From: Henriciella marina DSM 19595
Lineage (GTDB): Bacteria > Pseudomonadota > Alphaproteobacteria > Caulobacterales > Hyphomonadaceae
Direction of reading: 5' to 3'
Assembly (NCBI RefSeq): GCF_000376805.1
Contig: NZ_AQXT01000002.1
Span: 1,612,001 to 1,676,000 of the forward strand
DNA: 64,000 nucleotides
Position numbers and translations under genes: made by a program. The notes beneath the pieces are model-generated. The model did not search any database. It was not told the DNA's origin and was given only the letters and a program-made list of their open reading frames with translations. The stretch's first letter is position 1; every line of letters starts with the position of its first letter. Of this stretch, positions 1 to 64,000 are shown one piece after another.

Positions 1-35
1 CCAAGGAGAAGGGAGGTTTGCAGCCTTGAGCGCGA

Positions 36-94
36 TCCATCGCGAAGCGGGGATCAAAAACTGCGAAGCCTCGAACAGGCTCCATCGCGAAGCG
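36..94. repeat. Direct repeat upstream of mnmA
   Basis: TCCATCGCGAAGCG occurs at 36-49 and again at 81-94, each followed by a similar GGA-CAAAAA stretch, so a unit of about 25 bases is repeated at a 45-base step. Positions 1-209 otherwise contain no convincing gene. The repeat may be part of a longer intergenic array extending left of the window. Its function is unknown. Confidence 0.5.
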
Positions 95-209
95 CGGAAC
101 CAAAAAACTCAACATGCCCAGCCACACCTGACAAAGACGCGCTTTTGCCTTATATGCCGCGGCCACCACAAACTTTCTGCTGCGGGCCTTGAACCCGCTG
201 GAGGAGAAT

Positions 210-1388
210 ATGACTGCTCTCAAGAGCGCCCCCACGGGCGAGCTCAATTCGCTTGGGTTTCCGAAACCGCCACCTGAAACACGTGTCGTGGCCGCCATGT
301 CCGGCGGGGTCGACAGTTCCGTGGTCGCCGCGATGCTGGCCGATGAAGGTTATGATGTCATCGGCATCACGCTGCAGCTCTATGACCACGGCGCGGCGAT
401 TGAGAAAAAGGGCGCCTGCTGCGCGGGACAGGACATTCACGACGCGCGCAACGTCGCCGATCAGGTTGGTATCCCACACTATGTCCTCGACTATGAAAGC
501 CGGTTCAAGGAACAGGTGATGGAAGATTTTGCCGACACCTACATGGCCGGCTCGACGCCCATTCCCTGCATCCGCTGCAATCAGACCGTCAAGTTCAAGG
601 ACCTCCTCGCCACGGCGAAGGAGCTTGGCGCCGACTGTCTGGCGACGGGGCATTATATCCAGCGTGCCGATGGCCCGGATGGCGCAGAACTTCACCGCGC
701 CAATGATGCCTCGCGTGACCAGTCATACTTCCTGTTCGCAACGACGCGCGAGCAGCTGGACTATATACGTTTTCCGCTCGGCAATCTGCCAAAGACCGAA
801 GTGCGGGAGCTTGCAGAGAAGTACAATCTGCCCGTCGCCGCCAAGCCCGATAGCCAGGACATCTGCTTTGTGCCGCAAGGCTCCTATGCGGACGTCGTCA
901 AGAAACTGCGGCCTGGTGCCGGGCGCGGCGGTGAGATCGTGCATCTCGACGGCCGGGTCCTCGGTGAGCACAATGGCGTGATCCATTACACGATCGGTCA
1001 GCGGCGCGGGCTCGGTATCGCAACCGGTGACCCGCTCTTCGTCGTCAAGATCGATGCGGCCACCCGCCGAGTGATCGTCGGCCCGCGCGAAGCCCTCCTG
1101 ACAGCCGGCCTGACGATGGAGGAGCTGAACTGGCTCGGCGATGGAAGCCTGGAGGCGGCCTGCGACAAAGGCCTGCCCGTGCTCGCCCGCGTGCGCTCCA
1201 CCCGTGAACCGCTTCCGGCCCACCTTGGCTGGGACGGCGATCGCCCTGCCGTGTACTTCGACATCGCCGAAGAAGGCGTTGCGAAGGGTCAGGCCTGCGT
1301 CCTGTACGATTTGTCATCAAAAAGTCGTGTCCTCGGCGGCGGCTTCATTGCGACGACAATTGCCGCAGATGAACGTTTGAGCGCCTAA
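210..1388 (+). CDS. mnmA: tRNA-specific 2-thiouridylase MnmA
   Basis: MnmA transfers sulfur to C2 of the wobble uridine in tRNA Lys/Glu/Gln in the cytoplasm, using ATP to adenylate the base. The N-terminal PP-loop motif SGGVDSS, the Cys pair region (ACCAGQ near residue 80, CIRCNQ near 120) and the GHY motif are all present, and the C-terminal beta-barrel includes [10 protein letters not shown]. Length (about 392 aa) is normal. I prefer the ATG at 210, which has GGAGGAG at 200-206, over an in-frame TTG at 189. In Caulobacter mnmA also sits next to sciP and the fliF operon, so this is conserved synteny rather than a functional operon. Confidence 0.97.
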
Positions 1389-1585
1389 AAATAAAGGAAG
1401 ATGTCCGGTTTCAGCACACCTGACCCAGCCCGGGACAGGTTTGCGAAGCCTTGATTAATGCGACCTCGGAGAATGCGTCGAATTTTCATGAAAACTCACG
1501 GGCTTTGCTGAAAACTGATTTAATCCGCACGCGCTAGACACCACTGACGGACGCAAAACGCGTCCTGAAATTTAACCGCTAAGAA
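1389..1585 (+). promoter_or_regulatory. Gene-free leader of sciP
   Basis: This intergenic stretch has several TTAA half-sites, at about 1520-1523 and TTAACC at 1572-1577, of the kind CtrA binds in Caulobacterales. I see no full TTAA-N7-TTAA box and no clear terminator for mnmA. Control of sciP by CtrA is known in Caulobacter; here it is an inference from position and half-sites. Confidence 0.3.
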
Positions 1586-1876
1586 ATGGTGGATCTCATG
1601 GCGCAGCAAACCGCAGCTAGAACTCTGAGCATCAAGGGGCCGGACGGCCAGGTCATGACCAGGGAGGATCTGCCGCCGCCAGGCATTCGCCGATGGGTCA
1701 CCCGCCGCAAGGCACAGGTCGTTGCTGCGGTTCGCGGCGGCCTTCTCTCCAGAACCGAGGCCTGTGAACGCTATGCGCTCTCCGAAGAAGAGCTCGCCTG
1801 CTGGTCACGCCTTTACGACGAACATGGCACCAAGGGTCTGCGCACGACACGTCTGCAGCAGTACCGGGCCCACTAG
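1586..1876 (+). CDS. sciP: CtrA-inhibitory transcription factor SciP (DUF1153)
   Basis: SciP is a small helix-turn-helix factor that in Caulobacter represses CtrA-activated genes in G1 and binds DNA containing TGTCGC. This 96-aa protein has the family core: DLPPPGIRRWVTRRKAQVV, VRGGLLSRTEACERYALS (the helix-turn-helix) and the end GLRTTRLQQYR. An alternative ATG lies at 1598. It stands immediately upstream of the flagellar operon, as in Caulobacter. TGTCGC motifs are present upstream of flhF (4403-4408) and ctrA (6401-6406) in this window, which fits a local regulatory circuit with CtrA. Confidence 0.93.
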   Translation: MVDLMAQQTAARTLSIKGPDGQVMTREDLPPPGIRRWVTRRKAQVVAAVRGGLLSRTEACERYALSEEELACWSRLYDEHGTKGLRTTRLQQYRAH

Positions 1877-1915
1877 AACCTGGCACTCCATCATCACTGA
1901 CCGGCGTTGAATGCG

Positions 1916-1930
1916 TTAAAGCGCCGTTTA
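1916..1930 (+). promoter_or_regulatory. Candidate CtrA box before the fliF-like operon
   Basis: TTAA (1916-1919), seven bases, TTTA (1927-1930): one mismatch from the CtrA consensus TTAA-N7-TTAA. It lies 45 bases before the ATG of the FliF-like gene. Class II flagellar operons, including fliF, are direct CtrA targets in Caulobacter, so position supports the call. Binding has not been shown here. Confidence 0.5.
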
Positions 1931-1974
1931 CGCTGACAGGCCTAGCTTCACGGAGAAAGTCCGAGGGGCAGGTC

Positions 1975-2658
1975 ATGTCAGCGAATAGGTCAATCATGCC
2001 AGGAGGCACGCGGCTGGTAGCGCTTATCGCGCTTGCCATCGTCGCGTGCCTTTTCGCATGGCGCGCAAACACCTTGCTGAAAGACGGCGCTGCGCCTGCG
2101 GACGCGCAGACCTTTGAACAGCGGCAGCTCACCAGCCTGCTGGAGCCGGTCTTCGGTGCCAATAATGTCCGCGTCGCCGCCCATATAGGCGCCGACGGCA
2201 ACCGCCAGTTCCTCGTCCTGATCAATAGCGACGCCCGCGGCGTGCCCGTAGATCGCCCCGTCTTCGACCGCGTCGTCACAATCCTTGAGGCGACCGCAGG
2301 CTATGACCGCGCCGCCGACAGTCTGCATATCCAGCCTTTTGCATTTGCTCCTGGAATTTCTGGCGGCTTTGAAACCGTCGAACTCTATGAGCTTGGGGCC
2401 CTTGGTGGGATCGGGTTTCTGGTTCTGCTGCTTGTCTTCGTGCAGCCAGCTCGGCGCGGCGCCGCGCCTGAACGGCCCACTCAACGCGATGAGCCGCCGC
2501 TGGAGCTTCCTGCCGCGAGCCAGGTCATGCGCACCGCACCTGACCACGGCGCGCCAGCCAATGAAGATGACTTCGATGAGGCCCGCCGGATGGCCGCTCA
2601 TGATCCAAAGGCGGTGGCGCATATCGTTCGGCGCTGGATTGCAGGGGATAAGACATGA
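1975..2658 (+). CDS. Miniature FliF-like MS-ring protein
   Basis: FliF forms the membrane (MS) ring of the flagellar motor and binds FliG through its C-terminal tail. This protein occupies the fliF slot before fliG but has only 227 aa against the usual 500-600. It keeps TM1 (about 13-29), a short periplasmic part resembling split halves of the third ring-building motif (LLEPVFGANNVR, about 56-66; VVTILEATAGYDR, 100-112), TM2 (about 139-157) and a FliG-binding-like tail, DPKAVAHIVRRWI (210-222). The first two ring-building motifs and most of the collar region are absent. Its stop overlaps the fliG start. It is either a reduced FliF or a paralogue; a full fliF could exist elsewhere. Confidence 0.7.
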   Translation: MSANRSIMPGGTRLVALIALAIVACLFAWRANTLLKDGAAPADAQTFEQRQLTSLLEPVFGANNVRVAAHIGADGNRQFLVLINSDARGVPVDRPVFDRVVTILEATAGYDRAADSLHIQPFAFAPGISGGFETVELYELGALGGIGFLVLLLVFVQPARRGAAPERPTQRDEPPLELPAASQVMRTAPDHGAPANEDDFDEARRMAAHDPKAVAHIVRRWIAGDKT

Positions 2659-3587
2659 CCCTTCCTGCCCTTCAAACGACCGAAAACACGCGGGAGCAAC
2701 CCGGCCTTGCCCGCGCGGCCCGTCTGATGCGGCTGCTCGGCCCAAGCGCGGCGGGCGTCTGGAATGAACTTTCAGCTGGTGAGACGGCGCGCCTGCGCAA
2801 TGCCATGACATCGGGCATCATGCAGCCGACGGCAGACGATGCCGCCCGGCTGCAACGCGAGATATCAACGTCCGGCCCCACCATCTCCGATGCGCCGCGC
2901 GACGTCTGGCAGACACTCTCTGAGGCATCGCCAGACGCTGTCGCCGCCATCATGGCTGCCGAACACCCCCAGACCATTGCCCTGATCCTGTCGCGCATGA
3001 ATGCCTCCCGCGCGGCCCTGGCTGTACGGGCGCTGCCCCGCGAAATCGCCATTGCCGCCCTTCGCCGCCTGCTTCATGCTGGCCAGGCGTCCCCGGAAAC
3101 CCTCGCCACCATCGAGGAAAAGCTTGCCGGTCTGATCGGCTCTGACCTTTCAGGCCCAGCAGCAACAGGTACCGCCACCGTGGCGCGCATCTTCGATGGT
3201 CTCGGCTCGGAGCTGGAAGAGCCGATCCTTTCCTCGCTCGATGAAACAGACCCCGGCGTCCGCGACCGTATCCGCGCGCTGATGTTCACCTTTGATGATC
3301 TCGCTTCGCTGGACCCGGCGGCCATGCAGACCATTCTTTCGCAGACCGATCGCGCCGTGCTCGCCACGGCGCTGAAGGGCGCATCCAAACCGGTTCGCGG
3401 CGCCTTCTTGCGCAACATGACGCGCCGTGCTGGCGAATTGCTGGTCTCGGAGGTCGAGGCGCTCGGACCTATCCGCAGATCGCGTGTCGAAGCCGCCCGT
3501 TCAGAAATTACTGCCGTCGCCAGGGAGCTTGCCCAAAGCGGCGACATCCTTTCCAGCGATGACATAGACGATGAGCTGATCGAATGA
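2655..3587 (+). CDS. fliG: Flagellar motor switch protein FliG
   Basis: FliG couples the MS ring to the C-ring and contacts the stator. The middle-domain motif EHPQTIALIL is at residues 103-112, and the C-terminal domain includes DDLASLDPAAMQTILSQ and a stretch like the usual charged torque helix. At 310 aa it is slightly shorter than typical FliG. The N-terminal FliF-binding domain is poorly conserved, which is interesting because the adjacent FliF-like protein is itself reduced. The start ATG overlaps the previous stop (ATGA), indicating translational coupling. Confidence 0.85.
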   Translation: MTLPALQTTENTREQPGLARAARLMRLLGPSAAGVWNELSAGETARLRNAMTSGIMQPTADDAARLQREISTSGPTISDAPRDVWQTLSEASPDAVAAIMAAEHPQTIALILSRMNASRAALAVRALPREIAIAALRRLLHAGQASPETLATIEEKLAGLIGSDLSGPAATGTATVARIFDGLGSELEEPILSSLDETDPGVRDRIRALMFTFDDLASLDPAAMQTILSQTDRAVLATALKGASKPVRGAFLRNMTRRAGELLVSEVEALGPIRRSRVEAARSEITAVARELAQSGDILSSDDIDDELIE

Positions 3588-3946
3588 GCGCCGCCCCTCT
3601 CCAGTCCGTATCTCCCTTCGAATTTCGCAGCGACTTCGCCGCGCCTGATTTGTCGCCTGCAAAACCTGACCGGATAAATGTCAGCGTCACTGAGCTGGCG
3701 GCGCTTCTCGATGATACGCGCCAGAGCACGCTGAAAATGGTGCGCGACCGCGAAGCGAAATCCCGAAACATGGCGATGGAGCGCTCATCGGACGCGCTGC
3801 GGGTGGCGCTGCTGCAAATTGTCGAACTGGCCAATGCGCTCGAGAAAGCCCCTGTTTCCGAGACGGTGCGAGAAGATGCCAAAGCCCGCATCCGCAAGAT
3901 CGCCGCAGAACTCATTGACGGACAAGGCAATCTCTTCCAGAGGTGA
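3584..3946 (+). CDS. Small protein in the FliH/FlbE position
   Basis: A 120-aa soluble protein overlapping the fliG stop by 4 bases. It has a helical, charged centre (about residues 35-110) and no membrane segment. In Caulobacter the gene between fliG and fliN is flbE, a FliH-like export regulator; this protein is about half that length and I see no clear FliH motif. Its role in the switch/export complex is inferred from position only. Confidence 0.5.
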   Translation: MSAAPLQSVSPFEFRSDFAAPDLSPAKPDRINVSVTELAALLDDTRQSTLKMVRDREAKSRNMAMERSSDALRVALLQIVELANALEKAPVSETVREDAKARIRKIAAELIDGQGNLFQR

Positions 3947-4037
3947 TTCGTACTTTAAATTTAGGGTCTTGGCCGCGCGGTAACCGGCGCGAAACCATTT
4001 CAGCCAACCCTCTAATCGCAAGACGGGGAGGAGCAAC

Positions 4038-4298
4038 ATGGCGAGCGGACGCACACCTCAATCCGATTTGCTTGACGTACCCGTCCGGGTGGACGTCATT
4101 CTCGGCGAAGCGCGCATTCCCATCGAAGAATTGATGAAGATGTCAGGCGGCGACATCGTCGCTCTGGAGAAATCCACCAACGAACCTGTGGACATCTACG
4201 TGTCCGACAGGCTCATGGCGCGCGGTCGTCTCGTCGTCGCCAACGGCCAGCTTGGCGTCAAACTATCTGAAATCATTGACGAAAAACGCGCCGCCTGA
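4038..4298 (+). CDS. fliN: Flagellar motor switch protein FliN
   Basis: FliN is a C-ring component related to type III secretion SpoA proteins. The 86-aa sequence is essentially a single SpoA domain: LLDVPVRVDVILGEARIPIEE (first strand region), GDIVALEKSTNEPVDIYVSD and ARGRLVVANGQLGVKLSEI. Length is normal for the minimal family. A strong ribosome site, GGGGAGGAG, precedes the ATG. There is a 91-base gap from the upstream gene, so FliN may have its own ribosome loading but is likely co-transcribed. Confidence 0.92.
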   Translation: MASGRTPQSDLLDVPVRVDVILGEARIPIEELMKMSGGDIVALEKSTNEPVDIYVSDRLMARGRLVVANGQLGVKLSEIIDEKRAA

Positions 4299-4402
4299 AA
4301 GGGCGCCGATCGGACCATCCGCCGATGAGCCAAAAGCCTTTTACATGAAAGGCTGGGGATAACCGGTCCTTCCCTAACAATTTGAGAGAATTCGTTAACC
4401 TT

Positions 4403-4408
4403 TGTCGC
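4403..4408 (+). promoter_or_regulatory. TGTCGC (SciP-type) motif with TTAACC half-site upstream of flhF
   Basis: TTAACC (4395-4400) is followed by TGTCGC (4403-4408), 35 bases before the preferred flhF start. The pair resembles a CtrA half-site beside a SciP recognition motif, the same combination found before ctrA. Short motifs like these occur by chance, so the call rests on the repeated context. Confidence 0.3.
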
Positions 4409-4442
4409 CGACAACTGGGCTCCAGAATGGAGTGATTTGCTC

Positions 4443-5453
4443 ATGCGCATGAAAATGTTCGCAGCTGAGAGTCTGGAAGAAGCAAAGGCGATGATCTTTG
4501 CTGAGATGGGCGATGACGCCATCATCCTCTCTGAACGCGAAGTCCCTGGCGGCGTTGAAGTCCGTGCCGCGACCGACAAGCTCGGCGGCGGTATGGTTCC
4601 GAGCGAGCCACGTTTTGTGACCCGGTTGAACCGTACAAATGGTGCGATGGGACGTCCGCAGGAAAATCCCCTGCGTAACCGTGTGCGCGACGCACTTCTC
4701 TGGCATGGCGCGCCTGCCCGTTTTGCCGAACGCGTTGCCGATGCCGGTCTTCCCGCGAGCGCGCGCAGCAGCGACCCTGCCGATATTCTTGCCTGTGGTC
4801 TGGACGCCCTGATCACCTGCAGCCCTATTTCCCCACGTCCTGAGCGCGACATCCTGCTTGTTGGCCCCCCCGGCCATGGCCGCACCGCGACCGCGGCAAA
4901 GATGACCCGGCGCGCTGCGGTGGCGGACACACGTATTCTTCCAGTAGCCGCTGACCTCGATGCGACCGCTGGCGGCGCACAGCTCGCCGCTTATCTGGAA
5001 CTTGAACAGGATCAGATCCGTATTGCCCGGACACCGGACGATCTTTTCAACATGCTGAGGACGGCACGCGCGGACGGGGACCGCTGCGTGATCGACCTTC
5101 CGGCCATTGTTCCCTTCGACCGCGAAGACATGGCCAGCCTCAAGGACCTCATCGCCGTGATCGATGCAGAACCGGTTCTTGTCATTTCGGCAGAAGGTCA
5201 TCCTGACGACCTTGCCGAAGCCGCGCGTGCCTTCGCCGATGCCGGTGTGAAGCGCGCGATCGTGTCGAAGCTGGACGTCACGCGCCGCCGAGGGGGCATC
5301 GTCGCGGCCCTGTCCGGTGCCGGCATATCCCTCGCCCATCTGGGCGTTACCCCCTTTATCGGCGGCGGGCTCGTGCCTGCATCGCCGGCCCGATTATCAA
5401 AGATACTACTGGAAGAAGCTTCAGTAGATTTCGCACTAAGAGGAGCCGCATGA
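4443..5453 (+). CDS. flhF: FlhF-like SRP-family GTPase with altered P-loop
   Basis: FlhF proteins place polar flagella and belong to the SRP GTPase family. The N-terminus (RMKMFAAESLEEAKAM, then GDDAIILSEREVPGGVEV) is typical of FlhF, and an NG-domain follows. The G1 motif reads GPPGHGRTATAAK at about residues 140-152, with Arg in place of the catalytic Lys of GxxGxGKT, and no DTAGR motif is seen at the expected place (VIDLPAIV instead). Nucleotide binding or hydrolysis is therefore doubtful. ATG 4443 has GGAG ten bases upstream; TTG 4437 is less likely. flhG follows after one base. Confidence 0.75.
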   Translation: MRMKMFAAESLEEAKAMIFAEMGDDAIILSEREVPGGVEVRAATDKLGGGMVPSEPRFVTRLNRTNGAMGRPQENPLRNRVRDALLWHGAPARFAERVADAGLPASARSSDPADILACGLDALITCSPISPRPERDILLVGPPGHGRTATAAKMTRRAAVADTRILPVAADLDATAGGAQLAAYLELEQDQIRIARTPDDLFNMLRTARADGDRCVIDLPAIVPFDREDMASLKDLIAVIDAEPVLVISAEGHPDDLAEAARAFADAGVKRAIVSKLDVTRRRGGIVAALSGAGISLAHLGVTPFIGGGLVPASPARLSKILLEEASVDFALRGAA

Positions 5454-5454
5454 C

Positions 5455-6306
5455 ATGAGCTTCATGCTTCCAAAATCGATGGACAGACCGAAGTCGCCGC
5501 AAGGCAAGTCCCATCACAGGCGCGTTGAACCGGGTTCGATCATTGCGGTCGCATCCGGAAAAGGCGGTGTCGGCAAGACGTTCATGTCGATCACGCTCGC
5601 AAGTGCCTTTGCCCAGCAGGGGCAGAGGACACTTCTCGTCGACGGAGACCTTGGCCTTGCCAACGTAGACGTCCAACTCGGGATCGAACCGGTCACCGAC
5701 CTTGCAGCGGTCATCGCGGGCTGGGTTGAGCTGGAAGACGCCGTAACAGGCGTCGATGGCGGTGCCGGAGACGGCGGTTTCGACGTGCTGCCGGGCCGGT
5801 CCGGCTCAGGCGCGCTCGCAGAACTCTCTGCCGAAGAGGTCTCGCGGCTTGCTGCAGGCCTTTCCACGCTGTCGCTTCAGTATGACAAGATCGTACTCGA
5901 TCTGGGCGCCGGCATCGAGGCCAATTGCATGCGCCTTGCCCGGGCTGCCGACAAGGCGCTCATCGTGATCACGGACGATCCGTCCTCAATGACCGATGGC
6001 TATGCCTTCATGAAAGTGCTTCGCGGCTACGCTCCGGATGTCGATCAGCATGTCGCGATCAACCAGGCGCCTAACCGCGCCACCGGCCAGCAGACTTATG
6101 AAGCCATTGCCATGGCCTGCCGCAAGTTCCAGGGCTATCGCCCACCGCTTGCCGGCATTGTCCACCGGGATGAAAAAGTCCGCGAAGCGGTTCGCTGCCA
6201 GCGCACACTGATCTCAACGGATCCGACGGCGCAGCCGATCCAGGATGCCATCGCGATTGCCCAGACATTCATCGGCCGCTCGGCCGGACGTGGACTTCAT
6301 TATTAA
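5455..6306 (+). CDS. flhG: FlhG/MinD-like ParA-family ATPase
   Basis: FlhG (FleN, YlxH) is a MinD-type ATPase that restrains FlhF and sets flagellar number. The deviant Walker A motif ASGKGGVGKTFMSI is at about residues 31-44, followed by LLVDGDLGLANVDVQLG, the standard MinD/FlhG signature, and a later VLDLGAGI. Unlike its FlhF partner, all nucleotide-binding residues are intact. A DQAIR-type FliM/C-ring-binding N-terminus is not obvious. It lies one base after flhF and so is almost certainly co-transcribed. Confidence 0.88.
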   Translation: MSFMLPKSMDRPKSPQGKSHHRRVEPGSIIAVASGKGGVGKTFMSITLASAFAQQGQRTLLVDGDLGLANVDVQLGIEPVTDLAAVIAGWVELEDAVTGVDGGAGDGGFDVLPGRSGSGALAELSAEEVSRLAAGLSTLSLQYDKIVLDLGAGIEANCMRLARAADKALIVITDDPSSMTDGYAFMKVLRGYAPDVDQHVAINQAPNRATGQQTYEAIAMACRKFQGYRPPLAGIVHRDEKVREAVRCQRTLISTDPTAQPIQDAIAIAQTFIGRSAGRGLHY

Positions 6307-6342
6307 GAGGTATGAACAAGGGGGACGAGTTTATTACCACTG

Positions 6343-6417
6343 TTAAACACTTGGTAATTATCCCCCAATAGATTCACATTGGTTAACGGGGCGGCTACGG
6401 TGTCGCTAGACTGATTC
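6343..6417 (+). promoter_or_regulatory. ctrA promoter region: near-CtrA box, GANTC sites, SciP motif
   Basis: Between flhG and ctrA are TTAA-N7-GTAA (6343-6357), a GATTC (6371-6375), GGTTAAC (6381-6387), TGTCGC (6401-6406) and a second GATTC (6413-6417). GANTC is the CcrM methylation site, and in Caulobacter the ctrA P1 promoter is controlled by CcrM methylation, CtrA feedback and SciP. All three kinds of site being present in 75 bases suggests the same logic. The ctrA ribosome site GGGAGAG is at 6418-6424. Confidence 0.55.
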
Positions 6418-6430
6418 GGGAGAGTGACAC

Positions 6431-7150
6431 ATGCGAGTGCTTCTAATTGAGGATGACAGCTCCGTCGCACGCAGCATCGAACTGATGCTCAAGGCGGCTG
6501 GCTTCAACATCTACACCACTGACCTCGGCGAAGAGGGCGTGGACCTCGGCAAGGTGTATGAATACGACATCATCGTACTCGACCTCGACCTGCCGGATAT
6601 CTCTGGTTACGACGTGCTCAAGCAGCTTCGGATGGCCCGCATCAATACGCCGGTCCTGATCCTCTCGGGTAATCCAGACATCGAAGCGAAAGTGAAAACG
6701 CTTGGCTACGGCGCCGACGACTACCTCACCAAGCCATTCAACAAGGATGAGCTGATTGCCCGGATCACGGCGATCGTCCGCCGCTCCAAGGGCCACGCCG
6801 AGAGCGTCATCCGCACCGGCGAAATCGTCGTCAATCTCGACTCCAAGACGGTTGAGGTCGATGACGACCGCGTGCACCTCACCGGCAAGGAATACCAGAT
6901 GTTCGAGCTGCTCTCGCTCCGCAAGGGCGTGACGCTCACCAAGGAAATGTTCCTGAACCACCTTTATGGCGGCATGGACGAACCTGAACTCAAGATCATC
7001 GACGTCTTTATCTGCAAGCTCCGCAAGAAGCTCGCAAAGGCCACGGCAACCGCCGACAATCCGTCTGGCGAACACTATATCGAAACGGTCTGGGGACGCG
7101 GCTATGTCCTGCGCGACCCGAAAAAGAAAGAAGATGCGATCGCTGCCTGA
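6431..7150 (+). CDS. ctrA: Cell cycle master regulator CtrA
   Basis: CtrA is an OmpR-family response regulator controlling replication, division and flagellar genes in Alphaproteobacteria. The receiver domain starts [11 protein letters not shown] and carries the phospho-acceptor in [15 protein letters not shown] (about D51) and the conserved KPF. The winged helix includes [28 protein letters not shown] and [14 protein letters not shown], and it ends [10 protein letters not shown], nearly identical to Caulobacter CtrA. Length 239 aa is normal. The C-terminal Ala-Ala resembles the ClpXP-recognised end of CtrA. Placing ctrA directly after the flagellar fliG-fliN-flhFG genes differs from Caulobacter. 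Confidence 0.98.
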
Positions 7151-7180
7151 TCGCGCGCCTTCAACCGAACAGTCAGAAAA

Positions 7181-7205
7181 CCCCGGCCCAGCGGCCGGGG
7201 TTTTT
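7181..7205 (+). terminator. Intrinsic terminator between ctrA and the aldehyde dehydrogenase
   Basis: A perfect 8-bp GC stem, CCCCGGCC (7181-7188) and GGCCGGGG (7193-7200), with a 4-base loop and TTTTT at 7201-7205. AAAA before the stem supplies a T tract on the other strand, so it probably ends both converging genes. Confidence 0.93.
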
Positions 7206-7215
7206 GTTTGCCCGT

Positions 7216-8697
7216 TTAGCCAAGATCATCGAGCGAAAACGGATAGTCGCGCGGCGTGCGCTGCACGCTTATCCACTGATCTGTCGTGAAGGCATCGATT
7301 GCCCAGCGCCCATTGAAGCGGCCGATCCCGGAGTTTTTCTCGCCGCCAAACGGGCTGAAGGGTGAGTCGTTCACCGGCTGGTCGTTCACATGGGTCATGC
7401 CGGCTTCAACCTGCTTGGCGAAGGCGACACCCCGCTCAATGTTGCGCGAGAAGACCGAGCTTGAGAGCCCGTACTCGGTCTTGTTTGCAAGCCGCAGGGC
7501 ATCTTCCTCATCCTTCGCTCGGACAATCGGCGCGACAGGGCCGAAGATCTCATTGGTGCAGAGACAGGATCCCTCATCGACATCAACGAAGACATGCGGC
7601 GGGATCACAAGCCCGTCGCGCTCGCCGCCAAGACGGCAATCGCCACTTTCGCTTTTGGCCTTCTCGATCATCTCCATGACACCATCTGCCTGGTCCTCAT
7701 TGACGAGGGGGCCAATGAACGTGTCGGGCTTCGACGGGTCGCCAACTTTCAGGGCTTTTGTCCGCTCCACGAACCGGTCGACGAACTCATCGAAGATGCT
7801 GTCATCAACGATGACCCGGTTGATCGCCATGCAGATTTGACCGGCATTCATGAACTTGCCCCAGACCGCAGCATTCACGGCGCTTTCAATGTCGGCATCA
7901 TCGAGCACCACGATGGGTCCATTACCGCCGAGTTCCAGCTCCAGAGGCTTGATTATTTTTGATTTGGCGACCGTTTCAGCGATACCACGGCCGACTGGTG
8001 TCGACCCGGTGAACGACACAAGGCCCGGGATTTCGTGCTCGATCAGCGCCGTGCCGACGTCAGAGCCACCGCCTGGCAGCACACTGACAAGGCCTTCCGG
8101 AAAACCTGCCTCTTCAAGCAACTTCGCGAAGATCGTGCCGCCGGTGACAATTGAATCGCTGGCAGGTTTGAGAACGACGCCATTGCCGACCGCCAGCGCT
8201 GGGGCAAGCGTCCGCGCCGTTAGCTGCAGCGGGAAGTTCCAGGGGCTGATCAGGGCAACGACACCGATGGGCTTGCGATATGCGCGCGACTCCTTGCCCG
8301 GAATATCCTCGGGCAGGATGCGCCCTTCGACCATGAAGGGCAGTGCCACCGCGGCGCGCAGGACACCCAGTACCAGCTGGACCTCCAGCGCTGCCTTGAC
8401 CTGCGTGCCGCCAATCTCGCGCGTGATCCAGCCCATGACCTCCTTGCGGCGCGCCTCCAGCGTATCGGCGAGCGCTGACATCTTGGCCGACCGCGCCGAT
8501 GGCGGCAGGGCAGCCCATTCGGCCTGCGCTTTCTTTGCCGCCTTGCAGGCTTCATCGACGTCGTCTGGCGTCGCCGCTTTCATCTCGAAAATGGTCTCGC
8601 CCGAATAGGGGTTCTTGTTGATGAGGGTTTTGCCGGAGCCACTGCGCCATTCGCCGGCAATGTAGAGTTGGTCGAGATTTTGATAGGCGTCTGGCAT
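7216..8697 (-). CDS. NAD(P)-dependent aldehyde dehydrogenase
   Basis: A 493-aa ALDH-superfamily enzyme that oxidises an aldehyde to its acid. Visible motifs are the cofactor-loop SPWNFPLQLT, the catalytic Glu in LELELGGNGP, the catalytic Cys in MNAGQICMAINR and the late EIFGPVAP. The overall sequence resembles benzaldehyde/vanillin-type dehydrogenases. Aromatic substrate preference is an inference supported weakly by the CoA ligase and ThDP enzyme further right, which are not in the same operon. Confidence 0.88.
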   Translation of the reverse strand: MPDAYQNLDQLYIAGEWRSGSGKTLINKNPYSGETIFEMKAATPDDVDEACKAAKKAQAEWAALPPSARSAKMSALADTLEARRKEVMGWITREIGGTQVKAALEVQLVLGVLRAAVALPFMVEGRILPEDIPGKESRAYRKPIGVVALISPWNFPLQLTARTLAPALAVGNGVVLKPASDSIVTGGTIFAKLLEEAGFPEGLVSVLPGGGSDVGTALIEHEIPGLVSFTGSTPVGRGIAETVAKSKIIKPLELELGGNGPIVVLDDADIESAVNAAVWGKFMNAGQICMAINRVIVDDSIFDEFVDRFVERTKALKVGDPSKPDTFIGPLVNEDQADGVMEMIEKAKSESGDCRLGGERDGLVIPPHVFVDVDEGSCLCTNEIFGPVAPIVRAKDEEDALRLANKTEYGLSSSVFSRNIERGVAFAKQVEAGMTHVNDQPVNDSPFSPFGGEKNSGIGRFNGRWAIDAFTTDQWISVQRTPRDYPFSLDDLG

Positions 8698-8765
8698 GGC
8701 TCGCTCCTGTAAGTGGACAGAAGGAGAATTCCCGGGCGCGCCCGGCGTTCCGCAGGTGCGACACC

Positions 8766-9317
8766 CTAACCGGATATGGCCCTGTTCGCCTCAGGCGTGA
8801 CATTGCCGGGTTCGACCACGTCACGCAGGCTCGTCAGAAAATGGGTGACGTTCTTTTCAGCGCCCGCAATATCGAACGACGCCAGTGAGGCCTCCGACCA
8901 GTCTTCAGGCGGGTTCAACAGCTTAAGGATAGCCTGACGCTCTGCCTCTTTCGCCTCGCCGAGCGGGAGTCTCCCTGCCTCGCGCAGCAATACGAGCAGT
9001 TCATGGACCCGGCGCATCCTGCGAAAGGCCTCGCCCATGCGGTCCATCAGCTGTGGCGCGTCTCGTAGATTTTGGCCCGCAAAGAGGTCCTGCACGACGC
9101 GCTGGCCAGCGCCGTGGCAATCAAAGCGCACACAGCCGCTACATCCTCGCGCATCGAGCTTGTCATGGATGTCGCATCGAAAATCAGTGTTCAGATGCCG
9201 ACAAGGTTCACCGCCCGCCTTGTCGAAAGCGAAAGCGTCGGACTTGTCGAAAGGGAGCAGGAAACAGCAGAGCGCCGCGCATTGGCCGCAGTCTGCCTCA
9301 AGCGCGGGAAGGCTCAC
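8766..9317 (-). CDS. Cys-rich putative metal-binding protein coupled to MscS
   Basis: A 183-aa soluble protein with a Cys/His-rich N-terminus: CGQCAALCC near residues 10-18, then C and H in PCRHLNTDFRCDIH, and GCSGCVRFDC near 59-68. The spacing suggests a bound zinc or iron-sulfur centre. The rest is helical. Similar N-terminal segments are found in proteins with pentapeptide repeats, but none are seen here. Its ATG overlaps the stop of the upstream channel gene by 4 bases, so the two are translationally coupled. Function is unknown. Confidence 0.7.
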   Translation of the reverse strand: MSLPALEADCGQCAALCCFLLPFDKSDAFAFDKAGGEPCRHLNTDFRCDIHDKLDARGCSGCVRFDCHGAGQRVVQDLFAGQNLRDAPQLMDRMGEAFRRMRRVHELLVLLREAGRLPLGEAKEAERQAILKLLNPPEDWSEASLASFDIAGAEKNVTHFLTSLRDVVEPGNVTPEANRAISG

Positions 9318-10660
9318 TCGCCTTCTCCGCCATCGCCAGCTTCGGTCCCCTTATCTCCGCCCTCGGCTTCCGAGGCCCGGCCTGACGGTTGCGGGCCCTT
9401 GGTCGATCTGCCCCGCCCCTTTCGGGAGCCTTGAACGCTCTTGCTGCGGTTCTTGGTCGGCATATCCGAGGCGCTATCGTCGCCCTCGTCCTCATCTTCA
9501 TCCTCGCTCGCCGGATTAAAGGTTTCCGGCGCAAAGCCATCGGGCAGCTTCTCGAAATAGAGAGAGCGGCTTGGGAAGGCGAAACCTGCCTCATGCTCTT
9601 CGACCGTCTTCTTGATGAAGAAGGCGAGCTGTTCCTTGATGGCCAGCCACTCGCCCCAGGTCGTCGTCTTGGTGAAGCAGTAGACCATGAGATTGACCGC
9701 CGAGTCGCCAAACTCATCGATATGGACAAAGGTCGACACATCCGAGGCGGCTGCGAAATCGTCGGTCTTCTCGATATAGTCGGAAATGGCGCCGCGAATG
9801 GCGTTCAGCGTCTCGCTATCGGTGCGGTATTCGAGGCCGATCTTCCAGTAGATCCGGCGATGCGTCATGCGCGAGAAGTTGACCAGCGGATTGTCGGCGA
9901 GCTTCGCGTTTGGCACATAGACCGGTGCCTTGTCGAAACGGCGCACCGTCGTGGAGCGGAAACCGACATCCTCAACCGTGCCTTCGACGACCCCGTCCAC
10001 AAACACCCAGTCACCCCTGGCCAGGCGCTGCTCAGCGATGATCGTCATGCCGGCGATGAGGTTTTTGAAGAGATCCTGTGCGCCGAGGGCCACGGCAACT
10101 GACAGCAGGGACAGCGAGGCAAGGAAAGGAATGACGGGGATACCCCAGACATTCAGGATCGCCGCACCGCCAATAAAGACGATAACGCCCTGAAGAATGC
10201 GGGTCACCCAGCCGATAAATGTCTCGCCGAGAACCTGCTGGACACGCCCAGCCAGGAGCAGCAGCGGTTTAATAGCTCTGTAAAGCGCCCAGAAAATCGC
10301 AAAGATGATGACTGACTGGGTCACCGAGATGAAGAAGGTGTCGACGTCTCCTTCCGCGCCCATCGCCTGGGCCGCAAAGAAAATACCTGCCGCAACCGGC
10401 AGCAGGGAGATCGGCGCCTTGAGCGCTTCGACAAGCTTGTCGTCGAATGTGTTTTCGGTTTCGCCAGCGAGCCTGCCAATCGTCGCCACGATCAGCTTGG
10501 CGATCAGTCCGCGCGCAAAGAACGCGACCAGCAGGATAACAATCGCGAGAACGCCCCGGCCTATCGGCTGGCCGAGGAACCCCGTATTCAGAACGGATTC
10601 AACCTGCGCCCAGAATTCCTGAAGAGACTGAACGACGCCGAGTTCCTGTAGCTTTTCCAT
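9314..10660 (-). CDS. Small-conductance mechanosensitive channel family protein (MscS)
   Basis: MscS-type channels open on membrane tension to release solutes. Several N-terminal membrane helices (about 35-55, 80-100, 110-135, 155-200) precede the pore helix and beta domain, with PFLASLSLLSVAVALGAQDL, NLIAGMTIIAEQRLARGD and the interface signature RRFDKAPVYVPNAKLADNPLVN. The 448-aa length exceeds E. coli MscS because of extra membrane helices and a highly charged, probably disordered C-terminal tail with runs of Asp/Glu then Lys/Arg/Gly from about residue 390. It overlaps the following Cys-rich gene. Confidence 0.9.
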   Translation of the reverse strand: MEKLQELGVVQSLQEFWAQVESVLNTGFLGQPIGRGVLAIVILLVAFFARGLIAKLIVATIGRLAGETENTFDDKLVEALKAPISLLPVAAGIFFAAQAMGAEGDVDTFFISVTQSVIIFAIFWALYRAIKPLLLLAGRVQQVLGETFIGWVTRILQGVIVFIGGAAILNVWGIPVIPFLASLSLLSVAVALGAQDLFKNLIAGMTIIAEQRLARGDWVFVDGVVEGTVEDVGFRSTTVRRFDKAPVYVPNAKLADNPLVNFSRMTHRRIYWKIGLEYRTDSETLNAIRGAISDYIEKTDDFAAASDVSTFVHIDEFGDSAVNLMVYCFTKTTTWGEWLAIKEQLAFFIKKTVEEHEAGFAFPSRSLYFEKLPDGFAPETFNPASEDEDEDEGDDSASDMPTKNRSKSVQGSRKGRGRSTKGPQPSGRASEAEGGDKGTEAGDGGEGE

Positions 10661-10714
10661 CTGCGCTTCCCATTCTCGAACGCGCCAGACCGGCCGCGCC
10701 CTGTCTTGTCATAG

Positions 10715-10741
10715 CAAAACGCCCCGCAGGTCGTGCGGGGC
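10715..10741 (-). terminator. dnaK terminator
   Basis: GCCCCGCA (10721-10728) pairs with TGCGGGGC (10734-10741) around a 5-base loop. Reading on the minus strand, the stem is followed by GTTTT. It lies just past the dnaK stop. Confidence 0.88.
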
Positions 10742-10766
10742 GCTTCAGTGTCAGATAAGGGATGGT

Positions 10767-12677
10767 TTAGGCCGACTTGCGGTCGTCGTCCACCTCTTCA
10801 AAGTCGGCATCGACGACATCGTCATCGCTCGACGCCGAGTCAGCCTGGGCATCGGTCTCTGCAGCTTCTTCCTGCTGGCTGGCATAGATCGCCTCACCGA
10901 GCTTCATGGCTGCAGTCATCAGTGCCTGATGCTTGGCCTGGATGTCTTCGAGATTTTCGCCTTCGGCAGCTGTCTTCAGCTCCTCGCAGGCTTTTTCGAT
11001 TTCGGCCTTCACTTCGGTGCCGACCTTGTCGCCATGCTCTGAGAGCTGCTTCTCGGTCTGGTGCACCAGAGCTTCGGCGCCATTCTTGGCTTCGACGAGT
11101 TCGCGGCGCTTCTTGTCGGCGTCGGCGTTGGACTCTGCGTCCTTCATCATCGTGTTGATCTCGTCGTCGGACAGACCGCCATTCGCCTGAATGGTGATCT
11201 TCTGCTCTTTATTGGTCGCCTTGTCCTTGGCCGAGACGTTCACAATGCCGTTGGCGTCGATGTCGAACGTCACCTCGATCTGCGGCACACCGCGCGGGGC
11301 TGACGGGATCCCTTCCAGATTGAACTGGCCGAGGATCTTGTTGTCGGCCGCCATCTCACGCTCACCCTGGAAGACGCGGATCGTCACGGCAGGCTGATTG
11401 TCTTCAGCCGTCGAGAAGGTTTGCGACTTCTTGGTCGGGATGGTCGTGTTGCGGTCGATAAGACGGGTGAACACGCCGCCAAGCGTTTCGATACCGAGCG
11501 AAAGCGGGGTCACGTCGAGAAGGACAACATCCTTCACGTCGCCCTGCAGAACGCCGCCCTGGATCGCTGCACCGATGGCAACAACCTCATCAGGGTTCAC
11601 ACCCTTGTGTGGCTCCTTGCCAAAGAATTCCTTCACCGCAGCCTGAACGGCTGGCATCCGGGTCATGCCGCCAACGAGCACGACTTCGTCGATCTCGGAG
11701 GTCGACTTGCCGGCATCGGCGAGCGCCTTCTTGCAAGGTTCGATCGTGCGCTTGACGAGGTCCTCGACGAGGCTCTCATATTTCGCACGGGTCATCTTGA
11801 TGTTGAGGTGCTTTGGGCCTGACTGGTCGGCCGTGATGAAAGGCAGGTTCACTTCGTACTGCGTTGCAGACGACAGTTCCTTTTTTGCCTTCTCGGCTTC
11901 TTCCTTCAGACGCTGCAGCGCGAGCTTGTCCTTCGAAAGGTCAATGCCCTGATCCTTTTTGAACTCGCTGACGAGGTGATCAACGATGCGAAGATCGAAG
12001 TCCTCACCACCAAGGAAGGTGTCGCCATTGGTCGACAGCACTTCGAAGACACCATCGCCGATTTCAAGCAGCGAGACGTCGAACGTACCACCGCCAAGGT
12101 CATAGACGGCAATCGTCTTGCCTTCGGTCTTGTCGAGGCCATAGGCGAGGGCTGCTGCCGTCGGCTCGTTGATGATGCGCAGCACTTCAAGGCCGGCAAT
12201 TTTGCCAGCATCCTTGGTCGCCTGGCGCTGGGCGTCGTTGAAGTACGCCGGAACGGTAATGACCGCCTGGGTGACTTCCTCGCCAAGATAGTTCTCAGCG
12301 GTTTCCTTCATCTTGGTCAGGATAAAGGCGGAGATTTCCTGCGGCGCGTATTCCTTGTCGCGGCCTTTCACCCAGGCGTCGCCGCCCTTGCCCTTGACGA
12401 TCTCGAAAGGCGAAATCGCCTTGTCCTTCTGCGCGGTCGGGTCGTCGAACTGACGGCCGATCAGGCGCTTGATCGCATAAAAGGTGAAATCAGGGTTGGT
12501 GACGGCCTGACGGCGCGCCGGCATACCAATGAGGCGTTCGCCGCCTTCGGTGAAAGCAACCACGGACGGGGTTGTGCGGGCGCCTTCAGCGTTTTCAATG
12601 ACTTTGGCTTCCTTGCCATCCATGACAGCAACACAGCTGTTCGTGGTGCCAAGGTCGATACCGATAATCTTTCCCAT
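10767..12677 (-). CDS. dnaK: Chaperone DnaK (Hsp70)
   Basis: Hsp70 ATPase chaperone that refolds proteins with DnaJ and GrpE. It starts [21 protein letters not shown], includes the ATPase signatures [15 protein letters not shown] and [14 protein letters not shown], the linker region [16 protein letters not shown] and an acidic Ala/Asp/Glu-rich C-terminus. Length of 636 aa is normal. No dnaJ follows, which departs from the common dnaK-dnaJ arrangement. grpE and hrcA lie about 2 kb away in the same direction. A sigma32-like promoter is visible upstream. Confidence 0.99.
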
Positions 12678-12804
12678 TTCTACTCTCTCTTCTTTCAGCC
12701 GCCGCCGTCTCTTTTTCTGGCCTGTCGAGGCAGCACCTCGAAACAGCGGCTCTACGGGTTGAGATTTGCACCTGCCGAAATGGCAAGCACGTCCTACCGC
12801 AGCG

Positions 12805-12832
12805 ATATGGGAAGGCCTTTCGCTGGCTCAAG
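12805..12832 (-). promoter_or_regulatory. Sigma32-type heat-shock promoter of dnaK
   Basis: On the minus strand CTTGAG (12832-12827) and TCCCATAT (12812-12805) are separated by 14 bases, close to the sigma32 consensus CTTGAA / CCCCATNT. The element is about 128 bases before the dnaK ATG. No CIRCE inverted repeat was seen here, although hrcA is nearby. Confidence 0.65.
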
Positions 12833-12943
12833 AGGCAGCCGCACATTTGCGTGAGCCCATTTCTCACATTCATAGGCTAAATCAATAGCAATTACGTGAA
12901 CGATTGATTGGAATTCTGGCCCGGCCCGCCTACCTCTTGTGTC

Positions 12944-13201
12944 ATGCTGAGAAGACCCCCACGACTGCCCCGCTCCCTGATCAAGACGATGACGTACAGT
13001 CTGATGCATCTCATCGTTGCCGTGGGTGTCGCCTATGCGCTGACGGGCAATGTGGCCATCGCGCTCGGCATCGGTCTCATAGAGCCCGCGGTGCAGACCA
13101 TTGCCTACACGATCCATGAGAATATGTGGCGCCGCGCTGACCGCAGCGCACAGTCCACCGCCCCTGAAAGCGAAACTTCCATCGTCTGCGAGCCCGCTTA
13201 G
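12944..13201 (+). CDS. DUF2061 small membrane protein
   Basis: An 85-aa protein with the DUF2061 pattern: RSLIKTMTYSLMHLIVAVG, a first hydrophobic helix ending near ALTGN, a second helix (VAIALGIGLIEPAVQTI), then YTIHENMW. DUF2061 proteins are short inner-membrane proteins of unknown function. I chose the ATG at 12944 because it keeps only the family-conserved region; an upstream in-frame start at 12908 adds 12 unrelated residues. Confidence 0.75.
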   Translation: MLRRPPRLPRSLIKTMTYSLMHLIVAVGVAYALTGNVAIALGIGLIEPAVQTIAYTIHENMWRRADRSAQSTAPESETSIVCEPA

Positions 13202-13315
13202 CAGAGCTGAACTCCAATCGGGGTTAGCTGACAAGGGAACTCCAAAGCCTTTGCGTGCTTTCTTCTCATGATAGAGATGATGCGGGGGGTTGAATTCATG
13301 GGAACGGAAGTCTCA

Positions 13316-14308
13316 ATGCGCCAGATCCTGATAGGTCTGACGGGGCTTGGACTGGTCGCGGCCTGCGAACCATCGGCAGGCGAAGAACGCACCGGCGAAC
13401 TGCCAGACAAGGCGGGCCAGAAAACCCTCGCACAGACCGCCGCTAACGCAGCCTCCAATGAAGTATATGGCAAACCGCCCAACGGCACACGCGAAGCCCT
13501 GCCCCAGACCCTGATAGAGGCGTCCCGGTTCACCCTCACACAGCAATGGGAACTGGACGGTTTCACACATCCACAAGGCATCGTTCAAACGGCAGCTGGC
13601 GACTATCTCATCGCCAATTCCAGCGGCGGGAGCGATGAGGCAGGCGCTGATGGCTGGCTGTCGAAAGTTTCCGCTGACGGAGACATGGTTTCCGAGCGCT
13701 TTGCCACTGGAATGACGGCGCCGGGCGGCATGGTGATCGATCGCGGCGTCCTCTATGTGGCCGATGGCAGCGAGATCCACATGGTAGATCCGGGCAACGG
13801 CGTCCTGCTGCGCACGATCTCAGTGCCGGAAGCAGAAGCCCTCACCGATATCGCGGCCCTGAACGCAACGCTTTACGCAATCGATAGCGCCAATGCCACG
13901 CTCTATCAGATCGCTGGCGCTGAGGTTTTCACGTGGTTTCAGGACAAGCATTTTGTAGGCGCACGAACCCTGACGAGCACAGCCGACGCCCTGCTGGTGC
14001 CGAACGCTGACAACGGCCAGATTTATCTCATCGACGAAGCGAGAGCTATCTCAAAAGCTGCTAATGCAGCCAAAGGCATCAATAGTGTTGCCGAGGCGCC
14101 CGGCGGCTATCTGGCGACAGCCGCCCCGGGCAAACTCATTTTCGTTTCACAATCTGCCGAAACTGAAACACTACTAGACACCGGATCGAACGGCATCTTG
14201 CAGAGCCACCTTCATGTGTTCGGAGACACAGTGATTGCGCTGCACCCGCTGCCCGGCGCAGTGACCGCATGGCAGATCGGGCCGCAGAAAGACGTTGAGA
14301 TCGACTGA
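13316..14308 (+). CDS. Lipoprotein with beta-propeller (NHL/SMP-30-like) repeats
   Basis: The start at 13316 gives a lipoprotein signal, MRQILIGLTGLGLVAAC, with Cys17 as the lipid-modified residue. After a low-complexity linker, repeated blades such as GFTHPQGIVQTAAGDYLIA, MTAPGGMVIDRGVLYVADGS and ALTDIAALNATLYAIDSAN indicate a beta-propeller of 6 or so blades, as in NHL or SMP-30 proteins. No catalytic signature is visible, so a binding or scaffolding role in the periplasm is as likely as an enzyme. It converges on grpE with only 12 bases between stops. Confidence 0.75.
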   Translation: MRQILIGLTGLGLVAACEPSAGEERTGELPDKAGQKTLAQTAANAASNEVYGKPPNGTREALPQTLIEASRFTLTQQWELDGFTHPQGIVQTAAGDYLIANSSGGSDEAGADGWLSKVSADGDMVSERFATGMTAPGGMVIDRGVLYVADGSEIHMVDPGNGVLLRTISVPEAEALTDIAALNATLYAIDSANATLYQIAGAEVFTWFQDKHFVGARTLTSTADALLVPNADNGQIYLIDEARAISKAANAAKGINSVAEAPGGYLATAAPGKLIFVSQSAETETLLDTGSNGILQSHLHVFGDTVIALHPLPGAVTAWQIGPQKDVEID

Positions 14309-14320
14309 CCCTGGCGGGGT

Positions 14321-14920
14321 CTAGTTCGTCTGCCCGGCGCTGACCGCAACGATGGCCGCGCGCAGGGTCCGCTCGCCGATCTTCCAGCCGGACTGAAAGG
14401 TCTGCGCGATGGTGCCTGACGGGTGCTCGGACGGTATCTGGCTGACGGCTTCGTGCTTGTTGGGATCGAAAGTTGCGCCCGGCTCTGCATCGACCGCCGT
14501 CACGCCATGCTTGGCGAGCTTTGCGTGCAGTTCCTTCTGCGTCATCTCGATGCCGCCAAGCAGGTTCTGCCCGGCCTCGGTCAGGATCTCGCGTTCTTCA
14601 TTCGGCAACGCTTCGAGCGCGCGCGCAAGATTGTCTGAAACGCTGAGCAGGTCGCCTGCGAATTTCTCAACCGCATAGGTCCGCGCATCGGCGATTTCCT
14701 TTGCAGAGCGCTTGCGCAGATTGTCCATGTCAGCGTGTACGCGCAGAACCTGGTCCTTCAGCCCGGCGACCTCACCCTCGAGCTCGGCAATGCGTGTTTC
14801 AGCATCGGGCTCGCCATTGTCTGCTTTGGCCGCTTCTTCCAGCGCCTCGGACTCTTCAGAGCCAGCATCAAGTGTTTCTGTTTCAACCGCTTCGGGTGGA
14901 CGCTTCTGATCTTCAGTCAT
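14321..14920 (-). CDS. grpE: Nucleotide exchange factor GrpE
   Basis: GrpE releases ADP from DnaK. The start MTEDQKRPPE is followed by an acidic N-terminus, a long coiled coil (about 45-95) with RVHADMDNLRKRSAKEI, and the beta-wing region with GVTAVDAEPGATFDPNKHEAV and the final ERTLRAAIVAVSAG. Length 199 aa is typical. A longer in-frame start at 14992 would overlap hrcA and adds an unlikely sequence. hrcA lies 19 bases upstream in the same direction. Confidence 0.95.
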   Translation of the reverse strand: MTEDQKRPPEAVETETLDAGSEESEALEEAAKADNGEPDAETRIAELEGEVAGLKDQVLRVHADMDNLRKRSAKEIADARTYAVEKFAGDLLSVSDNLARALEALPNEEREILTEAGQNLLGGIEMTQKELHAKLAKHGVTAVDAEPGATFDPNKHEAVSQIPSEHPSGTIAQTFQSGWKIGERTLRAAIVAVSAGQTN

Positions 14921-14939
14921 ATTCGCTTCCGTTTGCTTT

Positions 14940-16016
14940 TCACTTCTGGCGCTCGCCGAGGATCTGACTGACGATACGTGCAGTATAGTCAACCATCGGG
15001 ATCACCCGTGCATAATTCAGCCGGGTTGGACCGATCACGCCGAGCGCGCCAATAACCTGTCTTGAGGCGTTCATATAGGGGGCAACAATCAGGCTTGAAC
15101 CCGACAACGGAAAAAGCCTGTTTTCTGCACCGATAAACAGACGCACGCCCTCAGCCTCCCGGGTGGAGTCCAGAACCTCCAGCAGGCTCTGCTGACGGTC
15201 CAGTATATCGAAGAGCTGGCGGACCTGTTCCATGTCCTCTGCCGCGCGCCCATCCGACAAGAGGTTTGAGCGGCCATGCACGATCAGGGCGCGCTCTTCT
15301 CCCGGTACTTCGCCTGCCCAATCGGCAAGCCCCTGCTCAACCAGCGCACTAGCAGCTGTGTCCAGCTCGGCGCGCCGCTCTTTTATCTCTTCGCGAATGG
15401 CCGCCGATGCCTCGCGCAGCGTGCGCCCCTTCAGCCGAGAGGCGAGATAGTTTCCAGCCTCCATGAGCGTTGTCGACGGCAGGCCAACGGGGATCGACAC
15501 CAGCCGGTTCTCGACCTCACCCAGCTCATCAACCAGAATACAGAGCGCTTCACCAGTCGCGAGCGGTACAAATTCTACATGGCGTACAGGGCGCTCGCGG
15601 GTCGGCGAGGAAACCAGCCCCGCCCCGCCAGCAAGGCCTGACAGCAGCGACGAGGCTTCTTTCAGGACGCCCTGAAGGTCACGTCCGCTCGCCCGCAGGC
15701 GGTCCTCGATCGCGCCGCGGTCATTCTCTACGGGTTCGCCGATCTCCAGGAAACCGTCGACGAAAAGCCGCAAACCGATATGCGTCGGCATACGGCCAGC
15801 TGAAATATGAGGGCTGTCGAGCAAGCCAAGCTCTGTGAGGTCCGACATGACATTGCGGATGGAAGCCGGTGACAGGCCAATCCCGCTTTTTGCCAGCGTC
15901 CGCGAGCCGACAGGTTCGCCGGTCTGGAGATAGGTTTCGACCACTTCCCTGAAAATCGACCGAGAGCGCTCATCGAGGCTCTGAAAAAGGCCGGAGGGTT
16001 TGGGCGTTTCGGTCAT
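14940..16016 (-). CDS. hrcA: Heat-inducible transcription repressor HrcA
   Basis: HrcA represses heat-shock genes through CIRCE operators, usually groESL. The N-terminal winged helix contains SRSIFREVVETYLQTGEPVG and SPASIRNVMSDLTELGLL, then SAGRMPTHIGLRLFVD; a GAF-like domain and the C-terminal IGALGVIGPTRLNYARVIPM follow. Length (358 aa) is normal. The order grpE-hrcA facing rph is widespread in Alphaproteobacteria. I do not see a CIRCE element in this window, so its targets are elsewhere. Confidence 0.97.
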   Translation of the reverse strand: MTETPKPSGLFQSLDERSRSIFREVVETYLQTGEPVGSRTLAKSGIGLSPASIRNVMSDLTELGLLDSPHISAGRMPTHIGLRLFVDGFLEIGEPVENDRGAIEDRLRASGRDLQGVLKEASSLLSGLAGGAGLVSSPTRERPVRHVEFVPLATGEALCILVDELGEVENRLVSIPVGLPSTTLMEAGNYLASRLKGRTLREASAAIREEIKERRAELDTAASALVEQGLADWAGEVPGEERALIVHGRSNLLSDGRAAEDMEQVRQLFDILDRQQSLLEVLDSTREAEGVRLFIGAENRLFPLSGSSLIVAPYMNASRQVIGALGVIGPTRLNYARVIPMVDYTARIVSQILGERQK

Positions 16017-16104
16017 GAGCGCGAATATCCAGATTCTGCAATCGCCAGTTTAATCGGATTTTTTTCTCTTGGACGGGGCGTGCAAATGGGTTTCAGTCTG
16101 TCCC

Positions 16105-17502
16105 ATGTCTAGTGTGCCAGCGAAACTGTCGACTCCACAAGTGATTGCCTACGGCTCGGTCGGTATCCCGTTCGGGGCCGTCGGCCTGCCAATGGCGGTC
16201 TTCATCGCCCCTTTCTATGCCGAACAGATGGGCCTCGGCACGGCCGTGGTGGGGATCATCTTCATGATCCTGCGATTCTGGGACCTGTTCTCAGACCCGG
16301 TCATGGGCTGGCTGGTCGATACCAAGCCGTCCCGCATGGGCAAGATCAAGCACTGGCTGATCGTCGCAGTGCCAATCCTGCTGCCAGCAGTCTGGCTTCT
16401 CTACAACCCGATCGGGCCTCCGGTCTCGCCGCTCTTTCTCGGGATCATTCTGTTCATTTTCTATATCGGCACGACGATGATCACGACGCCGCACCAGGCC
16501 TGGGCCCCGTCGGTCGCACGCTCCTATGACGAACGTTCGCGCCTCTTCATGTGGCGCGAACTGTTCACCATCTCCACCATGCTCGTCATGCTCGCCCTGC
16601 CCTCACTTCTCGAGCGGTTTGGCGGGGTGACCTTTGCCCAGCAGATCTCGATCATGGGCTGGTTCCTGATCATCGCCCTGCCGGTCACGGTCGGCGCTGC
16701 AGTCTGGCTCGTCCCGGATCCGCAGCCGGACCCGAACGCCCCGAAGGCCAGCTTCCATCCGTCGGCCATTCTCGAAGCGCTTCGCCAGCAAACCCTGTGG
16801 CGGCTGCTGGCAACGGAAATCTTCATAGGGATCGCCATTGCCGGCACAGCCGGGACCTTCCTCTTCGCCTCCTTCTGGGGCTTTGGCGTGGATCATGGCG
16901 TCGCCTCCCTCATCCTGATGGCGCATTTCATTGCCGGTTTCGCGGCGATGCCCGTCTGGGTCTGGCTGTCCAAGCGCACCGAGAAATATGTGGCCATGCG
17001 CTATGTCTGCGTGTGGTCGGCCATCACCTATATTGCCTATTTCCCGCTTTCGGTTTTCGGCGGCGGCATTGTCCCGCTTCTGATCGCCGCCATCATTTCC
17101 GGTTTCGGATATGGCTCGCCTTTCATCCTTGTCCGCTCCATGATGGCCGACCTTGTCGAGGCCGAAGAAGCGCGCGGCGGGGCCAACCGGGCGGGGCTTT
17201 TCTTCTCGCTCATGTCGGGCGCCTACAAGACCGGGGCGAGCTTCGCCATCGGAATTCCCTACATCCTTCTCGGCGTCCTCGTCGGCTTCAATCCGGCGGG
17301 CGAGAACTCACCAGAGACCGTGCGCGGCCTCATGGCCGTCTTTGTCGGGGTGCCAGTGGTGTCCTACGCCCTCGCCGCAATCCTGATCTGGAAGTACCCG
17401 ATCACGCGCGCCGTACAGGCAAAGGCAGCAGAAGCCATGAGCGGGGGTGGACAAGCCAATCTCGAGTCGCTTCACCCACCGGTGAAAGATGGAGATTTGT
17501 AA
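16105..17502 (+). CDS. MFS sugar:cation symporter (GPH family)
   Basis: A 12-helix transporter of the glycoside-pentoside-hexuronide:cation symporter type. Family features include [19 protein letters not shown] at the start, [20 protein letters not shown] (the TM2-TM3 loop signature) and [15 protein letters not shown]. The ATG at 16105 removes an N-terminal extension starting at a TTG. Its stop overlaps the rph start (TAATG), so it is translationally coupled to rph and sits between hrcA and rph, which are usually adjacent. The transported sugar cannot be deduced. Confidence 0.85.
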
Positions 17503-18227
17503 TGACCGACCTCGTACGCCCGTCGGGCCGCACCGCAGACCAGCTGCGCGATATCGTGCTGGAAACCAATGTGACCCGCTACGCTGAGGGCTCGTGCCTC
17601 GCGAAATTCGGCCACACCCACGTGCTTTGCACAGCCTCATGGTCAGACAGCGTGCCGCCATGGCTGCGTGGTCAGGGAAAGGGCTGGGTCACCGGCGAAT
17701 ACGGCATGCTGCCGCGCGCCACACACACCCGTGGCAGCCGCGAAGCCGCCCGCGGCAAGCAGTCCGGCCGCACACAGGAAATCCAACGCCTCATCGGCCG
17801 TAGCTTGCGCTCGGTTGTCGATCTGACAGCGCTCGGCGAAAACCAGCTCACCATCGACTGCGACGTTATCCAGGCCGATGGCGGCACGCGCACAGCGTCC
17901 ATCACCGGCGGCTTTGTCGCCATGGCGCTCGCGCTGAAATACATGCGCGAAGAAGGCGTCATCAAGACCGACCCGATCCAGAAACAGGCGGCGGCCATTT
18001 CGGTCGGGCTCTACAAGGACCACCCGGTTCTCGACCTCGATTACCCCGAGGACTCCGGCGGCGAAGGCGACATGAATGTCGTCATGAGCTCAGACGGCGG
18101 CTTCATCGAGATCCAGGGCACCGGCGAAGAGCGCCCGATGACCCGGCCTGAGGTCGAGGAAATGATGCGGCTGGCGGAAAAAGGCTGCACGGAACTCTTC
18201 GAGGCGCAGAAGAAGGCCATCGGGTAG
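17502..18227 (+). CDS. rph: Ribonuclease PH
   Basis: RNase PH trims tRNA 3' ends by phosphorolysis. Characteristic stretches are [47 protein letters not shown] and [19 protein letters not shown], plus [18 protein letters not shown]. The 241-aa length is standard. It overlaps the MFS gene by one base. In many relatives rph is followed directly by rdgB and hemW; here about 2.5 kb with five other genes separates them. Confidence 0.98.
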
Positions 18228-18234
18228 CTTCAAG

Positions 18235-18362
18235 ACCCCACCCCAACCCTACCCACTGCGCGGGGAGGGGGCACACGCTGCACCGGCTCAAAAACTCCGC
18301 CCATGCCTGACTTTGGCGATACGCGGTCCCCTCCCCGCTTGCGGGGAGGGATAGGGTGGGGG
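18235..18362. repeat. Inverted intergenic repeat pair between rph and the globin gene
   Basis: CCCCACCCCAACCCTACCC with GCGGGGAGGGGG (18235-18271) is answered by TCCCCTCCCCGC with GGGATAGGGTGGGGG (18327-18362) in inverted orientation. The right copy contains a perfect small hairpin, CCTCCCCGC-TT-GCGGGGAGG (18330-18349). It is probably one of the dispersed intergenic palindromes of this genome and may terminate both converging genes. Confidence 0.75.
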
Positions 18363-18364
18363 CC

Positions 18365-18802
18365 CTAGCCCCGCTCCAGAGTCTCCAGCCCGAACATCGC
18401 CAGCTTCAAACTCTGCGCGATACGCTCGGCGCGGACCATGAAATAATCCACGGTCTCGGCGCCCGGCGCGATATCCTCCAGCGTCAGCCTGAACAGGCCG
18501 AGCCAGTCCGCGAAATCTTCGCGGCGCACGCCCTCAAGCTTCGTATGCGCTGGCACGGGTTTGCCGGAGTAACGCCCGGCATTCAGCGCGACCGAGGCCC
18601 AGAAGTCCTTCAGCTTTGCGAGGTGTTCGGGCCAATCGTCTATTTCACCATTAAAGATAGACCCAAGGCGCGGATGTGTGCGCACACGGCCATAGAAGGT
18701 CTCGACCAGCTCTGAAATAAGGGCGTCATCGATCCCAAGACGGGAAGCGTTTTCTTGGATGGCGAGGCGGCGCTCTTCAGCGGAACGGACTTGATAGGTC
18801 AT
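18365..18802 (-). CDS. Group III truncated haemoglobin
   Basis: A 145-aa globin of the trHb3 class, which binds haem and oxygen or nitric oxide. The sequence has ETFYGRVRTHPRLGSIFN, WPEHLAKLKDFWASVALNAGRYSG, and HTKLEGVRREDFADWLGLF, where the His is the likely proximal haem ligand. The start at 18802 matches the family; an upstream in-frame ATG at 18910 would overlap creA. Its physiological ligand is unknown. Confidence 0.85.
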   Translation of the reverse strand: MTYQVRSAEERRLAIQENASRLGIDDALISELVETFYGRVRTHPRLGSIFNGEIDDWPEHLAKLKDFWASVALNAGRYSGKPVPAHTKLEGVRREDFADWLGLFRLTLEDIAPGAETVDYFMVRAERIAQSLKLAMFGLETLERG

Positions 18803-18863
18803 GCGCGGGGCTTTGCCATAGGCACCTGGCTGGCGCGATACGGGAATGTCCCGATAGCTGCAA

Positions 18864-19364
18864 CTACTCCACCACTGGCTTCTCGCGCCCCTGCCACGTA
18901 ACGTCCGCATCCCAGAGTGGCACGGTCGAGAGGCTCATCTTTGCTGAGCCGTCGACCGGTTTGCGCGAGAATGAAACATACATCATCGAATCACTTTCAG
19001 CGTCGTAGATGCGGCGCACGGCGAGCTGCTTGAAGACAAGCGAGCGGCCCCGGTCCCAGACTTCCTCTCCGGAGCGATCGAGGTCGATGCGGCCAATAAC
19101 GACCGGTCCGGTCTTCACGCAGGAAATCGATGAATTGGACGGGTCCTCGAACCAGTTGCCTTTGCCGATCCGGTCCCAGACGCCGCGATCGAAATAGGCG
19201 ACATGGCAGGTAATGCCCTGCACTTTAGGGTCGGCCAGCCGATCAATCTTGATCTCATTGCCCAGCCAGTCATTTTTGAACTCACCAGCTTCCCGGTTGC
19301 CGCCGCCACATGCGACGAGTGTCAGGGTGAGGAGGGTGAATACTCCAAATTTCAAATATGCCAT
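18864..19364 (-). CDS. creA: CreA family lipoprotein
   Basis: CreA-family proteins are periplasmic and of unknown function. The sequence GNEIKIDRLADPKVQGITCHV, then RGVWDRIGKGNWFEDPSNSSISC is diagnostic. The start at 19364 produces a lipoprotein signal MAYLKFGVFTLLTLTLVAC, so it is membrane-anchored, whereas E. coli CreA is usually described with an ordinary signal. About 167 aa. Upstream is a long inverted repeat (19432-19513). Confidence 0.88.
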   Translation of the reverse strand: MAYLKFGVFTLLTLTLVACGGGNREAGEFKNDWLGNEIKIDRLADPKVQGITCHVAYFDRGVWDRIGKGNWFEDPSNSSISCVKTGPVVIGRIDLDRSGEEVWDRGRSLVFKQLAVRRIYDAESDSMMYVSFSRKPVDGSAKMSLSTVPLWDADVTWQGREKPVVE

Positions 19365-19431
19365 CAGCCATCTCCTTGCCCAAACATCATACGCCCAACC
19401 CAACCATTCAACGCTACTTAGGTTGCGTCCC

Positions 19432-19513
19432 CCACGGCTTGTCCGTGGGGTCCATCTCCAACGCATCAACAATCATCACAGCTCAGGAGATGGATGCCAC
19501 GGACAAGCCGTGG
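19432..19513. repeat. Long imperfect inverted repeat, dispersed-element type
   Basis: Arms of 28 bases at 19432-19459 and 19486-19513 pair at 26 positions, each beginning or ending with CCACGGCTTGTCCGTGG / CCACGGACAAGCCGTGG, around a 26-base spacer. Each arm is itself a small palindrome. This resembles dispersed non-coding repeats known in related genomes. No gene overlaps it. Confidence 0.8.
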
Positions 19514-19530
19514 CAAGGCGCTGCGGATAG

Positions 19531-19833
19531 TCAGGTAAACGGAAGCGTCATGGAGAGATCTTTCCAGTCAGGATTGACCTCTTCGATGAGGTTGATCTTC
19601 CACTGCCTCGGCCAGGTCTTCAATCGCCGCTCACGGTGTGCCGCGGCCGCCATGCTGTCGTGAAACTCCCACCAGACCAGCCGGTCGCAGCCATACTTGG
19701 CCGTAAACAGCGATCCCTTGCCCGATTTGTGCTGTCCAATCCGCGTCCAGAGATCGGATGTCGATCCTGTATAGATCGTCCCATTTTTCCGGTTCGCCAT
19801 AATATAGGTCGCGATCAGGTCGAACCGCGCCAT
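19531..19833 (-). CDS. GIY-YIG domain protein (putative endonuclease)
   Basis: A 100-aa single-domain GIY-YIG protein of the YhbQ/UvrC-N-like superfamily. It has TYIMANRKNGTIYTGSTSDL (the GIY-YIG motif as TYI/IYTG), then RIGQHKSG and YGCDRLVWWEFHDSM, and the Arg/Glu helix AAAHRERRLKTWPRQWKI. Start at 19833 gives the compact family length. Such short proteins are common in this lineage, sometimes in many copies; the substrate is unknown. Confidence 0.87.
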   Translation of the reverse strand: MARFDLIATYIMANRKNGTIYTGSTSDLWTRIGQHKSGKGSLFTAKYGCDRLVWWEFHDSMAAAAHRERRLKTWPRQWKINLIEEVNPDWKDLSMTLPFT

Positions 19834-19843
19834 CGCGCCGTCC

Positions 19844-20086
19844 TCAAGCCGCCGCTTCATCCGCTGCGGCGGCGCCATCCTCCTCATCGTCGAAAACCAG
19901 GATGTCGCCCGGCTGGCATCCCAGCTCGCGGCAGAGCGCTTCGAGCGTGGAAAACCGCACCGCCTTGGCCTTGCCCGTCTTGAGGATCGACAGATTGGCG
20001 AGGGTGACGCCGACACGGTCTGACAGTTCGGTCAGGGACATGCGGCGCTCCAGGAGCACACGGTCGAGAGTTACACGAATGGCCAT
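19844..20086 (-). CDS. XRE-family HTH regulator (YozG-like)
   Basis: An 80-aa Cro/CI-type helix-turn-helix protein: MSLTELSDRVGVTLANLSIL forms the HTH and TLEALCRELGCQPGDILVF the following helix, ending in an Ala/Asp/Glu tail. This small family is commonly found next to a DUF2975 membrane protein, as here (17 bases downstream). It probably autoregulates the pair. Confidence 0.88.
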   Translation of the reverse strand: MAIRVTLDRVLLERRMSLTELSDRVGVTLANLSILKTGKAKAVRFSTLEALCRELGCQPGDILVFDDEEDGAAAADEAAA

Positions 20087-20102
20087 AAGGTGTTGAGGCC
20101 TC

Positions 20103-20633
20103 CTAAATCGTCATCTTCTCTTCCTCGCGCAGGCGGCTTCCTTCACGGAAGACCTGCGCAAGGACGAAAAGCGCTATGACTGCCGCCCAAGCGGCAAGAT
20201 TGATGCTGAGACGCAGCGGCTGGTCGGTGCCGAGGTCAATGAAAGCGTTGAGAAGGATAACGGTCAGATAGCGTCCGAGTTCGATCAGACCGATCGTGAT
20301 CGCGATTTTCGTCAGCCGTGGCCCGTTTTCAGGCACAAAGGGATCGCCCGCCGCAAGTGTCGAGAGGATACGGCGAAGCTGCATGCAGACAAAGATGATA
20401 CCGGGCGCAAAGACGATGAGCCCGGCAAGGCCTGCGATAAACTGTCCGGGGGCAACGCCTTCAACATAGGCTTCCATGCCCGGCACGCGCATGACGCCGC
20501 CATTGAGGCTGCCGATCAGGCCAACACCGATCAGGACGAAGGCAATGATGCCGCTCACGATCGCGATCCAGATCACGACCTGCATCAGTCCCGACAGGAA
20601 CGCAGCCATGGAGTTATGCTGGCGGATTGTCAT
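20103..20633 (-). CDS. DUF2975 membrane protein
   Basis: A 176-aa protein with four predicted membrane helices (about 11-40, 60-85, 108-130, 145-165). The pattern [21 protein letters not shown] between helices 2 and 3 is the DUF2975 signature. It precedes the XRE regulator in one operon. Pairs like this are thought to act as membrane-linked regulatory modules, but no function has been established. Confidence 0.85.
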
Positions 20634-20749
20634 ATCTCTTCAGAACCCTCAGATACCGTGCAACCGAATACATACACGCTCAGACGTCAATTTACCGTAA
20701 AACGATAATACCGTTCACACAGAAAGCAAGATCGGAGCCACATCCAGTC

Positions 20750-21349
20750 ATGACTCGCAAACTTGAGAAAGGCCGACTTGTCGCGGCGACCCATAACAAG
20801 GGAAAAGTCCGCGAACTGAAGGATCTATTTGAACCGGTCGGGCTGGAGGTTGTCTCAGCCATAGAGCTGGAGCTGCCAGAGCCGGAAGAGACCGAGCAGA
20901 CGTTTTCGGGCAATGCGCTCATCAAGGCGCGCGCCGCTTGCAAGGCCACCGGGCTCCCTGCCCTCTCCGATGATAGCGGCATAGAAGTAAAAGCGCTGGG
21001 CGGCATGCCGGGCGTGCATACGGCGATCTGGGCGGGTGAATCGCGCGACTTCTACGTGGCCATGGAAAAGGTCGAGATGCTGCTGAAAGAGATCGAGGCC
21101 ACAGACCGGAGTGCGCGATTTGTCTCCACCCTCGCTGTCGTCTGGCCTGACGGGCATGAGGAAGTTTTCGAGGGCACCGTTGAGGGCGAGGTCGTCTGGC
21201 CGCCCCGAGGCGATAAGGGTTTTGGCTATGACCCGGTCTTTGTCGCGACGGGCGAAACCGACACTTTCGGTGAGATGGAGCCGGCGAAGAAACACGCCAT
21301 GAGCCACCGCGCCGATGCCTTTGCCAAGCTGAAAGCCGCCCTCCTGTAA
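20750..21349 (+). CDS. rdgB: Non-canonical purine NTP pyrophosphatase RdgB (HAM1)
   Basis: Hydrolyses dITP/XTP to keep deaminated purines out of DNA. Motifs: [53 protein letters not shown] and [15 protein letters not shown]. Start at 20750 matches the family (199 aa); a longer in-frame start at 20627 overlaps the divergent DUF2975 gene. Its stop overlaps the hemW start (TAATG). Confidence 0.96.
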
Positions 21350-22515
21350 TGGCGAAAGCCTTGTCCTTCGGCCCTGATTACGGTTTTGGCCTCTACATCC
21401 ACTGGCCCTACTGTACGCGCATCTGTCCTTATTGCGACTTCAATGTCTACGCGGCCAAGGACAGGGACAATGCCCCCCTCAATGCGGCGCTGCTCGCCGA
21501 TCTTGAGCGCCACCGAGCCGTGTTGCCAGAACATCCGCCGCTCGGCTCGATCTATTTTGGCGGCGGTACGCCATCTCTGATGAGTGCACCCGCGATCGGA
21601 AAACTGATCGAGACGGCAGACCGCGCTTTTGGCGTCGAGACGGGCGCAGAGATCACGCTGGAGGCGAACCCGGTCGATATCTCGCTGGAGGCGCTGGAGG
21701 CCTGGAAGGCCGCCGGCGTCAACCGCCTCTCGCTCGGCATACAGTCCCTTGATGATGAGGCGCTGCGCTTTCTCGGCCGCGACCATGACAGCGCAAAAGC
21801 CCGCCAGTCAGTCGCCGAAACGCTGCAGGTTTTCGACAACATGTCCATCGACCTCATCTATGCCCGGCCCGGACAGTCTGCACTTAGTTGGAAAACGGAA
21901 CTGACGGATGCGCTAAACCTCGGCGCGCCCCATCTTTCGCTCTATGAGCTGACGATTGAAGAGCGGACTGCCTTCGGCCAGCGCGCAAAGCGGGGCGACA
22001 TTGTTCCAATGCCGGATGACGATCAGGCCGACCTTTATGAGCTGACCCAGGAAGTCTGCAACGCGAAAGGTCTGCCGGCTTATGAGGTCTCGAACCACGC
22101 ATCATTAGAGGCCTATATGTCACATCACAACCTCACCTACTGGCGCGGCGGTGACTGGATCGGCATCGGCCCCGGGGCGCACGGCAGGCTGACGGTGGAT
22201 GGCGAGCGCATTGCGACACATGCCGCCCTCCGGCCCGGCGACTATCAGGCAGCGATGGACAGCGCCCCGCCTCAAAGCCCCGGCGTAATGCTCTCGAAAC
22301 TCCAGAACGCCCGCGAACTCATCGCGCTCGGTCTCAGATCGCATGAGGGTTTCGATTTGGAACGCATTGCCGTGCTGACCGATCACCCCGTGAACAGAAC
22401 CGCGCTGAGCGAGTTCGAGACGGCTGGGCTGATCCGCCGAAACGGAGAACTGGTGACGCTGACGCCGGAGGGCCGGCTTCTCGCCGACCGGATCGCGGCT
22501 GAGCTCTCACCTTAG
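21349..22515 (+). CDS. hemW: HemW-type radical SAM protein (heme chaperone)
   Basis: HemW binds heme and a 4Fe-4S cluster. The radical SAM motif CTRICPYCDF lies near residues 22-31, followed by SIYFGGGTPSLM and LSLGIQSLDDEALRFLGR, all typical of HemW rather than HemN, with the C-terminal HemN_C region (LGLRSHEGFDLER). The 388-aa length is normal. Translationally coupled to rdgB, an arrangement widespread in Alphaproteobacteria. Confidence 0.93.
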   Translation: MAKALSFGPDYGFGLYIHWPYCTRICPYCDFNVYAAKDRDNAPLNAALLADLERHRAVLPEHPPLGSIYFGGGTPSLMSAPAIGKLIETADRAFGVETGAEITLEANPVDISLEALEAWKAAGVNRLSLGIQSLDDEALRFLGRDHDSAKARQSVAETLQVFDNMSIDLIYARPGQSALSWKTELTDALNLGAPHLSLYELTIEERTAFGQRAKRGDIVPMPDDDQADLYELTQEVCNAKGLPAYEVSNHASLEAYMSHHNLTYWRGGDWIGIGPGAHGRLTVDGERIATHAALRPGDYQAAMDSAPPQSPGVMLSKLQNARELIALGLRSHEGFDLERIAVLTDHPVNRTALSEFETAGLIRRNGELVTLTPEGRLLADRIAAELSP

Positions 22516-22536
22516 GCCGCTTCAACCTCTGGCCAG

Positions 22537-23346
22537 CTAGTCCGTCTTCCGGAAGCGCTTGCCCTGCTGCTTCATCAGCGCCCGCCCAACCGGCTCCGGC
22601 AGGATGCGGGTCAGTGTCGCAACACCCTTATTGACCGCGCCCGGCACGACGACCGGCTGGCCGCGCGCCACGCCTTCAAGGCCGGCCTTCACAACAGGCG
22701 CCGCTTCCATCCACATCCATTCGGGCGACTCATTCGTCATCTCGCGCGTGCCGTTCACATCGTGGAATTCGGTCCAGGTGAACCCTGGACAAAGCGCGGT
22801 GCAGTGGATGTCGTGGCCTGCTGCTTCTGCCTCTGCGTGGACGCTTTCGGAGAACTTGATGAGGCCGGCTTTTACGCTGCCATAAAGCGTATGGCCGCTT
22901 GAACCGGGCGTGTAACCGGCAAGCGACGCAACATTGATGATCCGGCCGAAATTGCGCTCCGCCATGCCCGGCAGCAGCTTGTGAACAAGCTCAATCGGCG
23001 CGGTATAAAGCACCTGAATAAAAGCGGCCTGGTCATTCCAGCTTGTGTTGAAGAAGGTCCCCGGCAGGCCATAGCCCGCATTGTTCACCAGGGCGTCGAC
23101 ATGGCGCCCGGCTTCTTTCAGCTCATGAATGATCGTGTCTACCGCGCCCGGCTTGGCGAGGTCCTGCGAGATGGTCATCGCAGAGACTTTATATTTCTCC
23201 TCGATCTCCCGCGCGAGGCCATTCAGCCGGTCCAGCCGCCGCGCCGTCAGCGCTACGTCCCAGCCCTTGGCCGCATATTGGCGGGCAAATTCTGCGCCTA
23301 GTCCGGCAGATGCGCCGGTTATCAATGCCAGTCTGTTACCCGCCAT
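22537..23346 (-). CDS. Short-chain dehydrogenase/reductase
   Basis: A 269-aa classical SDR. The cofactor motif TGASAGLG is near residue 11, with NNAGYG, catalytic Ser in NVASLAGY and YGSVK (Tyr and Lys). The preferred start (23346) leaves an 11-base overlap with the upstream methyltransferase gene, so the two are co-transcribed. It resembles the DltE-like group of SDRs with a C-terminal PGFTWTEFHD segment. The substrate is unknown. Confidence 0.87.
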   Translation of the reverse strand: MAGNRLALITGASAGLGAEFARQYAAKGWDVALTARRLDRLNGLAREIEEKYKVSAMTISQDLAKPGAVDTIIHELKEAGRHVDALVNNAGYGLPGTFFNTSWNDQAAFIQVLYTAPIELVHKLLPGMAERNFGRIINVASLAGYTPGSSGHTLYGSVKAGLIKFSESVHAEAEAAGHDIHCTALCPGFTWTEFHDVNGTREMTNESPEWMWMEAAPVVKAGLEGVARGQPVVVPGAVNKGVATLTRILPEPVGRALMKQQGKRFRKTD

Positions 23347-24421
23347 AGGTGTCTCCATCCATTTTGCGCCAGACATTCACCTTGGTGAGGAAGGCAAGCT
23401 CCGTGCGTTCCAGTTTGAAACCCGCTTGCTCCATCGCCGGTGTGAAGTCCCAGCCGAGATACGCCTTGTAATAGGGTTCGTGGAAACCTTCAGGGAAATA
23501 TTCAAGAATTCCGTCGAGGCCTTCGCTGTCGCCAAATTGCAGGCTGTCGGCAACGATAAACGTAGCCCCCGGCTTCAGCACGCGCGCGGCCTCTACGATG
23601 GCACGGGCGCGGACCTTCTCTGGCAGCTCATGGAAGAGGTAGATCGAGACGATCATATCGAGCGTCTCGTCCTCCATCGGCAGGACCTCGGCCTGTCCCT
23701 CGATGATGTCGACATGCGGCCAGGGTGCCACGAGCTGGCGCGCCCGTTCGGCATAATTGGGTGATAGATCGAGCCCGTTTGCCTTCAGGCGCGGAAAAGC
23801 ACGCATGACCTCGCGCAGGAAGCGGCCCGTCCCGCAGGCAAGGTCGAGCAGCTCCACCTCTCTCTGGTCGCGGCCCTTCATCTCCCGCGCAATCTCTGCC
23901 AGCGCAGCACGCCGCATGGCATCGGCCGCGCCGGTAAACAGCGCCTCGACCTGATGGTCGTAGAGTTTGGCACTCTCATCCGACAGCCAGCCATCGGTCT
24001 GATAATGGAAGTTCTGCTGGTAATAGTCCGGATACCGGTTGCTGCCTTCCAGCTGCTCGCGAACCTCATCGCCTTCGCGCGACACACGCCGCCGGTCGAC
24101 ATCGCTGACATCGCGCATGAAATGGCGGGCGCGGCTGACTGCCTTTGGCAGGTCGACCAGGCGAACGTCTTCCGGGGCAGGATATAGCCCCGCCTCTACA
24201 TTCATCCTGTCGCGCGCAAAGAGGCCGAGATAGGCCCGGCGAAGTTCTTTTGTATCGACCGGATTGATCGGCCTGAACTCTGGTTCGCCCGGCCGGTTGA
24301 AGCCAGCAGAGCGCCGCTTTGCAATCGTATACTGCGTCCCGTACCAGGCCGCGCGCATCGCCTGGGCCGCGCCATATCGCGCGCGCGCCAGTGTTTTTCC
24401 TGTTTCTTGCATGATCGCCAT
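23336..24421 (-). CDS. SAM-dependent class I methyltransferase
   Basis: The central part has VELLDLACGTGRFLREVM (motif I), LDLSPNY and a UbiE-like ALPM..LDMIVSIYLFHELP region. About 150 N-terminal residues without recognisable domain precede it, including a Tyr-rich NRYPDYYQQNFHYQTDGWLS stretch that is conserved in a family of Proteobacterial methyltransferases. The start is uncertain: 24421 or 24412. No clear ribosome site is visible. The substrate cannot be deduced. Confidence 0.8.
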   Translation of the reverse strand: MAIMQETGKTLARARYGAAQAMRAAWYGTQYTIAKRRSAGFNRPGEPEFRPINPVDTKELRRAYLGLFARDRMNVEAGLYPAPEDVRLVDLPKAVSRARHFMRDVSDVDRRRVSREGDEVREQLEGSNRYPDYYQQNFHYQTDGWLSDESAKLYDHQVEALFTGAADAMRRAALAEIAREMKGRDQREVELLDLACGTGRFLREVMRAFPRLKANGLDLSPNYAERARQLVAPWPHVDIIEGQAEVLPMEDETLDMIVSIYLFHELPEKVRARAIVEAARVLKPGATFIVADSLQFGDSEGLDGILEYFPEGFHEPYYKAYLGWDFTPAMEQAGFKLERTELAFLTKVNVWRKMDGDTYGG

Positions 24422-24479
24422 GGAGATAAAAATGGAGCGGCAGGGGCCATTCGTCCAGCCATCAGACCAAGACATTGAA

Positions 24480-24494
24480 TTAATTGTAATTTAA
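24480..24494 (+). promoter_or_regulatory. Perfect CtrA box, TTAA-N7-TTAA
   Basis: TTAA (24480-24483), seven bases, TTAA (24491-24494) followed by CC, an exact match to the CtrA consensus. It lies between the divergent methyltransferase and glycine-zipper genes, about 86 bases before the ATG at 24580. It is the best CtrA site in the window. Confidence 0.65.
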
Positions 24495-24579
24495 CCTTCA
24501 GCTTGCGTTCAGGCGCCTATGTTAGTGTGGCAATTGAAGACAAGCGGGACACCGAACGTCCCTGCAAAGGAGACACACC

Positions 24580-25392
24580 ATGTTCAAGATGCGTACAGCA
24601 ATTCTGGGCAGCGCCGCAGCGCTCGCAATCGCGCTGCCGGCTGGCGCCCAGAGCTATGGCTACTCAAATTACGGCAACAATAGCTACAATGGTTATAACA
24701 CCTCGGCCAACAGCAATGCCGCTTATGTAAAGTGCGAGGCAGACCGCCGCCAGCGCCAGCAGACAGCCGGCATTGTCGGTGCCATCGCAGGCGGCCTGCT
24801 CGGCGCCACCATCGCTGACGATGATGATGACGACCGCTACCGCAATCGCCGCCACGGCTATGACCGCTACAACCGCCACAGCCGGTATGACCGCCGCGGC
24901 TACAAGCGGGGCTATCGCGGCCACCGCGGCAATGACAATAATGGTGACCAGGTTGCTGGCGCCCTGATCGGTGCCGCTGTCGGCGGCATTGCCGGCGCGG
25001 CGATCGGCAGCAGCGGTGACGACTGTGCCCGCCGCGCGCAGCAAGTCCAGCCAAATGTCCGCTATGGCAGCCAGACCACGGCACCATCGCGCGTCGTTTA
25101 CGACAATCGCTATGATCCGAACGCCTACAGCCAGAACAGCTATGGCAACGACACCTATAACCGGACCTACAGCCAGGACGAACTCTATGGCGGCGAACGC
25201 AGCTATCGGACAAGCACAACCTACGGCTCAGGCACGACCTATAGCTCGACCTCGGGCGCCACGACGACCGGTTACAATACCGGCTACCAGACCCAGGGCT
25301 ATGACAGTGGCGAATGCCGCATCGTCTACCAGGGCAACCGCGAACGGACCGCCTGTAATGTCGGCGGCGACCGCTGGGAATTCGTCGATTAG
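24580..25392 (+). CDS. Exported glycine-zipper 2TM protein, Tyr/Asn-rich
   Basis: A signal peptide (about 1-23, ending PAGAQ) is followed by a YGYSNYGNNS-rich region. Two glycine-zipper hairpins follow: GIVGAIAGGLLGATIADD and VAGALIGAAVGGIAGAAIGS, separated by a very Arg/Tyr-rich segment. The C-terminal half is rich in Tyr, Ser, Thr and Gly, and ends with CRIVYQGNRERTACNVGGDRW, which may form a disulfide. Proteins of the Rick_17kDa_Anti/2TM type are outer-membrane or periplasmic. The CtrA box upstream suggests cell-cycle-controlled envelope expression. Confidence 0.75.
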   Translation: MFKMRTAILGSAAALAIALPAGAQSYGYSNYGNNSYNGYNTSANSNAAYVKCEADRRQRQQTAGIVGAIAGGLLGATIADDDDDDRYRNRRHGYDRYNRHSRYDRRGYKRGYRGHRGNDNNGDQVAGALIGAAVGGIAGAAIGSSGDDCARRAQQVQPNVRYGSQTTAPSRVVYDNRYDPNAYSQNSYGNDTYNRTYSQDELYGGERSYRTSTTYGSGTTYSSTSGATTTGYNTGYQTQGYDSGECRIVYQGNRERTACNVGGDRWEFVD

Positions 25393-25416
25393 ACTGCCAA
25401 GACAGTAAAAACCAAT

Positions 25417-25455
25417 CGGCCTCGCCCTTCGACAAGCTCAGGGTGAGGCCGTTTT
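25417..25455 (+). terminator. Terminator built from a dispersed repeat
   Basis: CGGCCTCGCCC (25417-25427) and GGGTGAGGCCG (25441-25451) form an 11-bp stem with one mismatch and a TTCGACAAGCTCA loop, followed by TTTT. A related motif, CCTCATCCTGAGCGAAGTCG, follows at about 25500. Both belong to a repeat type common in Alphaproteobacteria, here apparently used as a terminator. Confidence 0.7.
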
Positions 25456-25538
25456 GTATTCAGCCGCGAAGAACTCACCTCATCCCGGAAACCAAGCACC
25501 TCATCCTGAGCGAAGTCGAAGGATGAAGCAGTAGTGCG

Positions 25539-26090
25539 CTACATTCCAACCGCATCCAGAATGACCCGCGCCCCATCATCCGGCGACACCTCGTCACTAG
25601 ATACTTCAAGATCATAGTCCCGGCCCGCATGGACACGGGAGAACTGCCAGCGGGCCATGCCAATATCGCGGTCGCCCCTCTCCCGCTCACGCTGCTCAGC
25701 CGTTTCAAGTGCGCAGCGCACCGCGACGAAAGTGACGGTATGGGTGGCCAGCACTTCGCGGTAATGGTGCTGATCCCCTGCCCCAAGCATGACATCGTCA
25801 ACCACGAGATCGAGGCCCTGATCGGCAAGCGCCGCAACAGAGGCCCGCATACCGCGCATGAGTGCGGCGCCGTAAGAACCCGTCCCGATCTCGACCTCGG
25901 ACGGCTCGGCATCCGGGACCAGGCGGAAGCTGAAAGCTTCGGCATCATTCGCAAAGCGCGGCGGCATCATTTCAAGGAAGTCGTCCATGCTGACGCGCAG
26001 CACCGGACCTGCGGCAAGGCGCTGGATCGCTCTTGCGAGCGTCGTCTTTCCGGCGCTGCTGGTCCCGTTGAGAATGACGACTTTGGACAC
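25539..26090 (-). CDS. Chloramphenicol phosphotransferase-like P-loop kinase
   Basis: A 183-aa member of the CPT-like kinase family. It starts MSKVVILNGTSSAGKTTLAR (Walker A, GTSSAGKTT), then MDDFLEMMPPR and LDLVVDDVMLGAG. The family is named for Streptomyces chloramphenicol O-phosphotransferase, but many members act on other substrates. It is last in a four-gene operon with the ThDP enzyme, so a role in antibiotic resistance should not be assumed. Confidence 0.82.
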   Translation of the reverse strand: MSKVVILNGTSSAGKTTLARAIQRLAAGPVLRVSMDDFLEMMPPRFANDAEAFSFRLVPDAEPSEVEIGTGSYGAALMRGMRASVAALADQGLDLVVDDVMLGAGDQHHYREVLATHTVTFVAVRCALETAEQRERERGDRDIGMARWQFSRVHAGRDYDLEVSSDEVSPDDGARVILDAVGM

Positions 26091-26102
26091 TGGAAGCCCC
26101 GG

Positions 26103-27662
26103 TCAGCCCGGCACGAGCGCCGCGATCAGGTTCGGACCATTATTCTTCATGGCCGCCTCAAACGCTCTGTCGAAGTCTTCCGCCGTTGTCACAGCCGTCG
26201 CCGCGACGCCCATGGACTGGGCAAGGCTCACCCAGTCGATATCCGGCTCACCGATGGCGAGCATGTCCTTCGCCGTCGGCCCTGGATTGCCAGCGCCGGT
26301 GCGGTGCAGCTCGATATTCAGGATACGATAGGTGTGGTTCACAAAGACGATGGTCGTCACGTCGACGCCCTCGCGCACCATGCTCCACAGTGCCTGATTG
26401 GTATACATGCCCGCGCCATCGCCGGTCAGCGCAATGACCTTACGGTCCGGCGCAGCCACCGCCGCGCCGAGCGCCAGCGGCAGGCCCTGTCCGATGGCGC
26501 CGCCCGTCAGCATCATCCAGTCATGCGGCTCTGCCGTCATCGTCGACAGGAAGACCGGCAGCGAGTTGGACACCCCGTCATCTGACACGATCGCATTTTC
26601 CGGCATATGACGCGCAACGCTCGCGCCGATCGATCCGGCGTTCAGCTCTCCCGTCGGCGCGTCCGGTTTGCGAAGCGGCATGGGGTCGGCGATGTCCGCC
26701 GCGCCCATCGCATCGGCAAGCGCCAGCAGCGTCGACGCGCTGTCTGTATCTGCCCCGCCAAGATCCAGCGTGTCGCAGCCTTCCGGCACGAGCAGGCTCG
26801 GCTTGCCCGGATAGGCGAAGAAAGCCGCTGGCAGGCTTGTCCCTGCAACCAGCATCAGGTCCGCACCTTCAAGATCTGACATCGCACCTTCAGCGAAATA
26901 CTGCATGCGGTCCGGCGCAAAGACGCCCGCCCCGCGGCGCATCTTCCAGTAGAATGTATCGGTGATGACCCGGAGACCCGCCGCCTTGAGGCGAGCAGCC
27001 GCAGCCAGTCCTTTCTCGGTCAGCGCCGTGCCATTGATCAGGATGATCGGCGCCTTCGCCTTTGCGATGGCGGCCTTTGCCGTCTCAATCAGCTCAGCCG
27101 AGGTCTGACGCATCAGCGGCATCTGCGCCTTCCCGCCTGGCTCACCGCCCTCTTCCCAGGCAGAGTCTGCTGGCAGGATAAGCGATACCGGCCCGGAGAC
27201 AGGCCCAAAGCTCGCCGCATAGGCTTCTGCTGCCAGCTTGCCGGTCGTCTTCACGCTATCTGCCGACTTGATCCACACCGAATTGGGGCCTGCGAGGCCC
27301 ATAATGTCGGAGTTCAGCGGCGCATCATATTTGCGGTGCGGCACGGAATGGTCGCCGATCACGTTGACCATCGGCGTATGCGCGCGCTTGGCATTGTGGA
27401 TGTTCGCCCCGCCATTGAGGTATCCCGCCCCCAGGTGCAGCAGCGTCATCGCTGGCTTTCCGGCGATCCGCGCATAACCATCGGCTGCGCCCGTTGCGAC
27501 CCCTTCAAAGAGGCAAAGCACGGACTTGATCCGCGTCTCCCGGTCGAGTGCCGTAACCAGGTGCATTTCCGAAGTGCCCGGATTGGCGAAACAGGCATCC
27601 AGCCCGTTGTCCGCCAGTGTGGAAACCAGCGCATCCGCGCCCGTCATTTTCTTGTCCGCCAT
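26103..27662 (-). CDS. Thiamine diphosphate-dependent enzyme, acetolactate synthase/benzoylformate decarboxylase-like
   Basis: A 519-aa three-domain ThDP enzyme. N-terminal pyrimidine-binding domain has CFANPGTSEMHLVTAL and catalytic Glu in CLFEGVATGAADGYAR; the C-terminal domain has GGAIGQGLPLALGAAVAAP and the ThDP motif LTGDGAGMYTNQALWSMV ending in VFVN. The sequence fits the acetolactate synthase-like group that includes benzoylformate decarboxylases and unassigned relatives. Neighbouring CoA ligase suggests catabolism of acids, possibly aromatic. True acetolactate synthase is unlikely, since no small subunit is next to it. Confidence 0.8.
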   Translation of the reverse strand: MADKKMTGADALVSTLADNGLDACFANPGTSEMHLVTALDRETRIKSVLCLFEGVATGAADGYARIAGKPAMTLLHLGAGYLNGGANIHNAKRAHTPMVNVIGDHSVPHRKYDAPLNSDIMGLAGPNSVWIKSADSVKTTGKLAAEAYAASFGPVSGPVSLILPADSAWEEGGEPGGKAQMPLMRQTSAELIETAKAAIAKAKAPIILINGTALTEKGLAAAARLKAAGLRVITDTFYWKMRRGAGVFAPDRMQYFAEGAMSDLEGADLMLVAGTSLPAAFFAYPGKPSLLVPEGCDTLDLGGADTDSASTLLALADAMGAADIADPMPLRKPDAPTGELNAGSIGASVARHMPENAIVSDDGVSNSLPVFLSTMTAEPHDWMMLTGGAIGQGLPLALGAAVAAPDRKVIALTGDGAGMYTNQALWSMVREGVDVTTIVFVNHTYRILNIELHRTGAGNPGPTAKDMLAIGEPDIDWVSLAQSMGVAATAVTTAEDFDRAFEAAMKNNGPNLIAALVPG

Positions 27663-27724
27663 GTCATCCTCCAGGTCTTTTCTTCGGGCCGCCTGTCATA
27701 AGGCCGCCTATCTTGTCTCATGCG

Positions 27725-29590
27725 CTAGCTGATCTCGATGATCTCGTCATCATAGGGCGCCGTGAAAAGCCGCTGGACGTCTGCGTCTCTCAGCGTCTGG
27801 ACCCGGCCCTGATTGATATAGCCCTTCTCGGTAATCTCTCCGGCGTCGGCCTTTGGCTGGTCTTTCTGCAACAGGATACGTGCGACGCGTTTGGCGGCGT
27901 TCGGATTGGACCGGTTATAGGTCTTCAGCCCGTCCATGACCGAGGCTCGCACCTCATCGTCGCCTGCCAGCTCATCGAGCCCGACATTGCGGCCTGTCTT
28001 GCGCCTGCACCAGGCCTCATTGAGGAAGCCGAGCAGCGCAATCTCATCCTTGTTGAGGCCGCAAACCACGACATCCGACAGTGCCCCGTCGACCGCCTCG
28101 ACAACCTTTACCCGCACCGTGCCCGCAGACACCCATGTGCCATTCGCGAGCTTGAATTCCTCAGCCAGCCGCCCGTCAAAGGCGAGGCCTTCTTCGGGTT
28201 TGCCCGGGTCCTTGAACCGGACCGCATCGCCGAGCTTGTAGAAGCCTTCCTCGTCGAAAGCCTCTGCCGTCTTATCGGGGTTTTTCAGATAGCCCTGCGT
28301 GATGCCCTCGCCGCGCACGCGCAGCTCCATTTTCTCGCCCGCCGGCACCATCTTCATCTCGCAGCCAGGCAGCGGCAGGCCAAGAAGCCCCATCGTGTCG
28401 CTTGGCCAGTGCACGTTTGAAATGGTCGGCGATGTTTCGGTTGCGCCATAGCCAGCCGAAAGGCTGATCCGCTCGCCCGTCACATCGACAGCAACTTTCT
28501 GGATCCGCTCATATATGTCCTGGCCGAGCGCTGCACCGCCATAGGCCATGACCATGATGCGCGAGAAGAAGGTTTTCGCGAGCTCCCGGTCCTGCTCCAG
28601 CTCGGTGGCAATCGCGGCCCATGCGGCGGGAACGGTCGTATGTTGGGTCGGGGAAACCTCACGCAAATTGCGCAACATTTCTGGCAACCGCGCCGGTGTC
28701 GGCGCGCCCCAGTCGATGTAAAGCGTGCCGCCCCAGTCGAGCATGGAATGAAGGATGGAGTTGGCGCCATAAGTGTGGCTCCACGGGAGGAAGCTCACCA
28801 TGACCTGCGGGCCATCGGCCATCTTCTCCAGCCGCTCCACGTCCCAGATTGACCGGATCATCTTGACCATGGAGGCGATATTGCCATGGGTGTTGATGAC
28901 CGCTTTCGGCTCTCCGGTTGAGCCCGAAGTCAGCATGTATTTGGCAACCGTCTCTTCGCTCAGCCGGTCATAGGCAAGATCCACAGCGCTGGTTGGCTTC
29001 GTCGCGAAATCGCGAAGCGAGATCGTATTGGCGACATCGGGCGCGCTCTTGCGATAGATGACCAGCCGGTCGCCCACGCCCATACCCTGAAGGCCACGCT
29101 GGAATTCGCTGCCGTCCTCGACATAGACAATCGCCGGCGCGGTCAGCTTGTCGACATGTTTGAGCCTGGCGAAATCCTCGCTCAGCGTCGCATAGGCGGG
29201 TGTCACCGGCACGACCGGGCTGCCAGCCCACATGGCCGCGTACATGACCAGCGCATGTTCGATGGCGTTGCGCGACAGGATCATCACCGGACTGTCCGGC
29301 CCGGCGCCTGCATCCAGGAACCCCTGCGCCAGCGCACGAACCTGCGACAGGGCGTCGGCATAGGTCACCGTCTTCCAGCCGGGCTTTGCCGGATCGTCTG
29401 GGTCGCGCTGCGCCAGAAACACCTGATCGGGCCGCGCGCTCGCCCAGTATACGAGCGGAGCCAGCATATGCGGCGGGTGCGGGCGTTTGGGCTGACCATT
29501 GCGCAAGATGATCGAGCCATCGCTGCGGCGCTCCACATCCAGCTTCTGAGGCAGGTACGGAATCTCCCGGAAGGGTATGTCTGACGTCAT
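27725..29590 (-). CDS. Feruloyl-CoA synthetase-like AMP-forming acid-CoA ligase
   Basis: A 621-aa ANL-superfamily enzyme that activates a carboxylic acid with ATP and joins it to CoA. The P-loop YMLTSGSTGEPKAV and the motif AGYGATETSPT are clear, and the N-terminus resembles feruloyl-CoA synthases. The start at 29590 overlaps the upstream channel gene by 4 bases (ATGA). The C-terminal catalytic Lys region is divergent. Feruloyl or other phenylpropanoid substrates are an inference. Confidence 0.83.
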   Translation of the reverse strand: MTSDIPFREIPYLPQKLDVERRSDGSIILRNGQPKRPHPPHMLAPLVYWASARPDQVFLAQRDPDDPAKPGWKTVTYADALSQVRALAQGFLDAGAGPDSPVMILSRNAIEHALVMYAAMWAGSPVVPVTPAYATLSEDFARLKHVDKLTAPAIVYVEDGSEFQRGLQGMGVGDRLVIYRKSAPDVANTISLRDFATKPTSAVDLAYDRLSEETVAKYMLTSGSTGEPKAVINTHGNIASMVKMIRSIWDVERLEKMADGPQVMVSFLPWSHTYGANSILHSMLDWGGTLYIDWGAPTPARLPEMLRNLREVSPTQHTTVPAAWAAIATELEQDRELAKTFFSRIMVMAYGGAALGQDIYERIQKVAVDVTGERISLSAGYGATETSPTISNVHWPSDTMGLLGLPLPGCEMKMVPAGEKMELRVRGEGITQGYLKNPDKTAEAFDEEGFYKLGDAVRFKDPGKPEEGLAFDGRLAEEFKLANGTWVSAGTVRVKVVEAVDGALSDVVVCGLNKDEIALLGFLNEAWCRRKTGRNVGLDELAGDDEVRASVMDGLKTYNRSNPNAAKRVARILLQKDQPKADAGEITEKGYINQGRVQTLRDADVQRLFTAPYDDEIIEIS

Positions 29591-30369
29591 GGATTGCCTT
29601 CTGTCTTGATCTTCATTGATGCGCCGCAATGTTTACAGTGAACGGCGTCCCGGTCATGTCGCATCAGCCCGCATGTGTCGCACTCGCAGTCGACCTTCCC
29701 GTCAGGCTCCACGATTGCGCGCAGCAGCTGGAAAAACAGCGACAGGCCGAGGACCATGGTCACCACAGCCAGCCACCGGCCAAACTCATCGGTCATCAGG
29801 ATGTCGCCGAACCCTGTCGTGGTGAGCACCGTGACCGTGAAATACACCGCGTCTGTATAGGTGTTGATATCCTCGTTGCGGCCAACCTGCGTCGCATAGG
29901 TGATCGCGGACATGACGAAAACGAACACAACGAGATTTGTTACCTTGTCGATGATGCGTTCGTGGCGCTGGAAGAACGGCGTCAGAATCTTGACGCGCCG
30001 GATGAAGGTAAAGGCCCGTATCGCCCTCACCGCCCTCAGAATGCGCAGGAATGCAAAATTGGAGACCAGTAGCGGCGCGAACATGGTCAGCACCACCACC
30101 ATGTCTGCCCAGTTGATCCATTTCAGGAAAAACCGGTGCTTGTGCCGGGTGATGTAGAACCGGGCCAGAAGGTCCGCCAGGATGATACCGCCGATCACAT
30201 AGTCGATCGTATAGTGACCATGCTCGCGTGTGCCGAATGGCGCCCACAGGAAATAGGCGATGGTGGCTATATCAAAGGTTAGAAGCGCCCAACGAAACCA
30301 GAATGAGGTCCTGCCGGTCCCTTCATAAAGCCAGAAAAGTTGCCGGTTCAGGCCGGTGCGATCACTCAT
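29587..30369 (-). CDS. Voltage-gated-type K+ channel with C-terminal zinc ribbon
   Basis: A 260-aa six-helix cation channel. S1-S3 lie at about 26-100; S4 (about 108-128) has regularly spaced Arg (RILRAVRAIRAFTFIRRVK) as in voltage sensors; S5, pore and S6 at 142-218. The selectivity filter reads TTGFGD at 184-189, a variant of TVGYGD seen in some K+ channels. The short C-terminus has a zinc-ribbon-like Cys set, C228, C230, C233, C245 and C248. It leads the operon with the CoA ligase, an odd association. Confidence 0.83.
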   Translation of the reverse strand: MSDRTGLNRQLFWLYEGTGRTSFWFRWALLTFDIATIAYFLWAPFGTREHGHYTIDYVIGGIILADLLARFYITRHKHRFFLKWINWADMVVVLTMFAPLLVSNFAFLRILRAVRAIRAFTFIRRVKILTPFFQRHERIIDKVTNLVVFVFVMSAITYATQVGRNEDINTYTDAVYFTVTVLTTTGFGDILMTDEFGRWLAVVTMVLGLSLFFQLLRAIVEPDGKVDCECDTCGLMRHDRDAVHCKHCGASMKIKTEGNP

Positions 30370-30588
30370 TGCAATCGGGTGTCACACGCACCCGCCGGGA
30401 GATCAATACATTGCCGGCCAAGCGGCCTCTTGGAAGGGGTCCATAAATCTCTGACGTGTAAAATTCTGTATTTGCACAACCAAATCAGATGTTTCAGTCT
30501 TTAAACATTCACCTAAACCTATATGTTAATCGAACGGGTTGATTCTACTCCGCCGTCAGCCCAATCGCAGTTGTAGAGAAAACCACAT
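30370..30588. other. Divergent intergenic region, K+ channel operon and Crp/Fnr gene
   Basis: 219 bases that should hold promoters for both directions. AT-rich tracts occur at about 30455-30540 and a TTAATCGAACGGGTTGATTC segment near 30525-30545. I could not identify a clear FNR half-site pair (TTGAT-N4-ATCAA) or a CtrA box. Confidence 0.4.
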
Positions 30589-31263
30589 ATGTTTGACTTC
30601 GGCCTGCCGGCATTTTTCGAGATCCTTGCAGAGCCCCAGCGCGAAACGCTCAGGTCACTTGCATACGAGCGCACCTATCGCGATGGCCAACACCTTCATG
30701 AACCGGGCGATCCCGCCGATACGATGGGCTGGATTGAAAGCGGCGCCCTCCTCTTCGGTAAGTATCTGGAGGATGAGGGCTTTCATTCGCTCGTGCGGTT
30801 GGGACCAGGCCATCATTATGGCGAGTTTGGTGCCCTGCCTTACAAATCCAACACGTTGATCCCGCGCAGGCTCGCTGCGGTGGCCGATGGTCAGACCGTC
30901 GTCAACGAAATCGACGCCGAAAAGCTCACTTCCCTCTTCAAGGAAGACACCGAGTATCTGAGAGCCTTCCATATCGTGACGTCAGCGCGGCTCGCCCTGC
31001 TGATCGAGCTTTATGACGATGCGCGGCGTCTCAGTGCGCGCCAGCGGATCATCAATTTTCTCGGCATCATCGACCGTATGCAGATGGACGGGAAGTCCAT
31101 CGAATGCACGCAGGCAGATATTTCCAGGCTGCTCGGTCTTTCAAAGGTGACAGTGAACCAGACGCTTCGCATGTTGACGGAGCGCGGCGTCATCTCCGCT
31201 GGCTATGGCACGCTCCGTTTCGAAGATTCCGATCGCCTCCACGCCCTTACCGACCGGGTCTGA
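30589..31263 (+). CDS. Crp/Fnr-family transcription regulator
   Basis: A 224-aa protein with a cyclic-nucleotide-binding-like N-terminal domain (ERTYRDGQHLHEPGDPADTM; LGPGHHYGEFGALPY) and a C-terminal winged helix with ECTQADISRLLGLSKVTVNQTLRMLTERG. No N-terminal Cys cluster is present, so it is not an oxygen-sensing FNR. The ligand is unknown. It stands alone, divergent from the K+ channel operon, which may be its target. Confidence 0.87.
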   Translation: MFDFGLPAFFEILAEPQRETLRSLAYERTYRDGQHLHEPGDPADTMGWIESGALLFGKYLEDEGFHSLVRLGPGHHYGEFGALPYKSNTLIPRRLAAVADGQTVVNEIDAEKLTSLFKEDTEYLRAFHIVTSARLALLIELYDDARRLSARQRIINFLGIIDRMQMDGKSIECTQADISRLLGLSKVTVNQTLRMLTERGVISAGYGTLRFEDSDRLHALTDRV

Positions 31264-31377
31264 CGAATACCGCGGCACTCAACCGAAGCATGATATGAGC
31301 GACGCTCTGTAACTCACGTCCGAAGCGTGTATGCATACGTACCTGTTAATATGATGTTTTGCGACAGGAACCGGCCC

Positions 31378-33081
31378 ATGCGCTCGATTGCCCCCTCCCC
31401 CCTTCTTCGTGTTCTGCTCGCCTCTGCCGCGCTTGGACTGGTGTCGGCATGTGGCGGTGGAGGCGGCGGCGGCGGTGGAAACACAGCCATTCCTGCCCCT
31501 TCACCCCCGCCGCCGCCTCCGCCGCCCCCGCCACCTTCGGGGGCCGCGCCTGCATACGAGGCGGGCGTCTACCCAGCTGCAAGCCAGTTCAAGAACCAGT
31601 GCGCCAATCCACGGTCTGGCGTGGACATCGAAGGCAATCCTTTTCCAGACGAGGCTGGCTCATTGCGCGAAGAGCTCTTCTGGCTGCGCTCCTGGACGGA
31701 CGAAACCTATCTCTGGCGCGCAGAAGTGCCGGATCTCGATCCCTACAACTACAATGATCGCGTCGCCTATTTCGACCTGCTGAAAACCAGTGAAACTCTC
31801 CCCTCCGGCACACCCAAGGATGATTTCCACTTCAGTGAACCGACCGAAGAATATCTTGAGTCCCGGACGTCTGTGCCTCAGGCGGGATACGGTGCCAATT
31901 TCAGAGCGATTTCCAGCACGCCGCCGCGCGATTTTCGCGTTATCTACACAGAGCCCGGATCGCCAGCCGCTGCGGTCACGAATGGCCAGATCAACTTTCA
32001 GAGGGGGTCGCGCATCCTTGAAATCGACGGGGTCGATTTCGTTAATGCCAATACCCAGTCTGCCGTCGACACGCTGAATGCCGGGCTGTTCCCCAGCGCT
32101 GTCGGCGAAAGTCATACATTCCGGCTTCGGGATCCGGACGGGACAGAGCGCACCGTCACCGTGTCGGCCGGCAATGTGGTGCGCCAGCCAGTGAACGAAA
32201 CGTCCATCCTGAACACATCAACCGGCCAGGTCGGCTATATTCACTTCACGACGTTCAGCCCCTTCTCATCTGAGGAACAGATTGTTGGTGCCTTCCAGCA
32301 AATGAGCAACGCGAATGTCAGCGATCTCATCCTTGACCTTCGCTACAATGGCGGCGGACTTCTGGCTGTGGCCAGCGAACTGTCCTTCATGGTTGCAGGC
32401 CAGGCCCAGACGCAGAACCGGACGTTTGAACAGCTGCGCTTCAATGACCGGGCTGGCAATATCAATCCCGTAACCGGCGAACCAAATAACCCGATCCCGT
32501 TCTATTCGACGGCGCAGGGTTTCTCTCTGCCATCCGGGCAAAGCCTGCCGGCGCTGAATCTCAACCGCGTCTATATCCTCTCCACAGAGCGCACCTGCAG
32601 CGCCAGTGAAGCGGTCATCAATGGCCTGCGCGGGATTGACGTCGAGGTCGTTCTGATCGGCGACATCACCTGCGGCAAGCCGTTTGGCTTCTATCCGACG
32701 GACAATTGCGGACGGACCTATTACACGATCCAGTTTCAGGGCGTGAACGAGAAGAATTTCGGCGATTACGCCGACGGCTTCGTGCCGCAGAACGCTAATT
32801 TCCCGTTTGGGGCCCGCGCACCGGGGTGCCAGGTTGCCGACCAGCTGGTCGCACCGCTCGGGACCGAAAGCGACCCGCTCATTGGTGCCGCGCTGCAATA
32901 CCGCAATGATGGAACTTGCCCCGCCCCGACAAGCTCCAGCAGCGCCTCGCGCGTTCAGCCTTTCCGGTCTTCTGAAACCGCGCAGCCATCAGGCCTCGCA
33001 ATTTTCCCGGACCGGCAGGACGTCATGGATGTGAACCGCGACCTCTCCATGCCCGGCGAGTATCGCGGCCGCACCGACTAG
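31378..33081 (+). CDS. S41-family C-terminal processing protease lipoprotein
   Basis: A lipoprotein signal, RVLLASAALGLVSAC, is followed by runs of nine Gly and eleven Pro, a flexible linker. A PDZ-like domain (VIYTEPGSPAAAVTNG, ILEIDGVDFV) and the S41 tail-specific protease fold (GYIHFTTFS; LILDLRYNGGGLL) follow. The likely nucleophile is Ser in ERTCSASEAVINGL and the base Lys in GDITCGKPFGF. Length 567 aa. I chose ATG 31378, which has an AGGAA about ten bases upstream. Its stop overlaps the convergent membrane protein by 4 bases. Confidence 0.85.
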   Translation: MRSIAPSPLLRVLLASAALGLVSACGGGGGGGGGNTAIPAPSPPPPPPPPPPPSGAAPAYEAGVYPAASQFKNQCANPRSGVDIEGNPFPDEAGSLREELFWLRSWTDETYLWRAEVPDLDPYNYNDRVAYFDLLKTSETLPSGTPKDDFHFSEPTEEYLESRTSVPQAGYGANFRAISSTPPRDFRVIYTEPGSPAAAVTNGQINFQRGSRILEIDGVDFVNANTQSAVDTLNAGLFPSAVGESHTFRLRDPDGTERTVTVSAGNVVRQPVNETSILNTSTGQVGYIHFTTFSPFSSEEQIVGAFQQMSNANVSDLILDLRYNGGGLLAVASELSFMVAGQAQTQNRTFEQLRFNDRAGNINPVTGEPNNPIPFYSTAQGFSLPSGQSLPALNLNRVYILSTERTCSASEAVINGLRGIDVEVVLIGDITCGKPFGFYPTDNCGRTYYTIQFQGVNEKNFGDYADGFVPQNANFPFGARAPGCQVADQLVAPLGTESDPLIGAALQYRNDGTCPAPTSSSSASRVQPFRSSETAQPSGLAIFPDRQDVMDVNRDLSMPGEYRGRTD

Positions 33082-33920
33082 GGGGCCGGAGTTTCCGAAG
33101 AGAGCGCCTTGGCCTTCTCTTCGGCCGACGGAATGTTGGCGTCTTCCGGCTCAGGCTGTGGGTGCCCCAGCATTTCCAGGCCCATCCGCATATGCTCGAC
33201 CAGGTCATGTGCCGCGAGGGTGTGCGCATAGGCTGACATTTCCCAGAGATAGAATTCGGTCAGCAACGTCTTGTCCGTGCAGGCTTCTTCCATTGGCACT
33301 GACAGTTGCGTGTCACGCCAGACCGAGGTGCCGTCAAGATTTCCCGCTTTGTACGCGCTCAACAGATCAGTCGGAGATGCATAGCTCAGCTCGCCTGGCG
33401 CCGTTGCGCTCCACGCCGCCAACGGGTCCAGGTTTAGTTCATCGTTGATCTCAATCGAATAGCGCTGGGCGTATTGCATATGGCTCAGAAGATCCATCAA
33501 CAGCGTTCGCGTCATCTCATCCTGGAAAGGCAAAAAGTTTTCATTCGCGATCAGCTGCTGAAGGGCATTCGTGTCCAGAACGAACTCGATTTGCCAGTCC
33601 ATGGGAGCGAAAGCCGCCTGCAGGTTCGCCTCCGCTTCGGGGCCCGTCCGGCAGGCGCGAAGCTCCTCAATCGCTTTCTGGACAATGGGCGTGCGCTCGC
33701 GAAGCGAGTTCTGGTCGTATTCGACCCCGCGCAGATTGCTCTCGATTTCGGTGATGACGCGGCCAAACGCCTGATCGTACAGCTCCTCGTCCTGACGGTC
33801 CTCGTTCCAATTGCCAAGGACCAGACCAAGATAGACCCCCAGCACGACCAGCACGAACTCGATAAGCACCGCCAGCCAGTTCTGCTCGCTTACGTATCCG
33901 GTTAGCCGCCGCAGAAACAT
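33078..33920 (-). CDS. Single-pass membrane protein, family of the downstream paralogues
   Basis: A 280-aa protein whose N-terminus (RLTGYVSEQNWLAVLIEFVL and VVLGVYLGLVLGNWNED) matches the three tandem paralogues at 35583-37887: a conserved membrane helix followed by a GNWNE motif. The remainder is a helical domain with Glu-rich end. One helix at about 18-38 with the rest probably periplasmic or cytoplasmic. Function is unknown. It lies downstream of the M20 peptidase gene, outside the main operon. Confidence 0.7.
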   Translation of the reverse strand: MFLRRLTGYVSEQNWLAVLIEFVLVVLGVYLGLVLGNWNEDRQDEELYDQAFGRVITEIESNLRGVEYDQNSLRERTPIVQKAIEELRACRTGPEAEANLQAAFAPMDWQIEFVLDTNALQQLIANENFLPFQDEMTRTLLMDLLSHMQYAQRYSIEINDELNLDPLAAWSATAPGELSYASPTDLLSAYKAGNLDGTSVWRDTQLSVPMEEACTDKTLLTEFYLWEMSAYAHTLAAHDLVEHMRMGLEMLGHPQPEPEDANIPSAEEKAKALSSETPAP

Positions 33921-34069
33921 CGCTGCTCCTTCAGGGCGCCGAAACCAGCACTCTCACTAAAATGTGTAAGCATCTTCCCTCCCCACTGGTGCAATCTTAG
34001 CCGTGCCTGGTTGAAAATCCACTCCAGATAGATGGGGTGGGCGAGAGCGAGGCTCCCGCCCTGCCTGGA

Positions 34070-35485
34070 TCAGCTTTCCGGCCCGGCGAGATCCTTCAGA
34101 ATGACGTAAAAATGGTCGAGGCCATCATAGAAGCTGGAGACGAGAAGACGCTCGTTCAGGCCATGCGCGAACGTGTCATTCTGCTTGGCTGCCGCCCCGC
34201 CCACGCCATACGTGTCATAGCCAAGATTGCGGTAATGCATCCCGTCCGTGCCGCCTGCCGACATGTGCGGGATGATGTCGACATCGGTGACGCCGCGCGC
34301 TTCCAGCGCTGTCTCAACCGCTGCCAGCACATCCTCGCGCATCCCGGACTCCGGGCTTTCGACGAGGTCGGAGATCAGTTCGAACTGCACGTCTTCATTG
34401 CCAACCACGTCCTTGAGCGTGGCTTCGGTCGCCTCGATGCCGACGCCCGGGAAGATGCGGCAGTTCACCGTTGCCGTTGCCGATTGCGGCAGGGCGTTCT
34501 CTGCATGGCCGGCGCGCAGCATGGTGGCGATACAGGTCGTGCCAATCTGGCCGACCGTCGCCGGATTGGCGCGCAGGATTTCGATCGCGTCTTCGTCAGT
34601 TGGGTCGGCAGCGAAAGCACGCTGGGCATTGCCGAGACGATCAAGCCGCTTGCGGCCCGCAGCCTCAATTGAGGCGAGCGTCAGGTCATTGTACCGGACC
34701 GGAAATTTGTACGCCTCGATCTTCTTCAGCGCATCGGCCAGCTCATAGATCGCATTGTCAGCGCGCGGCGCAGACGAATGACCGCCCGGATTGGTCACGG
34801 TCAGCTCAAAGGTCGCATAGGTCTTCTCTGCGCCCTGAATGCCATAGTCGAGCGGCTCACCATTGTCATCTAGCCCCAGCCCGCCTGCATCAGCGTTGAG
34901 GACGAAAGCCGGGTCGACTTCTTCTGCCACCCAGTTGGCCTGCGCCCGCGTGGACACCATGCCGGTTTCTTCATCGCCGGACAGCACCATGACGAGGTCA
35001 CGCGTCGGCTCGAAGCCTTCTTCCTTGAGGCGGATGAATGTCGCGAGGAGGCTGGTCACGCCATACTTGTTGTCGGCTGTGCCGCGGCCAAAGAAATAGC
35101 CTTCTTCCTCGATCAGCTTGTACGGCGCGCGGACCCAGTCTTCAGCCAGCGCATCAACGACATCCATGTGCGCCAGAAGCGCAATCGGCTTATCCTGCGG
35201 ATCAGGCGAGCGGTACCAGACGACCAGCCCCTGCGTCGCCTCGCCATCATTGTCGTAGTCGGTGACTTCAATGTCCTCGTCCGTGAAGCCTGCCGCTTTC
35301 AGCTCACCCACCACATAATCGACAATCTCTGGCACATTCTCATGCCCGCGCGCCGAGCGCACTTCGACGACATTGCGATAGATTTCCCGCGCCTGCTGCT
35401 CGAACTCTGAACGCTCCTGCGCGAACGCAGCAGGTACAGCAGTGATCAGCGCTGCTGACAGCAGCAATGAAGGTCTGAAGGCCAT
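34070..35485 (-). CDS. M20-family zinc peptidase, exported
   Basis: A signal peptide of about 23 residues (MAFRPSLLLSAALITAVPAAFA) leads to an M20 metallopeptidase: LLAHMDVVDAL (His and Asp zinc ligands), YFFGRGTADNKYGVTSLLA, LSGDEETGM (catalytic and bridging Glu), and later HMSAGGTDGMHY. The family removes amino acids from peptides or hydrolyses amides. I use the ATG at 35485 because it gives the signal peptide; the extension to 35602 is not credible. Confidence 0.88.
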   Translation of the reverse strand: MAFRPSLLLSAALITAVPAAFAQERSEFEQQAREIYRNVVEVRSARGHENVPEIVDYVVGELKAAGFTDEDIEVTDYDNDGEATQGLVVWYRSPDPQDKPIALLAHMDVVDALAEDWVRAPYKLIEEEGYFFGRGTADNKYGVTSLLATFIRLKEEGFEPTRDLVMVLSGDEETGMVSTRAQANWVAEEVDPAFVLNADAGGLGLDDNGEPLDYGIQGAEKTYATFELTVTNPGGHSSAPRADNAIYELADALKKIEAYKFPVRYNDLTLASIEAAGRKRLDRLGNAQRAFAADPTDEDAIEILRANPATVGQIGTTCIATMLRAGHAENALPQSATATVNCRIFPGVGIEATEATLKDVVGNEDVQFELISDLVESPESGMREDVLAAVETALEARGVTDVDIIPHMSAGGTDGMHYRNLGYDTYGVGGAAAKQNDTFAHGLNERLLVSSFYDGLDHFYVILKDLAGPES

Positions 35486-35582
35486 GAAATTTCTCCCGGT
35501 TCCGGCGTATGATTTACGTTTGTGGCGAACCCTAACCCGCTCGCCGAAAATGTCAGGCAGGAAGTTTGCGGGCGTCCCCAAT

Positions 35583-36365
35583 TTATGTTCCCCGACCGGC
35601 AATACTGCGGAGCTTGGCCACCATCGGCGCGTTCACCGTTTCGAGATCGGTGATCGCCGTTTCTACATCTGCGAAGCGGATCTGCAGCGCCTCGATGAGA
35701 TCCGGGTCAGCGCGCAGCAGGCCGGCGGCGCGCGCGATCTCGTCCTGCGGCAGATCCAGCGAACACGGATAGGCGAGCGAGCCGACAATCGCGTCATAGT
35801 CGCCGCTGGTGACGAAGCGGTCGCCGCACTGTCGCAGCACTTCCGCCTGTACGCCCGCTGGCACCCGGCGGCGAAAAATCGTCCTCACCGGTGCGGTCCG
35901 CCCCTCTTGAGCAATGACATCGAGCAGGTCTGTGGTGAACAGGCTGATAGCTGTCGTGCGCAGCGTCTCATCCTCGATCAAGCCGATATCCCCCGTCGAG
36001 ATCAGCTCATCATAGGTCGCCCGGCCACGGTCATTATACTTGTACTGCGTCGCCCGGTAGACATTTACCAGCAACTGATCGTCCGGCAGCGGCGCCGCGC
36101 CAGTCAGCGAATCGAGCGCGGCTCGTGCACTGCGCCGGACATCCTTGTTGTACGCCAGCAGATACTCATAGGCCCAGGCCTCATAGCGAAGGTCGACGGT
36201 CAGCCGCTCACTGAACACTGCCGCGCGCTCATGACTCGCCTGGTCCTCATTCCAGTTGCCAAGCTGGATACCGAGAAACACACCAAGGACGACAATCAGC
36301 GTCTCGATGACAACGGTGAACCAGTCCTGCTTGCGGATGGAGGTGGCGAGGCGGCGTAGGATCAT
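35583..36365 (-). CDS. Tandem membrane paralogue 3 (MILRRL family)
   Basis: A 260-aa protein starting MILRRLATSIRKQDWFTVV with one helix at about 18-38 (IETLIVVLGVFLGIQLGNWN). The rest is helical, with a short conserved TYDELISTGDIGLI pattern shared with its neighbours. It overlaps the preceding paralogue by 4 bases (ATGA) and is last in the operon. No catalytic motif is visible. It resembles uncharacterised DUF6090-like membrane proteins; this family name is my best guess. Confidence 0.7.
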   Translation of the reverse strand: MILRRLATSIRKQDWFTVVIETLIVVLGVFLGIQLGNWNEDQASHERAAVFSERLTVDLRYEAWAYEYLLAYNKDVRRSARAALDSLTGAAPLPDDQLLVNVYRATQYKYNDRGRATYDELISTGDIGLIEDETLRTTAISLFTTDLLDVIAQEGRTAPVRTIFRRRVPAGVQAEVLRQCGDRFVTSGDYDAIVGSLAYPCSLDLPQDEIARAAGLLRADPDLIEALQIRFADVETAITDLETVNAPMVAKLRSIAGRGT

Positions 36366-37138
36366 GGCGCGGCCCCATCATTGCGAAGCCCGTCAATGAC
36401 GACCTCGAGGTTGGCGATATTTCCGTCAATATTATTACGCACGGTGGCAACCATCGAATATTGGTGGCGCAATGCTTCCCGAATTGACGGCGAAGATTTC
36501 AGCTCCAGCGCCGCTGCCTCGAGCAGGGCCTCATCCACATCTATACGACACACCGCCACAAAGCCGGTAATGGCGCCGGCTTCGCCTACCGTGTCACTAC
36601 ACCCTTCCCTGATCGCCAGCTGTAGGGGCAGCGGAATGAGTGCCCGGACTGCAAACCTGTAAGGCGTACCCTGCAGCAGGCTATTGGTCTCGTCGTTCAG
36701 ATCCTGGAACTTGTAATACTCGGACAACCCATCCGCCACCTCCTGGCTTGGCAGCAGGCCGAGGTGCCCGGAAGAGACGATCTGATCCCACGTTGCCCGG
36801 TCGGTCGGGTTGTTGCTGAACTCGCTCGCCCGGTAAGCGGCGGCAACGAGGTCCTTCGAGTTTGCATCGGGGCTGGCCAACAGCCGATCGGCCTCCACGA
36901 CACTGGCGAGCACCTGATCGTAATAGGCGCGCAGGATCAGATTGTCGGCCAGATCCTGTTCAAGGTCGGCGACCAGACGAACTTCGTATTGGTCACCCAG
37001 CTCCCGGTCTGCCCGCGCGCCATTCCAGTTGCCAAGCTGGATACCGAGAAACACACCCAGCACGACGATCAGCGTCTCGATGAGGACGGTGAACCAGTCC
37101 TGCTTGCGGAGCGCGGTGGTAAGGCGGCGGAGGATCAT
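36362..37138 (-). CDS. Tandem membrane paralogue 2 (MILRRL family)
   Basis: A 258-aa paralogue with the same N-terminus, MILRRLTTALRKQDWFTVL, and helix. It shares TWDQIVSSGHLGLL with the TYDELISTGDIGLI of paralogue 3. The start at 37138 overlaps the previous stop by 4 bases. The near-identical first 40 residues of the three proteins, against diverged bodies, point to duplication or selection on the membrane anchor. Confidence 0.72.
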   Translation of the reverse strand: MILRRLTTALRKQDWFTVLIETLIVVLGVFLGIQLGNWNGARADRELGDQYEVRLVADLEQDLADNLILRAYYDQVLASVVEADRLLASPDANSKDLVAAAYRASEFSNNPTDRATWDQIVSSGHLGLLPSQEVADGLSEYYKFQDLNDETNSLLQGTPYRFAVRALIPLPLQLAIREGCSDTVGEAGAITGFVAVCRIDVDEALLEAAALELKSSPSIREALRHQYSMVATVRNNIDGNIANLEVVIDGLRNDGAAP

Positions 37139-37887
37139 CGCCTGTCGTCCCATCCGCGCGTAACCAACTCTTCGGCGAGTGCCCTTTCGGCCTGCACCAC
37201 GCGGGCGAGAACTGCCCCATTCCAGTGATAGAGATTGCGCGTCGCTTCCCGGGTATTACCGACCGCCGCCTTGAACTCGAAATCCTGGCAGGCCGTGCCG
37301 ACGTCGAACTGCAGATTCTCCCAGCTTTCCCAGCGCCCGGAATCGACCTCTTCCGGGCTGTCGAAATAATAGAAGCGGCGGGCGTAATTGGTCCAGGGTG
37401 TGGCGTGCTCGAGCCATTGCGGCTCGACGCGAAGCTGGCCATCGGATTCCTGGGACATCAAATTAATGGCCTCACGGACCTTGCGGTTTGAGATCACGTC
37501 GAATTGGCCGGACGCCCGCAACTGGTCGACGAGCTCTCGATCAACGACAGCAAAATTGTACTTCCCCAGCGAACCAAGCGCAGCCACCACGGCTGACCGG
37601 TCTGCTTCGGCAATTTCACATGACTTAAGGCTGGAGAGCAGCACACCTTCATTTTCGACCTGACCTGCCAGAAACGTGTTCGAATTCCGGATGGCCACAG
37701 CGCTTCGCTGCATGTCGTCATGCAGCCGAACCAGATACTGTCGTTCCATGGACCGTTCGATCCGCGCGTCGTTCCAGTTCGCGACCTGAATACCGAGAAA
37801 GACGCCAAGCACCACAATCAACGTCTCGATGAGGACCGTGAACCAGTCCTGCTTGCGGAGCGCGGTAGTAAGGCGGCGGAGAATCAT
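37135..37887 (-). CDS. Tandem membrane paralogue 1 (MILRRL family)
   Basis: A 250-aa paralogue with N-terminus MILRRLTTALRKQDWFTVLI, identical to paralogue 2 over its first 20 residues. The body is divergent, with a LVDQLRASGQFDVISNRKVR segment at the conserved middle position. It follows the small membrane protein gene by 7 bases. All operon members are uncharacterised. Confidence 0.72.
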   Translation of the reverse strand: MILRRLTTALRKQDWFTVLIETLIVVLGVFLGIQVANWNDARIERSMERQYLVRLHDDMQRSAVAIRNSNTFLAGQVENEGVLLSSLKSCEIAEADRSAVVAALGSLGKYNFAVVDRELVDQLRASGQFDVISNRKVREAINLMSQESDGQLRVEPQWLEHATPWTNYARRFYYFDSPEEVDSGRWESWENLQFDVGTACQDFEFKAAVGNTREATRNLYHWNGAVLARVVQAERALAEELVTRGWDDRR

Positions 37888-37894
37888 CGGACCG

Positions 37895-38383
37895 TCACTC
37901 TACTGCCTCGAGCCGGTCCCATAGATCGACTTCCGGTGCGTCCTTCACCATGGCATCGACGACATCGACGAAGCCCGGATTGAAATAGGTCCGGCAGACA
38001 TCCCACAGCGCACGGCCGCGGGCGGTGCCGAGAACGAAGTAGATCACGCTCCGGTAGGTCTCCCAGGATTCCTTCGTGATCGCGCCGTTCTGATATTGCA
38101 GCCACTCATATTCCCGCGCCCGCATCTGCCCGATCATCCAGAAGAAGAGCCGCGTCTTCTGCTCGAAGCTTGGCGTTTCAGCTTGAGAAAAGATGCGTCC
38201 GAGCTCAGGGAAGTCGACGAATTTGTAGACCCCCGTCTGGTCATAGGTGAGCTGCGCCTGACGCGCCTCCGACCGCATCTGCCGCGCGCCCTGGTGCACC
38301 TGAATAGCGAGATAGATTAGTGTTGCGGCGACAACGACGACACCGGCAATCTGTGCGATAAGCGCTGCCTGTTCGAGCGTCAT
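37895..38383 (-). CDS. Small membrane protein, MTLEQ family member 2
   Basis: A 162-aa protein with a single N-terminal helix (about 7-27: LIAQIAGVVVVAATLIYLA) followed by IQVHQGARQMRSEARQAQLT and a helical domain. It shares MTLEQ and the layout with its upstream neighbour at 38380-38871, which it overlaps by 4 bases. Such proteins are widespread in Hyphomonadaceae-like genomes; function unknown. Confidence 0.7.
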   Translation of the reverse strand: MTLEQAALIAQIAGVVVVAATLIYLAIQVHQGARQMRSEARQAQLTYDQTGVYKFVDFPELGRIFSQAETPSFEQKTRLFFWMIGQMRAREYEWLQYQNGAITKESWETYRSVIYFVLGTARGRALWDVCRTYFNPGFVDVVDAMVKDAPEVDLWDRLEAVE

Positions 38384-38871
38384 GACGCCATCTCCAGCAA
38401 CGGCGCGGTCGGCCCGGCCTCGATCAATTCATCAACCAGTTTACGGAAGCCTGGCGGAAAATGATGCCTGCGGGCGAGCCAGAATCCCTGATAATACTTC
38501 GATGCCAGGTGGTCGCGGAAATGGTTCTGCGTATGGTGCCAGAAGTCCTCCTCGAAAACCTTTTTCCGCGCCTGATAATGCATGACCTGATAGCCGCGCG
38601 TCAGCATGGTGTAGAAGACGTTGAGCTTTGTCCGCTCAGCTGGCTCGAAGGTTTCCGGCCCCCTCTCCAGACCCAGCAGAAACAGGTCCACGAGACTGGC
38701 TTCCTCTAGGGTTTTCATATGGTCCCGGAAGAAATCGTAATAACTGACGGCTGTCGCGATACGTTGCTGGTTCGCCGAATGCCTCAGCTGGAATCCGACG
38801 AAAACAAGCGAGGCGATCACAGCAAGCGAAGAGACGATTCCAGCAAGGAAATAGAGCTGTTCAAGCGTCAT
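38380..38871 (-). CDS. Small membrane protein, MTLEQ family member 1
   Basis: A 163-aa protein with an N-terminal helix (about 7-28: FLAGIVSSLAVIASLVFVGF) then QLRHSANQQRIATAVSYYDF, similar in design to the following gene. The C-terminal part is a helical domain rich in aromatic residues (DFWHHTQNHFRDHL). It lies 15 bases after the sulfotransferase gene. No enzyme motif is seen. Confidence 0.7.
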   Translation of the reverse strand: MTLEQLYFLAGIVSSLAVIASLVFVGFQLRHSANQQRIATAVSYYDFFRDHMKTLEEASLVDLFLLGLERGPETFEPAERTKLNVFYTMLTRGYQVMHYQARKKVFEEDFWHHTQNHFRDHLASKYYQGFWLARRHHFPPGFRKLVDELIEAGPTAPLLEMAS

Positions 38872-38886
38872 AGGCCGGCCCCATCC

Positions 38887-39504
38887 TTATTGTCCGCCGG
38901 AGACGAGATCCCAGAACTCGGCCCGGTCATTTGTCCTCGGGAATGGGCCTTGCGGCACATCGATGCCAAGAAAGCGGCAGAGCGGGTCCCACCCCTGCTT
39001 CACCTCGAAGACAAGTAACTGGCCGGCCGGGATCGTCTGTTTGACGGCCTCATTATGCGCCGTGAACCGGGCCATGCGTTCCGCGTCTGACAGGCCGTCG
39101 GGGAAACCGCTTCGGGCGATCACACCATAGGCCATTTCCAGCCATGGCTTCATCGGCTCCGCCGCCATGCCGCGCTCTTCAAGAAGTTTTGCGATCGTCG
39201 CCCTGAAACTTGCCGCCCAGCTATCCGGGCTGCGGGTCGAGAGGATAAATTTCGCGTCGGGATAGGCGGCGTACAACTCCCTGTAAAACCCGGCGATCGG
39301 CCAGTCTACGCCGCTATCGAACCCTTCGAATGTTTTCTCCCAGTCAGGCTGTCCTGCCAGCGCGTCATTCCACTGCGGCACCCGTTTCTCCAGGTCGTTG
39401 AACACCGCTTCCATGTGGTAGCATGGCCCAAAGCCAAGCTGCTCAAGCGCCAGCTTCAGCGACATCGTCCCAGTCCGGCCGAGGCCAGTGCCAATGATTT
39501 TCAT
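38887..39504 (-). CDS. Sulfotransferase family protein
   Basis: A 205-aa protein with the sulfotransferase P-loop-like 5' phosphosulfate motif IGTGLGRTGTMSLKLALEQL at the N-terminus and a conserved ILSTRSPDSWAASF (3'-phosphate binding region). The fold is that of short bacterial sulfotransferases related to those for sugars and lipids. It leads an operon of membrane proteins. PAPS as donor is known for the family; the acceptor is unknown. Confidence 0.82.
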   Translation of the reverse strand: MKIIGTGLGRTGTMSLKLALEQLGFGPCYHMEAVFNDLEKRVPQWNDALAGQPDWEKTFEGFDSGVDWPIAGFYRELYAAYPDAKFILSTRSPDSWAASFRATIAKLLEERGMAAEPMKPWLEMAYGVIARSGFPDGLSDAERMARFTAHNEAVKQTIPAGQLLVFEVKQGWDPLCRFLGIDVPQGPFPRTNDRAEFWDLVSGGQ

Positions 39505-39919
39505 GTCTGGTCCCACCCATATCGACTACTCGTCCAGCAAGGCGGACTCGAAGTCATCAAGTGGATGCTAGCGCGAGAATTGAGGCAGGTCACCCCGGCG
39601 GGAAATAAACGGAAGGAACACGCTCAACCGCCCAGCTGTGCGATGGACCGGGACAGATTGTGCCGGGCCTGCACGTCCTAGCGGGCGCGGCCTTCTTCGG
39701 TGAAGTAGATGGCTGGGCGCTCCGCGAAATTTTTCAGGACTTTCGCCCGCCCCACTCGAAAGACCTCTTCCGGCACGATCTAGCAGCATCAGGTAGCACG
39801 CCACTGCTTCTCGCGTGGTCGCCCCTCAGATGCGGCTCGCGGAGCAATGACAGAGTTCGCGAAAGTTGGTGCATGCCCAGCTCAAGATCGCAAAGCCTAA
39901 TATGTCTTATTATTCGTTG
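39505..39919. other. Gene-poor stretch between the sulfotransferase operon and an AT-rich gene
   Basis: 415 bases without a credible intact gene. The left part should carry the sulfotransferase operon promoter. A degraded coding remnant is at 39678-39780. The right end turns abruptly AT-rich (from about 39895). No tRNA or attachment site was recognised. Confidence 0.6.
39678..39780 (-). pseudogene. C-terminal remnant of a degraded gene
   Basis: On the minus strand a 33-codon open frame encodes IVPEEVFRVGRAKVLKNFAE then RPAIYFTEEGRAR and a stop at 39680-39678. It reads like a natural protein end, but an in-frame TAG stands directly upstream and no start codon is available. It is probably what remains of a gene lost when the adjacent DNA was rearranged. 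The family is not recognised. Confidence 0.4.
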
Positions 39920-40774
39920 CTACTTGCGGGATCTCGACATTTTGGAATTGCGCAGCTTTTCCAATATATTCGGGTCTTTAGAAAGGGATTTCGCAACCTC
40001 TAAGCCATTAAGATATGTATCCTTCGGCATATAGCCATGGCCACGGTCAACTATGCTTTCTACTTCGCCGAAGCATCCGCGCATATTCAAACCCGCATGG
40101 TGCCAATCAACAGTGCGCGCAACATTTATGTCTGAGGCGACAGGCTGTTCTAGCAAAGACATATCCAAATAAAATTTCTTGCCAGCAAAGCCCACTTTTG
40201 ATCCGCCCGTTTCGGCTAAATACGCTTTAGTGAAAGCATAGTTTGATTGAAGCTGGGGAACGATATCAAATTTAGCCTGCGCGCGGCTCGCCTCGTGAAT
40301 TGCTTGCTTTGCATCAATATCACCGCGTTCGAACCGTCTAAATATTGAGTCGACATGGCCAGCAGTTTGATCAATTCCGGCCCTTCTTCCTCTAACCCTG
40401 AATCCCGCAGCCACGACCATGCGCGCACCACAGTTCTTATCTCTCAGATCGCTTGAATTGACTTCCTGAAATAAGTTCCATGCGCGTCGGATGAAGTCGT
40501 AAGTAACTGAATTGCAGCGGTACGAAAGATCACGATACAGAATCGCCCCGTCATTCGTAACGAGAGATGGAAAGTTTCTTCGACTATGCTTCGCAACTAT
40601 TTGATGAAATGCGCGTAGGCGCCGGTGCGCTTTTTCTGCTTGAGGATGGGTTGGAATGAAATCTGCTTGGGCGATCTGCGACCCATATCCCAATAAGTCT
40701 ACCCATCCGACAACAGCTGTTTGGAAGGCATACTTGACGCTCATTCCTACACGTTGCTGAGTTGATTTCGCCAA
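39920..40774 (-). CDS. Orphan protein, possible divergent class III nucleotide cyclase fold
   Basis: A 284-aa soluble protein, more AT-rich than its surroundings. Its layout follows that of class III cyclase-like proteins: AVVGWVDLLGYGSQIA near the start (possible first metal Asp), SLVTNDGAILYRDL (possible second Asp), GARMVVAAGFRVRG (the RG..G position) and NYAFTKAYLAETGG followed by KKFYLD (the late A..xE..ID pattern). These are loose resemblances only. Divergent cyclases of this design act in Pycsar-type phage defence, but no effector gene is next to it. It could equally be an unrelated family. Confidence 0.5.
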   Translation of the reverse strand: MAKSTQQRVGMSVKYAFQTAVVGWVDLLGYGSQIAQADFIPTHPQAEKAHRRLRAFHQIVAKHSRRNFPSLVTNDGAILYRDLSYRCNSVTYDFIRRAWNLFQEVNSSDLRDKNCGARMVVAAGFRVRGRRAGIDQTAGHVDSIFRRFERGDIDAKQAIHEASRAQAKFDIVPQLQSNYAFTKAYLAETGGSKVGFAGKKFYLDMSLLEQPVASDINVARTVDWHHAGLNMRGCFGEVESIVDRGHGYMPKDTYLNGLEVAKSLSKDPNILEKLRNSKMSRSRK

Positions 40775-40836
40775 ACTAATTAATCCTGTTCGACCTATCG
40801 TCTACTTTGACGTAAAGCAGCGCTCAAAAGCTAGCG

Positions 40837-42180
40837 CTAAACCGCCTCCGGCTCCAGCGTCTCGTTGAACTTGACCGGCTTGCCGCCGCCCTTTTGCGTT
40901 ATCTCGCCATCGCGCATGACGAACTGGCCGCGGATGATGGTCGCGACAGGCCAGCCAGTCGCCTCGAAGCCATCATAGGGTGTCCAGCCGCATTTGGCCT
41001 TGGTCCACTCTTCCGTGATCGTTTCCTTGCGCTTCAGGTCCACGACGGTGAAGTCGGCGTCATAGCCTTCAGCAATCCGGCCCTTGTTCGCGATACCGAA
41101 GACACGCTGCGGACCAGCCGAGGTCAGCTCCACGAAACGGCGCAGCGTCAGCTTTCCATTGTTCACATGGGTCAGCATGATCGGCACGAAGGTCTGCACA
41201 CCGGGCGTGCCAGACGGTGAAGCCGGATAAGGCCGCAGCTTCTCTTCACGCGCATGCGGGGCATGGTCGGTCGCAACCACATCGACGATGCCTGCATTGA
41301 GTGCGCGCCACAGTGCATCCTGATGGCGCTGTTCACGGATCGGCGGGTTTTGCTGGGCAAAGCCTTTCAGGCGGTCATAGCAATCGGGCGCGGCCAGCGT
41401 CAGATGGTTCGGAAGCACTTCGACAGACGCCACATCCTTGGCATCGCGGAGCAGCTCCATCTCCTCAGCGGTGGAGATATGCAACACATGGATGCGCTTG
41501 CCGGTCTTGCGGGCAAGGCGCAGCAGGCGGCGCGTGGAGCTGACCGCCGCCTCGACATCGCGCACCACGACATGGCTGTTCCAGTCGCCCTGAACGGCAA
41601 GTTTCTGCCTGTCTGCAAGCCGGTACTCGTCTTCGGAATGGAAGGCCGCCCTGCGCTTGATCGCGCGCAGCACTGCCTCGACGCCTTCATCATCATGCAC
41701 CAGCAGATCGCCGGTCGATGAGCCCATGAAAACCTTGACGCCGCAGCAGCCCTGCATGCGCTCCATCTCACCCAGAATGCCGGTATTCTCATGCGTCGCG
41801 CCGGCATAGAAAGCATGGTCGACATCCATGCGCCCCCTGGCGCGGTTCAGCTTGTCGGTCAGCATATCAGGGCTGGTCGTGGAGGGGTTGGTATTCGGCA
41901 TCTCGAACACCGCCGTCACCCCGCCGAGCGCGGCAGAGCGCGCCTCGGTCTCAAGGTCGGCCTTATACTCCAGCCCCGGCTCCCGAAAGTGCACCTGGCT
42001 GTCGATCACACCCGGCAGGACGTGCAGCCCGGTCGCGTCATAGGTCTCACCGGCTTGCGAAGGATCGAACTTGCCAATGGCAACAATCTTGCCGCCGCGC
42101 ACAGCCACATCGACGTTTTCCTCGCCGCCGGGAGAGACAACGGTGCCGTTCTTCAGGATCAGATCATAGGTCGTTTTCAT
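40837..42180 (-). CDS. pyrC: Dihydroorotase (PyrC-type amidohydrolase)
   Basis: Cyclises carbamoyl aspartate in pyrimidine synthesis. Motifs: LPGVIDSQVHFREPGLEYKA (metal ligands HxH variant, SQVHF), KVFMGSSTGDLLV with the carbamylated-Lys position, HVLHISTAEEMEL, and VVATDHAPHAREEK. Length 447 aa is typical of the class I bacterial enzyme. The first metal-site pair reads Q-V-H rather than the usual H-V-H, as in a number of amidohydrolase relatives, so a hydantoinase-like activity is an alternative. No other pyrimidine genes are nearby. Confidence 0.85.
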   Translation of the reverse strand: MKTTYDLILKNGTVVSPGGEENVDVAVRGGKIVAIGKFDPSQAGETYDATGLHVLPGVIDSQVHFREPGLEYKADLETEARSAALGGVTAVFEMPNTNPSTTSPDMLTDKLNRARGRMDVDHAFYAGATHENTGILGEMERMQGCCGVKVFMGSSTGDLLVHDDEGVEAVLRAIKRRAAFHSEDEYRLADRQKLAVQGDWNSHVVVRDVEAAVSSTRRLLRLARKTGKRIHVLHISTAEEMELLRDAKDVASVEVLPNHLTLAAPDCYDRLKGFAQQNPPIREQRHQDALWRALNAGIVDVVATDHAPHAREEKLRPYPASPSGTPGVQTFVPIMLTHVNNGKLTLRRFVELTSAGPQRVFGIANKGRIAEGYDADFTVVDLKRKETITEEWTKAKCGWTPYDGFEATGWPVATIIRGQFVMRDGEITQKGGGKPVKFNETLEPEAV

Positions 42181-42264
42181 GAGCTCTTTATGCGCTCAGA
42201 AGCGCTCAATGTCACGGACAGCGTGACATCCGAATCATATCGAAAACGAAGAAGAAGAAACCTT

Positions 42265-42301
42265 CCCCTCTCCCGGATGCGGGAGGGGATAAGGGAAAGC
42301 A
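42265..42301. repeat. Left copy of 37-bp island-flanking repeat (REP-like)
   Basis: CCCCTCTCCCGGATGCGGGAGGGG with AAGGGAAAGCA. Its reverse complement matches 58487-58523 at 35 of 37 positions, the two mismatches lying in the palindrome centre. The two copies thus flank about 16.2 kb in opposite orientation. Confidence 0.85.
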
Positions 42302-42402
42302 GGTGTCGGACGACAGGCGGTCAGCATTTGCCAATTATATCCACCACCAAAGATTGAAGTACGTTGCCCTTCGCAACCTTTTCGCAATTCTGCTAGGGAT
42401 AA

Positions 42403-45400
42403 ATGCCCGCTCATCAGAAATCGAAACGAAAGCTACGCATGTTGCCTCCACTTCCCGAATTGAAGCCGAGTCAAATTGGCGAGTTTATTAGATTTCATGC
42501 CTGCGAGCGGAGGGCGAATCTCAGTGTTAGTAGGGCACGAATAAGGGAAGAGTTGCCCTTCTACGGTCGCTTAGAAAACACGCTTGACGTCGTTCTGCGA
42601 GAAAAAGGGGAAATCGCAGAGAACGATTGGCACCAATCACTGATCGAGTCTGGTGCACAACAGGTTCTTGCTGACACCGAAACGCCGTCGCTTGGCGACG
42701 TGCTGGCTTCGTTTTCTGACAAAGCTCAAGACACACTCGCTTTTGCAACCGAAGTTTTGGTGAGCGGACGAGTAGGTGCGTTCGAAGTCAGCGGTCGAAT
42801 GGATTTCGTGTTGTTGTTATGGCGCGATGGGCGGCCAGTGATTCGAGTCGTGGAGGCGAAAGCTTCGCGCAAAGATCAAACATACCAGCGAATTCAAGCC
42901 GCTTGTTATCTGCTCATGACCCAACAAGTTGCTGCTCACACTAACATCAACATAGACGGGCATCAGCTGGATGACCGCTCGGTAGAAGCGGTAGTTGCAC
43001 GAATAGATGAGGAATCGAGAGCACTCCAGAACCCGTTAGAGCTTCAACCTTTAAGTCTGTCAGTACCTAGCGATGATTTAAACCGGCTACTAGCGGCTGG
43101 AGGCGTCTTTGAAAGGTCCGTCAGAGCTGATTTGGACACGTTGCCATACAAGCTTGAGCCGAAGTGCGACGCCTGTGTCTTCAATGTGCATTGTTTTCCT
43201 GAATCTGCTCGCCGTCGAAAGATTCAGCTATTGGGACTTCGAGCCGACCTCATAGCTGCACTTTCCGATCACGGGATACACCAACTCGACGAACTGGCTC
43301 GACTCGATGTCGATTCCGAATTGGCTGCTGCGCTAAGTGCTGATGAGCGAATTGAAGAGGACATTGAAGTACTTAAAGCGCGAGCCGTTGCAAGGGTACA
43401 GACATTGGACTTGGAAGAACCTGTCGAGGGTTGGGAAGTCCAACAACTGCCTCAGCGCGCGACTTCGCTCAGACCCAATCATGAAATTAATGGCCAGAGA
43501 GTAATCCGCGTCTATTTACACGTCGATTACGACTACATCGAAGATCGACTACTAGCTGTAGCTGCTCACGTCACAAATAGTAATGGGCGCTTGGAGGTTG
43601 GTTGGCGACAGGAGGACGGTCGCTACCGTCCAGCTACTGAGGTCGAGGAATCCGTCGGCGACAATCGAAGACCGTTATCCGGCATTGATGTGGTCGAGTT
43701 CAAAAACTCTAACTGGACGCATTCTGTTCAGGACGATGCTGCTTCCGAACGAACAATGCTGGAAAACTTCTACCGGCGTTTAATTGAAGCGATTGCACAA
43801 ACTTCCCAGGCCGACGAAGAATACATCCACTTCTACGTTTGGTCGGAAAATGAAATGCGGCGCTTAATGGAAGCGACAAGCCGAGGTGGCCCAGGTTTGT
43901 TGGCAAACATGTCGCAACTCTTCGGATGTCGCATGGGGCGCGAGCAACTTATTGTAACCCCTCTTCAAACCGACATTCACCGACGCTTCGCGTTTGGCTG
44001 GACAGGACGCGGACTTTCAGTTGCTACATCATTGCGCTGGTTTGGTGGTCGCTATCATTGGACAAGACGCGTGGGTCGGGATCAAATAGACCTATCGAAT
44101 GTATTTCAACAAGACATTTTCGATTTTGCGACCACTCTTTGGACCGAGGATGGAGAGTGGTGTGAAGATGGCGTAGGCGAGCGCCAGCGCTACGAATTAA
44201 GGAGTAGGTTCTTCGACCAAACCAGCGTGGCATATTATCGAGCTTTGTGGGGCGCAATAAACTCCGAAGACGAACACTGGGACGCGCAAGCAAGGAGCGC
44301 TATCCAACGCTACGAACGAGTTGCTCAGGTGCCCGGAATCCTGCCAACGTACCTCACGGCGCGGACCCATGCGCTTCGCTGGGTTGATGAGCGAGCGGGA
44401 TTCTTCAATAACAGAATTGAGAAGACCCCGCTTGATATTCGCCAGCTCGGCAACTTCCGTCTTCGCTCAAACTCCCCTCGTCAAGCTGCGATAGATGTAC
44501 TGCGCATCGATTGGACGATGGCATATATGGAGTGGTTAGTCGCTCAAACTTCAACAGCGAGAGACAGGATTCAAAGCGGACGTTGTCTCCCTTTGGAGGT
44601 TATAGACGTAGGCGATGGAGATCGAGGCAGCAGCATCGTGCGCGCCAGAATTCGTGCAGACTTAGTCAATACCTCCAACGATGTTCTTCAGAGACGCTAC
44701 TCGGATGGCGAGGGGGACCTCGTCCGGATGATGTCCTGGACGGGAAATCCGCAAGATCAAGCGCGAGCCAATCCTGCAGCGTGCTGCTGGATTGAGCATT
44801 TGGACTGGGAAGCGGGAACAATTCAGCTCAGTACGCGACCGGCAAGGCAAGGGCTTTATAGGCAATTCAGCGCGCCAGCGAATGCCTTTGGCGAGTATCC
44901 GTACGTGCTCTTGGAAAAGTCTGTCACCAGCTACACTCATCCAAAAACCGACGAACGTTTGCAGACCAATCAAAATAATCACGTCGACCCATGGTTTGAT
45001 CTGAGCGATCCCAATGTGACTCCCGCTGCGCCGCTGGAACAAGATGTCCGCGATAGACTTCGCGAAGCTTTAACAAGCTGGCGCATTCCCAACACTGACT
45101 TCCAGCTTCTTGAAGAGCAGATACTCGCGGTGTCCGCTAGCCTCGATAGTCGAATTAGCGCACTTCAAGGCCCTCCCGGCACTGGGAAAACCGCAACTAC
45201 CGCGGTGGCAATTGTTTCTAGAATTGCCGCTAGATTGAGTGCTGGAGACCGTGTGATCGTTACTGGGTTTACACACAGAGCAGTAGATACTCTGGTTGAG
45301 CGGACGGCGAATTGGATTGCATCCCTGGTGCAAATTCTAGGGCAGTATGGTTTTGAGCTTCCACCAGTCGAACTGGTGCGTGTTGCGTCTCGTGATCCTC

Positions 45401-46497
45401 AGAACCTACCCGCAAACGTCCAAAACCTGGATTTGGACGATATCCCTAGGGTGGGCGACGCCACTGCATATTTCGCGAACAAAGCCAACTCCGTTACTTT
45501 GCTCTTTGGCACACCGACTCACCTGTTGAAGCTGGAGAAAACGCTGGGCGCAAGGCACAGCCTTTGCGCTAAAGACTTGGTCGTTGATGAAGCGAGTATG
45601 ATGGTATTCCCGGCCATGTTGGCCCTCGCCTCGCTTACATCCTCCGAAGCCTCTGTTTTGGTGGCTGGGGATAATCGTCAATTGGCTCCGATTTTGTCGC
45701 ATCCGTGGGACACCGAAGATCGCCCTCCAACGGTTCGGTATCAACCTTTCTTGAGTGCGTATGAGGTCGTTGCGCGAATAGATGAGACTTACAATCAAGC
45801 CCATCCATCCCGAATATCTGTGTCTCGTCTACGACACACTTTCAGACTGCCTCCCGCTACACGAGAGGTCGTAGGTGTTTTATACCTTAGAGACGACAAT
45901 TTCGCATTATCAGGACGCACTGAGCACCCGGGGCCCATGGGTGCTGTCGCTGACGCGGAGTTCGCACCCGTATGGACCGACCCATTTGGCTTAGTGCTGG
46001 TTAGTCACTCCGAGAGACGATCACGCAAGGAGAACGCCATCGAACGAGCCATTGTTTCGGCTGTAATTGACGCGTCCGAAGGATGCGGCGAGAATAGCAT
46101 CGTGGTTCTCACACCGCACAGGGCACAGCGCGCGTTGTTGCAGCAGGCGCTACAAGATCGCCCAGAAGTGGCGATCGTGGACACAGTCGAGCGTCTTCAA
46201 GGCGGCGAAGCGGCAACTATCATCGTTTCCGCAACCGCAAGCGATCCAGATGCGATAGCCTCAGCGGAACAATTCCTGATGGACGTACACCGGGCGAATG
46301 TTGCTTTTTCACGCAACGAAGATCGATTAATCGTGATTGCGTCTGAGACGTTGCTCGATCACATTTCGGCGAACATTGATGTTTATGAGCATTCGTTATT
46401 GTGGAAAACGCTTCGCACGGCATGCTCAAGTTGCGTTCGAGAAATTGAAATCGACGGTGCCGTCGCCCGGATTCTCACGAAACCTCAGTTGAATTGA
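42403..46497 (+). CDS. Cas4-like nuclease fused to UPF1/DNA2-type SF1 helicase
   Basis: A 1364-aa protein. Residues about 22-275 form a RecB/Cas4-type nuclease: C34, D134 (GRMDF), E151-x-K153 (VVEAKAS), Q165 and Y169, then C255, C258 and C264, a set able to hold a 4Fe-4S cluster. Residues about 370-530 resemble an RNase H-like region of TM0106-type nucleases. The C-terminal SF1B helicase has GPPGTGKT (923-930), DEAS (1062-1065), GDNRQLAP and FSRNEDR (R1304). Such fusions resemble Dna2 and occur in phage-defence loci. An alternative start is 42439. Its stop lies on the left candidate terminal repeat and overlaps the convergent methyltransferase gene by 23 bases. Confidence 0.85.
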   Translation: MPAHQKSKRKLRMLPPLPELKPSQIGEFIRFHACERRANLSVSRARIREELPFYGRLENTLDVVLREKGEIAENDWHQSLIESGAQQVLADTETPSLGDVLASFSDKAQDTLAFATEVLVSGRVGAFEVSGRMDFVLLLWRDGRPVIRVVEAKASRKDQTYQRIQAACYLLMTQQVAAHTNINIDGHQLDDRSVEAVVARIDEESRALQNPLELQPLSLSVPSDDLNRLLAAGGVFERSVRADLDTLPYKLEPKCDACVFNVHCFPESARRRKIQLLGLRADLIAALSDHGIHQLDELARLDVDSELAAALSADERIEEDIEVLKARAVARVQTLDLEEPVEGWEVQQLPQRATSLRPNHEINGQRVIRVYLHVDYDYIEDRLLAVAAHVTNSNGRLEVGWRQEDGRYRPATEVEESVGDNRRPLSGIDVVEFKNSNWTHSVQDDAASERTMLENFYRRLIEAIAQTSQADEEYIHFYVWSENEMRRLMEATSRGGPGLLANMSQLFGCRMGREQLIVTPLQTDIHRRFAFGWTGRGLSVATSLRWFGGRYHWTRRVGRDQIDLSNVFQQDIFDFATTLWTEDGEWCEDGVGERQRYELRSRFFDQTSVAYYRALWGAINSEDEHWDAQARSAIQRYERVAQVPGILPTYLTARTHALRWVDERAGFFNNRIEKTPLDIRQLGNFRLRSNSPRQAAIDVLRIDWTMAYMEWLVAQTSTARDRIQSGRCLPLEVIDVGDGDRGSSIVRARIRADLVNTSNDVLQRRYSDGEGDLVRMMSWTGNPQDQARANPAACCWIEHLDWEAGTIQLSTRPARQGLYRQFSAPANAFGEYPYVLLEKSVTSYTHPKTDERLQTNQNNHVDPWFDLSDPNVTPAAPLEQDVRDRLREALTSWRIPNTDFQLLEEQILAVSASLDSRISALQGPPGTGKTATTAVAIVSRIAARLSAGDRVIVTGFTHRAVDTLVERTANWIASLVQILGQYGFELPPVELVRVASRDPQNLPANVQNLDLDDIPRVGDATAYFANKANSVTLLFGTPTHLLKLEKTLGARHSLCAKDLVVDEASMMVFPAMLALASLTSSEASVLVAGDNRQLAPILSHPWDTEDRPPTVRYQPFLSAYEVVARIDETYNQAHPSRISVSRLRHTFRLPPATREVVGVLYLRDDNFALSGRTEHPGPMGAVADAEFAPVWTDPFGLVLVSHSERRSRKENAIERAIVSAVIDASEGCGENSIVVLTPHRAQRALLQQALQDRPEVAIVDTVERLQGGEAATIIVSATASDPDAIASAEQFLMDVHRANVAFSRNEDRLIVIASETLLDHISANIDVYEHSLLWKTLRTACSSCVREIEIDGAVARILTKPQLN

Positions 46498-47704
46498 GAA
46501 CTCTGTTCTTAGCCCCTGGTCCTTTACCTGGCCCAGGGTGATCAGCGGGAATTGAACAACCACGGTATTTCATTGGCGCGGGTTCTGTCGGATGCGGTTC
46601 GGGGCAGACCCGCTTCGATGGTATTAAACTGCGTTGCCAATCCTCTTTTGGCGAAATTTGCAAACTTTCCAAAATATGAGCACCAACGGCAGACGCTAAG
46701 GCGCAAGGCACTGCGTTTCCGATTTGTGAGGTTGCCACGCGATAATTTCCGGCAAACCGCCAATTGTCCGGAAATGTTTGCAATCTTGCCTGCTCGCGAA
46801 TCGAAAGCCGACGGTTAGACCAATGGAATGGTCCTGTAGTAGGCCCTGGGCTCGCGGAAAGCGTCCATGATGGAAGTGCTTTCGCTAACTTTAGCAAAAA
46901 GGACCAATATCGAGTCCGCCATCCAAATATTGGCTCGCCGTCGCCTCGACTCGTGTGAAATAGATAATTGCTTCCCTCTGGTATCGAGGGCAGCAAATCG
47001 AGCCACTTAGCCGATTGGGAGACCTCTTCCGCTTCTGTGCCGTTGTCCAAATCCCCAATTGCATCCCAGCAATTTAGTACAGGGTAAGTGCATGTATCTG
47101 GCTGCGCGGAGTGCGTATGTATTGGGGGCGCGAGTAACAATCCGTCGCGAAACGCGACGCAGATTATTCGATTTCGAATTTGCGGGACGCCATAGTTAAG
47201 CGCATTTAGTTCCCAAACATTTAGTCGGTAATTGGTTCCTTCCGTCCTGTTTATATGGCCAAGCTTCGCTCTGATCGATCGGATGGCTCCGCTCTTCAAG
47301 GAAGCAAATCCAGGTACATTCTCAATCATGATTACTTGCGGCTTAATTGCCTTTGCAATTTCCAGCATGGCGACCACACTCGAAAACCGTTCGTCGGACC
47401 GACCTTTCCATTTTCCAGTTGACCATTGCGCGGCCTTTGAGAACGGTTGGCAAGGCGGCCCACCTATCAACGCCTCACAATTTTGTGCTCCTGGTATCTC
47501 ACCAAGTACTCGTTCGAAGTTATCTTCTCGGAGCTGCGGCGTTTGACTCAGCACCCAATTTGGCTTGTTCAGCTGCAGAGTCTGGCGTGCCTGTGGATCA
47601 GCTTCGACGGCGCCGATGGTATCAAAACCGGCGAATTCTAAACCAATGTCCAACCCCCCGGCACCTGTAAAGAGTGACAACGCTCTGATAGGACAACCCT
47701 CCAC
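46475..47704 (-). CDS. DNA cytosine-5 methyltransferase (Dcm type)
   Basis: Transfers a methyl group to cytosine C5 in a specific DNA site. Motif I SLFTGAGGLDIGLEFAGF, motif IV GGPPCQPFS with catalytic C85, motif VI MIENVPG, motif VIII VPQIRNRII and motif X SQIGNAVPCALA are all intact. 409 aa. It is 38 bases after cas1 in the same direction, so probably in the cas1 operon. No restriction enzyme is adjacent. The last seven or so codons run beyond the left candidate terminal repeat into flanking DNA, and the stop overlaps the convergent helicase gene. Confidence 0.95.
   Translation of the reverse strand: MEGCPIRALSLFTGAGGLDIGLEFAGFDTIGAVEADPQARQTLQLNKPNWVLSQTPQLREDNFERVLGEIPGAQNCEALIGGPPCQPFSKAAQWSTGKWKGRSDERFSSVVAMLEIAKAIKPQVIMIENVPGFASLKSGAIRSIRAKLGHINRTEGTNYRLNVWELNALNYGVPQIRNRIICVAFRDGLLLAPPIHTHSAQPDTCTYPVLNCWDAIGDLDNGTEAEEVSQSAKWLDLLPSIPEGSNYLFHTSRGDGEPIFGWRTRYWSFLLKLAKALPSWTLSASPGPTTGPFHWSNRRLSIREQARLQTFPDNWRFAGNYRVATSQIGNAVPCALASAVGAHILESLQISPKEDWQRSLIPSKRVCPEPHPTEPAPMKYRGCSIPADHPGPGKGPGAKNRVLNSTEVS
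46497..46507. repeat. Left candidate terminal inverted repeat of the casposon
   Basis: AGAACTCTGTT, the exact reverse complement of 53982-53992. Extending inward, 13 of 14 positions agree (CTT against TTT). It coincides with the helicase stop codon. No matching target-site duplication was found in the flanks by eye. Confidence 0.45.
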
Positions 47705-47742
47705 CGTAGTTTGGCGGAGCTCACCTTGTTCGCGCTAAAGTG

Positions 47743-48888
47743 TCAAGGACGGGCAAAGCAATATTTTGATACATTCAGTTGCTGGACCAACCGCTTTGTG
47801 ACGGTGGGTGAAAGGCGACAAACCCCGTCATTCCTCAACACGAAATCCTTTGGCGAAAACGTGTCTCCAAGCGCAAACTCCAAAACAGCGGCGTCTACTT
47901 TCGGTCTAAGCGGCTCCATCAGATCGAACACGTACGCGTCGGAAGCATCCTTATAGACACGGTGCATGATGCCAAAGCGCGGGTCGTACCCCTCCGCTAG
48001 AATCTTCAATCGGACATCGGCTTCCAACACAGCATAGGCATAATTCAGCATTGCGTTGATCGGATGCGTAGCCCTCCAGTTCTTTGGCTTCTTACCCGTC
48101 AAAACTGATGAACGCTGTTCGAACCTCTCCCAAGTCGGCGGCAAAGGGTGCCGATCTAGCCCCTTCCATTTCAGGCTGAGACCTTCCCAGGCCCGGAAAT
48201 AGAAATAAGCGCATGGTCCTTCGACTGCGTAGAGCTTGTCGATCGATGTTGGCGGATTGGATTTCAGGAGTTGGATGTTCTCACTCAAAACCTGATCGGC
48301 TTTCTCAAATGCCCTTTGCTCCTTCAAGAGCTTTCGAAGGGTCTGCCTGGACGCGATCAGCTTCTTTCGAATGAGGTTCACTGAGAACTTTACCCGTGCC
48401 CGTTCATCATTCGCTTGCTCTATTTGCCATTTCACCTTGAGCGGATCGGTTGGCATCCCGTTGTCAGCGAATGTGGACGCCGATTTTCCATCCCATCTCA
48501 CGCGAATTAGCGGGAGCTTCTGCTCTCGAAGCCAATCCAGAACGGCAAGCGACAGGCTGCCTGAGCCATCAATTAGAATAATGCGCGGCGGCAAATCCAG
48601 ACTGCCTCGAAAGAAGCGATACTCGTCACGCTTCTTTCGAGGCAGTCTGGATTTGCCGCCGCGCATGACCAAAGTGCCGTTTTCGATGCGAAGCGAGATG
48701 TTGTGCCCGCTAAGAATGAGCGGGTTTGCGCGCCTCGATCGCTTCAGTCTTTTCGGCTCAGCCGCGCGGGATTTAGACGCCCAGTATTCCGCTCGGATAG
48801 CCCACTCGTCAGTTTCAGCAACGTTGTTGTCCTGCTTTGAATCAAAAGCCAATTTCACCCTCTCATTTGAGCTAACAATATAACTCAC
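47743..48888 (-). CDS. cas1: Cas1-family integrase (casposase candidate)
   Basis: A 381-aa Cas1 homologue. The N-terminal beta domain has LILSGHNISLRIENGTLVMR and RIILIDGSGSLSLAVLDWL; the catalytic domain has AVEGPCAYFYFRAW (E223), HPINAMLNYAYAVLEADV, GYDPRFGIMHR (H309) and FDLMEPLRPKVD (D322, E325), so the metal-binding set looks complete. It has no Cas2 partner and overlaps the upstream HTH gene by 4 bases. Codons 75-103 contain a perfect 38-bp inverted repeat, yet the frame is intact and both halves read as normal family sequence. Association with PolB makes a transposon integrase more likely than a solo CRISPR remnant. Confidence 0.9.
   Translation of the reverse strand: MSYIVSSNERVKLAFDSKQDNNVAETDEWAIRAEYWASKSRAAEPKRLKRSRRANPLILSGHNISLRIENGTLVMRGGKSRLPRKKRDEYRFFRGSLDLPPRIILIDGSGSLSLAVLDWLREQKLPLIRVRWDGKSASTFADNGMPTDPLKVKWQIEQANDERARVKFSVNLIRKKLIASRQTLRKLLKEQRAFEKADQVLSENIQLLKSNPPTSIDKLYAVEGPCAYFYFRAWEGLSLKWKGLDRHPLPPTWERFEQRSSVLTGKKPKNWRATHPINAMLNYAYAVLEADVRLKILAEGYDPRFGIMHRVYKDASDAYVFDLMEPLRPKVDAAVLEFALGDTFSPKDFVLRNDGVCRLSPTVTKRLVQQLNVSKYCFARP
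48581..48666. repeat. Perfect 38-bp inverted repeat with 10-bp spacer inside cas1
   Basis: Left arm 48581-48618 and right arm 48629-48666 are exact reverse complements; the spacer is 48619-48628 (ATACTCGTCA). The arms begin ATGCGCGGCGGCAAATCC and end GGATTTGCCGCCGCGCAT. In the protein they encode MRGGKSRLPRKKR (75-87) and RFFRGSLDLPPRI (91-103), joined by Asp-Glu-Tyr. A transcript would fold into a very strong hairpin 220 bases after the start codon. Confidence 0.97.
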
Positions 48889-49985
48889 ATGCAGGCTTCA
48901 TTCCTGATTCTTTTTAGAAATTTTAGAAATTTATTGTCGTCTTTGAGAGCCGTTTTCAGAGCCTTTCTTGTGATCAGTTTTTCCAGGTTTGGAGTCGATC
49001 GCACGACTTGTTGCAGCTCTTGGCTAAGAAGGTTTACACGCCGAGCTTCATCATGAATTTCTGACAGCTCAACTCCGTCCAAAGTGTCGATCTTATCACT
49101 TTCTTTCAGAGCTAGCCAAAGCAACAACACCGAAGCTTGCATCTCAATCGACGCTTTCCAGCGAAACCAATTAGCAGCTTTGAGCCCGAAAGCGTTTCTT
49201 CCAAATATCCACTCGAAAGCGTCATGAAGTTCAGTCGCCACTTCGAGGCCGAAGACAAAATCCCGCTTGGCTTCCTCCAGCAAGCGAATGCGATTGCCCA
49301 CAAATAGAGATGTATCGATTTTGATCTCTGGTGCGATCGCCAGACTGCGAATGAGCTGATCCAGCACCGGACCGAATTCTAGGCTTTGCCCCGTGACTTT
49401 ATCCGAACGCGCGCTTGCGGCACCAATCGCTGTTTGAAAGTCCTTCAGGCGTTTGCGCTCGTCCGCTTCTTCGTCCGCGCACTCCAATGTTCCTGAAACC
49501 GCTTGCGCGAGCATCACAATTACGGCTGCTTTGTCCGCATCGTTCATTCTTTGGGTGTTAGCGGATACGAGCTTTGGGAATTTGTTATTCGAAGCGCGCT
49601 CAATCACGCGCTGATCGAACCTATCAAGTATTTCTTCGTCATCAGACCTAAGCAAGCGCGCAATGCGGCGGAGTGCCTTGAATGTCTCTCTACCGACGCT
49701 CTCCAGGACCGGCTTCCAGTACTGTTCGCCAACATCGAAGCCCTGCAGCCAAAGATGCCAGCCGATAAAGTCGGCGCGTTTCTTCCTCAGAGACAATGCG
49801 TACGCAGTCTTAGCCTGGTCAATGCTGGACGCCGGATGTCGAGCAGAACCACCGCGCTCTGCGGATGGCAGCAAGTTTTTCTCTCGCCAACTGCGCAGCG
49901 TCGAAGGGGGTACTTCGACGCCTGAGGCGCGGAGTTCAGCGATCAACTGCTCGCCGGAAATGAACTCTGTTCCTGTAACGGTCAT
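48885..49985 (-). CDS. MerR-like HTH protein of the casposon
   Basis: A 366-aa protein whose N-terminal 50 residues form a winged HTH of MerR design: ISGEQLIAELRASGVEVPPSTLRSWREKNLLPSA. The large helical remainder (about 70-366) has no recognised domain and a Lys-rich C-terminus. It overlaps cas1 by 4 bases and is the first gene of the leftward operon, so it may be a site-specific DNA-binding partner of Cas1 or the operon regulator. No enzymatic motif was seen. Confidence 0.75.
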   Translation of the reverse strand: MTVTGTEFISGEQLIAELRASGVEVPPSTLRSWREKNLLPSAERGGSARHPASSIDQAKTAYALSLRKKRADFIGWHLWLQGFDVGEQYWKPVLESVGRETFKALRRIARLLRSDDEEILDRFDQRVIERASNNKFPKLVSANTQRMNDADKAAVIVMLAQAVSGTLECADEEADERKRLKDFQTAIGAASARSDKVTGQSLEFGPVLDQLIRSLAIAPEIKIDTSLFVGNRIRLLEEAKRDFVFGLEVATELHDAFEWIFGRNAFGLKAANWFRWKASIEMQASVLLLWLALKESDKIDTLDGVELSEIHDEARRVNLLSQELQQVVRSTPNLEKLITRKALKTALKDDNKFLKFLKRIRNEACM

Positions 49986-50076
49986 GGGCTATTCGACTAC
50001 CTGATGCGCCGGAAACAGGCGATTTAGCAGAATCCGACTTTGATTTTTGGGCCTCCTCCAAAACGAGGAAGCCAAA
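49986..50076. promoter_or_regulatory. Divergent control region of the casposon
   Basis: 91 bases between the leftward HTH-cas1-methyltransferase operon and the rightward HTH-HNH-polB operon. A small inverted motif, CGCC-GGAAACA-GGCG, is at about 50008-50022. The right end carries a hairpin over the ribosome site (50050-50073). Both operons must be driven from here or inside the adjoining genes. Confidence 0.5.
50050..50073 (+). promoter_or_regulatory. Hairpin occluding the ribosome site of the rightward HTH gene
   Basis: GGCCTCCTC (50050-50058) pairs with GAGGAAGCC (50065-50073) with one mismatch around CAAAAC. The right arm contains the Shine-Dalgarno GAGGAA, six bases before the ATG at 50077. 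Folding would hide it and lower translation of the operon. Confidence 0.5.
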
Positions 50077-50568
50077 ATGAACCAACAACTAAGCAAGCCC
50101 CGCACCACACGGGCCGAACTTCAACGGCAAGCGACAGAACGGGCTCGCGCAGCATTCCAGGCTGTCGAACAAGGCGCATCAATCCGGCAGGCGGCAAAGG
50201 AACATCATGTAGGTCGCGAAAGACTAAGCGCCTTCATTCGAGACCATGCCGAAGTCGATTGGAAGCCTGGGACCAAGCTTGTCATCACGAGCAACAGGCT
50301 CGTGAAGGAAGCGCGCATCTTCAGTAAAGGGCGAATGCGGACTGTCATGCTCTATCCCGAAGAACTGAGCCGCGCGATGAAATTCATGAGCGCGGTTGGA
50401 CGCTTTCTAAACACGAATGATCCGCTCCAGCTGAAAGGCTTTCAAGGAAAGTCCGTAACCGATGTTTCAGGCAAGCGGCACCCGCTCGAAACTAGCCCGA
50501 ATCGTCTCTATGAAATTTCGGCTGCGAACGATCTCGACGTCATTCCACTCTACAAGGATGTGGTCTGA
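50077..50568 (+). CDS. HTH DNA-binding protein of the casposon
   Basis: A 163-aa protein with an N-terminal helix-turn-helix of the resolvase/Psq type, GASIRQAAKEHHVGRERLSAF, followed by a compact domain (KLVITSNRLVKEARIFSKGR) of unknown fold. The ATG at 50077 has GAGGAA six bases upstream. Its stop overlaps the HNH gene start (TGATG), so they are translationally coupled. It may bind the element ends or regulate the divergent promoters. Confidence 0.75.
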   Translation: MNQQLSKPRTTRAELQRQATERARAAFQAVEQGASIRQAAKEHHVGRERLSAFIRDHAEVDWKPGTKLVITSNRLVKEARIFSKGRMRTVMLYPEELSRAMKFMSAVGRFLNTNDPLQLKGFQGKSVTDVSGKRHPLETSPNRLYEISAANDLDVIPLYKDVV

Positions 50569-50966
50569 TGTTTTGGGAGAAGCAGAACAAGAGGTGGCGC
50601 TACTTCGCGCAGCTTGAGCAAAGGGAGCTTGCGCGTCGTCATCCCGATGATCGCGCGTGCAGATTTTGCGGGCGCTGGTATCCGCGAGAAGAGTGGCATC
50701 ATTTCGGGCGCGCGGCCTCAAACGATGAAACCATACCGATTTGTGTTACGTGCCACGATTATTTTCGACGGGTCGAACTCCTGCAGGCTGCAATAGAGGG
50801 TGACCCTCGCCATCCGCTAGTTGCAATTGCCAGACGCTTGCACGGCGTAGCGGATATGCGGGAACTGTTCGCAGTCCAAGACCGGGAATTGGGCGACCTA
50901 GTTTTTAAGCTGGCTGAAATGCACCCTCAGCTAGTAATGCCGGATATGGAAGATGATGCGGACTAA
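50568..50966 (+). CDS. HNH endonuclease of the casposon
   Basis: A 132-aa protein with a zinc-stabilised beta-beta-alpha-metal fold: C31-x2-C34 (ACRFCGRWY), EEWHHFGRAA with H44 and H45, then ETIPICVTCHDYFRRVE with C59, C62 and H63. The paired Cys and His-His are the usual HNH/McrA pattern. HNH nucleases are frequent in casposons, where their role is unclear. It is followed by polB after 3 bases. Confidence 0.85.
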   Translation: MFWEKQNKRWRYFAQLEQRELARRHPDDRACRFCGRWYPREEWHHFGRAASNDETIPICVTCHDYFRRVELLQAAIEGDPRHPLVAIARRLHGVADMRELFAVQDRELGDLVFKLAEMHPQLVMPDMEDDAD

Positions 50967-50969
50967 GGC

Positions 50970-53900
50970 GTGCAGAACGAAGGCGAAGACGCTCCATTCG
51001 AGCCAAGGGAAATTCAGTTGCGCGCTTACACCAGGCGCGAACCCCATAAGGCACCTAAAGCCCGCGACTCGGTAAAGAAGCAGCCTTCCGCTCGAACGCT
51101 GATCTTCGATACTGAAACGATCGGTGTCTCTCAGCGCCTCCGCATTGGAAGCTATCAACTCCGCGATGATAATGAGCTGTTCGAAGAGGGGCTGTTCTAT
51201 GATCCAGCCGCGCTTTTCGCTTCTGAAACTGAGCTTCTGCAGAGCTATGCGAGAGACCGGGGGCTAGTCCTTCGAACTGATCGCGACTTTGTTGAAGAGG
51301 TGTTCTTCGAAGAGTGCCATGAACTTCACGGCACCTGCGTGGGCTTCAATCTTCCGTTCGATTTGTCTCGGTTGGCGTTGGCGCATGGCACCGCCAAAGG
51401 AGGCAAGCGTAATGAACTTTTTCAGAAAGCCTTTTCGCTTCAGCTCAGTGAGAATGAAAAGCGACCAAGATTGAAGGTGAAGCACCTGTCAAGTCGATCG
51501 GCCTTCATGGAATTCGCGATGGTCAGCGACCCAAACCGGCGGTCTGACAAAAAGCGCGGACGGAAGGTCGAGCATCACAAAGGGTTCTTTGTTGATGTCA
51601 AAACGCTCGCCGGCGTTCTGCTCGCCGCTAATCACTCCCTGCGCAGTCTCGCAAAGGCACTCGGTCTCGACATTGAAAAAGGCGAGGTCGAGGACTTTGA
51701 AGCGCCGCTGACAACAGAATTTCTCGATTACACAGTGCAAGATGTGCGCGTGACCTGGAAGTGCTACCGCGAACTGATCGGCCGTCTAAGCGAGCACGGG
51801 CTTCCAAACGCCCCAGCCTATTCGCTGACAAGCGAAGCTTCTCTTGGAAAATCCTATCTAAGAGCAATGGGTTTGAAGCCCTGGATGGTATCGCAGCCAG
51901 ATTTTCCACCGGAAATGATCGGGATCATTCTAAGCACCTACTACGGCGGTCGTTCCGAAGTGCATATTCGCCGCGAGGTTTGCGAAGCCTTCTATTGCGA
52001 CTTCCTCTCCATGTACCCAACCGTCAACACGGTGATGGGGCTGTGGCAGTTCGCAACGGCTGAGGGCATCAACTACCAAGATGCGACTGAGAGTGTCCGA
52101 GACATTCTGGAAACCTGGACGCTCGGAGACCTTCAAAAGCCCGAGAACTGGCCAAAGCTGACAGCCATCGTCCAGGTCATGCCGGATGACGATATCTTTC
52201 CAATCCGGGCGATCTATGGCGACGCCGCCCCGCGACACGAGAAGAATAAAGTCGCGAACATCGGCCTAAATCGGCTGACGTGTGAAGCGCCGCTTTGGTT
52301 CACGCTGGCGGATTGTCTCGCCTCCAAGCTCTTGAATGGCAAGCCGCCAAAAGTGGTGAAGGCATACAACTTCACGCCAATGGCTCAGCAATCAGGGCTC
52401 AGAGTGATCAATCTTGCAGGCGATCCTGAGACGCGGATTGATCCGGCTAAGGATGATTTCTTTCGCGAGGTCATCACGCGCCGGAAGAAGATTGCTGGTT
52501 TGAAGAAAGCAGCTAAATCCGAACGTGATCGTGAGCACTTCGATGGGTTGCAGCTTGCTCTCAAAATTCTCGCCAATGCGACAAGCTACGGCATCTTCGT
52601 CGAGTTGAACGTTCACGATGCTTATACCGAAACCGAAGAGGGAAAGCGCAACACACCAAAGGCGAAGCTCGCCCGCTACGGCTATGACGGGACACGCCAA
52701 GAGATTATCTCAAAGGTCGAAGAAACGCCTGGAGAGTTTTTTCATCCTCTGCTCGCAACTCTAATTACGGGCGCGGCCAGATTGATGCTCGCGCTTTCGG
52801 AAAGAGCGGCCGCAGATCAGGGCTTGGATTGGATATTCTGCGACACGGACGGCATCGCGTTCGCAAAGCCTGATGAGATGTCGAGCAAAACCTTTCAAGA
52901 CCGGATCGATGCCGTTCGCGGCTGGTTCGAACCGCTTAACCCATATGCCTTTGAAGGTTCAATCCTCCAGGCGGAAGATGAGAACTTCAGTCGCGAGAAA
53001 GATGCTGCGGGAAACAAACAGCGCCTACCTCTCTTCGCCTACGCTGTGTCCGCGAAACGCTATGCTTTATTCAACAAGAATGCGGACGGGTCGATCGATC
53101 TTCGAAAGACATCCGCTCATGGACTTGGATTGTACGTGCTGCCATACGAAGCGCCGCCTGAAAGCGGCTGGAAGAAAAACTCGAAATCAGAGTTTTGGCA
53201 CGAACAAGTTTGGGAGCGCATCTGCCTTGCCGCGCTCAATGGCGAAGATGACAAGCTGAACTTCGTTGGCATTGAAGGTTTCAATAAGCCTGCAGCTAGC
53301 CGATACGCGGCAACAAAGCCGAACCTGCTAGAGTGGTTCGCAGACTATAATCAGGCGCGCGATTATCCGGATCAGATACGACCATTCACGTTCATGCTGT
53401 CGTTTCAGCTGGATGAGATGGAGTTCATCAAAGCTCGCAATGCAGGGGATGCCGAAGCGTTGGCTTTCGCAAGCGATCCAAGACCTGCCTCGCCGTATGA
53501 GACAGATGTTGTTCGAGCGGCAACGCGCGCATTCGATCGAACGACGGGACAATCCGTGCGGCATGAATGGCTACGCACGTACGAGAGCACCTTAGCGGGC
53601 TATCATTTGCGCGACGAAGCGAAGTTCCTGGGAGGCGTGAAGACCCAGCGCGGGGCGCTGAAGCGCCGTCATATTGATGCGTTTGCAATCCAGCAAGTCG
53701 GGAAGGAAGCGCATGATTGGGAAGAAATCATCAGTCTGGGCGAGACAAATCAGCCGTCAAGACAGGTCGCTGAAGTGCTTAATTGGGATAAATGCCGCGC
53801 CTTGATCGCCCGTGCCCAAGAGCTCCATGGAGTTCGAAATCTCAGATATGCGGCGGGCGTCGGCGACGCCAAGATAAGATCGATTTTGCGCTACAGAAAT

Positions 53901-53978
53901 TCTGTCGAACCTGACGTCTTGCGCAGGCTAGTTCGTGCCGTATACGTTTTGGGAGACCCAGCGGTGTCCCGTATTTAA
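50970..53978 (+). CDS. polB: Family B DNA polymerase (casposon PolB)
   Basis: A 1002-aa polymerase with a GTG start. Proofreading exonuclease: LIFDTET with D47 and E49 (Exo I), GFNLPFD with N127 and D131 (Exo II), YTVQD with Y254 and D258 (Exo III). Polymerase: FYCDFLSMYPT (motif A, D344), LKILANATSYG (motif B, K532 to G541) and WIFCDTDG (motif C, D625 and D627). All metal ligands are present, so it should be active. The C-terminal 250 residues are additional. This type is found in casposons and other mobile elements, not as a housekeeping enzyme in this lineage. Protein priming cannot be judged from motifs alone. Confidence 0.93.
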   Translation: MQNEGEDAPFEPREIQLRAYTRREPHKAPKARDSVKKQPSARTLIFDTETIGVSQRLRIGSYQLRDDNELFEEGLFYDPAALFASETELLQSYARDRGLVLRTDRDFVEEVFFEECHELHGTCVGFNLPFDLSRLALAHGTAKGGKRNELFQKAFSLQLSENEKRPRLKVKHLSSRSAFMEFAMVSDPNRRSDKKRGRKVEHHKGFFVDVKTLAGVLLAANHSLRSLAKALGLDIEKGEVEDFEAPLTTEFLDYTVQDVRVTWKCYRELIGRLSEHGLPNAPAYSLTSEASLGKSYLRAMGLKPWMVSQPDFPPEMIGIILSTYYGGRSEVHIRREVCEAFYCDFLSMYPTVNTVMGLWQFATAEGINYQDATESVRDILETWTLGDLQKPENWPKLTAIVQVMPDDDIFPIRAIYGDAAPRHEKNKVANIGLNRLTCEAPLWFTLADCLASKLLNGKPPKVVKAYNFTPMAQQSGLRVINLAGDPETRIDPAKDDFFREVITRRKKIAGLKKAAKSERDREHFDGLQLALKILANATSYGIFVELNVHDAYTETEEGKRNTPKAKLARYGYDGTRQEIISKVEETPGEFFHPLLATLITGAARLMLALSERAAADQGLDWIFCDTDGIAFAKPDEMSSKTFQDRIDAVRGWFEPLNPYAFEGSILQAEDENFSREKDAAGNKQRLPLFAYAVSAKRYALFNKNADGSIDLRKTSAHGLGLYVLPYEAPPESGWKKNSKSEFWHEQVWERICLAALNGEDDKLNFVGIEGFNKPAASRYAATKPNLLEWFADYNQARDYPDQIRPFTFMLSFQLDEMEFIKARNAGDAEALAFASDPRPASPYETDVVRAATRAFDRTTGQSVRHEWLRTYESTLAGYHLRDEAKFLGGVKTQRGALKRRHIDAFAIQQVGKEAHDWEEIISLGETNQPSRQVAEVLNWDKCRALIARAQELHGVRNLRYAAGVGDAKIRSILRYRNSVEPDVLRRLVRAVYVLGDPAVSRI

Positions 53979-54193
53979 AAAAACAGAGTTCTAATAATCG
54001 ACTATGGAGATGTCTCTGAAAGAGCAGCGAACTGTCCAAACGCAAGGACTTCCCATTGCTACACGTCTCTCTTCAACGGCTGCCAAGTTTTTAGGCGCAG
54101 CAACTCATTCGGCTGATTCGTTAGCCTGCACTTGACAGATATCGTGGTAGTTCGCATCGTATCCAAACCAACTCATGGTGGAGGGCGCAACTG
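53979..54193. other. Right casposon junction and lanthipeptide leader region
   Basis: Carries the right candidate inverted repeat (53982-53992), then 200 bases with no convincing gene and the promoter region of the precursor peptide. A frame of about 40 codons to the right of the repeat is open but shows no family resemblance. The flank does not repeat the sequence left of 46497. Confidence 0.5.
53982..53992. repeat. Right candidate terminal inverted repeat of the casposon
   Basis: AACAGAGTTCT, immediately after the polB stop (53978) and a run of A residues. It is the exact reverse complement of 46497-46507. Confidence 0.45.
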
Positions 54194-54427
54194 ATGGCAA
54201 ACAATAGTTCTGATATCACCAAGGCAGCAGCTGATGTAGAAGCAGCATCGCAAACGATAGTTCAAGCAGCCAGAAAGCTGATTGAAGCTGGCAAAACGAT
54301 TGATCTAAATTCAACTGATTTGGAACAGGATCTAATACTCAAGCTTCATAAGAAAGTATCGGAGGCGAAAGACCTCACTGCCCAACTAGACTATATCGAA
54401 CCTTCTAGCTCCAGTTGCAGCTGCTAG
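54194..54427 (+). CDS. Lanthipeptide precursor candidate
   Basis: A 77-aa peptide with a helical, acidic leader (about 1-70, including STDLEQDLILKLHKKVSEAK) and a C-terminal core SSSSCSC at 71-77. It precedes a LanKC synthetase by 157 bases. Ser residues would be phosphorylated and eliminated to dehydroalanine and the Cys thiols added to form lanthionine or labionin rings. Five residues of the seven are Ser and two Cys, so the core is unusually compact. A GGAGG ribosome site lies upstream. Function of the product is unknown. Confidence 0.72.
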   Translation: MANNSSDITKAAADVEAASQTIVQAARKLIEAGKTIDLNSTDLEQDLILKLHKKVSEAKDLTAQLDYIEPSSSSCSC

Positions 54428-54584
54428 AACTTAATAAGTATAAATTAGCTTTGGGGCGACGACAGCTCCGAACTCTGATTGGGATTTGAAAGACGATCAA
54501 TCACGGAAGATGTGAATTTTTTTCAAAATTCTCTACCCGATAAAGTGCCGACTTAGCACCCTATAGTGGGGCAATAAAAGCCTT

Positions 54585-57146
54585 ATGAATATAGAGCGAA
54601 AGAATGGTTTGATCCCAATTCCATTCTTGTTCGCGAGTCCGCGCTATTACGCTACGTTTGGCGATTACAATCCTAAAAACGATTACTTTGCTACGCTAAT
54701 CGATCAAATACCTTCGGATTGGCTGTGCAGAAGAAGTGGCGCTTGGTGGAACTTCGCGCCGCTCAATAACAACCTCCCTGATTCGGGATTCAAAATTCAT
54801 GTGTCCTCAAACCTAGAATCTGCGCCGGATGTACTCACCCAAGTATCTAGAATGGCATTTAGTTGCGGGGTGCCATTCAAGTTTATTGTGGACCAAAAAC
54901 TCCATGAATTCTCGAACTCTAAAAATTATAGCTCTTGGAGTTGCGGGAAATTCATCACCATATACCCTGCCAGCACCCGTGAATTCTCAGTTCTGATCGA
55001 CTGGTTAAGGACTGCCTTAAGAGACGCAGGGGGGCCATACATTTTCTCCGATAAGCACGCCCCTGGATCATCGGCTGTGTTCTACCGTTTTGGAGCATTT
55101 TCTCCTCACTCACGTGTCAACGTATTCGGCGAGTACGAGAGGTTAGTATCCATTGGCGAACAGCAAATGGCGGATCAGACGATGCCGGTTTTCTATCTGC
55201 CGCCAAACATTATCGATCCGGTGCGCGGAAGTCACAGCAACACGGGCGACACCGGTAAATCCAATGAAGAGTTGATCCTGCGTGACAGATTCGCTGTTAC
55301 GGGTACATTGCACCGATCGAATTCAGGGGCGGTTCTGCTTGCGCGCGATAACGTGACGGGCGAAGTGGTAGTTCTGAAGGAAGCACGTCGCGGAATTATT
55401 GCTTCAGGTTTCGATGCGACATATCTTCTCGCGAGAGAGTACTCGGTTCTTGAGCTATTGCGACACACTGGTGTCACGCCGCTGCCCATCGATTTCTTCA
55501 AGGTACACGATAGCTATTTCATTGCTATGCAGCATATCAACGGCGTTCCGCTGTCAAAATTTAGAACGTCGCCCGTTATTACTGCTCTACATAAAATCTC
55601 TCCGTCCGAAGCAGAAATTCGCGACGCGGAAGAGACAGTACGTAAAATCTATAACAATTTGTCGAACGCGGTGCGCTTAATCCACCAAAAAGGTATAGTC
55701 GTAGGAGATATCGCGCCGCAAAATGTGATGATCACGCCAGAATCATTGAGCGTGAAAATATTGGATTTTGAAGCCGCAGCTCATGTCGAAGAAGAACTCG
55801 ACCTTCGAATTAACACTATTGGGTTTCGGAGCTCAAATACGTCCAAGTCATTCGCAGAGGATCAGACTGCCGTCAGAAAAGTCGCAGCCTCGACGCTGCT
55901 CCCAGTTCAAACCGGCTCAGAACTAAATCCATACATAACCTCGAATTTCATACGAAGACTTACGAGCGATTATCCTGCTTTTTGCGATCTCGGCAGTGAA
56001 TTAGAACCTGGATTTGAGTTTTCAGAAAGTGTGTGCGACCTGCAATCTCGGCGTTCTATTTTGAAGGAACTAGTCCGGGGTTTGAAAGAAAGCGTAGGAT
56101 TTGCGGCTTCTGGCCACCTTTGGGCTTGCGACTACAGAGGAGTGAAAACGAATCCTCTTTCGATTGCTTTTGGTGCGCTAGGAGTTGCTCCGCTACTTCG
56201 TCTTGTTGAGGGGGAGGTTCCAAGCGTTGTTCAGGACTGGATAACCGAGGCGCTGCAAGTGGACCGCGATTATGCTCCCGGGCTGTGGGTTGGCAGCGCT
56301 GGCATATCTTGGGGATTAGCTGAGCTGGGCCGAACTGAAGAAGCAGAGCTGTGGTTTGATCGAGCAATCGAAAGCAAACTTAAATTTGAGAAGCTCGATA
56401 TTTTTTTCGGAGCGGCGGGCATCGGCGTGACCGCTCTCCGTCTATTTCATGTGTTAAAGTGTGAGAAATACCTAGAGCAGGCAATCGACATTGCAGATCA
56501 AATGCTGCAGCTGCGTATTGGAAATCTAGGCACAAAATATTGTTCTTGGAAGCTAGAGAATAATGGCTTCGGTCATGGTCATGCAGGCATAGCATACTTT
56601 TTTTTGGCTTTGTACAAATCGACTGGCGACTACTCGTATTTAGAATTCGCTGAGGCATCCTTTCGAACGGAAGTTATGAGAGGGTATATCACCCCAGAAG
56701 GCGCTTTATGTTGGCTTGCTGGAGACCACGACAAGCGCGGAATGCCTTACTTTCGAATTGGGGGTGCTGGTGTAGGAGCGGTGGCCTGCCGCCTATTCGA
56801 AACTACTGATTCAAAATTCTACCGAGATGCCTGCAAGAGCATTGCTCTGGGCTGCAGTATAAAATACGCAGCGGGCTCTGGCCTACTTACGGGGCTAACT
56901 GGCATCGGCGAGTTCTTCCTCGATATGCAAAAGACATTTCCAGACGACGATTATCAGTCTCAATTGAAGGACATAGCAAAAGGAATCGACATGTTCCTAT
57001 TTGAATCTGAGTTTGGATTGTGTGCGCCATCCGAGTCGCTAACAAGGATGAGTTTTGACTATGGAACTGGTTCAGCTGGTATTGCCTATTTTTTTCACAG
57101 GCTTCAAAACCGCAAAGCTCAGAGACGATTGTTCGAATTCGATTGA
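54585..57146 (+). CDS. Class III lanthipeptide synthetase (LanKC)
   Basis: An 853-aa three-domain enzyme. Residues about 1-225 are the lyase-like domain; about 235-500 a Ser/Thr kinase domain with K265, GDIAPQN (D375 to N380) and DFE (394-396, in place of DFG); about 520-853 a LanC-like cyclase with GFGHGHAGIAYF. The Cys-His zinc pair expected in class I/II/IV cyclases is missing: the equivalent site reads GLLTGLTG. This fits class III. It is the most AT-rich large gene in the window and has no transporter or leader protease gene next to it. Confidence 0.88.
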   Translation: MNIERKNGLIPIPFLFASPRYYATFGDYNPKNDYFATLIDQIPSDWLCRRSGAWWNFAPLNNNLPDSGFKIHVSSNLESAPDVLTQVSRMAFSCGVPFKFIVDQKLHEFSNSKNYSSWSCGKFITIYPASTREFSVLIDWLRTALRDAGGPYIFSDKHAPGSSAVFYRFGAFSPHSRVNVFGEYERLVSIGEQQMADQTMPVFYLPPNIIDPVRGSHSNTGDTGKSNEELILRDRFAVTGTLHRSNSGAVLLARDNVTGEVVVLKEARRGIIASGFDATYLLAREYSVLELLRHTGVTPLPIDFFKVHDSYFIAMQHINGVPLSKFRTSPVITALHKISPSEAEIRDAEETVRKIYNNLSNAVRLIHQKGIVVGDIAPQNVMITPESLSVKILDFEAAAHVEEELDLRINTIGFRSSNTSKSFAEDQTAVRKVAASTLLPVQTGSELNPYITSNFIRRLTSDYPAFCDLGSELEPGFEFSESVCDLQSRRSILKELVRGLKESVGFAASGHLWACDYRGVKTNPLSIAFGALGVAPLLRLVEGEVPSVVQDWITEALQVDRDYAPGLWVGSAGISWGLAELGRTEEAELWFDRAIESKLKFEKLDIFFGAAGIGVTALRLFHVLKCEKYLEQAIDIADQMLQLRIGNLGTKYCSWKLENNGFGHGHAGIAYFFLALYKSTGDYSYLEFAEASFRTEVMRGYITPEGALCWLAGDHDKRGMPYFRIGGAGVGAVACRLFETTDSKFYRDACKSIALGCSIKYAAGSGLLTGLTGIGEFFLDMQKTFPDDDYQSQLKDIAKGIDMFLFESEFGLCAPSESLTRMSFDYGTGSAGIAYFFHRLQNRKAQRRLFEFD

Positions 57147-57208
57147 ACAGAAATCTCGCGAGCTACGCAGAACACCTCAGTTTCGTGCTAACAAGACAGT
57201 CTTGTGCG

Positions 57209-58387
57209 TCATCTAAGGTAGCCGACTTCATTTGCCACAATGTTGTAAATAGCCTTTGCGGTATGTTCTCTGCTTGCATCCCATTCACGACCAAAACTAC
57301 GTGCCAGTGTCGCAACGGTATGGTGAACATCTCGCTGATTTAGTACGTCCGGCACGATCCAACTCGCCAACCCATCTTGATCGATATCCGCAAGAATGGA
57401 TTGAAATGCCTCAATTGCCGCATTTTCGAACCAAGTGCTTGGGCATTCGGTCGGAATTGTACTTTTCACTACTTCAATGATGCGCGAAAGGGATGGAGCA
57501 AACATCAGGAGGCCAGCGGCAATACGTGCTCGATCCGTATTGAGGAGAGCTCGCGCCGTACGCAGAAGTGAACGCCTACTTTGGGGGGGACTCAAATTAC
57601 TCAGCGGATACGGCAAAGCTGATCGAATAGCTTTAGATGCTCTCTCGCCAAATTTTTCACTAAACTCGGAGTATATGGACCAGACCTGCCACACCTCCAG
57701 ATCTTCTAGCGCTTCAGTAAATACGCGTTCAATTTCAGCCCAGGGACGGAGGGCAACAAGGCTGCGAAAGGCTCGAAGTTGACCGTCGTTTGTAAAGCCA
57801 CGGCCAGAGAAGAACACCGCCCTGTCTGCACTTGGGTCCGGACAGACAAACTGATGGTTGAGGTCAGAATCCATTATAGTTCTTAGGACGATTGTTACTG
57901 ACGGAAATCCCCAATGATAAAGGCCGTGAACGAAATCTAAACCTGGAACAATTTGATGGGTGTCACCGGGCTCAAGAATCGATAGATCGCTTAACCGTAT
58001 TTTTCCGACGGCGAGATTCGACCATGCTTGGCGCTCATTCTCCACTTCATAAACGGCATGAACACTCCCACCAGTTAGAACGCGGAATGCTCCAGAGAAC
58101 CCATGGCTATGTATGTCAGGAGAACTTGAGCCCCATACAAGAACTTCGAGTCTGAAATCGTCTGTCTGAAAGACATTGAAGTTAAGATCACCGAAGTGCG
58201 AATAATTTCCATTCCGGATTGAGAGGCGTTCTATTTCGTCCCACCTGAATTTTGGAATTCTGGCATTGGACAAAAAGGCGTGCGCAGCGTTGGAAAATAT
58301 TGTGTCTCTTGAAACCGACTTCCATAGACCGTCGAATTCCTGCCCTAAAGATACCAGTGAATTGAGCAGCATGATTTCGATGTCCAA
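57209..58387 (-). CDS. Cupin-fold protein beside the lanthipeptide genes
   Basis: A 392-aa protein with a cupin resembling cysteine dioxygenase-type enzymes: SSPDIHSHGFSGAFRVLTGG with H93 and H95, then LEPGDTHQIVPGLDFVHGLY with H144 and H154. These can hold an iron. The C-terminal 200 residues are helical and unassigned. Converging on LanKC with 62 bases between. It could modify the peptide, but that is an inference from position. An alternative start is Met6 at 58372. Confidence 0.65.
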   Translation of the reverse strand: MDIEIMLLNSLVSLGQEFDGLWKSVSRDTIFSNAAHAFLSNARIPKFRWDEIERLSIRNGNYSHFGDLNFNVFQTDDFRLEVLVWGSSSPDIHSHGFSGAFRVLTGGSVHAVYEVENERQAWSNLAVGKIRLSDLSILEPGDTHQIVPGLDFVHGLYHWGFPSVTIVLRTIMDSDLNHQFVCPDPSADRAVFFSGRGFTNDGQLRAFRSLVALRPWAEIERVFTEALEDLEVWQVWSIYSEFSEKFGERASKAIRSALPYPLSNLSPPQSRRSLLRTARALLNTDRARIAAGLLMFAPSLSRIIEVVKSTIPTECPSTWFENAAIEAFQSILADIDQDGLASWIVPDVLNQRDVHHTVATLARSFGREWDASREHTAKAIYNIVANEVGYLR

Positions 58388-58486
58388 AAACGATAGCGTG
58401 AATCAAAATACCGTCCGAGCGCGAAACTCTAGCCTACCAAAGAGAATATGCCCCTACATAACTGTATCAACTGTCGTTGAGCGCAT

Positions 58487-58523
58487 GCTTTCCCTTATCC
58501 CCTCCCGGATGCGGGAGAGGGGT
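58487..58523. repeat. Right copy of 37-bp island-flanking repeat (REP-like)
   Basis: TGCTTTCCCTTATCCCCTCC followed by CGGATGCGGGAGAGGGG. Inverted relative to 42265-42301, 35 of 37 matches. A further related palindrome, CCTTCTCCCGCATCC..GGAAGAAGG, is at about 58598-58620, so the motif is a dispersed element of this genome. Confidence 0.85.
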
Positions 58524-58651
58524 CAGGGGTGAGGGCAGCAACGCTGGAGATTTTACTAGTGTCTAAACTGCCACTGAGCTTTCAGCCCTCATCCCCGGCC
58601 CTTCTCCCGCATCCGGAAGAAGGGGGGGCGCCTCACGCGAGCGCAGACACC

Positions 58652-59098
58652 CTACCCCACCCGCCGCTCGAACCGGTCGACCAGCTCGTCGATCTGCGAG
58701 GCTGTCTCGTCGAGCGTGAAGAAATAGCCCCGCCAGGTGGCCGGGTCTGGCGGGCTTAGGGTGTAGTTCTGCAGGTGCGGGACGCAGGCATCGGGCGACC
58801 AGAGCTCGACCGCGCGGGCGAACCGGGCGCGGACATCCTGATGCGCGAGCTGCATGGCGCGGCCGCGCAGGACCCACGTCTCTGCATCGCAGGTTTCGCT
58901 GATCCGGTCGCAGGCCTGAAGCTCGCGAAATCCAGCGCGAAGCTCGGGGCGCAGCGCATCGAGATAGGTCGTTGTCTCGCGGATCGCGCCCTGCAGCCGG
59001 TCGACATCATCATCGCAAGCCCCGCGCGACTTGTAGGTCTCGCAGCTGCCGCAGAAGATGAGCAGTGCCAGCGGCAGAAGGGCGATCGCAGGCTTCAA
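58652..59098 (-). CDS. Small lipoprotein, unknown function
   Basis: A 148-aa protein with a lipoprotein signal, MKPAIALLPLALLIFCGSC, Cys19 being the likely acylated residue. It then has a helical region with Cys pairs (GACDDDVDRLQ, ACDRISETCDAETW, PDACVPH) that could form disulfides in the periplasm. No family is recognised. It is divergent from bioY. Confidence 0.65.
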   Translation of the reverse strand: MKPAIALLPLALLIFCGSCETYKSRGACDDDVDRLQGAIRETTTYLDALRPELRAGFRELQACDRISETCDAETWVLRGRAMQLAHQDVRARFARAVELWSPDACVPHLQNYTLSPPDPATWRGYFFTLDETASQIDELVDRFERRVG

Positions 59099-59262
59099 AT
59101 GCAGGCTCCTTGCTCATCGCGCCAGCGAATCGCCAGCGCGTATGTCCCCCCATCCTTTGCCGCCCTGCCCCCGCATGCAAGTCCCGCCGCCCGGCTTGAC
59201 CCCGCCAGCGGACCGGCGCACACCCGCGGGCAACAACAAAGACGAAAAAGTGAGCCTCCCAA

Positions 59263-59823
59263 ATGCAGACCACATCGATGACTGAACGTGCCGCCCAATC
59301 CCACCCACGTGCCCGCCAGGTTGCCTTCCTGCTTGCTGGCATCGGCGTGCTGACGGCTTCCTCATATGTTGCCGTGCCCATGGTGCCGGTGCCGGTCACG
59401 ATGCAGACGCTGGCAGTGCTTCTGGTCGGCGCTGTCGCAGGCCCGCGCATGGGGCTCGCCATGGTCGTTTCCTGGCTGGCGCTTGCCGCCTTTGGCCTGC
59501 CCGTTCTGGCAGGTGGCAAGGCAGGGCTTCTGGCGTTTACCGGGCCAACCGCGGGCTTCCTGCTTGCCTTTCCGGTCACCGCCTTTCTTGCCGGTCTCGC
59601 GGTGCAGACCTTTGCGCGCGGGCATCTCAGCCGGTTCGCGAGCTTTCTCGGCCTGCATGGTCTCATCCTGCTGGCGGGCTGGGCATGGCTCTCCACACTG
59701 GTTGGTGCAGAGACAGCCTTTGTCGCTGGCGTCGCTCCGTTTCTTGTCGGCGCGCTGATCAAGTCGGCGCTCGGCGCGGCCATTCTGGCCGCCATTCCGG
59801 GTAAATACCGCCAAGCCGGCTAG
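59263..59823 (+). CDS. bioY: Biotin transporter BioY (ECF S-component)
   Basis: BioY binds biotin in the membrane, as the substrate-capture part of an ECF transporter or alone. Six helices in 186 aa include LTASSYVAVPMVPVPVTMQT (the conserved loop), GPRMGLAMVVSWLALAAFGL, and GPTAGFLLAFPV. No energising bioM/bioN genes are adjacent, so it is a solitary BioY. The 5' region shows no recognised BirA box. Confidence 0.93.
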   Translation: MQTTSMTERAAQSHPRARQVAFLLAGIGVLTASSYVAVPMVPVPVTMQTLAVLLVGAVAGPRMGLAMVVSWLALAAFGLPVLAGGKAGLLAFTGPTAGFLLAFPVTAFLAGLAVQTFARGHLSRFASFLGLHGLILLAGWAWLSTLVGAETAFVAGVAPFLVGALIKSALGAAILAAIPGKYRQAG

Positions 59824-59919
59824 AAACACCGCCCAGACACCATCAGGACACCGTCCCTGCACCGTCCAAATGCGGGGAAAGGGCTGGCGTATGCGGTGGG
59901 AAACCCTAAATCAGGCCGC

Positions 59920-60729
59920 ATGGATACAAAGATTCTTTCCGACAGATCCGTGCTCGTTCTGGACGGTCCCGACACGATCGCCTTGCTCGAACGGCTGGTC
60001 ACGAACAATACGCATGACTGGCCGATCGGCGAGGCTCGCTACGGCGCCCTTCTGACGCCGCAGGGCAAGGTTATCGCCGATTTCATCGCTCACCGCACTG
60101 AGGGCGGCGCGCTTCTGGACGTCGCCACACACGCTGTCGGCGACCTCTCCAAACGCCTGCAGATGTTTCGCCTTCGCGCGAAGGTCGAGATTGGTGTCGA
60201 CGGCAAACAAGCCGTCGCCATTGGCGATGAGGGCGCGGCCGACCCGCGCGCGCCAGAGCTTCCGAAACGTTCCTTTGTCGAAGACGGCTCAGCGCCAACA
60301 ATCAGCGACGAAGACTGGGACGCCGTCCGCATTCCCACAGGCGTCGCCGAATGGGGCCGCGATTTTCAGGGCGCCGAAGTCTTTCCATGGGAAATCAACA
60401 TGGACCGCCAGGGCGGCGTCGACCTCAAAAAGGGCTGCTTTGTTGGGCAGGAAGTCGTCTCTCGCATGCACAGGCGCGGCAAGCTGCGCAAGCGGACCAT
60501 CATCGTTGAGGGTCAAAATCTCCAGAAAAGTCAAAGCCTTGAGGGAGAGACACCTGTCGGTGAGATCACCAGCACCGCAGGTAACATGGCGCTCGCCATT
60601 GTCCGCGTCGACCGGCTCGCAAAGGCAGGTGACGCGCTGACTATCGATGGAAAACCCGCAAAAATCCTCGGTCCGGACTGGCTCAAGGAAGAGCTCGCCG
60701 CGGTCCTTACCGACAATGAAAGCGAATAG
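59920..60729 (+). CDS. ygfZ: YgfZ/GcvT-like folate-binding protein
   Basis: YgfZ supports iron-sulfur enzyme maturation using folate. The signature KKGCFVGQEVVSRMHRRG is near residue 178, with Cys, and the N-terminus has LDGPDTIALLERLVTNNTHD then GALLTPQGKVIADF. I chose ATG 59920 (MDTKIL) over a GTG at 59896. tag follows 12 bases downstream, so they are probably co-transcribed. Confidence 0.93.
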   Translation: MDTKILSDRSVLVLDGPDTIALLERLVTNNTHDWPIGEARYGALLTPQGKVIADFIAHRTEGGALLDVATHAVGDLSKRLQMFRLRAKVEIGVDGKQAVAIGDEGAADPRAPELPKRSFVEDGSAPTISDEDWDAVRIPTGVAEWGRDFQGAEVFPWEINMDRQGGVDLKKGCFVGQEVVSRMHRRGKLRKRTIIVEGQNLQKSQSLEGETPVGEITSTAGNMALAIVRVDRLAKAGDALTIDGKPAKILGPDWLKEELAAVLTDNESE

Positions 60730-60741
60730 AGGCCGCGCATC

Positions 60742-61344
60742 ATGGGCATGAACCTCTCTCCCGACGAGACCCTGCCCTGCCGCTGGGCCCCAGCCGAAGA
60801 CGCGCTCTACCGCGCCTATCATGATCATGAATGGGGCGTGCCCGAATACGACCCGCGCGCGCTCTGGGAAAAGCTGCAGCTTGATGGCATGCAGGCCGGG
60901 CTCTCCTGGGTCACCATCCTTCGAAAACGCGATGCTATCCGCGAAGAATTCGACAGCTTCATTCCAGAACAAATCGCCATGTGGGATCAGGAGCGGATCG
61001 AAAAAGCGCTACAAAACCCGGGCATTATCCGCAGCCCGACCAAGATCAAGGCGACCATCGGCAATGCCCGCGCCTTCCTCGCCATGCAGGAGAAGGGCGA
61101 GGACTTTTCCGATTGGCTCTGGAGCTTTACAGGCGGCGCGCCCATCGTGCACCAGCTTCGCGATGTCTCTGAAGTCCCGGCCAAGACCCCGCTATCGGAA
61201 GAGCTCGCCAAGGCGCTGAAGGCGCGCGGCTTCAAGTTCTGCGGGCCTGTTATCGTCTATGCCTTCATGCAGGCTGTTGGTATGGTCAATGATCATGAGA
61301 CGCGCTGCCCGCGTCATGGCGAGATACAGGAGCTTCACTCATGA
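60742..61344 (+). CDS. tag: DNA-3-methyladenine glycosylase I
   Basis: Tag removes 3-methyladenine from alkylated DNA. It has CRWAPAEDALYRAYHDHEWG at the start (Cys and His zinc ligands), LDGMQAGLSWVTILRKRDA, and DHETRCPRH at the end (His and Cys ligands). The 200-aa length is typical. It overlaps the following lipoprotein gene by 4 bases. Confidence 0.96.
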   Translation: MGMNLSPDETLPCRWAPAEDALYRAYHDHEWGVPEYDPRALWEKLQLDGMQAGLSWVTILRKRDAIREEFDSFIPEQIAMWDQERIEKALQNPGIIRSPTKIKATIGNARAFLAMQEKGEDFSDWLWSFTGGAPIVHQLRDVSEVPAKTPLSEELAKALKARGFKFCGPVIVYAFMQAVGMVNDHETRCPRHGEIQELHS

Positions 61345-61565
61345 AAATGAAGATTGGCGCGGCCTTCGTAGGTCTGTTGTTGCTGACTGGCTGCGAAAGC
61401 TTCAACGGCCCGTACCTCGACAATAGCGGCGCCTGTGATGAAATCGTCGATGCGCGTGAGCGTCTGGACTGTCTCGACCGCGCTGAACGGGCGGAAGATG
61501 AGTGGCGAGAGGAGCGCCGCCGAGAGCGCGATGACAAGGACCGCGAAGACGCCAGCGCACCTTAA
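61341..61565 (+). CDS. Small lipoprotein, charged C-terminus
   Basis: A 74-aa protein with a lipoprotein signal, MKMKIGAAFVGLLLLTGC, and then a short Cys-containing stretch (GACDEIVDARERLDCLDR) and a strongly charged Arg/Glu/Asp C-terminal helix. It is coupled to tag by ATGA overlap. Unknown function, probably periplasmic. Confidence 0.7.
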   Translation: MKMKIGAAFVGLLLLTGCESFNGPYLDNSGACDEIVDARERLDCLDRAERAEDEWREERRRERDDKDREDASAP

Positions 61566-61651
61566 AGGTCGACGCAGCCTTCAAGCCTGTCTAATTTCAT
61601 TTGCAACCGAAGTCTGACGCACCGAGGGGCGTGCGCAAGGAGGGCTTTTCT

Positions 61652-62770
61652 ATGACACCTGTTATCTCCGCGACCGGTCTCTGGACGCCGCCGCACACTG
61701 TTACCAATGCCGAGCTGGTCGAGAGCTTCAATGCCTGGGCCGACCGATGGAATGAGGCAAACAAGGCCGAGATCGAAGCGGGCACGCTGGAAGCCAAGAC
61801 CCATTCGAATGTCGAGTTCATCGAGAAAGCGTCCGGCATCAAGTCGCGCTATGTGGTCGACAAGTCAGGCGTTGTGGACCCGGCTGTCATGCGCCCCATC
61901 ATTCCGGAACGCCCGAACGAAGAGATCTCGATACTCGCCGAGATCGCCGTGAAAGCCGCCAGGCAGGCACTCGAAACGGCAGGCCGTGACCCGAAGGACG
62001 TGGACGCCGTGATCTGCGCCGCCTCCAACATGCAGCGCGCCTATCCGGCCATGGCCATCGAAGTGCAGGAAGCGCTGGGTATCGAGGGCTTCTCCTTCGA
62101 CATGAATGTGGCCTGCTCATCGGCGACCTTCGGCATCCAGACCGCGGCTGACTTTGTCCGCGCTGGCAATGCGAAATCAGTTCTCATGGTCAATCCGGAG
62201 ATCACCTCCGGGCACCTCAACTGGACCGACCGCGACAGCCACTTCATCTTTGGCGATGTCGCAACAGCTGTTCTGGTCGAGGCAGAAGATATCGCCCCGC
62301 AGCAGCACTGGAAAATCCTCGGCACCCAGCTGAAGACCAAATTCTCCAGTAATATCCGCAACAATTTCGGCTTCCTGAACCGCGCGGACCCGTCTGGCGA
62401 AGGCCAGGCAGACAAGCTTTTCATCCAGGAAGGCCGCAAGGTCTTCAAGGAAGTGGTGCCGATGGTTTCTGAAATGATCCTGTCAGAACTCACGCGTCTC
62501 GACCTCAAATCGGACGAGTTGAAGCGGCTCTGGCTGCACCAGGCCAATGCGAACATGAACAGGCTCATCTCGACCAAGGTACTCGGACATGAGGCCAGTG
62601 AGGATGAAAGCCCGACCGTCCTCGACGAGTATGCAAACACATCCTCGGCCGGCTCGATCATCGCCTTTCACAAGCATTCGGGCGATTTCAAGTCGGGGGA
62701 AAAGGGCCTGATCTGCTCTTTCGGCGCTGGCTATTCAGCAGGGACAGTCTTTGTGGAAAAGGCCGCCTGA
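61652..62770 (+). CDS. Beta-ketoacyl-ACP synthase III family enzyme
   Basis: A 372-aa thiolase-fold enzyme of the KASIII group. The catalytic triad is in NVACSSATFGIQ (Cys), LWLHQANANM (His) and YANTSSAGSI (Asn). The N-terminus includes GIKSRYVVD, usual for KASIII. The ATG at 61652 has AAGGAGG upstream. It is longer than E. coli FabH and closest in pattern to the FabH-like group with an insert after the nucleophile. Whether it initiates fatty acid synthesis is not certain. Confidence 0.85.
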   Translation: MTPVISATGLWTPPHTVTNAELVESFNAWADRWNEANKAEIEAGTLEAKTHSNVEFIEKASGIKSRYVVDKSGVVDPAVMRPIIPERPNEEISILAEIAVKAARQALETAGRDPKDVDAVICAASNMQRAYPAMAIEVQEALGIEGFSFDMNVACSSATFGIQTAADFVRAGNAKSVLMVNPEITSGHLNWTDRDSHFIFGDVATAVLVEAEDIAPQQHWKILGTQLKTKFSSNIRNNFGFLNRADPSGEGQADKLFIQEGRKVFKEVVPMVSEMILSELTRLDLKSDELKRLWLHQANANMNRLISTKVLGHEASEDESPTVLDEYANTSSAGSIIAFHKHSGDFKSGEKGLICSFGAGYSAGTVFVEKAA

Positions 62771-62788
62771 CCACCCTATGTGGCAGGT

Positions 62789-63652
62789 ATGACAGCACGC
62801 ACCATCAAGGCGAAACACACCGCCTATAGAGACGATATTTCCGACCTGATTACGCGCCGACCGGTGCCAAACCGGGGGCTGGAGCAGGTCGACCCCTTCC
62901 TGTTTCTCAACCATCATGGCCCACAGGTCTATCAGCCTGGCAATGACGGCCTGCCGTTCGGCCCGCACCCGCATCGCGGCTTTGAAACGGTGACCTTCAT
63001 CCTCGCAGGCAGCCTCGCCCATATGGATACGGGTGGGCATGAAAGCGTGATCCATGCTGGCGGGGTGCAGTGGATGACCGCAGGCTCTGGCCTCATCCAC
63101 GCAGAGCTGTCGCCGCCGGAATTCAAGCGTGATGGCGGAGATATGGAAATCCTGCAGCTCTGGGTGAACCTGCCGCCAGAGCTGAAGATGACGACGCCGC
63201 GCTATACCGGTCTGCAGGCAGCTGGTATACCCGCCATTGCTACAGATGGCGGCGCAACAGTTAACCTTGTTGCAGGTCAGTTCGCTGGAAAAAGTGGCCC
63301 CGTCGACTCGCTGACAGGCGTCATGATGTCGACCGTGGATATCCCGGCTGGCGGGGCGGTTTCCCTGCCCGCCCCGAAGGGCCGTAACGTGTTCTTCTAT
63401 GTGGTGAGAGGCGGGGCCGATATTGGCGGAGATCCCGCAAACAAGTTCGAGCTCGTCGAGTTCAAAGATGATGGCGAGCACATTGAGGTCAGCGCACCAA
63501 ACGGGGCTTACCTTCTCTATGGTCACGCAGAGCCGATCGGCGCGCCTGTCGTGGCCCGCGGGCCATTTGTCATGAATACGGAAGCTGAAATTCGGGACGC
63601 GATCGCGGATTATCAGGCAGGCAAGTTCAACCGCGAGCCGGTCAATACCTAG
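62789..63652 (+). CDS. Pirin family protein
   Basis: A 287-aa double cupin. The metal-binding set is in GLPFGPHPHRGFETVTFIL (His pair) and MTAGSGLIHAE (His and Glu). DPFLFLNHHG near residue 35 is the classic pirin signature. I chose ATG 62789 rather than the GTG at 62780. Bacterial pirins have been linked to quercetinase activity and to regulation, neither of which can be assigned here. Confidence 0.9.
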   Translation: MTARTIKAKHTAYRDDISDLITRRPVPNRGLEQVDPFLFLNHHGPQVYQPGNDGLPFGPHPHRGFETVTFILAGSLAHMDTGGHESVIHAGGVQWMTAGSGLIHAELSPPEFKRDGGDMEILQLWVNLPPELKMTTPRYTGLQAAGIPAIATDGGATVNLVAGQFAGKSGPVDSLTGVMMSTVDIPAGGAVSLPAPKGRNVFFYVVRGGADIGGDPANKFELVEFKDDGEHIEVSAPNGAYLLYGHAEPIGAPVVARGPFVMNTEAEIRDAIADYQAGKFNREPVNT

Positions 63653-63792
63653 TCCTCGTCGTCGCCGAGGTCACTCCAAAGGATGGATTTGCAGCTGCGG
63701 GCGGCCTCGACCGTTATGATCAGGGCCGCCCCGGCGAGGACCCACCAGGGTGCGGACGCGTTCTCCGCCGCATGCATCACCATATCCACCAT
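63649..63792 (-). CDS. 47-aa single-helix membrane peptide
   Basis: MVDMVMHAAENASAPW then a hydrophobic helix (VLAGAALIITVEAA) and the tail SCKSILWSDLGDDED. A GGAGTGATT ribosome-type site lies just before the ATG at 63792. It overlaps the pirin stop on the other strand. Small size makes the call tentative, but base use and the clear helix favour a real gene. Confidence 0.5.
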   Translation of the reverse strand: MVDMVMHAAENASAPWWVLAGAALIITVEAARSCKSILWSDLGDDED

Positions 63793-63946
63793 AATCACTC
63801 CGCCTCGGCTTTGCCGTTGTCATTGAGGACATTTATCGCGGAGATGCCTTAACGAGGTCTCACCAATTGAAGGCAATTAGGAGGCAGTTCGTAAGCGAAA
63901 TGCGGCGTTTTCTTTACCCTGTCCGGCAGATGTATACATAAGCCCC

Positions 63947-64000
63947 ATGAGTGCCCGCCCATCGCCGAGATCACGAAAAGCCCCCGACCGGGTCTGGCAG
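63947..64000 (+). CDS. Start of a gene cut by the window end
   Basis: An ATG at 63947 opens an uninterrupted frame to the end (MSARPSPRSRKAPDRVWQ). Only 18 residues are visible and no family can be assigned. The ribosome site is weak. A TATACAT sequence lies just upstream. Confidence 0.35.
   Translation, partial: MSARPSPRSRKAPDRVWQ

Follow-up and report, generated by a model that had tools for sequence, protein, structure and literature searches.

A stretch of 64,000 nucleotides from a Henriciella genome, here called the window, encodes a Cas1 protein close to a family B DNA polymerase. Do these genes form a mobile element and, if so, what kind of site does it enter? The CRISPR adaptation machinery has been proposed to derive from casposons. 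The window element is a complete casposon, i.e. jumping DNA that relies on an enzyme related to Cas1, which inserts CRISPR spacers. Its features are listed below (TIR, terminal inverted repeat; TSD, target duplication).

42285–58502, no strand: whole casposon, 16,218 bp on the 14-bp TSD reading; TIRs, TSD, and empty sites in two sister genomes
42271–42284, plus: left TSD TCCCGGATGCGGGA, a palindrome identical to 58503–58516 (16-bp reading, 42270–42285)
42285–42301, plus: left TIR GGGGATAAGGGAAAGCA; near-identical TIR in the nearest relative, L044
42403–46497, plus: cargo, N-terminal PD-(D/E)XK (Cas4-like) nuclease fused to SF1 helicase, 1364 aa (Pfam PF12705 9.6e-06, PF13086/PF13087; PADLOC Cas4 7.1e-05)
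46475–47704, minus: cargo, C5 cytosine DNA methyltransferase, 409 aa (PF00145 4.3e-49)
47743–48888, minus: Cas1 casposase, 381 aa (PF01867 2.6e-32; E223, H309, D322/E325 retained)
48885–49985, minus: MerR-like HTH protein, 366 aa, overlapping cas1 (weak MerR match; homologues in 19/63 loci)
50047–50568, plus: small HTH protein, 173 aa, start possibly internal (weak transposase-HTH matches; homologues in 44/63 loci)
50568–50966, plus: HNH-type nuclease, 132 aa (invariant Cys/His pattern in 12 sequences; homologues in 43/63 loci)
50970–53978, plus: family B DNA polymerase (PolB), 1002 aa (fold match to family B polymerases; homologues in 46/63 loci)
54194–54427, plus: cargo, small ORF, 77 aa, without convincing family match
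54585–57146, plus: cargo, RamC/LanC-like protein with Ser/Thr kinase domain, 853 aa (PF25816 2.6e-40, PF05147 1.5e-21, PF00069 3.9e-14)
57209–58387, minus: cargo, protein of unknown family, 392 aa, without Pfam match at 0.01
58486–58502, minus: right TIR, paired with the left TIR
58503–58516, plus: right TSD TCCCGGATGCGGGA, identical to the left copy

The original prediction placed the element at 46497–53992. This extent is too tight, and the 16.2 kb found also include the helicase-nuclease and kinase/LanC genes. The genes it had named (Cas1, PolB, HNH, the HTHs and the methyltransferase) are all in place. The catalytic residues of Cas1 are intact: in an alignment of 16 sequences, E223, H309 and D322 are invariant and E325 is nearly so. 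The polymerase is marginal in Pfam (0.0026); its AlphaFold model (pLDDT 82.5) matches phi29 and other family B polymerases, with a best E-value of 1.7e-12. Across 12 aligned sequences the HNH protein retains C31, C34, H45, C59, C62 and H63, and no library assigns HNH confidently (PHROGs E-values 0.048 and 0.089). The MerR-like protein, whose overlap with cas1 had been noted and measures 4 bp, has only a weak MerR match (0.0042). Its model is poor (pLDDT 68.1), and a structure search gave no match at E 0.001 or better. The position and Ser/Cys-rich tail of the 77-aa ORF suggest a possible lanthipeptide-type precursor. Of the features of a family 3 casposon, a stand-alone Cas1, a family B polymerase, HNH and HTH protein(s) are present. 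Cas1 would be the working integrase of the element; PolB may copy it, presumably with the assistance of the HNH and HTH proteins.

The closest solved relative of the window Cas1 is 6opm, with E-values of 6.4e-20 (single sequence) and 1.2e-49 (16-sequence profile); the next structure gives 4.6e-30. The table labels 6opm simply “Cas1”, and we take it to be the M. mazei casposase. In the Cas1 tree, which the original prediction had proposed as a refuting test, the window Cas1 groups with bacterial casposon Cas1s, on a side of 47 rows set apart from CRISPR Cas1 with support 92/95. 6opm, on a long branch and represented by its aligned part only, joins the A. fulgidus Cas1 at 83/80, outside the window clade. 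The Cas2 family (PF09827) has no match anywhere in the genome, in agreement with the prediction. The tree split, the lack of Cas2 and the recurring gene neighbourhood led to rejection of a CRISPR origin for this Cas1. They also count against a CRISPR-derived Cas1 and a polymerase adjoining by chance in a defence island. Such an accident would account for the Cas1 family match and the defence-like cargo. The HTH, HNH and PolB genes, however, each recur in 43–46 of 63 loci, and the paired ends (TIR, TSD) and empty sites already refute this explanation, the least probable of those considered here.

Both element ends start with GGGG. The target duplication is a palindrome of 14–16 bp, (C)TCCCGGATGCGGGA(G), inside a REP-like repeat; its length is ambiguous, 14 or 16 bp, because the duplicated sequence is palindromic. 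An archaeal-type site-specific target (a tRNA gene 3′ end) was rejected: there is no tRNA gene in the window and the target is the REP-like palindrome. A 37-bp inverted repeat that includes the palindrome flanks the element, and the first reading was a 37-bp TIR. This was rejected on the evidence of the empty sites, a comparison also set beforehand, which show the outer half to be target: the sister genomes G005 and G016 both carry the full palindrome without any element. The G016 site contains a single complete copy, CCCCTCTCCCGGATGCGGGAGAGGGG. These empty sites attest to past insertion of the element. The palindrome might nevertheless be viewed as part of long TIRs and thus as belonging to the element. 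The 37-bp repeat would fit this, as would the description of TIRs 25 nt or longer, some of which have palindromes inside them (PMC4046053; this and the other papers cited are drawn on in excerpts). For the window element the two empty sites refute it, and related elements with common TIRs have different palindromes; we consider it very improbable. With paired ends, TIRs, target duplication, two empty sites and five core genes, the casposon proposed for this Henriciella genome is confirmed.

HenMar-C1 is a family 3 casposon of Henriciella marina DSM 19595 (PMC4046053). According to the excerpted text, it has in common with the window element a Cas1 without extra domains, PolB, HNH, HTH, a C5 methyltransferase, a Ser/Thr kinase and a Cas4-like/SF1 helicase fusion (PMC4046053). 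Since the cargo set (fusion, methyltransferase and kinase, all present) is the same as in the 2014 list, the window element is very probably the already published HenMar-C1 or an allele of it. Thus the mention of a Henriciella marina casposon in the original prediction stands as to the genus (sister genomes are so named, e.g. H. pelagia LA220) and as to the cargo, as far as the excerpts give it. Its view that casposons are rare in bacteria needs qualification: they are no longer very rare, a scan of 84,980 genomes having yielded 101 stretches that encode a Cas1 relative, not all of them casposons. Unlike the account of HenMar-C1 in the excerpted 2014 text, which names no palindromic target, the window genome has a palindromic target as well as a second casposon (PMC4046053). 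The limits of HenMar-C1 would need revision if its published TIR begins CCCCTCTCCC.

The second casposon encodes a Cas1 that is 41% identical to the window Cas1. It is inserted in another copy of the REP-like repeat, and G016 has an empty site for it as well. A pattern search finds 14 distinct positions of the repeat family in the genome, four of which are casposon flanks (reversed-pattern control, 0). For the G016 empty site, folding gives a stem of 11 bp closed by a loop of 4 nt (z = −3.48); for the junctions after insertion, the advantage over shuffles is modest (z = −2.29 and −1.69). Since the hairpin core lies within the duplicated 14 bp, each junction retains a shortened hairpin.

We put at about 0.85 the probability that this is an intact casposon, very probably HenMar-C1 or an allele, whose Cas1 joins the GGGG-starting ends to a target of 14–16 bp centred on a palindromic, hairpin-forming repeat, a step that would duplicate the palindrome on both sides of the element.

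Related loci were analyzed for the same property. Eighty loci are listed, from which L083 and L084 (short contigs) and L107–L123 (17 weak matches, with CRISPR arrays in 11 of 15 tested) were left out of the end scan. The scan covered 61 loci plus the two elements of the window genome, i.e. 63, and gave 24 with paired ends and 39 without. The first palindrome test used the 24 elements, two of which are outside the clade; the window's own genus supplies seven of them, and lineages are unevenly sampled. The clade, a single and mostly alphaproteobacterial Cas1 clade, is represented by 26 two-ended elements after addition of L079 and of L198, L200 and L201, which were completed from the one-ended loci L058, L091 and L074, respectively. 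The latter three are counted both among the one-ended ends and, completed, among the 26.

Insertion at palindrome centres is the observed pattern. A palindrome, scored as 5 or more of 7 stem pairs, is present at the target in 24/26 elements (23/25 without L091/L200, whose Cas1 is in two ORFs and is outside the tree), and 18/26 have 7/7 pairs. Random windows score at least 5/7 in 1709 of 20,000 cases. Palindrome and duplication centres coincide within 1 bp in 23/26. When the centre was moved over ±12 bp, the mean score was 5.77 at the duplication centre; none of the listed offsets of 1.5 bp or more gave a mean above 2.73. The two exceptions, L056 (score 4) and L079 (score 2), are non-palindromic. 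None of six elements outside the clade reaches a score of 5; L076, L096 and those of L095 and L097 were placed by the tree, and two from G034 (L104), one having its ends on different contigs, by TIR alone. Among 20 one-ended ends chosen by TIR likeness, 11 score at least 5/6 (control, 824/20,000). By tree placement these are 7/10 in the clade and 0/3 outside it (L078, L080, L081). The in-clade misses are L047, L065 and L068, the last counted as such with its centre outside the preset range. For those absent from the tree, 4/7 pass (two ends of L082, L091, L093) and L085, L086 and L087 fail.

This pattern tells where the elements sit and not how the site is recognised. The best reading is that the casposase, alone or with HTH/HNH partners, recognises and duplicates a two-fold symmetric, hairpin-forming target; the complex may read dyad symmetry or an extruded hairpin and not a fixed sequence. 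The M. mazei casposase, which is a pseudo two-fold tetramer, can use a 14-bp target that has been made symmetric (PMC6977970). A possible alternative, though a doubtful one, is that a degenerate motif (CC...GG or a REP-family sequence) guides the integrase or an HTH partner, the palindrome being incidental and REPs or terminators offering the motif. At stem positions d 2 to 9 the pair seen most often is C on the left arm with G on the right, thus a CC...GG preference contributes; half-swapped sites still average about 4.6/7, and changes at C+1 and C+2 of the leader-TSD border impair the A. boonei casposase (PMC6614799). However, a site's own arms match far better than the arms of other sites (0/5000 half-swaps reach the observed score), thus the arms covary. 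Pair types vary at most stem positions, and the stems are diverse: CTCCC/GGGAG, CCTGC/GCAGG, CGCCC/GGGCG and CCAGT/ACTGG.

Landing in intergenic hairpins would spare the host. It is unlikely that survivorship produces the pattern, with near-random insertion and persistence only of intergenic insertions, in spacers rich in terminators and REPs. Both targets in the window genome are between ORFs, and archaeal casposons with described sites likewise leave genes unbroken (PMC4046053). Survival, however, does not require the palindrome and duplication centres to coincide, and the six out-of-clade elements lack a palindrome.

Recognition of symmetry or a hairpin, the preferred reading, may be extended tentatively, and at somewhat less than even odds, to the whole clade of bacterial casposases, which would then recognise the shape of the DNA, accepting a hairpin or cruciform nearly regardless of its sequence. 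Repeated insertion at one hairpin would give hairpin-DNA-hairpin strings (G041 junction, L046, L082), living models of the origin of the palindromic CRISPR repeat from a casposon target. The best-studied archaeal targets, tRNA 3′ ends, leave the frequent palindromy of CRISPR repeats unexplained. A Cas1 clade at the centre of duplicated palindromes makes this step directly testable with purified proteins, and the clade may offer a structure-guided integrase that lands between genes.

In CRISPR spacer integration by Cas1-Cas2, the chemistry is that of Cas1 and an often palindromic repeat is duplicated on both sides of the insert (PMC6614799, in part). The window insert differs: it spans 16 kb, has TIRs of its own and comes without Cas2 or an array, and its duplication measures 14–16 bp. 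Archaeal casposons (A. boonei, M. mazei and others) resemble it in the Cas1 integrase, PolB, the family 2 HNH/HTH genes and duplications of about 14–15 bp (PMC4046053, PMC6977970, PMC6614799). The sites described in 2014 are five at tRNA 3′ ends, three in aEF-2 genes and, for ten casposons (archaeal or bacterial), intergenic (PMC4046053). The two archaeal casposases studied depend either on a CGCA motif together with upstream tRNA sequence or on a leader motif (PMC6977970, PMC6614799), whereas the window target is a palindrome. This hairpin-forming insertion site is the part not found in print: palindromic targeting by casposons did not appear in the titles and abstract openings searched, with most subscription papers, preprints and the 2014 supplement outside that search. 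REP-targeting insertion sequences have transposases that are not known to be related to Cas1. They also insert into repetitive extragenic palindromes (PMC1525189), whereas the casposon clade uses palindromes of unrelated sequence.

Defence models are matched by 6/9 large cargo genes tested, and a complete type II CRISPR-Cas9 system is among the cargo of one related casposon, a combination likewise not found in the title- and abstract-level search. Bacterial casposons are thus carriers of anti-phage defence genes, once of a whole CRISPR-Cas9 system.

At the 15 sites with at least seven contiguous pairs, 5 to 8 pairs persist at the junctions (11 in one case), and the duplicated 14 bp account for nearly all of them; the idea that the TIR GGGG rebuilds the stem after insertion was therefore dropped. 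Under a strict T-tract rule for terminators only 3/22 in-clade sites qualify, a low count because stems often extend into the A/T tracts. The targets are hairpins in general, and are not claimed to be terminators in general. By eye, about six sites (L045, L048, L049, L052, L053, L069) resemble bidirectional terminators.

Inverted repeats enclose positions 42265–58522 of the window. Comparison with relatives shows that the outer portion of these repeats belongs to the target, whereas the inner portion forms the end of the element:

42271–42284 and 58503–58516: duplication TCCCGGATGCGGGA, flanking each TIR
42285–42301: left TIR, GGGGATAAGGGAAAGCA
58486–58502: complement of the left TIR, at the right end

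Since the target is palindromic and the first base of the TIR is G, both 14 bp and 16 bp are valid readings of the duplication length. A comparison with strains lacking the element, proposed in the original prediction, locates the vacant site in two sister genomes, G005 and G016. Both have an intact CCCCTCTCCCGGAYGCGGGAGAGGGG at the same spot, adjoined by the same gene, presumably dihydroorotase-like; the G016 site folds into an 11-bp stem with a 4-nt loop. From the ends and empty sites, the element is therefore 16.2 kb. The limits first assigned to it (46497–53992) are too narrow, and a helicase-nuclease gene on the left and a RamC/LanC-kinase gene on the right lie inside it.

The genes originally predicted are present at the places given. 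Cas1 (47743–48888, minus strand) matches PF01867 at 2.6e-32, and its best match among solved structures, by a wide margin (profile search, 1.2e-49 vs 4.6e-30), is 6opm, which we take to be the M. mazei casposase. The proposed catalytic residues E223, H309 and D322 are invariant in a 16-sequence alignment and E325 is nearly so. The family B DNA polymerase (PolB) is a 1002-aa protein assigned by fold, Pfam alone being marginal. An HNH-type protein, a small HTH protein and a MerR-like protein complete a five-gene core, the HTH and MerR-like matches being weak. Homologues recur in the 63 loci examined (PolB 46, HTH 44, HNH 43, MerR-like family 19). The genome has two PF01867 genes. Cas2, first noted as missing from the locus, was sought across the whole genome and none was found.

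In cargo and Cas1 the element agrees with HenMar-C1, the casposon published from Henriciella marina, and sister genomes carry the genus name Henriciella. The published description of HenMar-C1 names a fusion between a Cas4-like nuclease and an SF1 helicase, along with a C5 methyltransferase and a Ser/Thr kinase, and its Cas1 lacks extra domains (PMC4046053); every one of these features is present in the window element. The element is very probably HenMar-C1 or an allele; the element itself is known or nearly so. The paper describes TIRs of at least 25 nt, some holding palindromes (PMC4046053). The palindrome of the target may there have been included in the TIR.

A second casposon in the same genome (L003, 16.6 kb) has a Cas1 41% identical to that of the window. 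Its TIR is GGGGTATAGTGATGT and its duplication, CTCCCGAATCCGGGAG, is another copy of the same target repeat family with a different loop; its empty site was found in G016. The repeat pattern (≤2 mismatches) occurs at 14 distinct genome positions, four of which are the flanks of the two casposons, while the reversed pattern, used as a control, gave no match in this genome. A Cas1 match was obtained in 8 of 29 genus genomes searched, including this one. Among these, that of G002 is a fragment and that of G017 adjoins a CRISPR array. In the remaining five genomes the TIRs are GGGGTATAG-like and every element lies in a palindrome: that of G010 in the window-type repeat, the other four in palindromes of other types, of which that of G021 is imperfect (5/7 stem pairs).

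Three casposons of different Henriciella genomes (at the L003 flank, G010:C123 and G023:C10) occupy the same spot, an apparent hot spot, and differ in their duplications; the gene on the L003 side is presumably gyrB-like. In L003 (4533–7260) and G023 (L035, 5165–7970) PolB is present as two overlapping open reading frames, split at an identical position between the exonuclease and polymerase parts, and perhaps encoding a real two-part polymerase. The second contig of the genome (G000:C1) has only 3,776 bp and is perhaps a small plasmid.

Genome contigs were scanned once with seven Cas1 sequences, giving 138 candidate stretches, 101 relatives and 80 kept. Paired ends were found in 24 of 63 loci examined. 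The stem score is the number of complementary pairs among seven positions about the centre of the duplication; five centres, all within 1 bp, were tried and the highest score was kept. The 24 paired elements have a mean score of 6.17, and 21 reach 5 or more; the controls gave 0/5000 when palindrome arms were exchanged between sites (half-swap) and 1709/20000 for random windows. An in-clade set of 26 (the 24, three later completed and L079, minus two outside the mostly alphaproteobacterial Cas1 clade) has scores of at least 5 in 24 and of 7 in 18, with a half-swap control of 0/5000. When the centre was moved by ±12 bp, the best centre fell within 1 bp of the duplication middle in 23/26; the mean score is 5.77 at the middle and does not exceed 2.73 at any listed offset from 1.5 bp upwards. 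Insertion is centred on palindromes, and their arms covary. The two-ended in-clade failures are L056 (score 4) and L079 (score 2). None of six out-of-clade elements reaches 5 (L076, L096 and four further Nitrosomonas elements, the latter scoring 2 to 4). Among 20 hand-picked one-ended ends, 11 score at least 5/6 (control 824/20000): by position in the Cas1 tree, 7/10 in-clade, 0/3 outside and 4/7 unplaced. As far as literature searches go, this mode of insertion is new, and it is testable.

In a 69-row Cas1 tree, 47 rows (both casposons of this genome and the scanned loci) lie on one side of a branch that separates them from the CRISPR Cas1 rows (support 92/95). The M. mazei casposase is outside this group, on a long branch with only its aligned part used. 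A 36-row, mostly alphaproteobacterial group (89/85), whose clade status depends on the root, contains all 21 labelled palindrome inserters, L056, L079 and 13 unlabelled rows. The palindrome label requires 3 changes vs 14.9 with shuffled labels (0/500 as low).

In published work on relatives, the casposase of M. mazei forms a pseudo two-fold tetramer; it generates duplications of 14 bp and takes a symmetrised target, yet requires upstream tRNA sequence too (PMC6977970). That of A. boonei requires a leader motif (PMC6614799). The casposase complex of the present elements may read dyad symmetry or an extruded hairpin. A shortened hairpin, mainly from duplicated bases, is left at both junctions after insertion (junction folds, z −2.29 and −1.69). 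In other genomes (G041, L046, L082) casposon ends are strung together with hairpins, which suggests repeated use of one site. In L202 (G041:C2, 10100–10140) and L046 (3815–3850) two casposon ends face away across one ~15-bp palindrome, as if two elements had used one target in series; a second core-gene set was not found within the stretch retrieved. In L082 (1991–2145) a hairpin and a 46-bp casposon end make up a unit of 66 bp that occurs twice in tandem (86% alike), and a third hairpin comes after the second unit. This may be a small CRISPR-like string at the end of a casposon; a plain tandem duplication accounts for it equally well.

L198 (5553–18826; Hyphomonadaceae bacterium UBA5336, DHQO01000001.1) has a complete type II CRISPR-Cas system between casposon TIRs: Cas9 (6e-174), type II Cas1 (2.6e-67), Cas2 (8.8e-17) and an array that has at least 17 units, each 66 bp long. 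Its duplication is palindromic and identical at both ends. One element, on one metagenome-assembled contig, carries both a casposase and a CRISPR Cas1. In L101 (2180–2288; Nitrosomonas sp. ACE_PRO54) the right end of a casposon stops exactly where a CRISPR-like repeat of 29 bp begins (GTGTTCCCCACATCCGTGGGGATGAACCG, present twice with a 32-bp spacer). Cas1-Cas2 would place a spacer at this junction. The assembly does not contain the other end of the casposon.

Nine large cargo open reading frames, chosen by size, one per element, were compared with PADLOC models. With a threshold of 1e-10, six have a match (PD-Lambda-4, PDC-M60A, type I restriction, Aga/Avs2, type IIG restriction and Lamassu LmuB); those of L049, L064 and L073 gave no match at this threshold. 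The TPR-GreAB-C-PIN system has a defence role, and L003 carries a gene pair matching its Pfam models, one above cut-off and two below. Restriction, Lamassu, PD-Lambda-4, Avs-like and TPR-GreAB-C-PIN-like cargo genes are spread over L045, L048, L054, L059, L060, L077 and L003. In the window (54194–57146) a small Ser/Cys-rich open reading frame adjoins the RamC/LanC-kinase gene, a possible casposon-borne lanthipeptide-type pathway.
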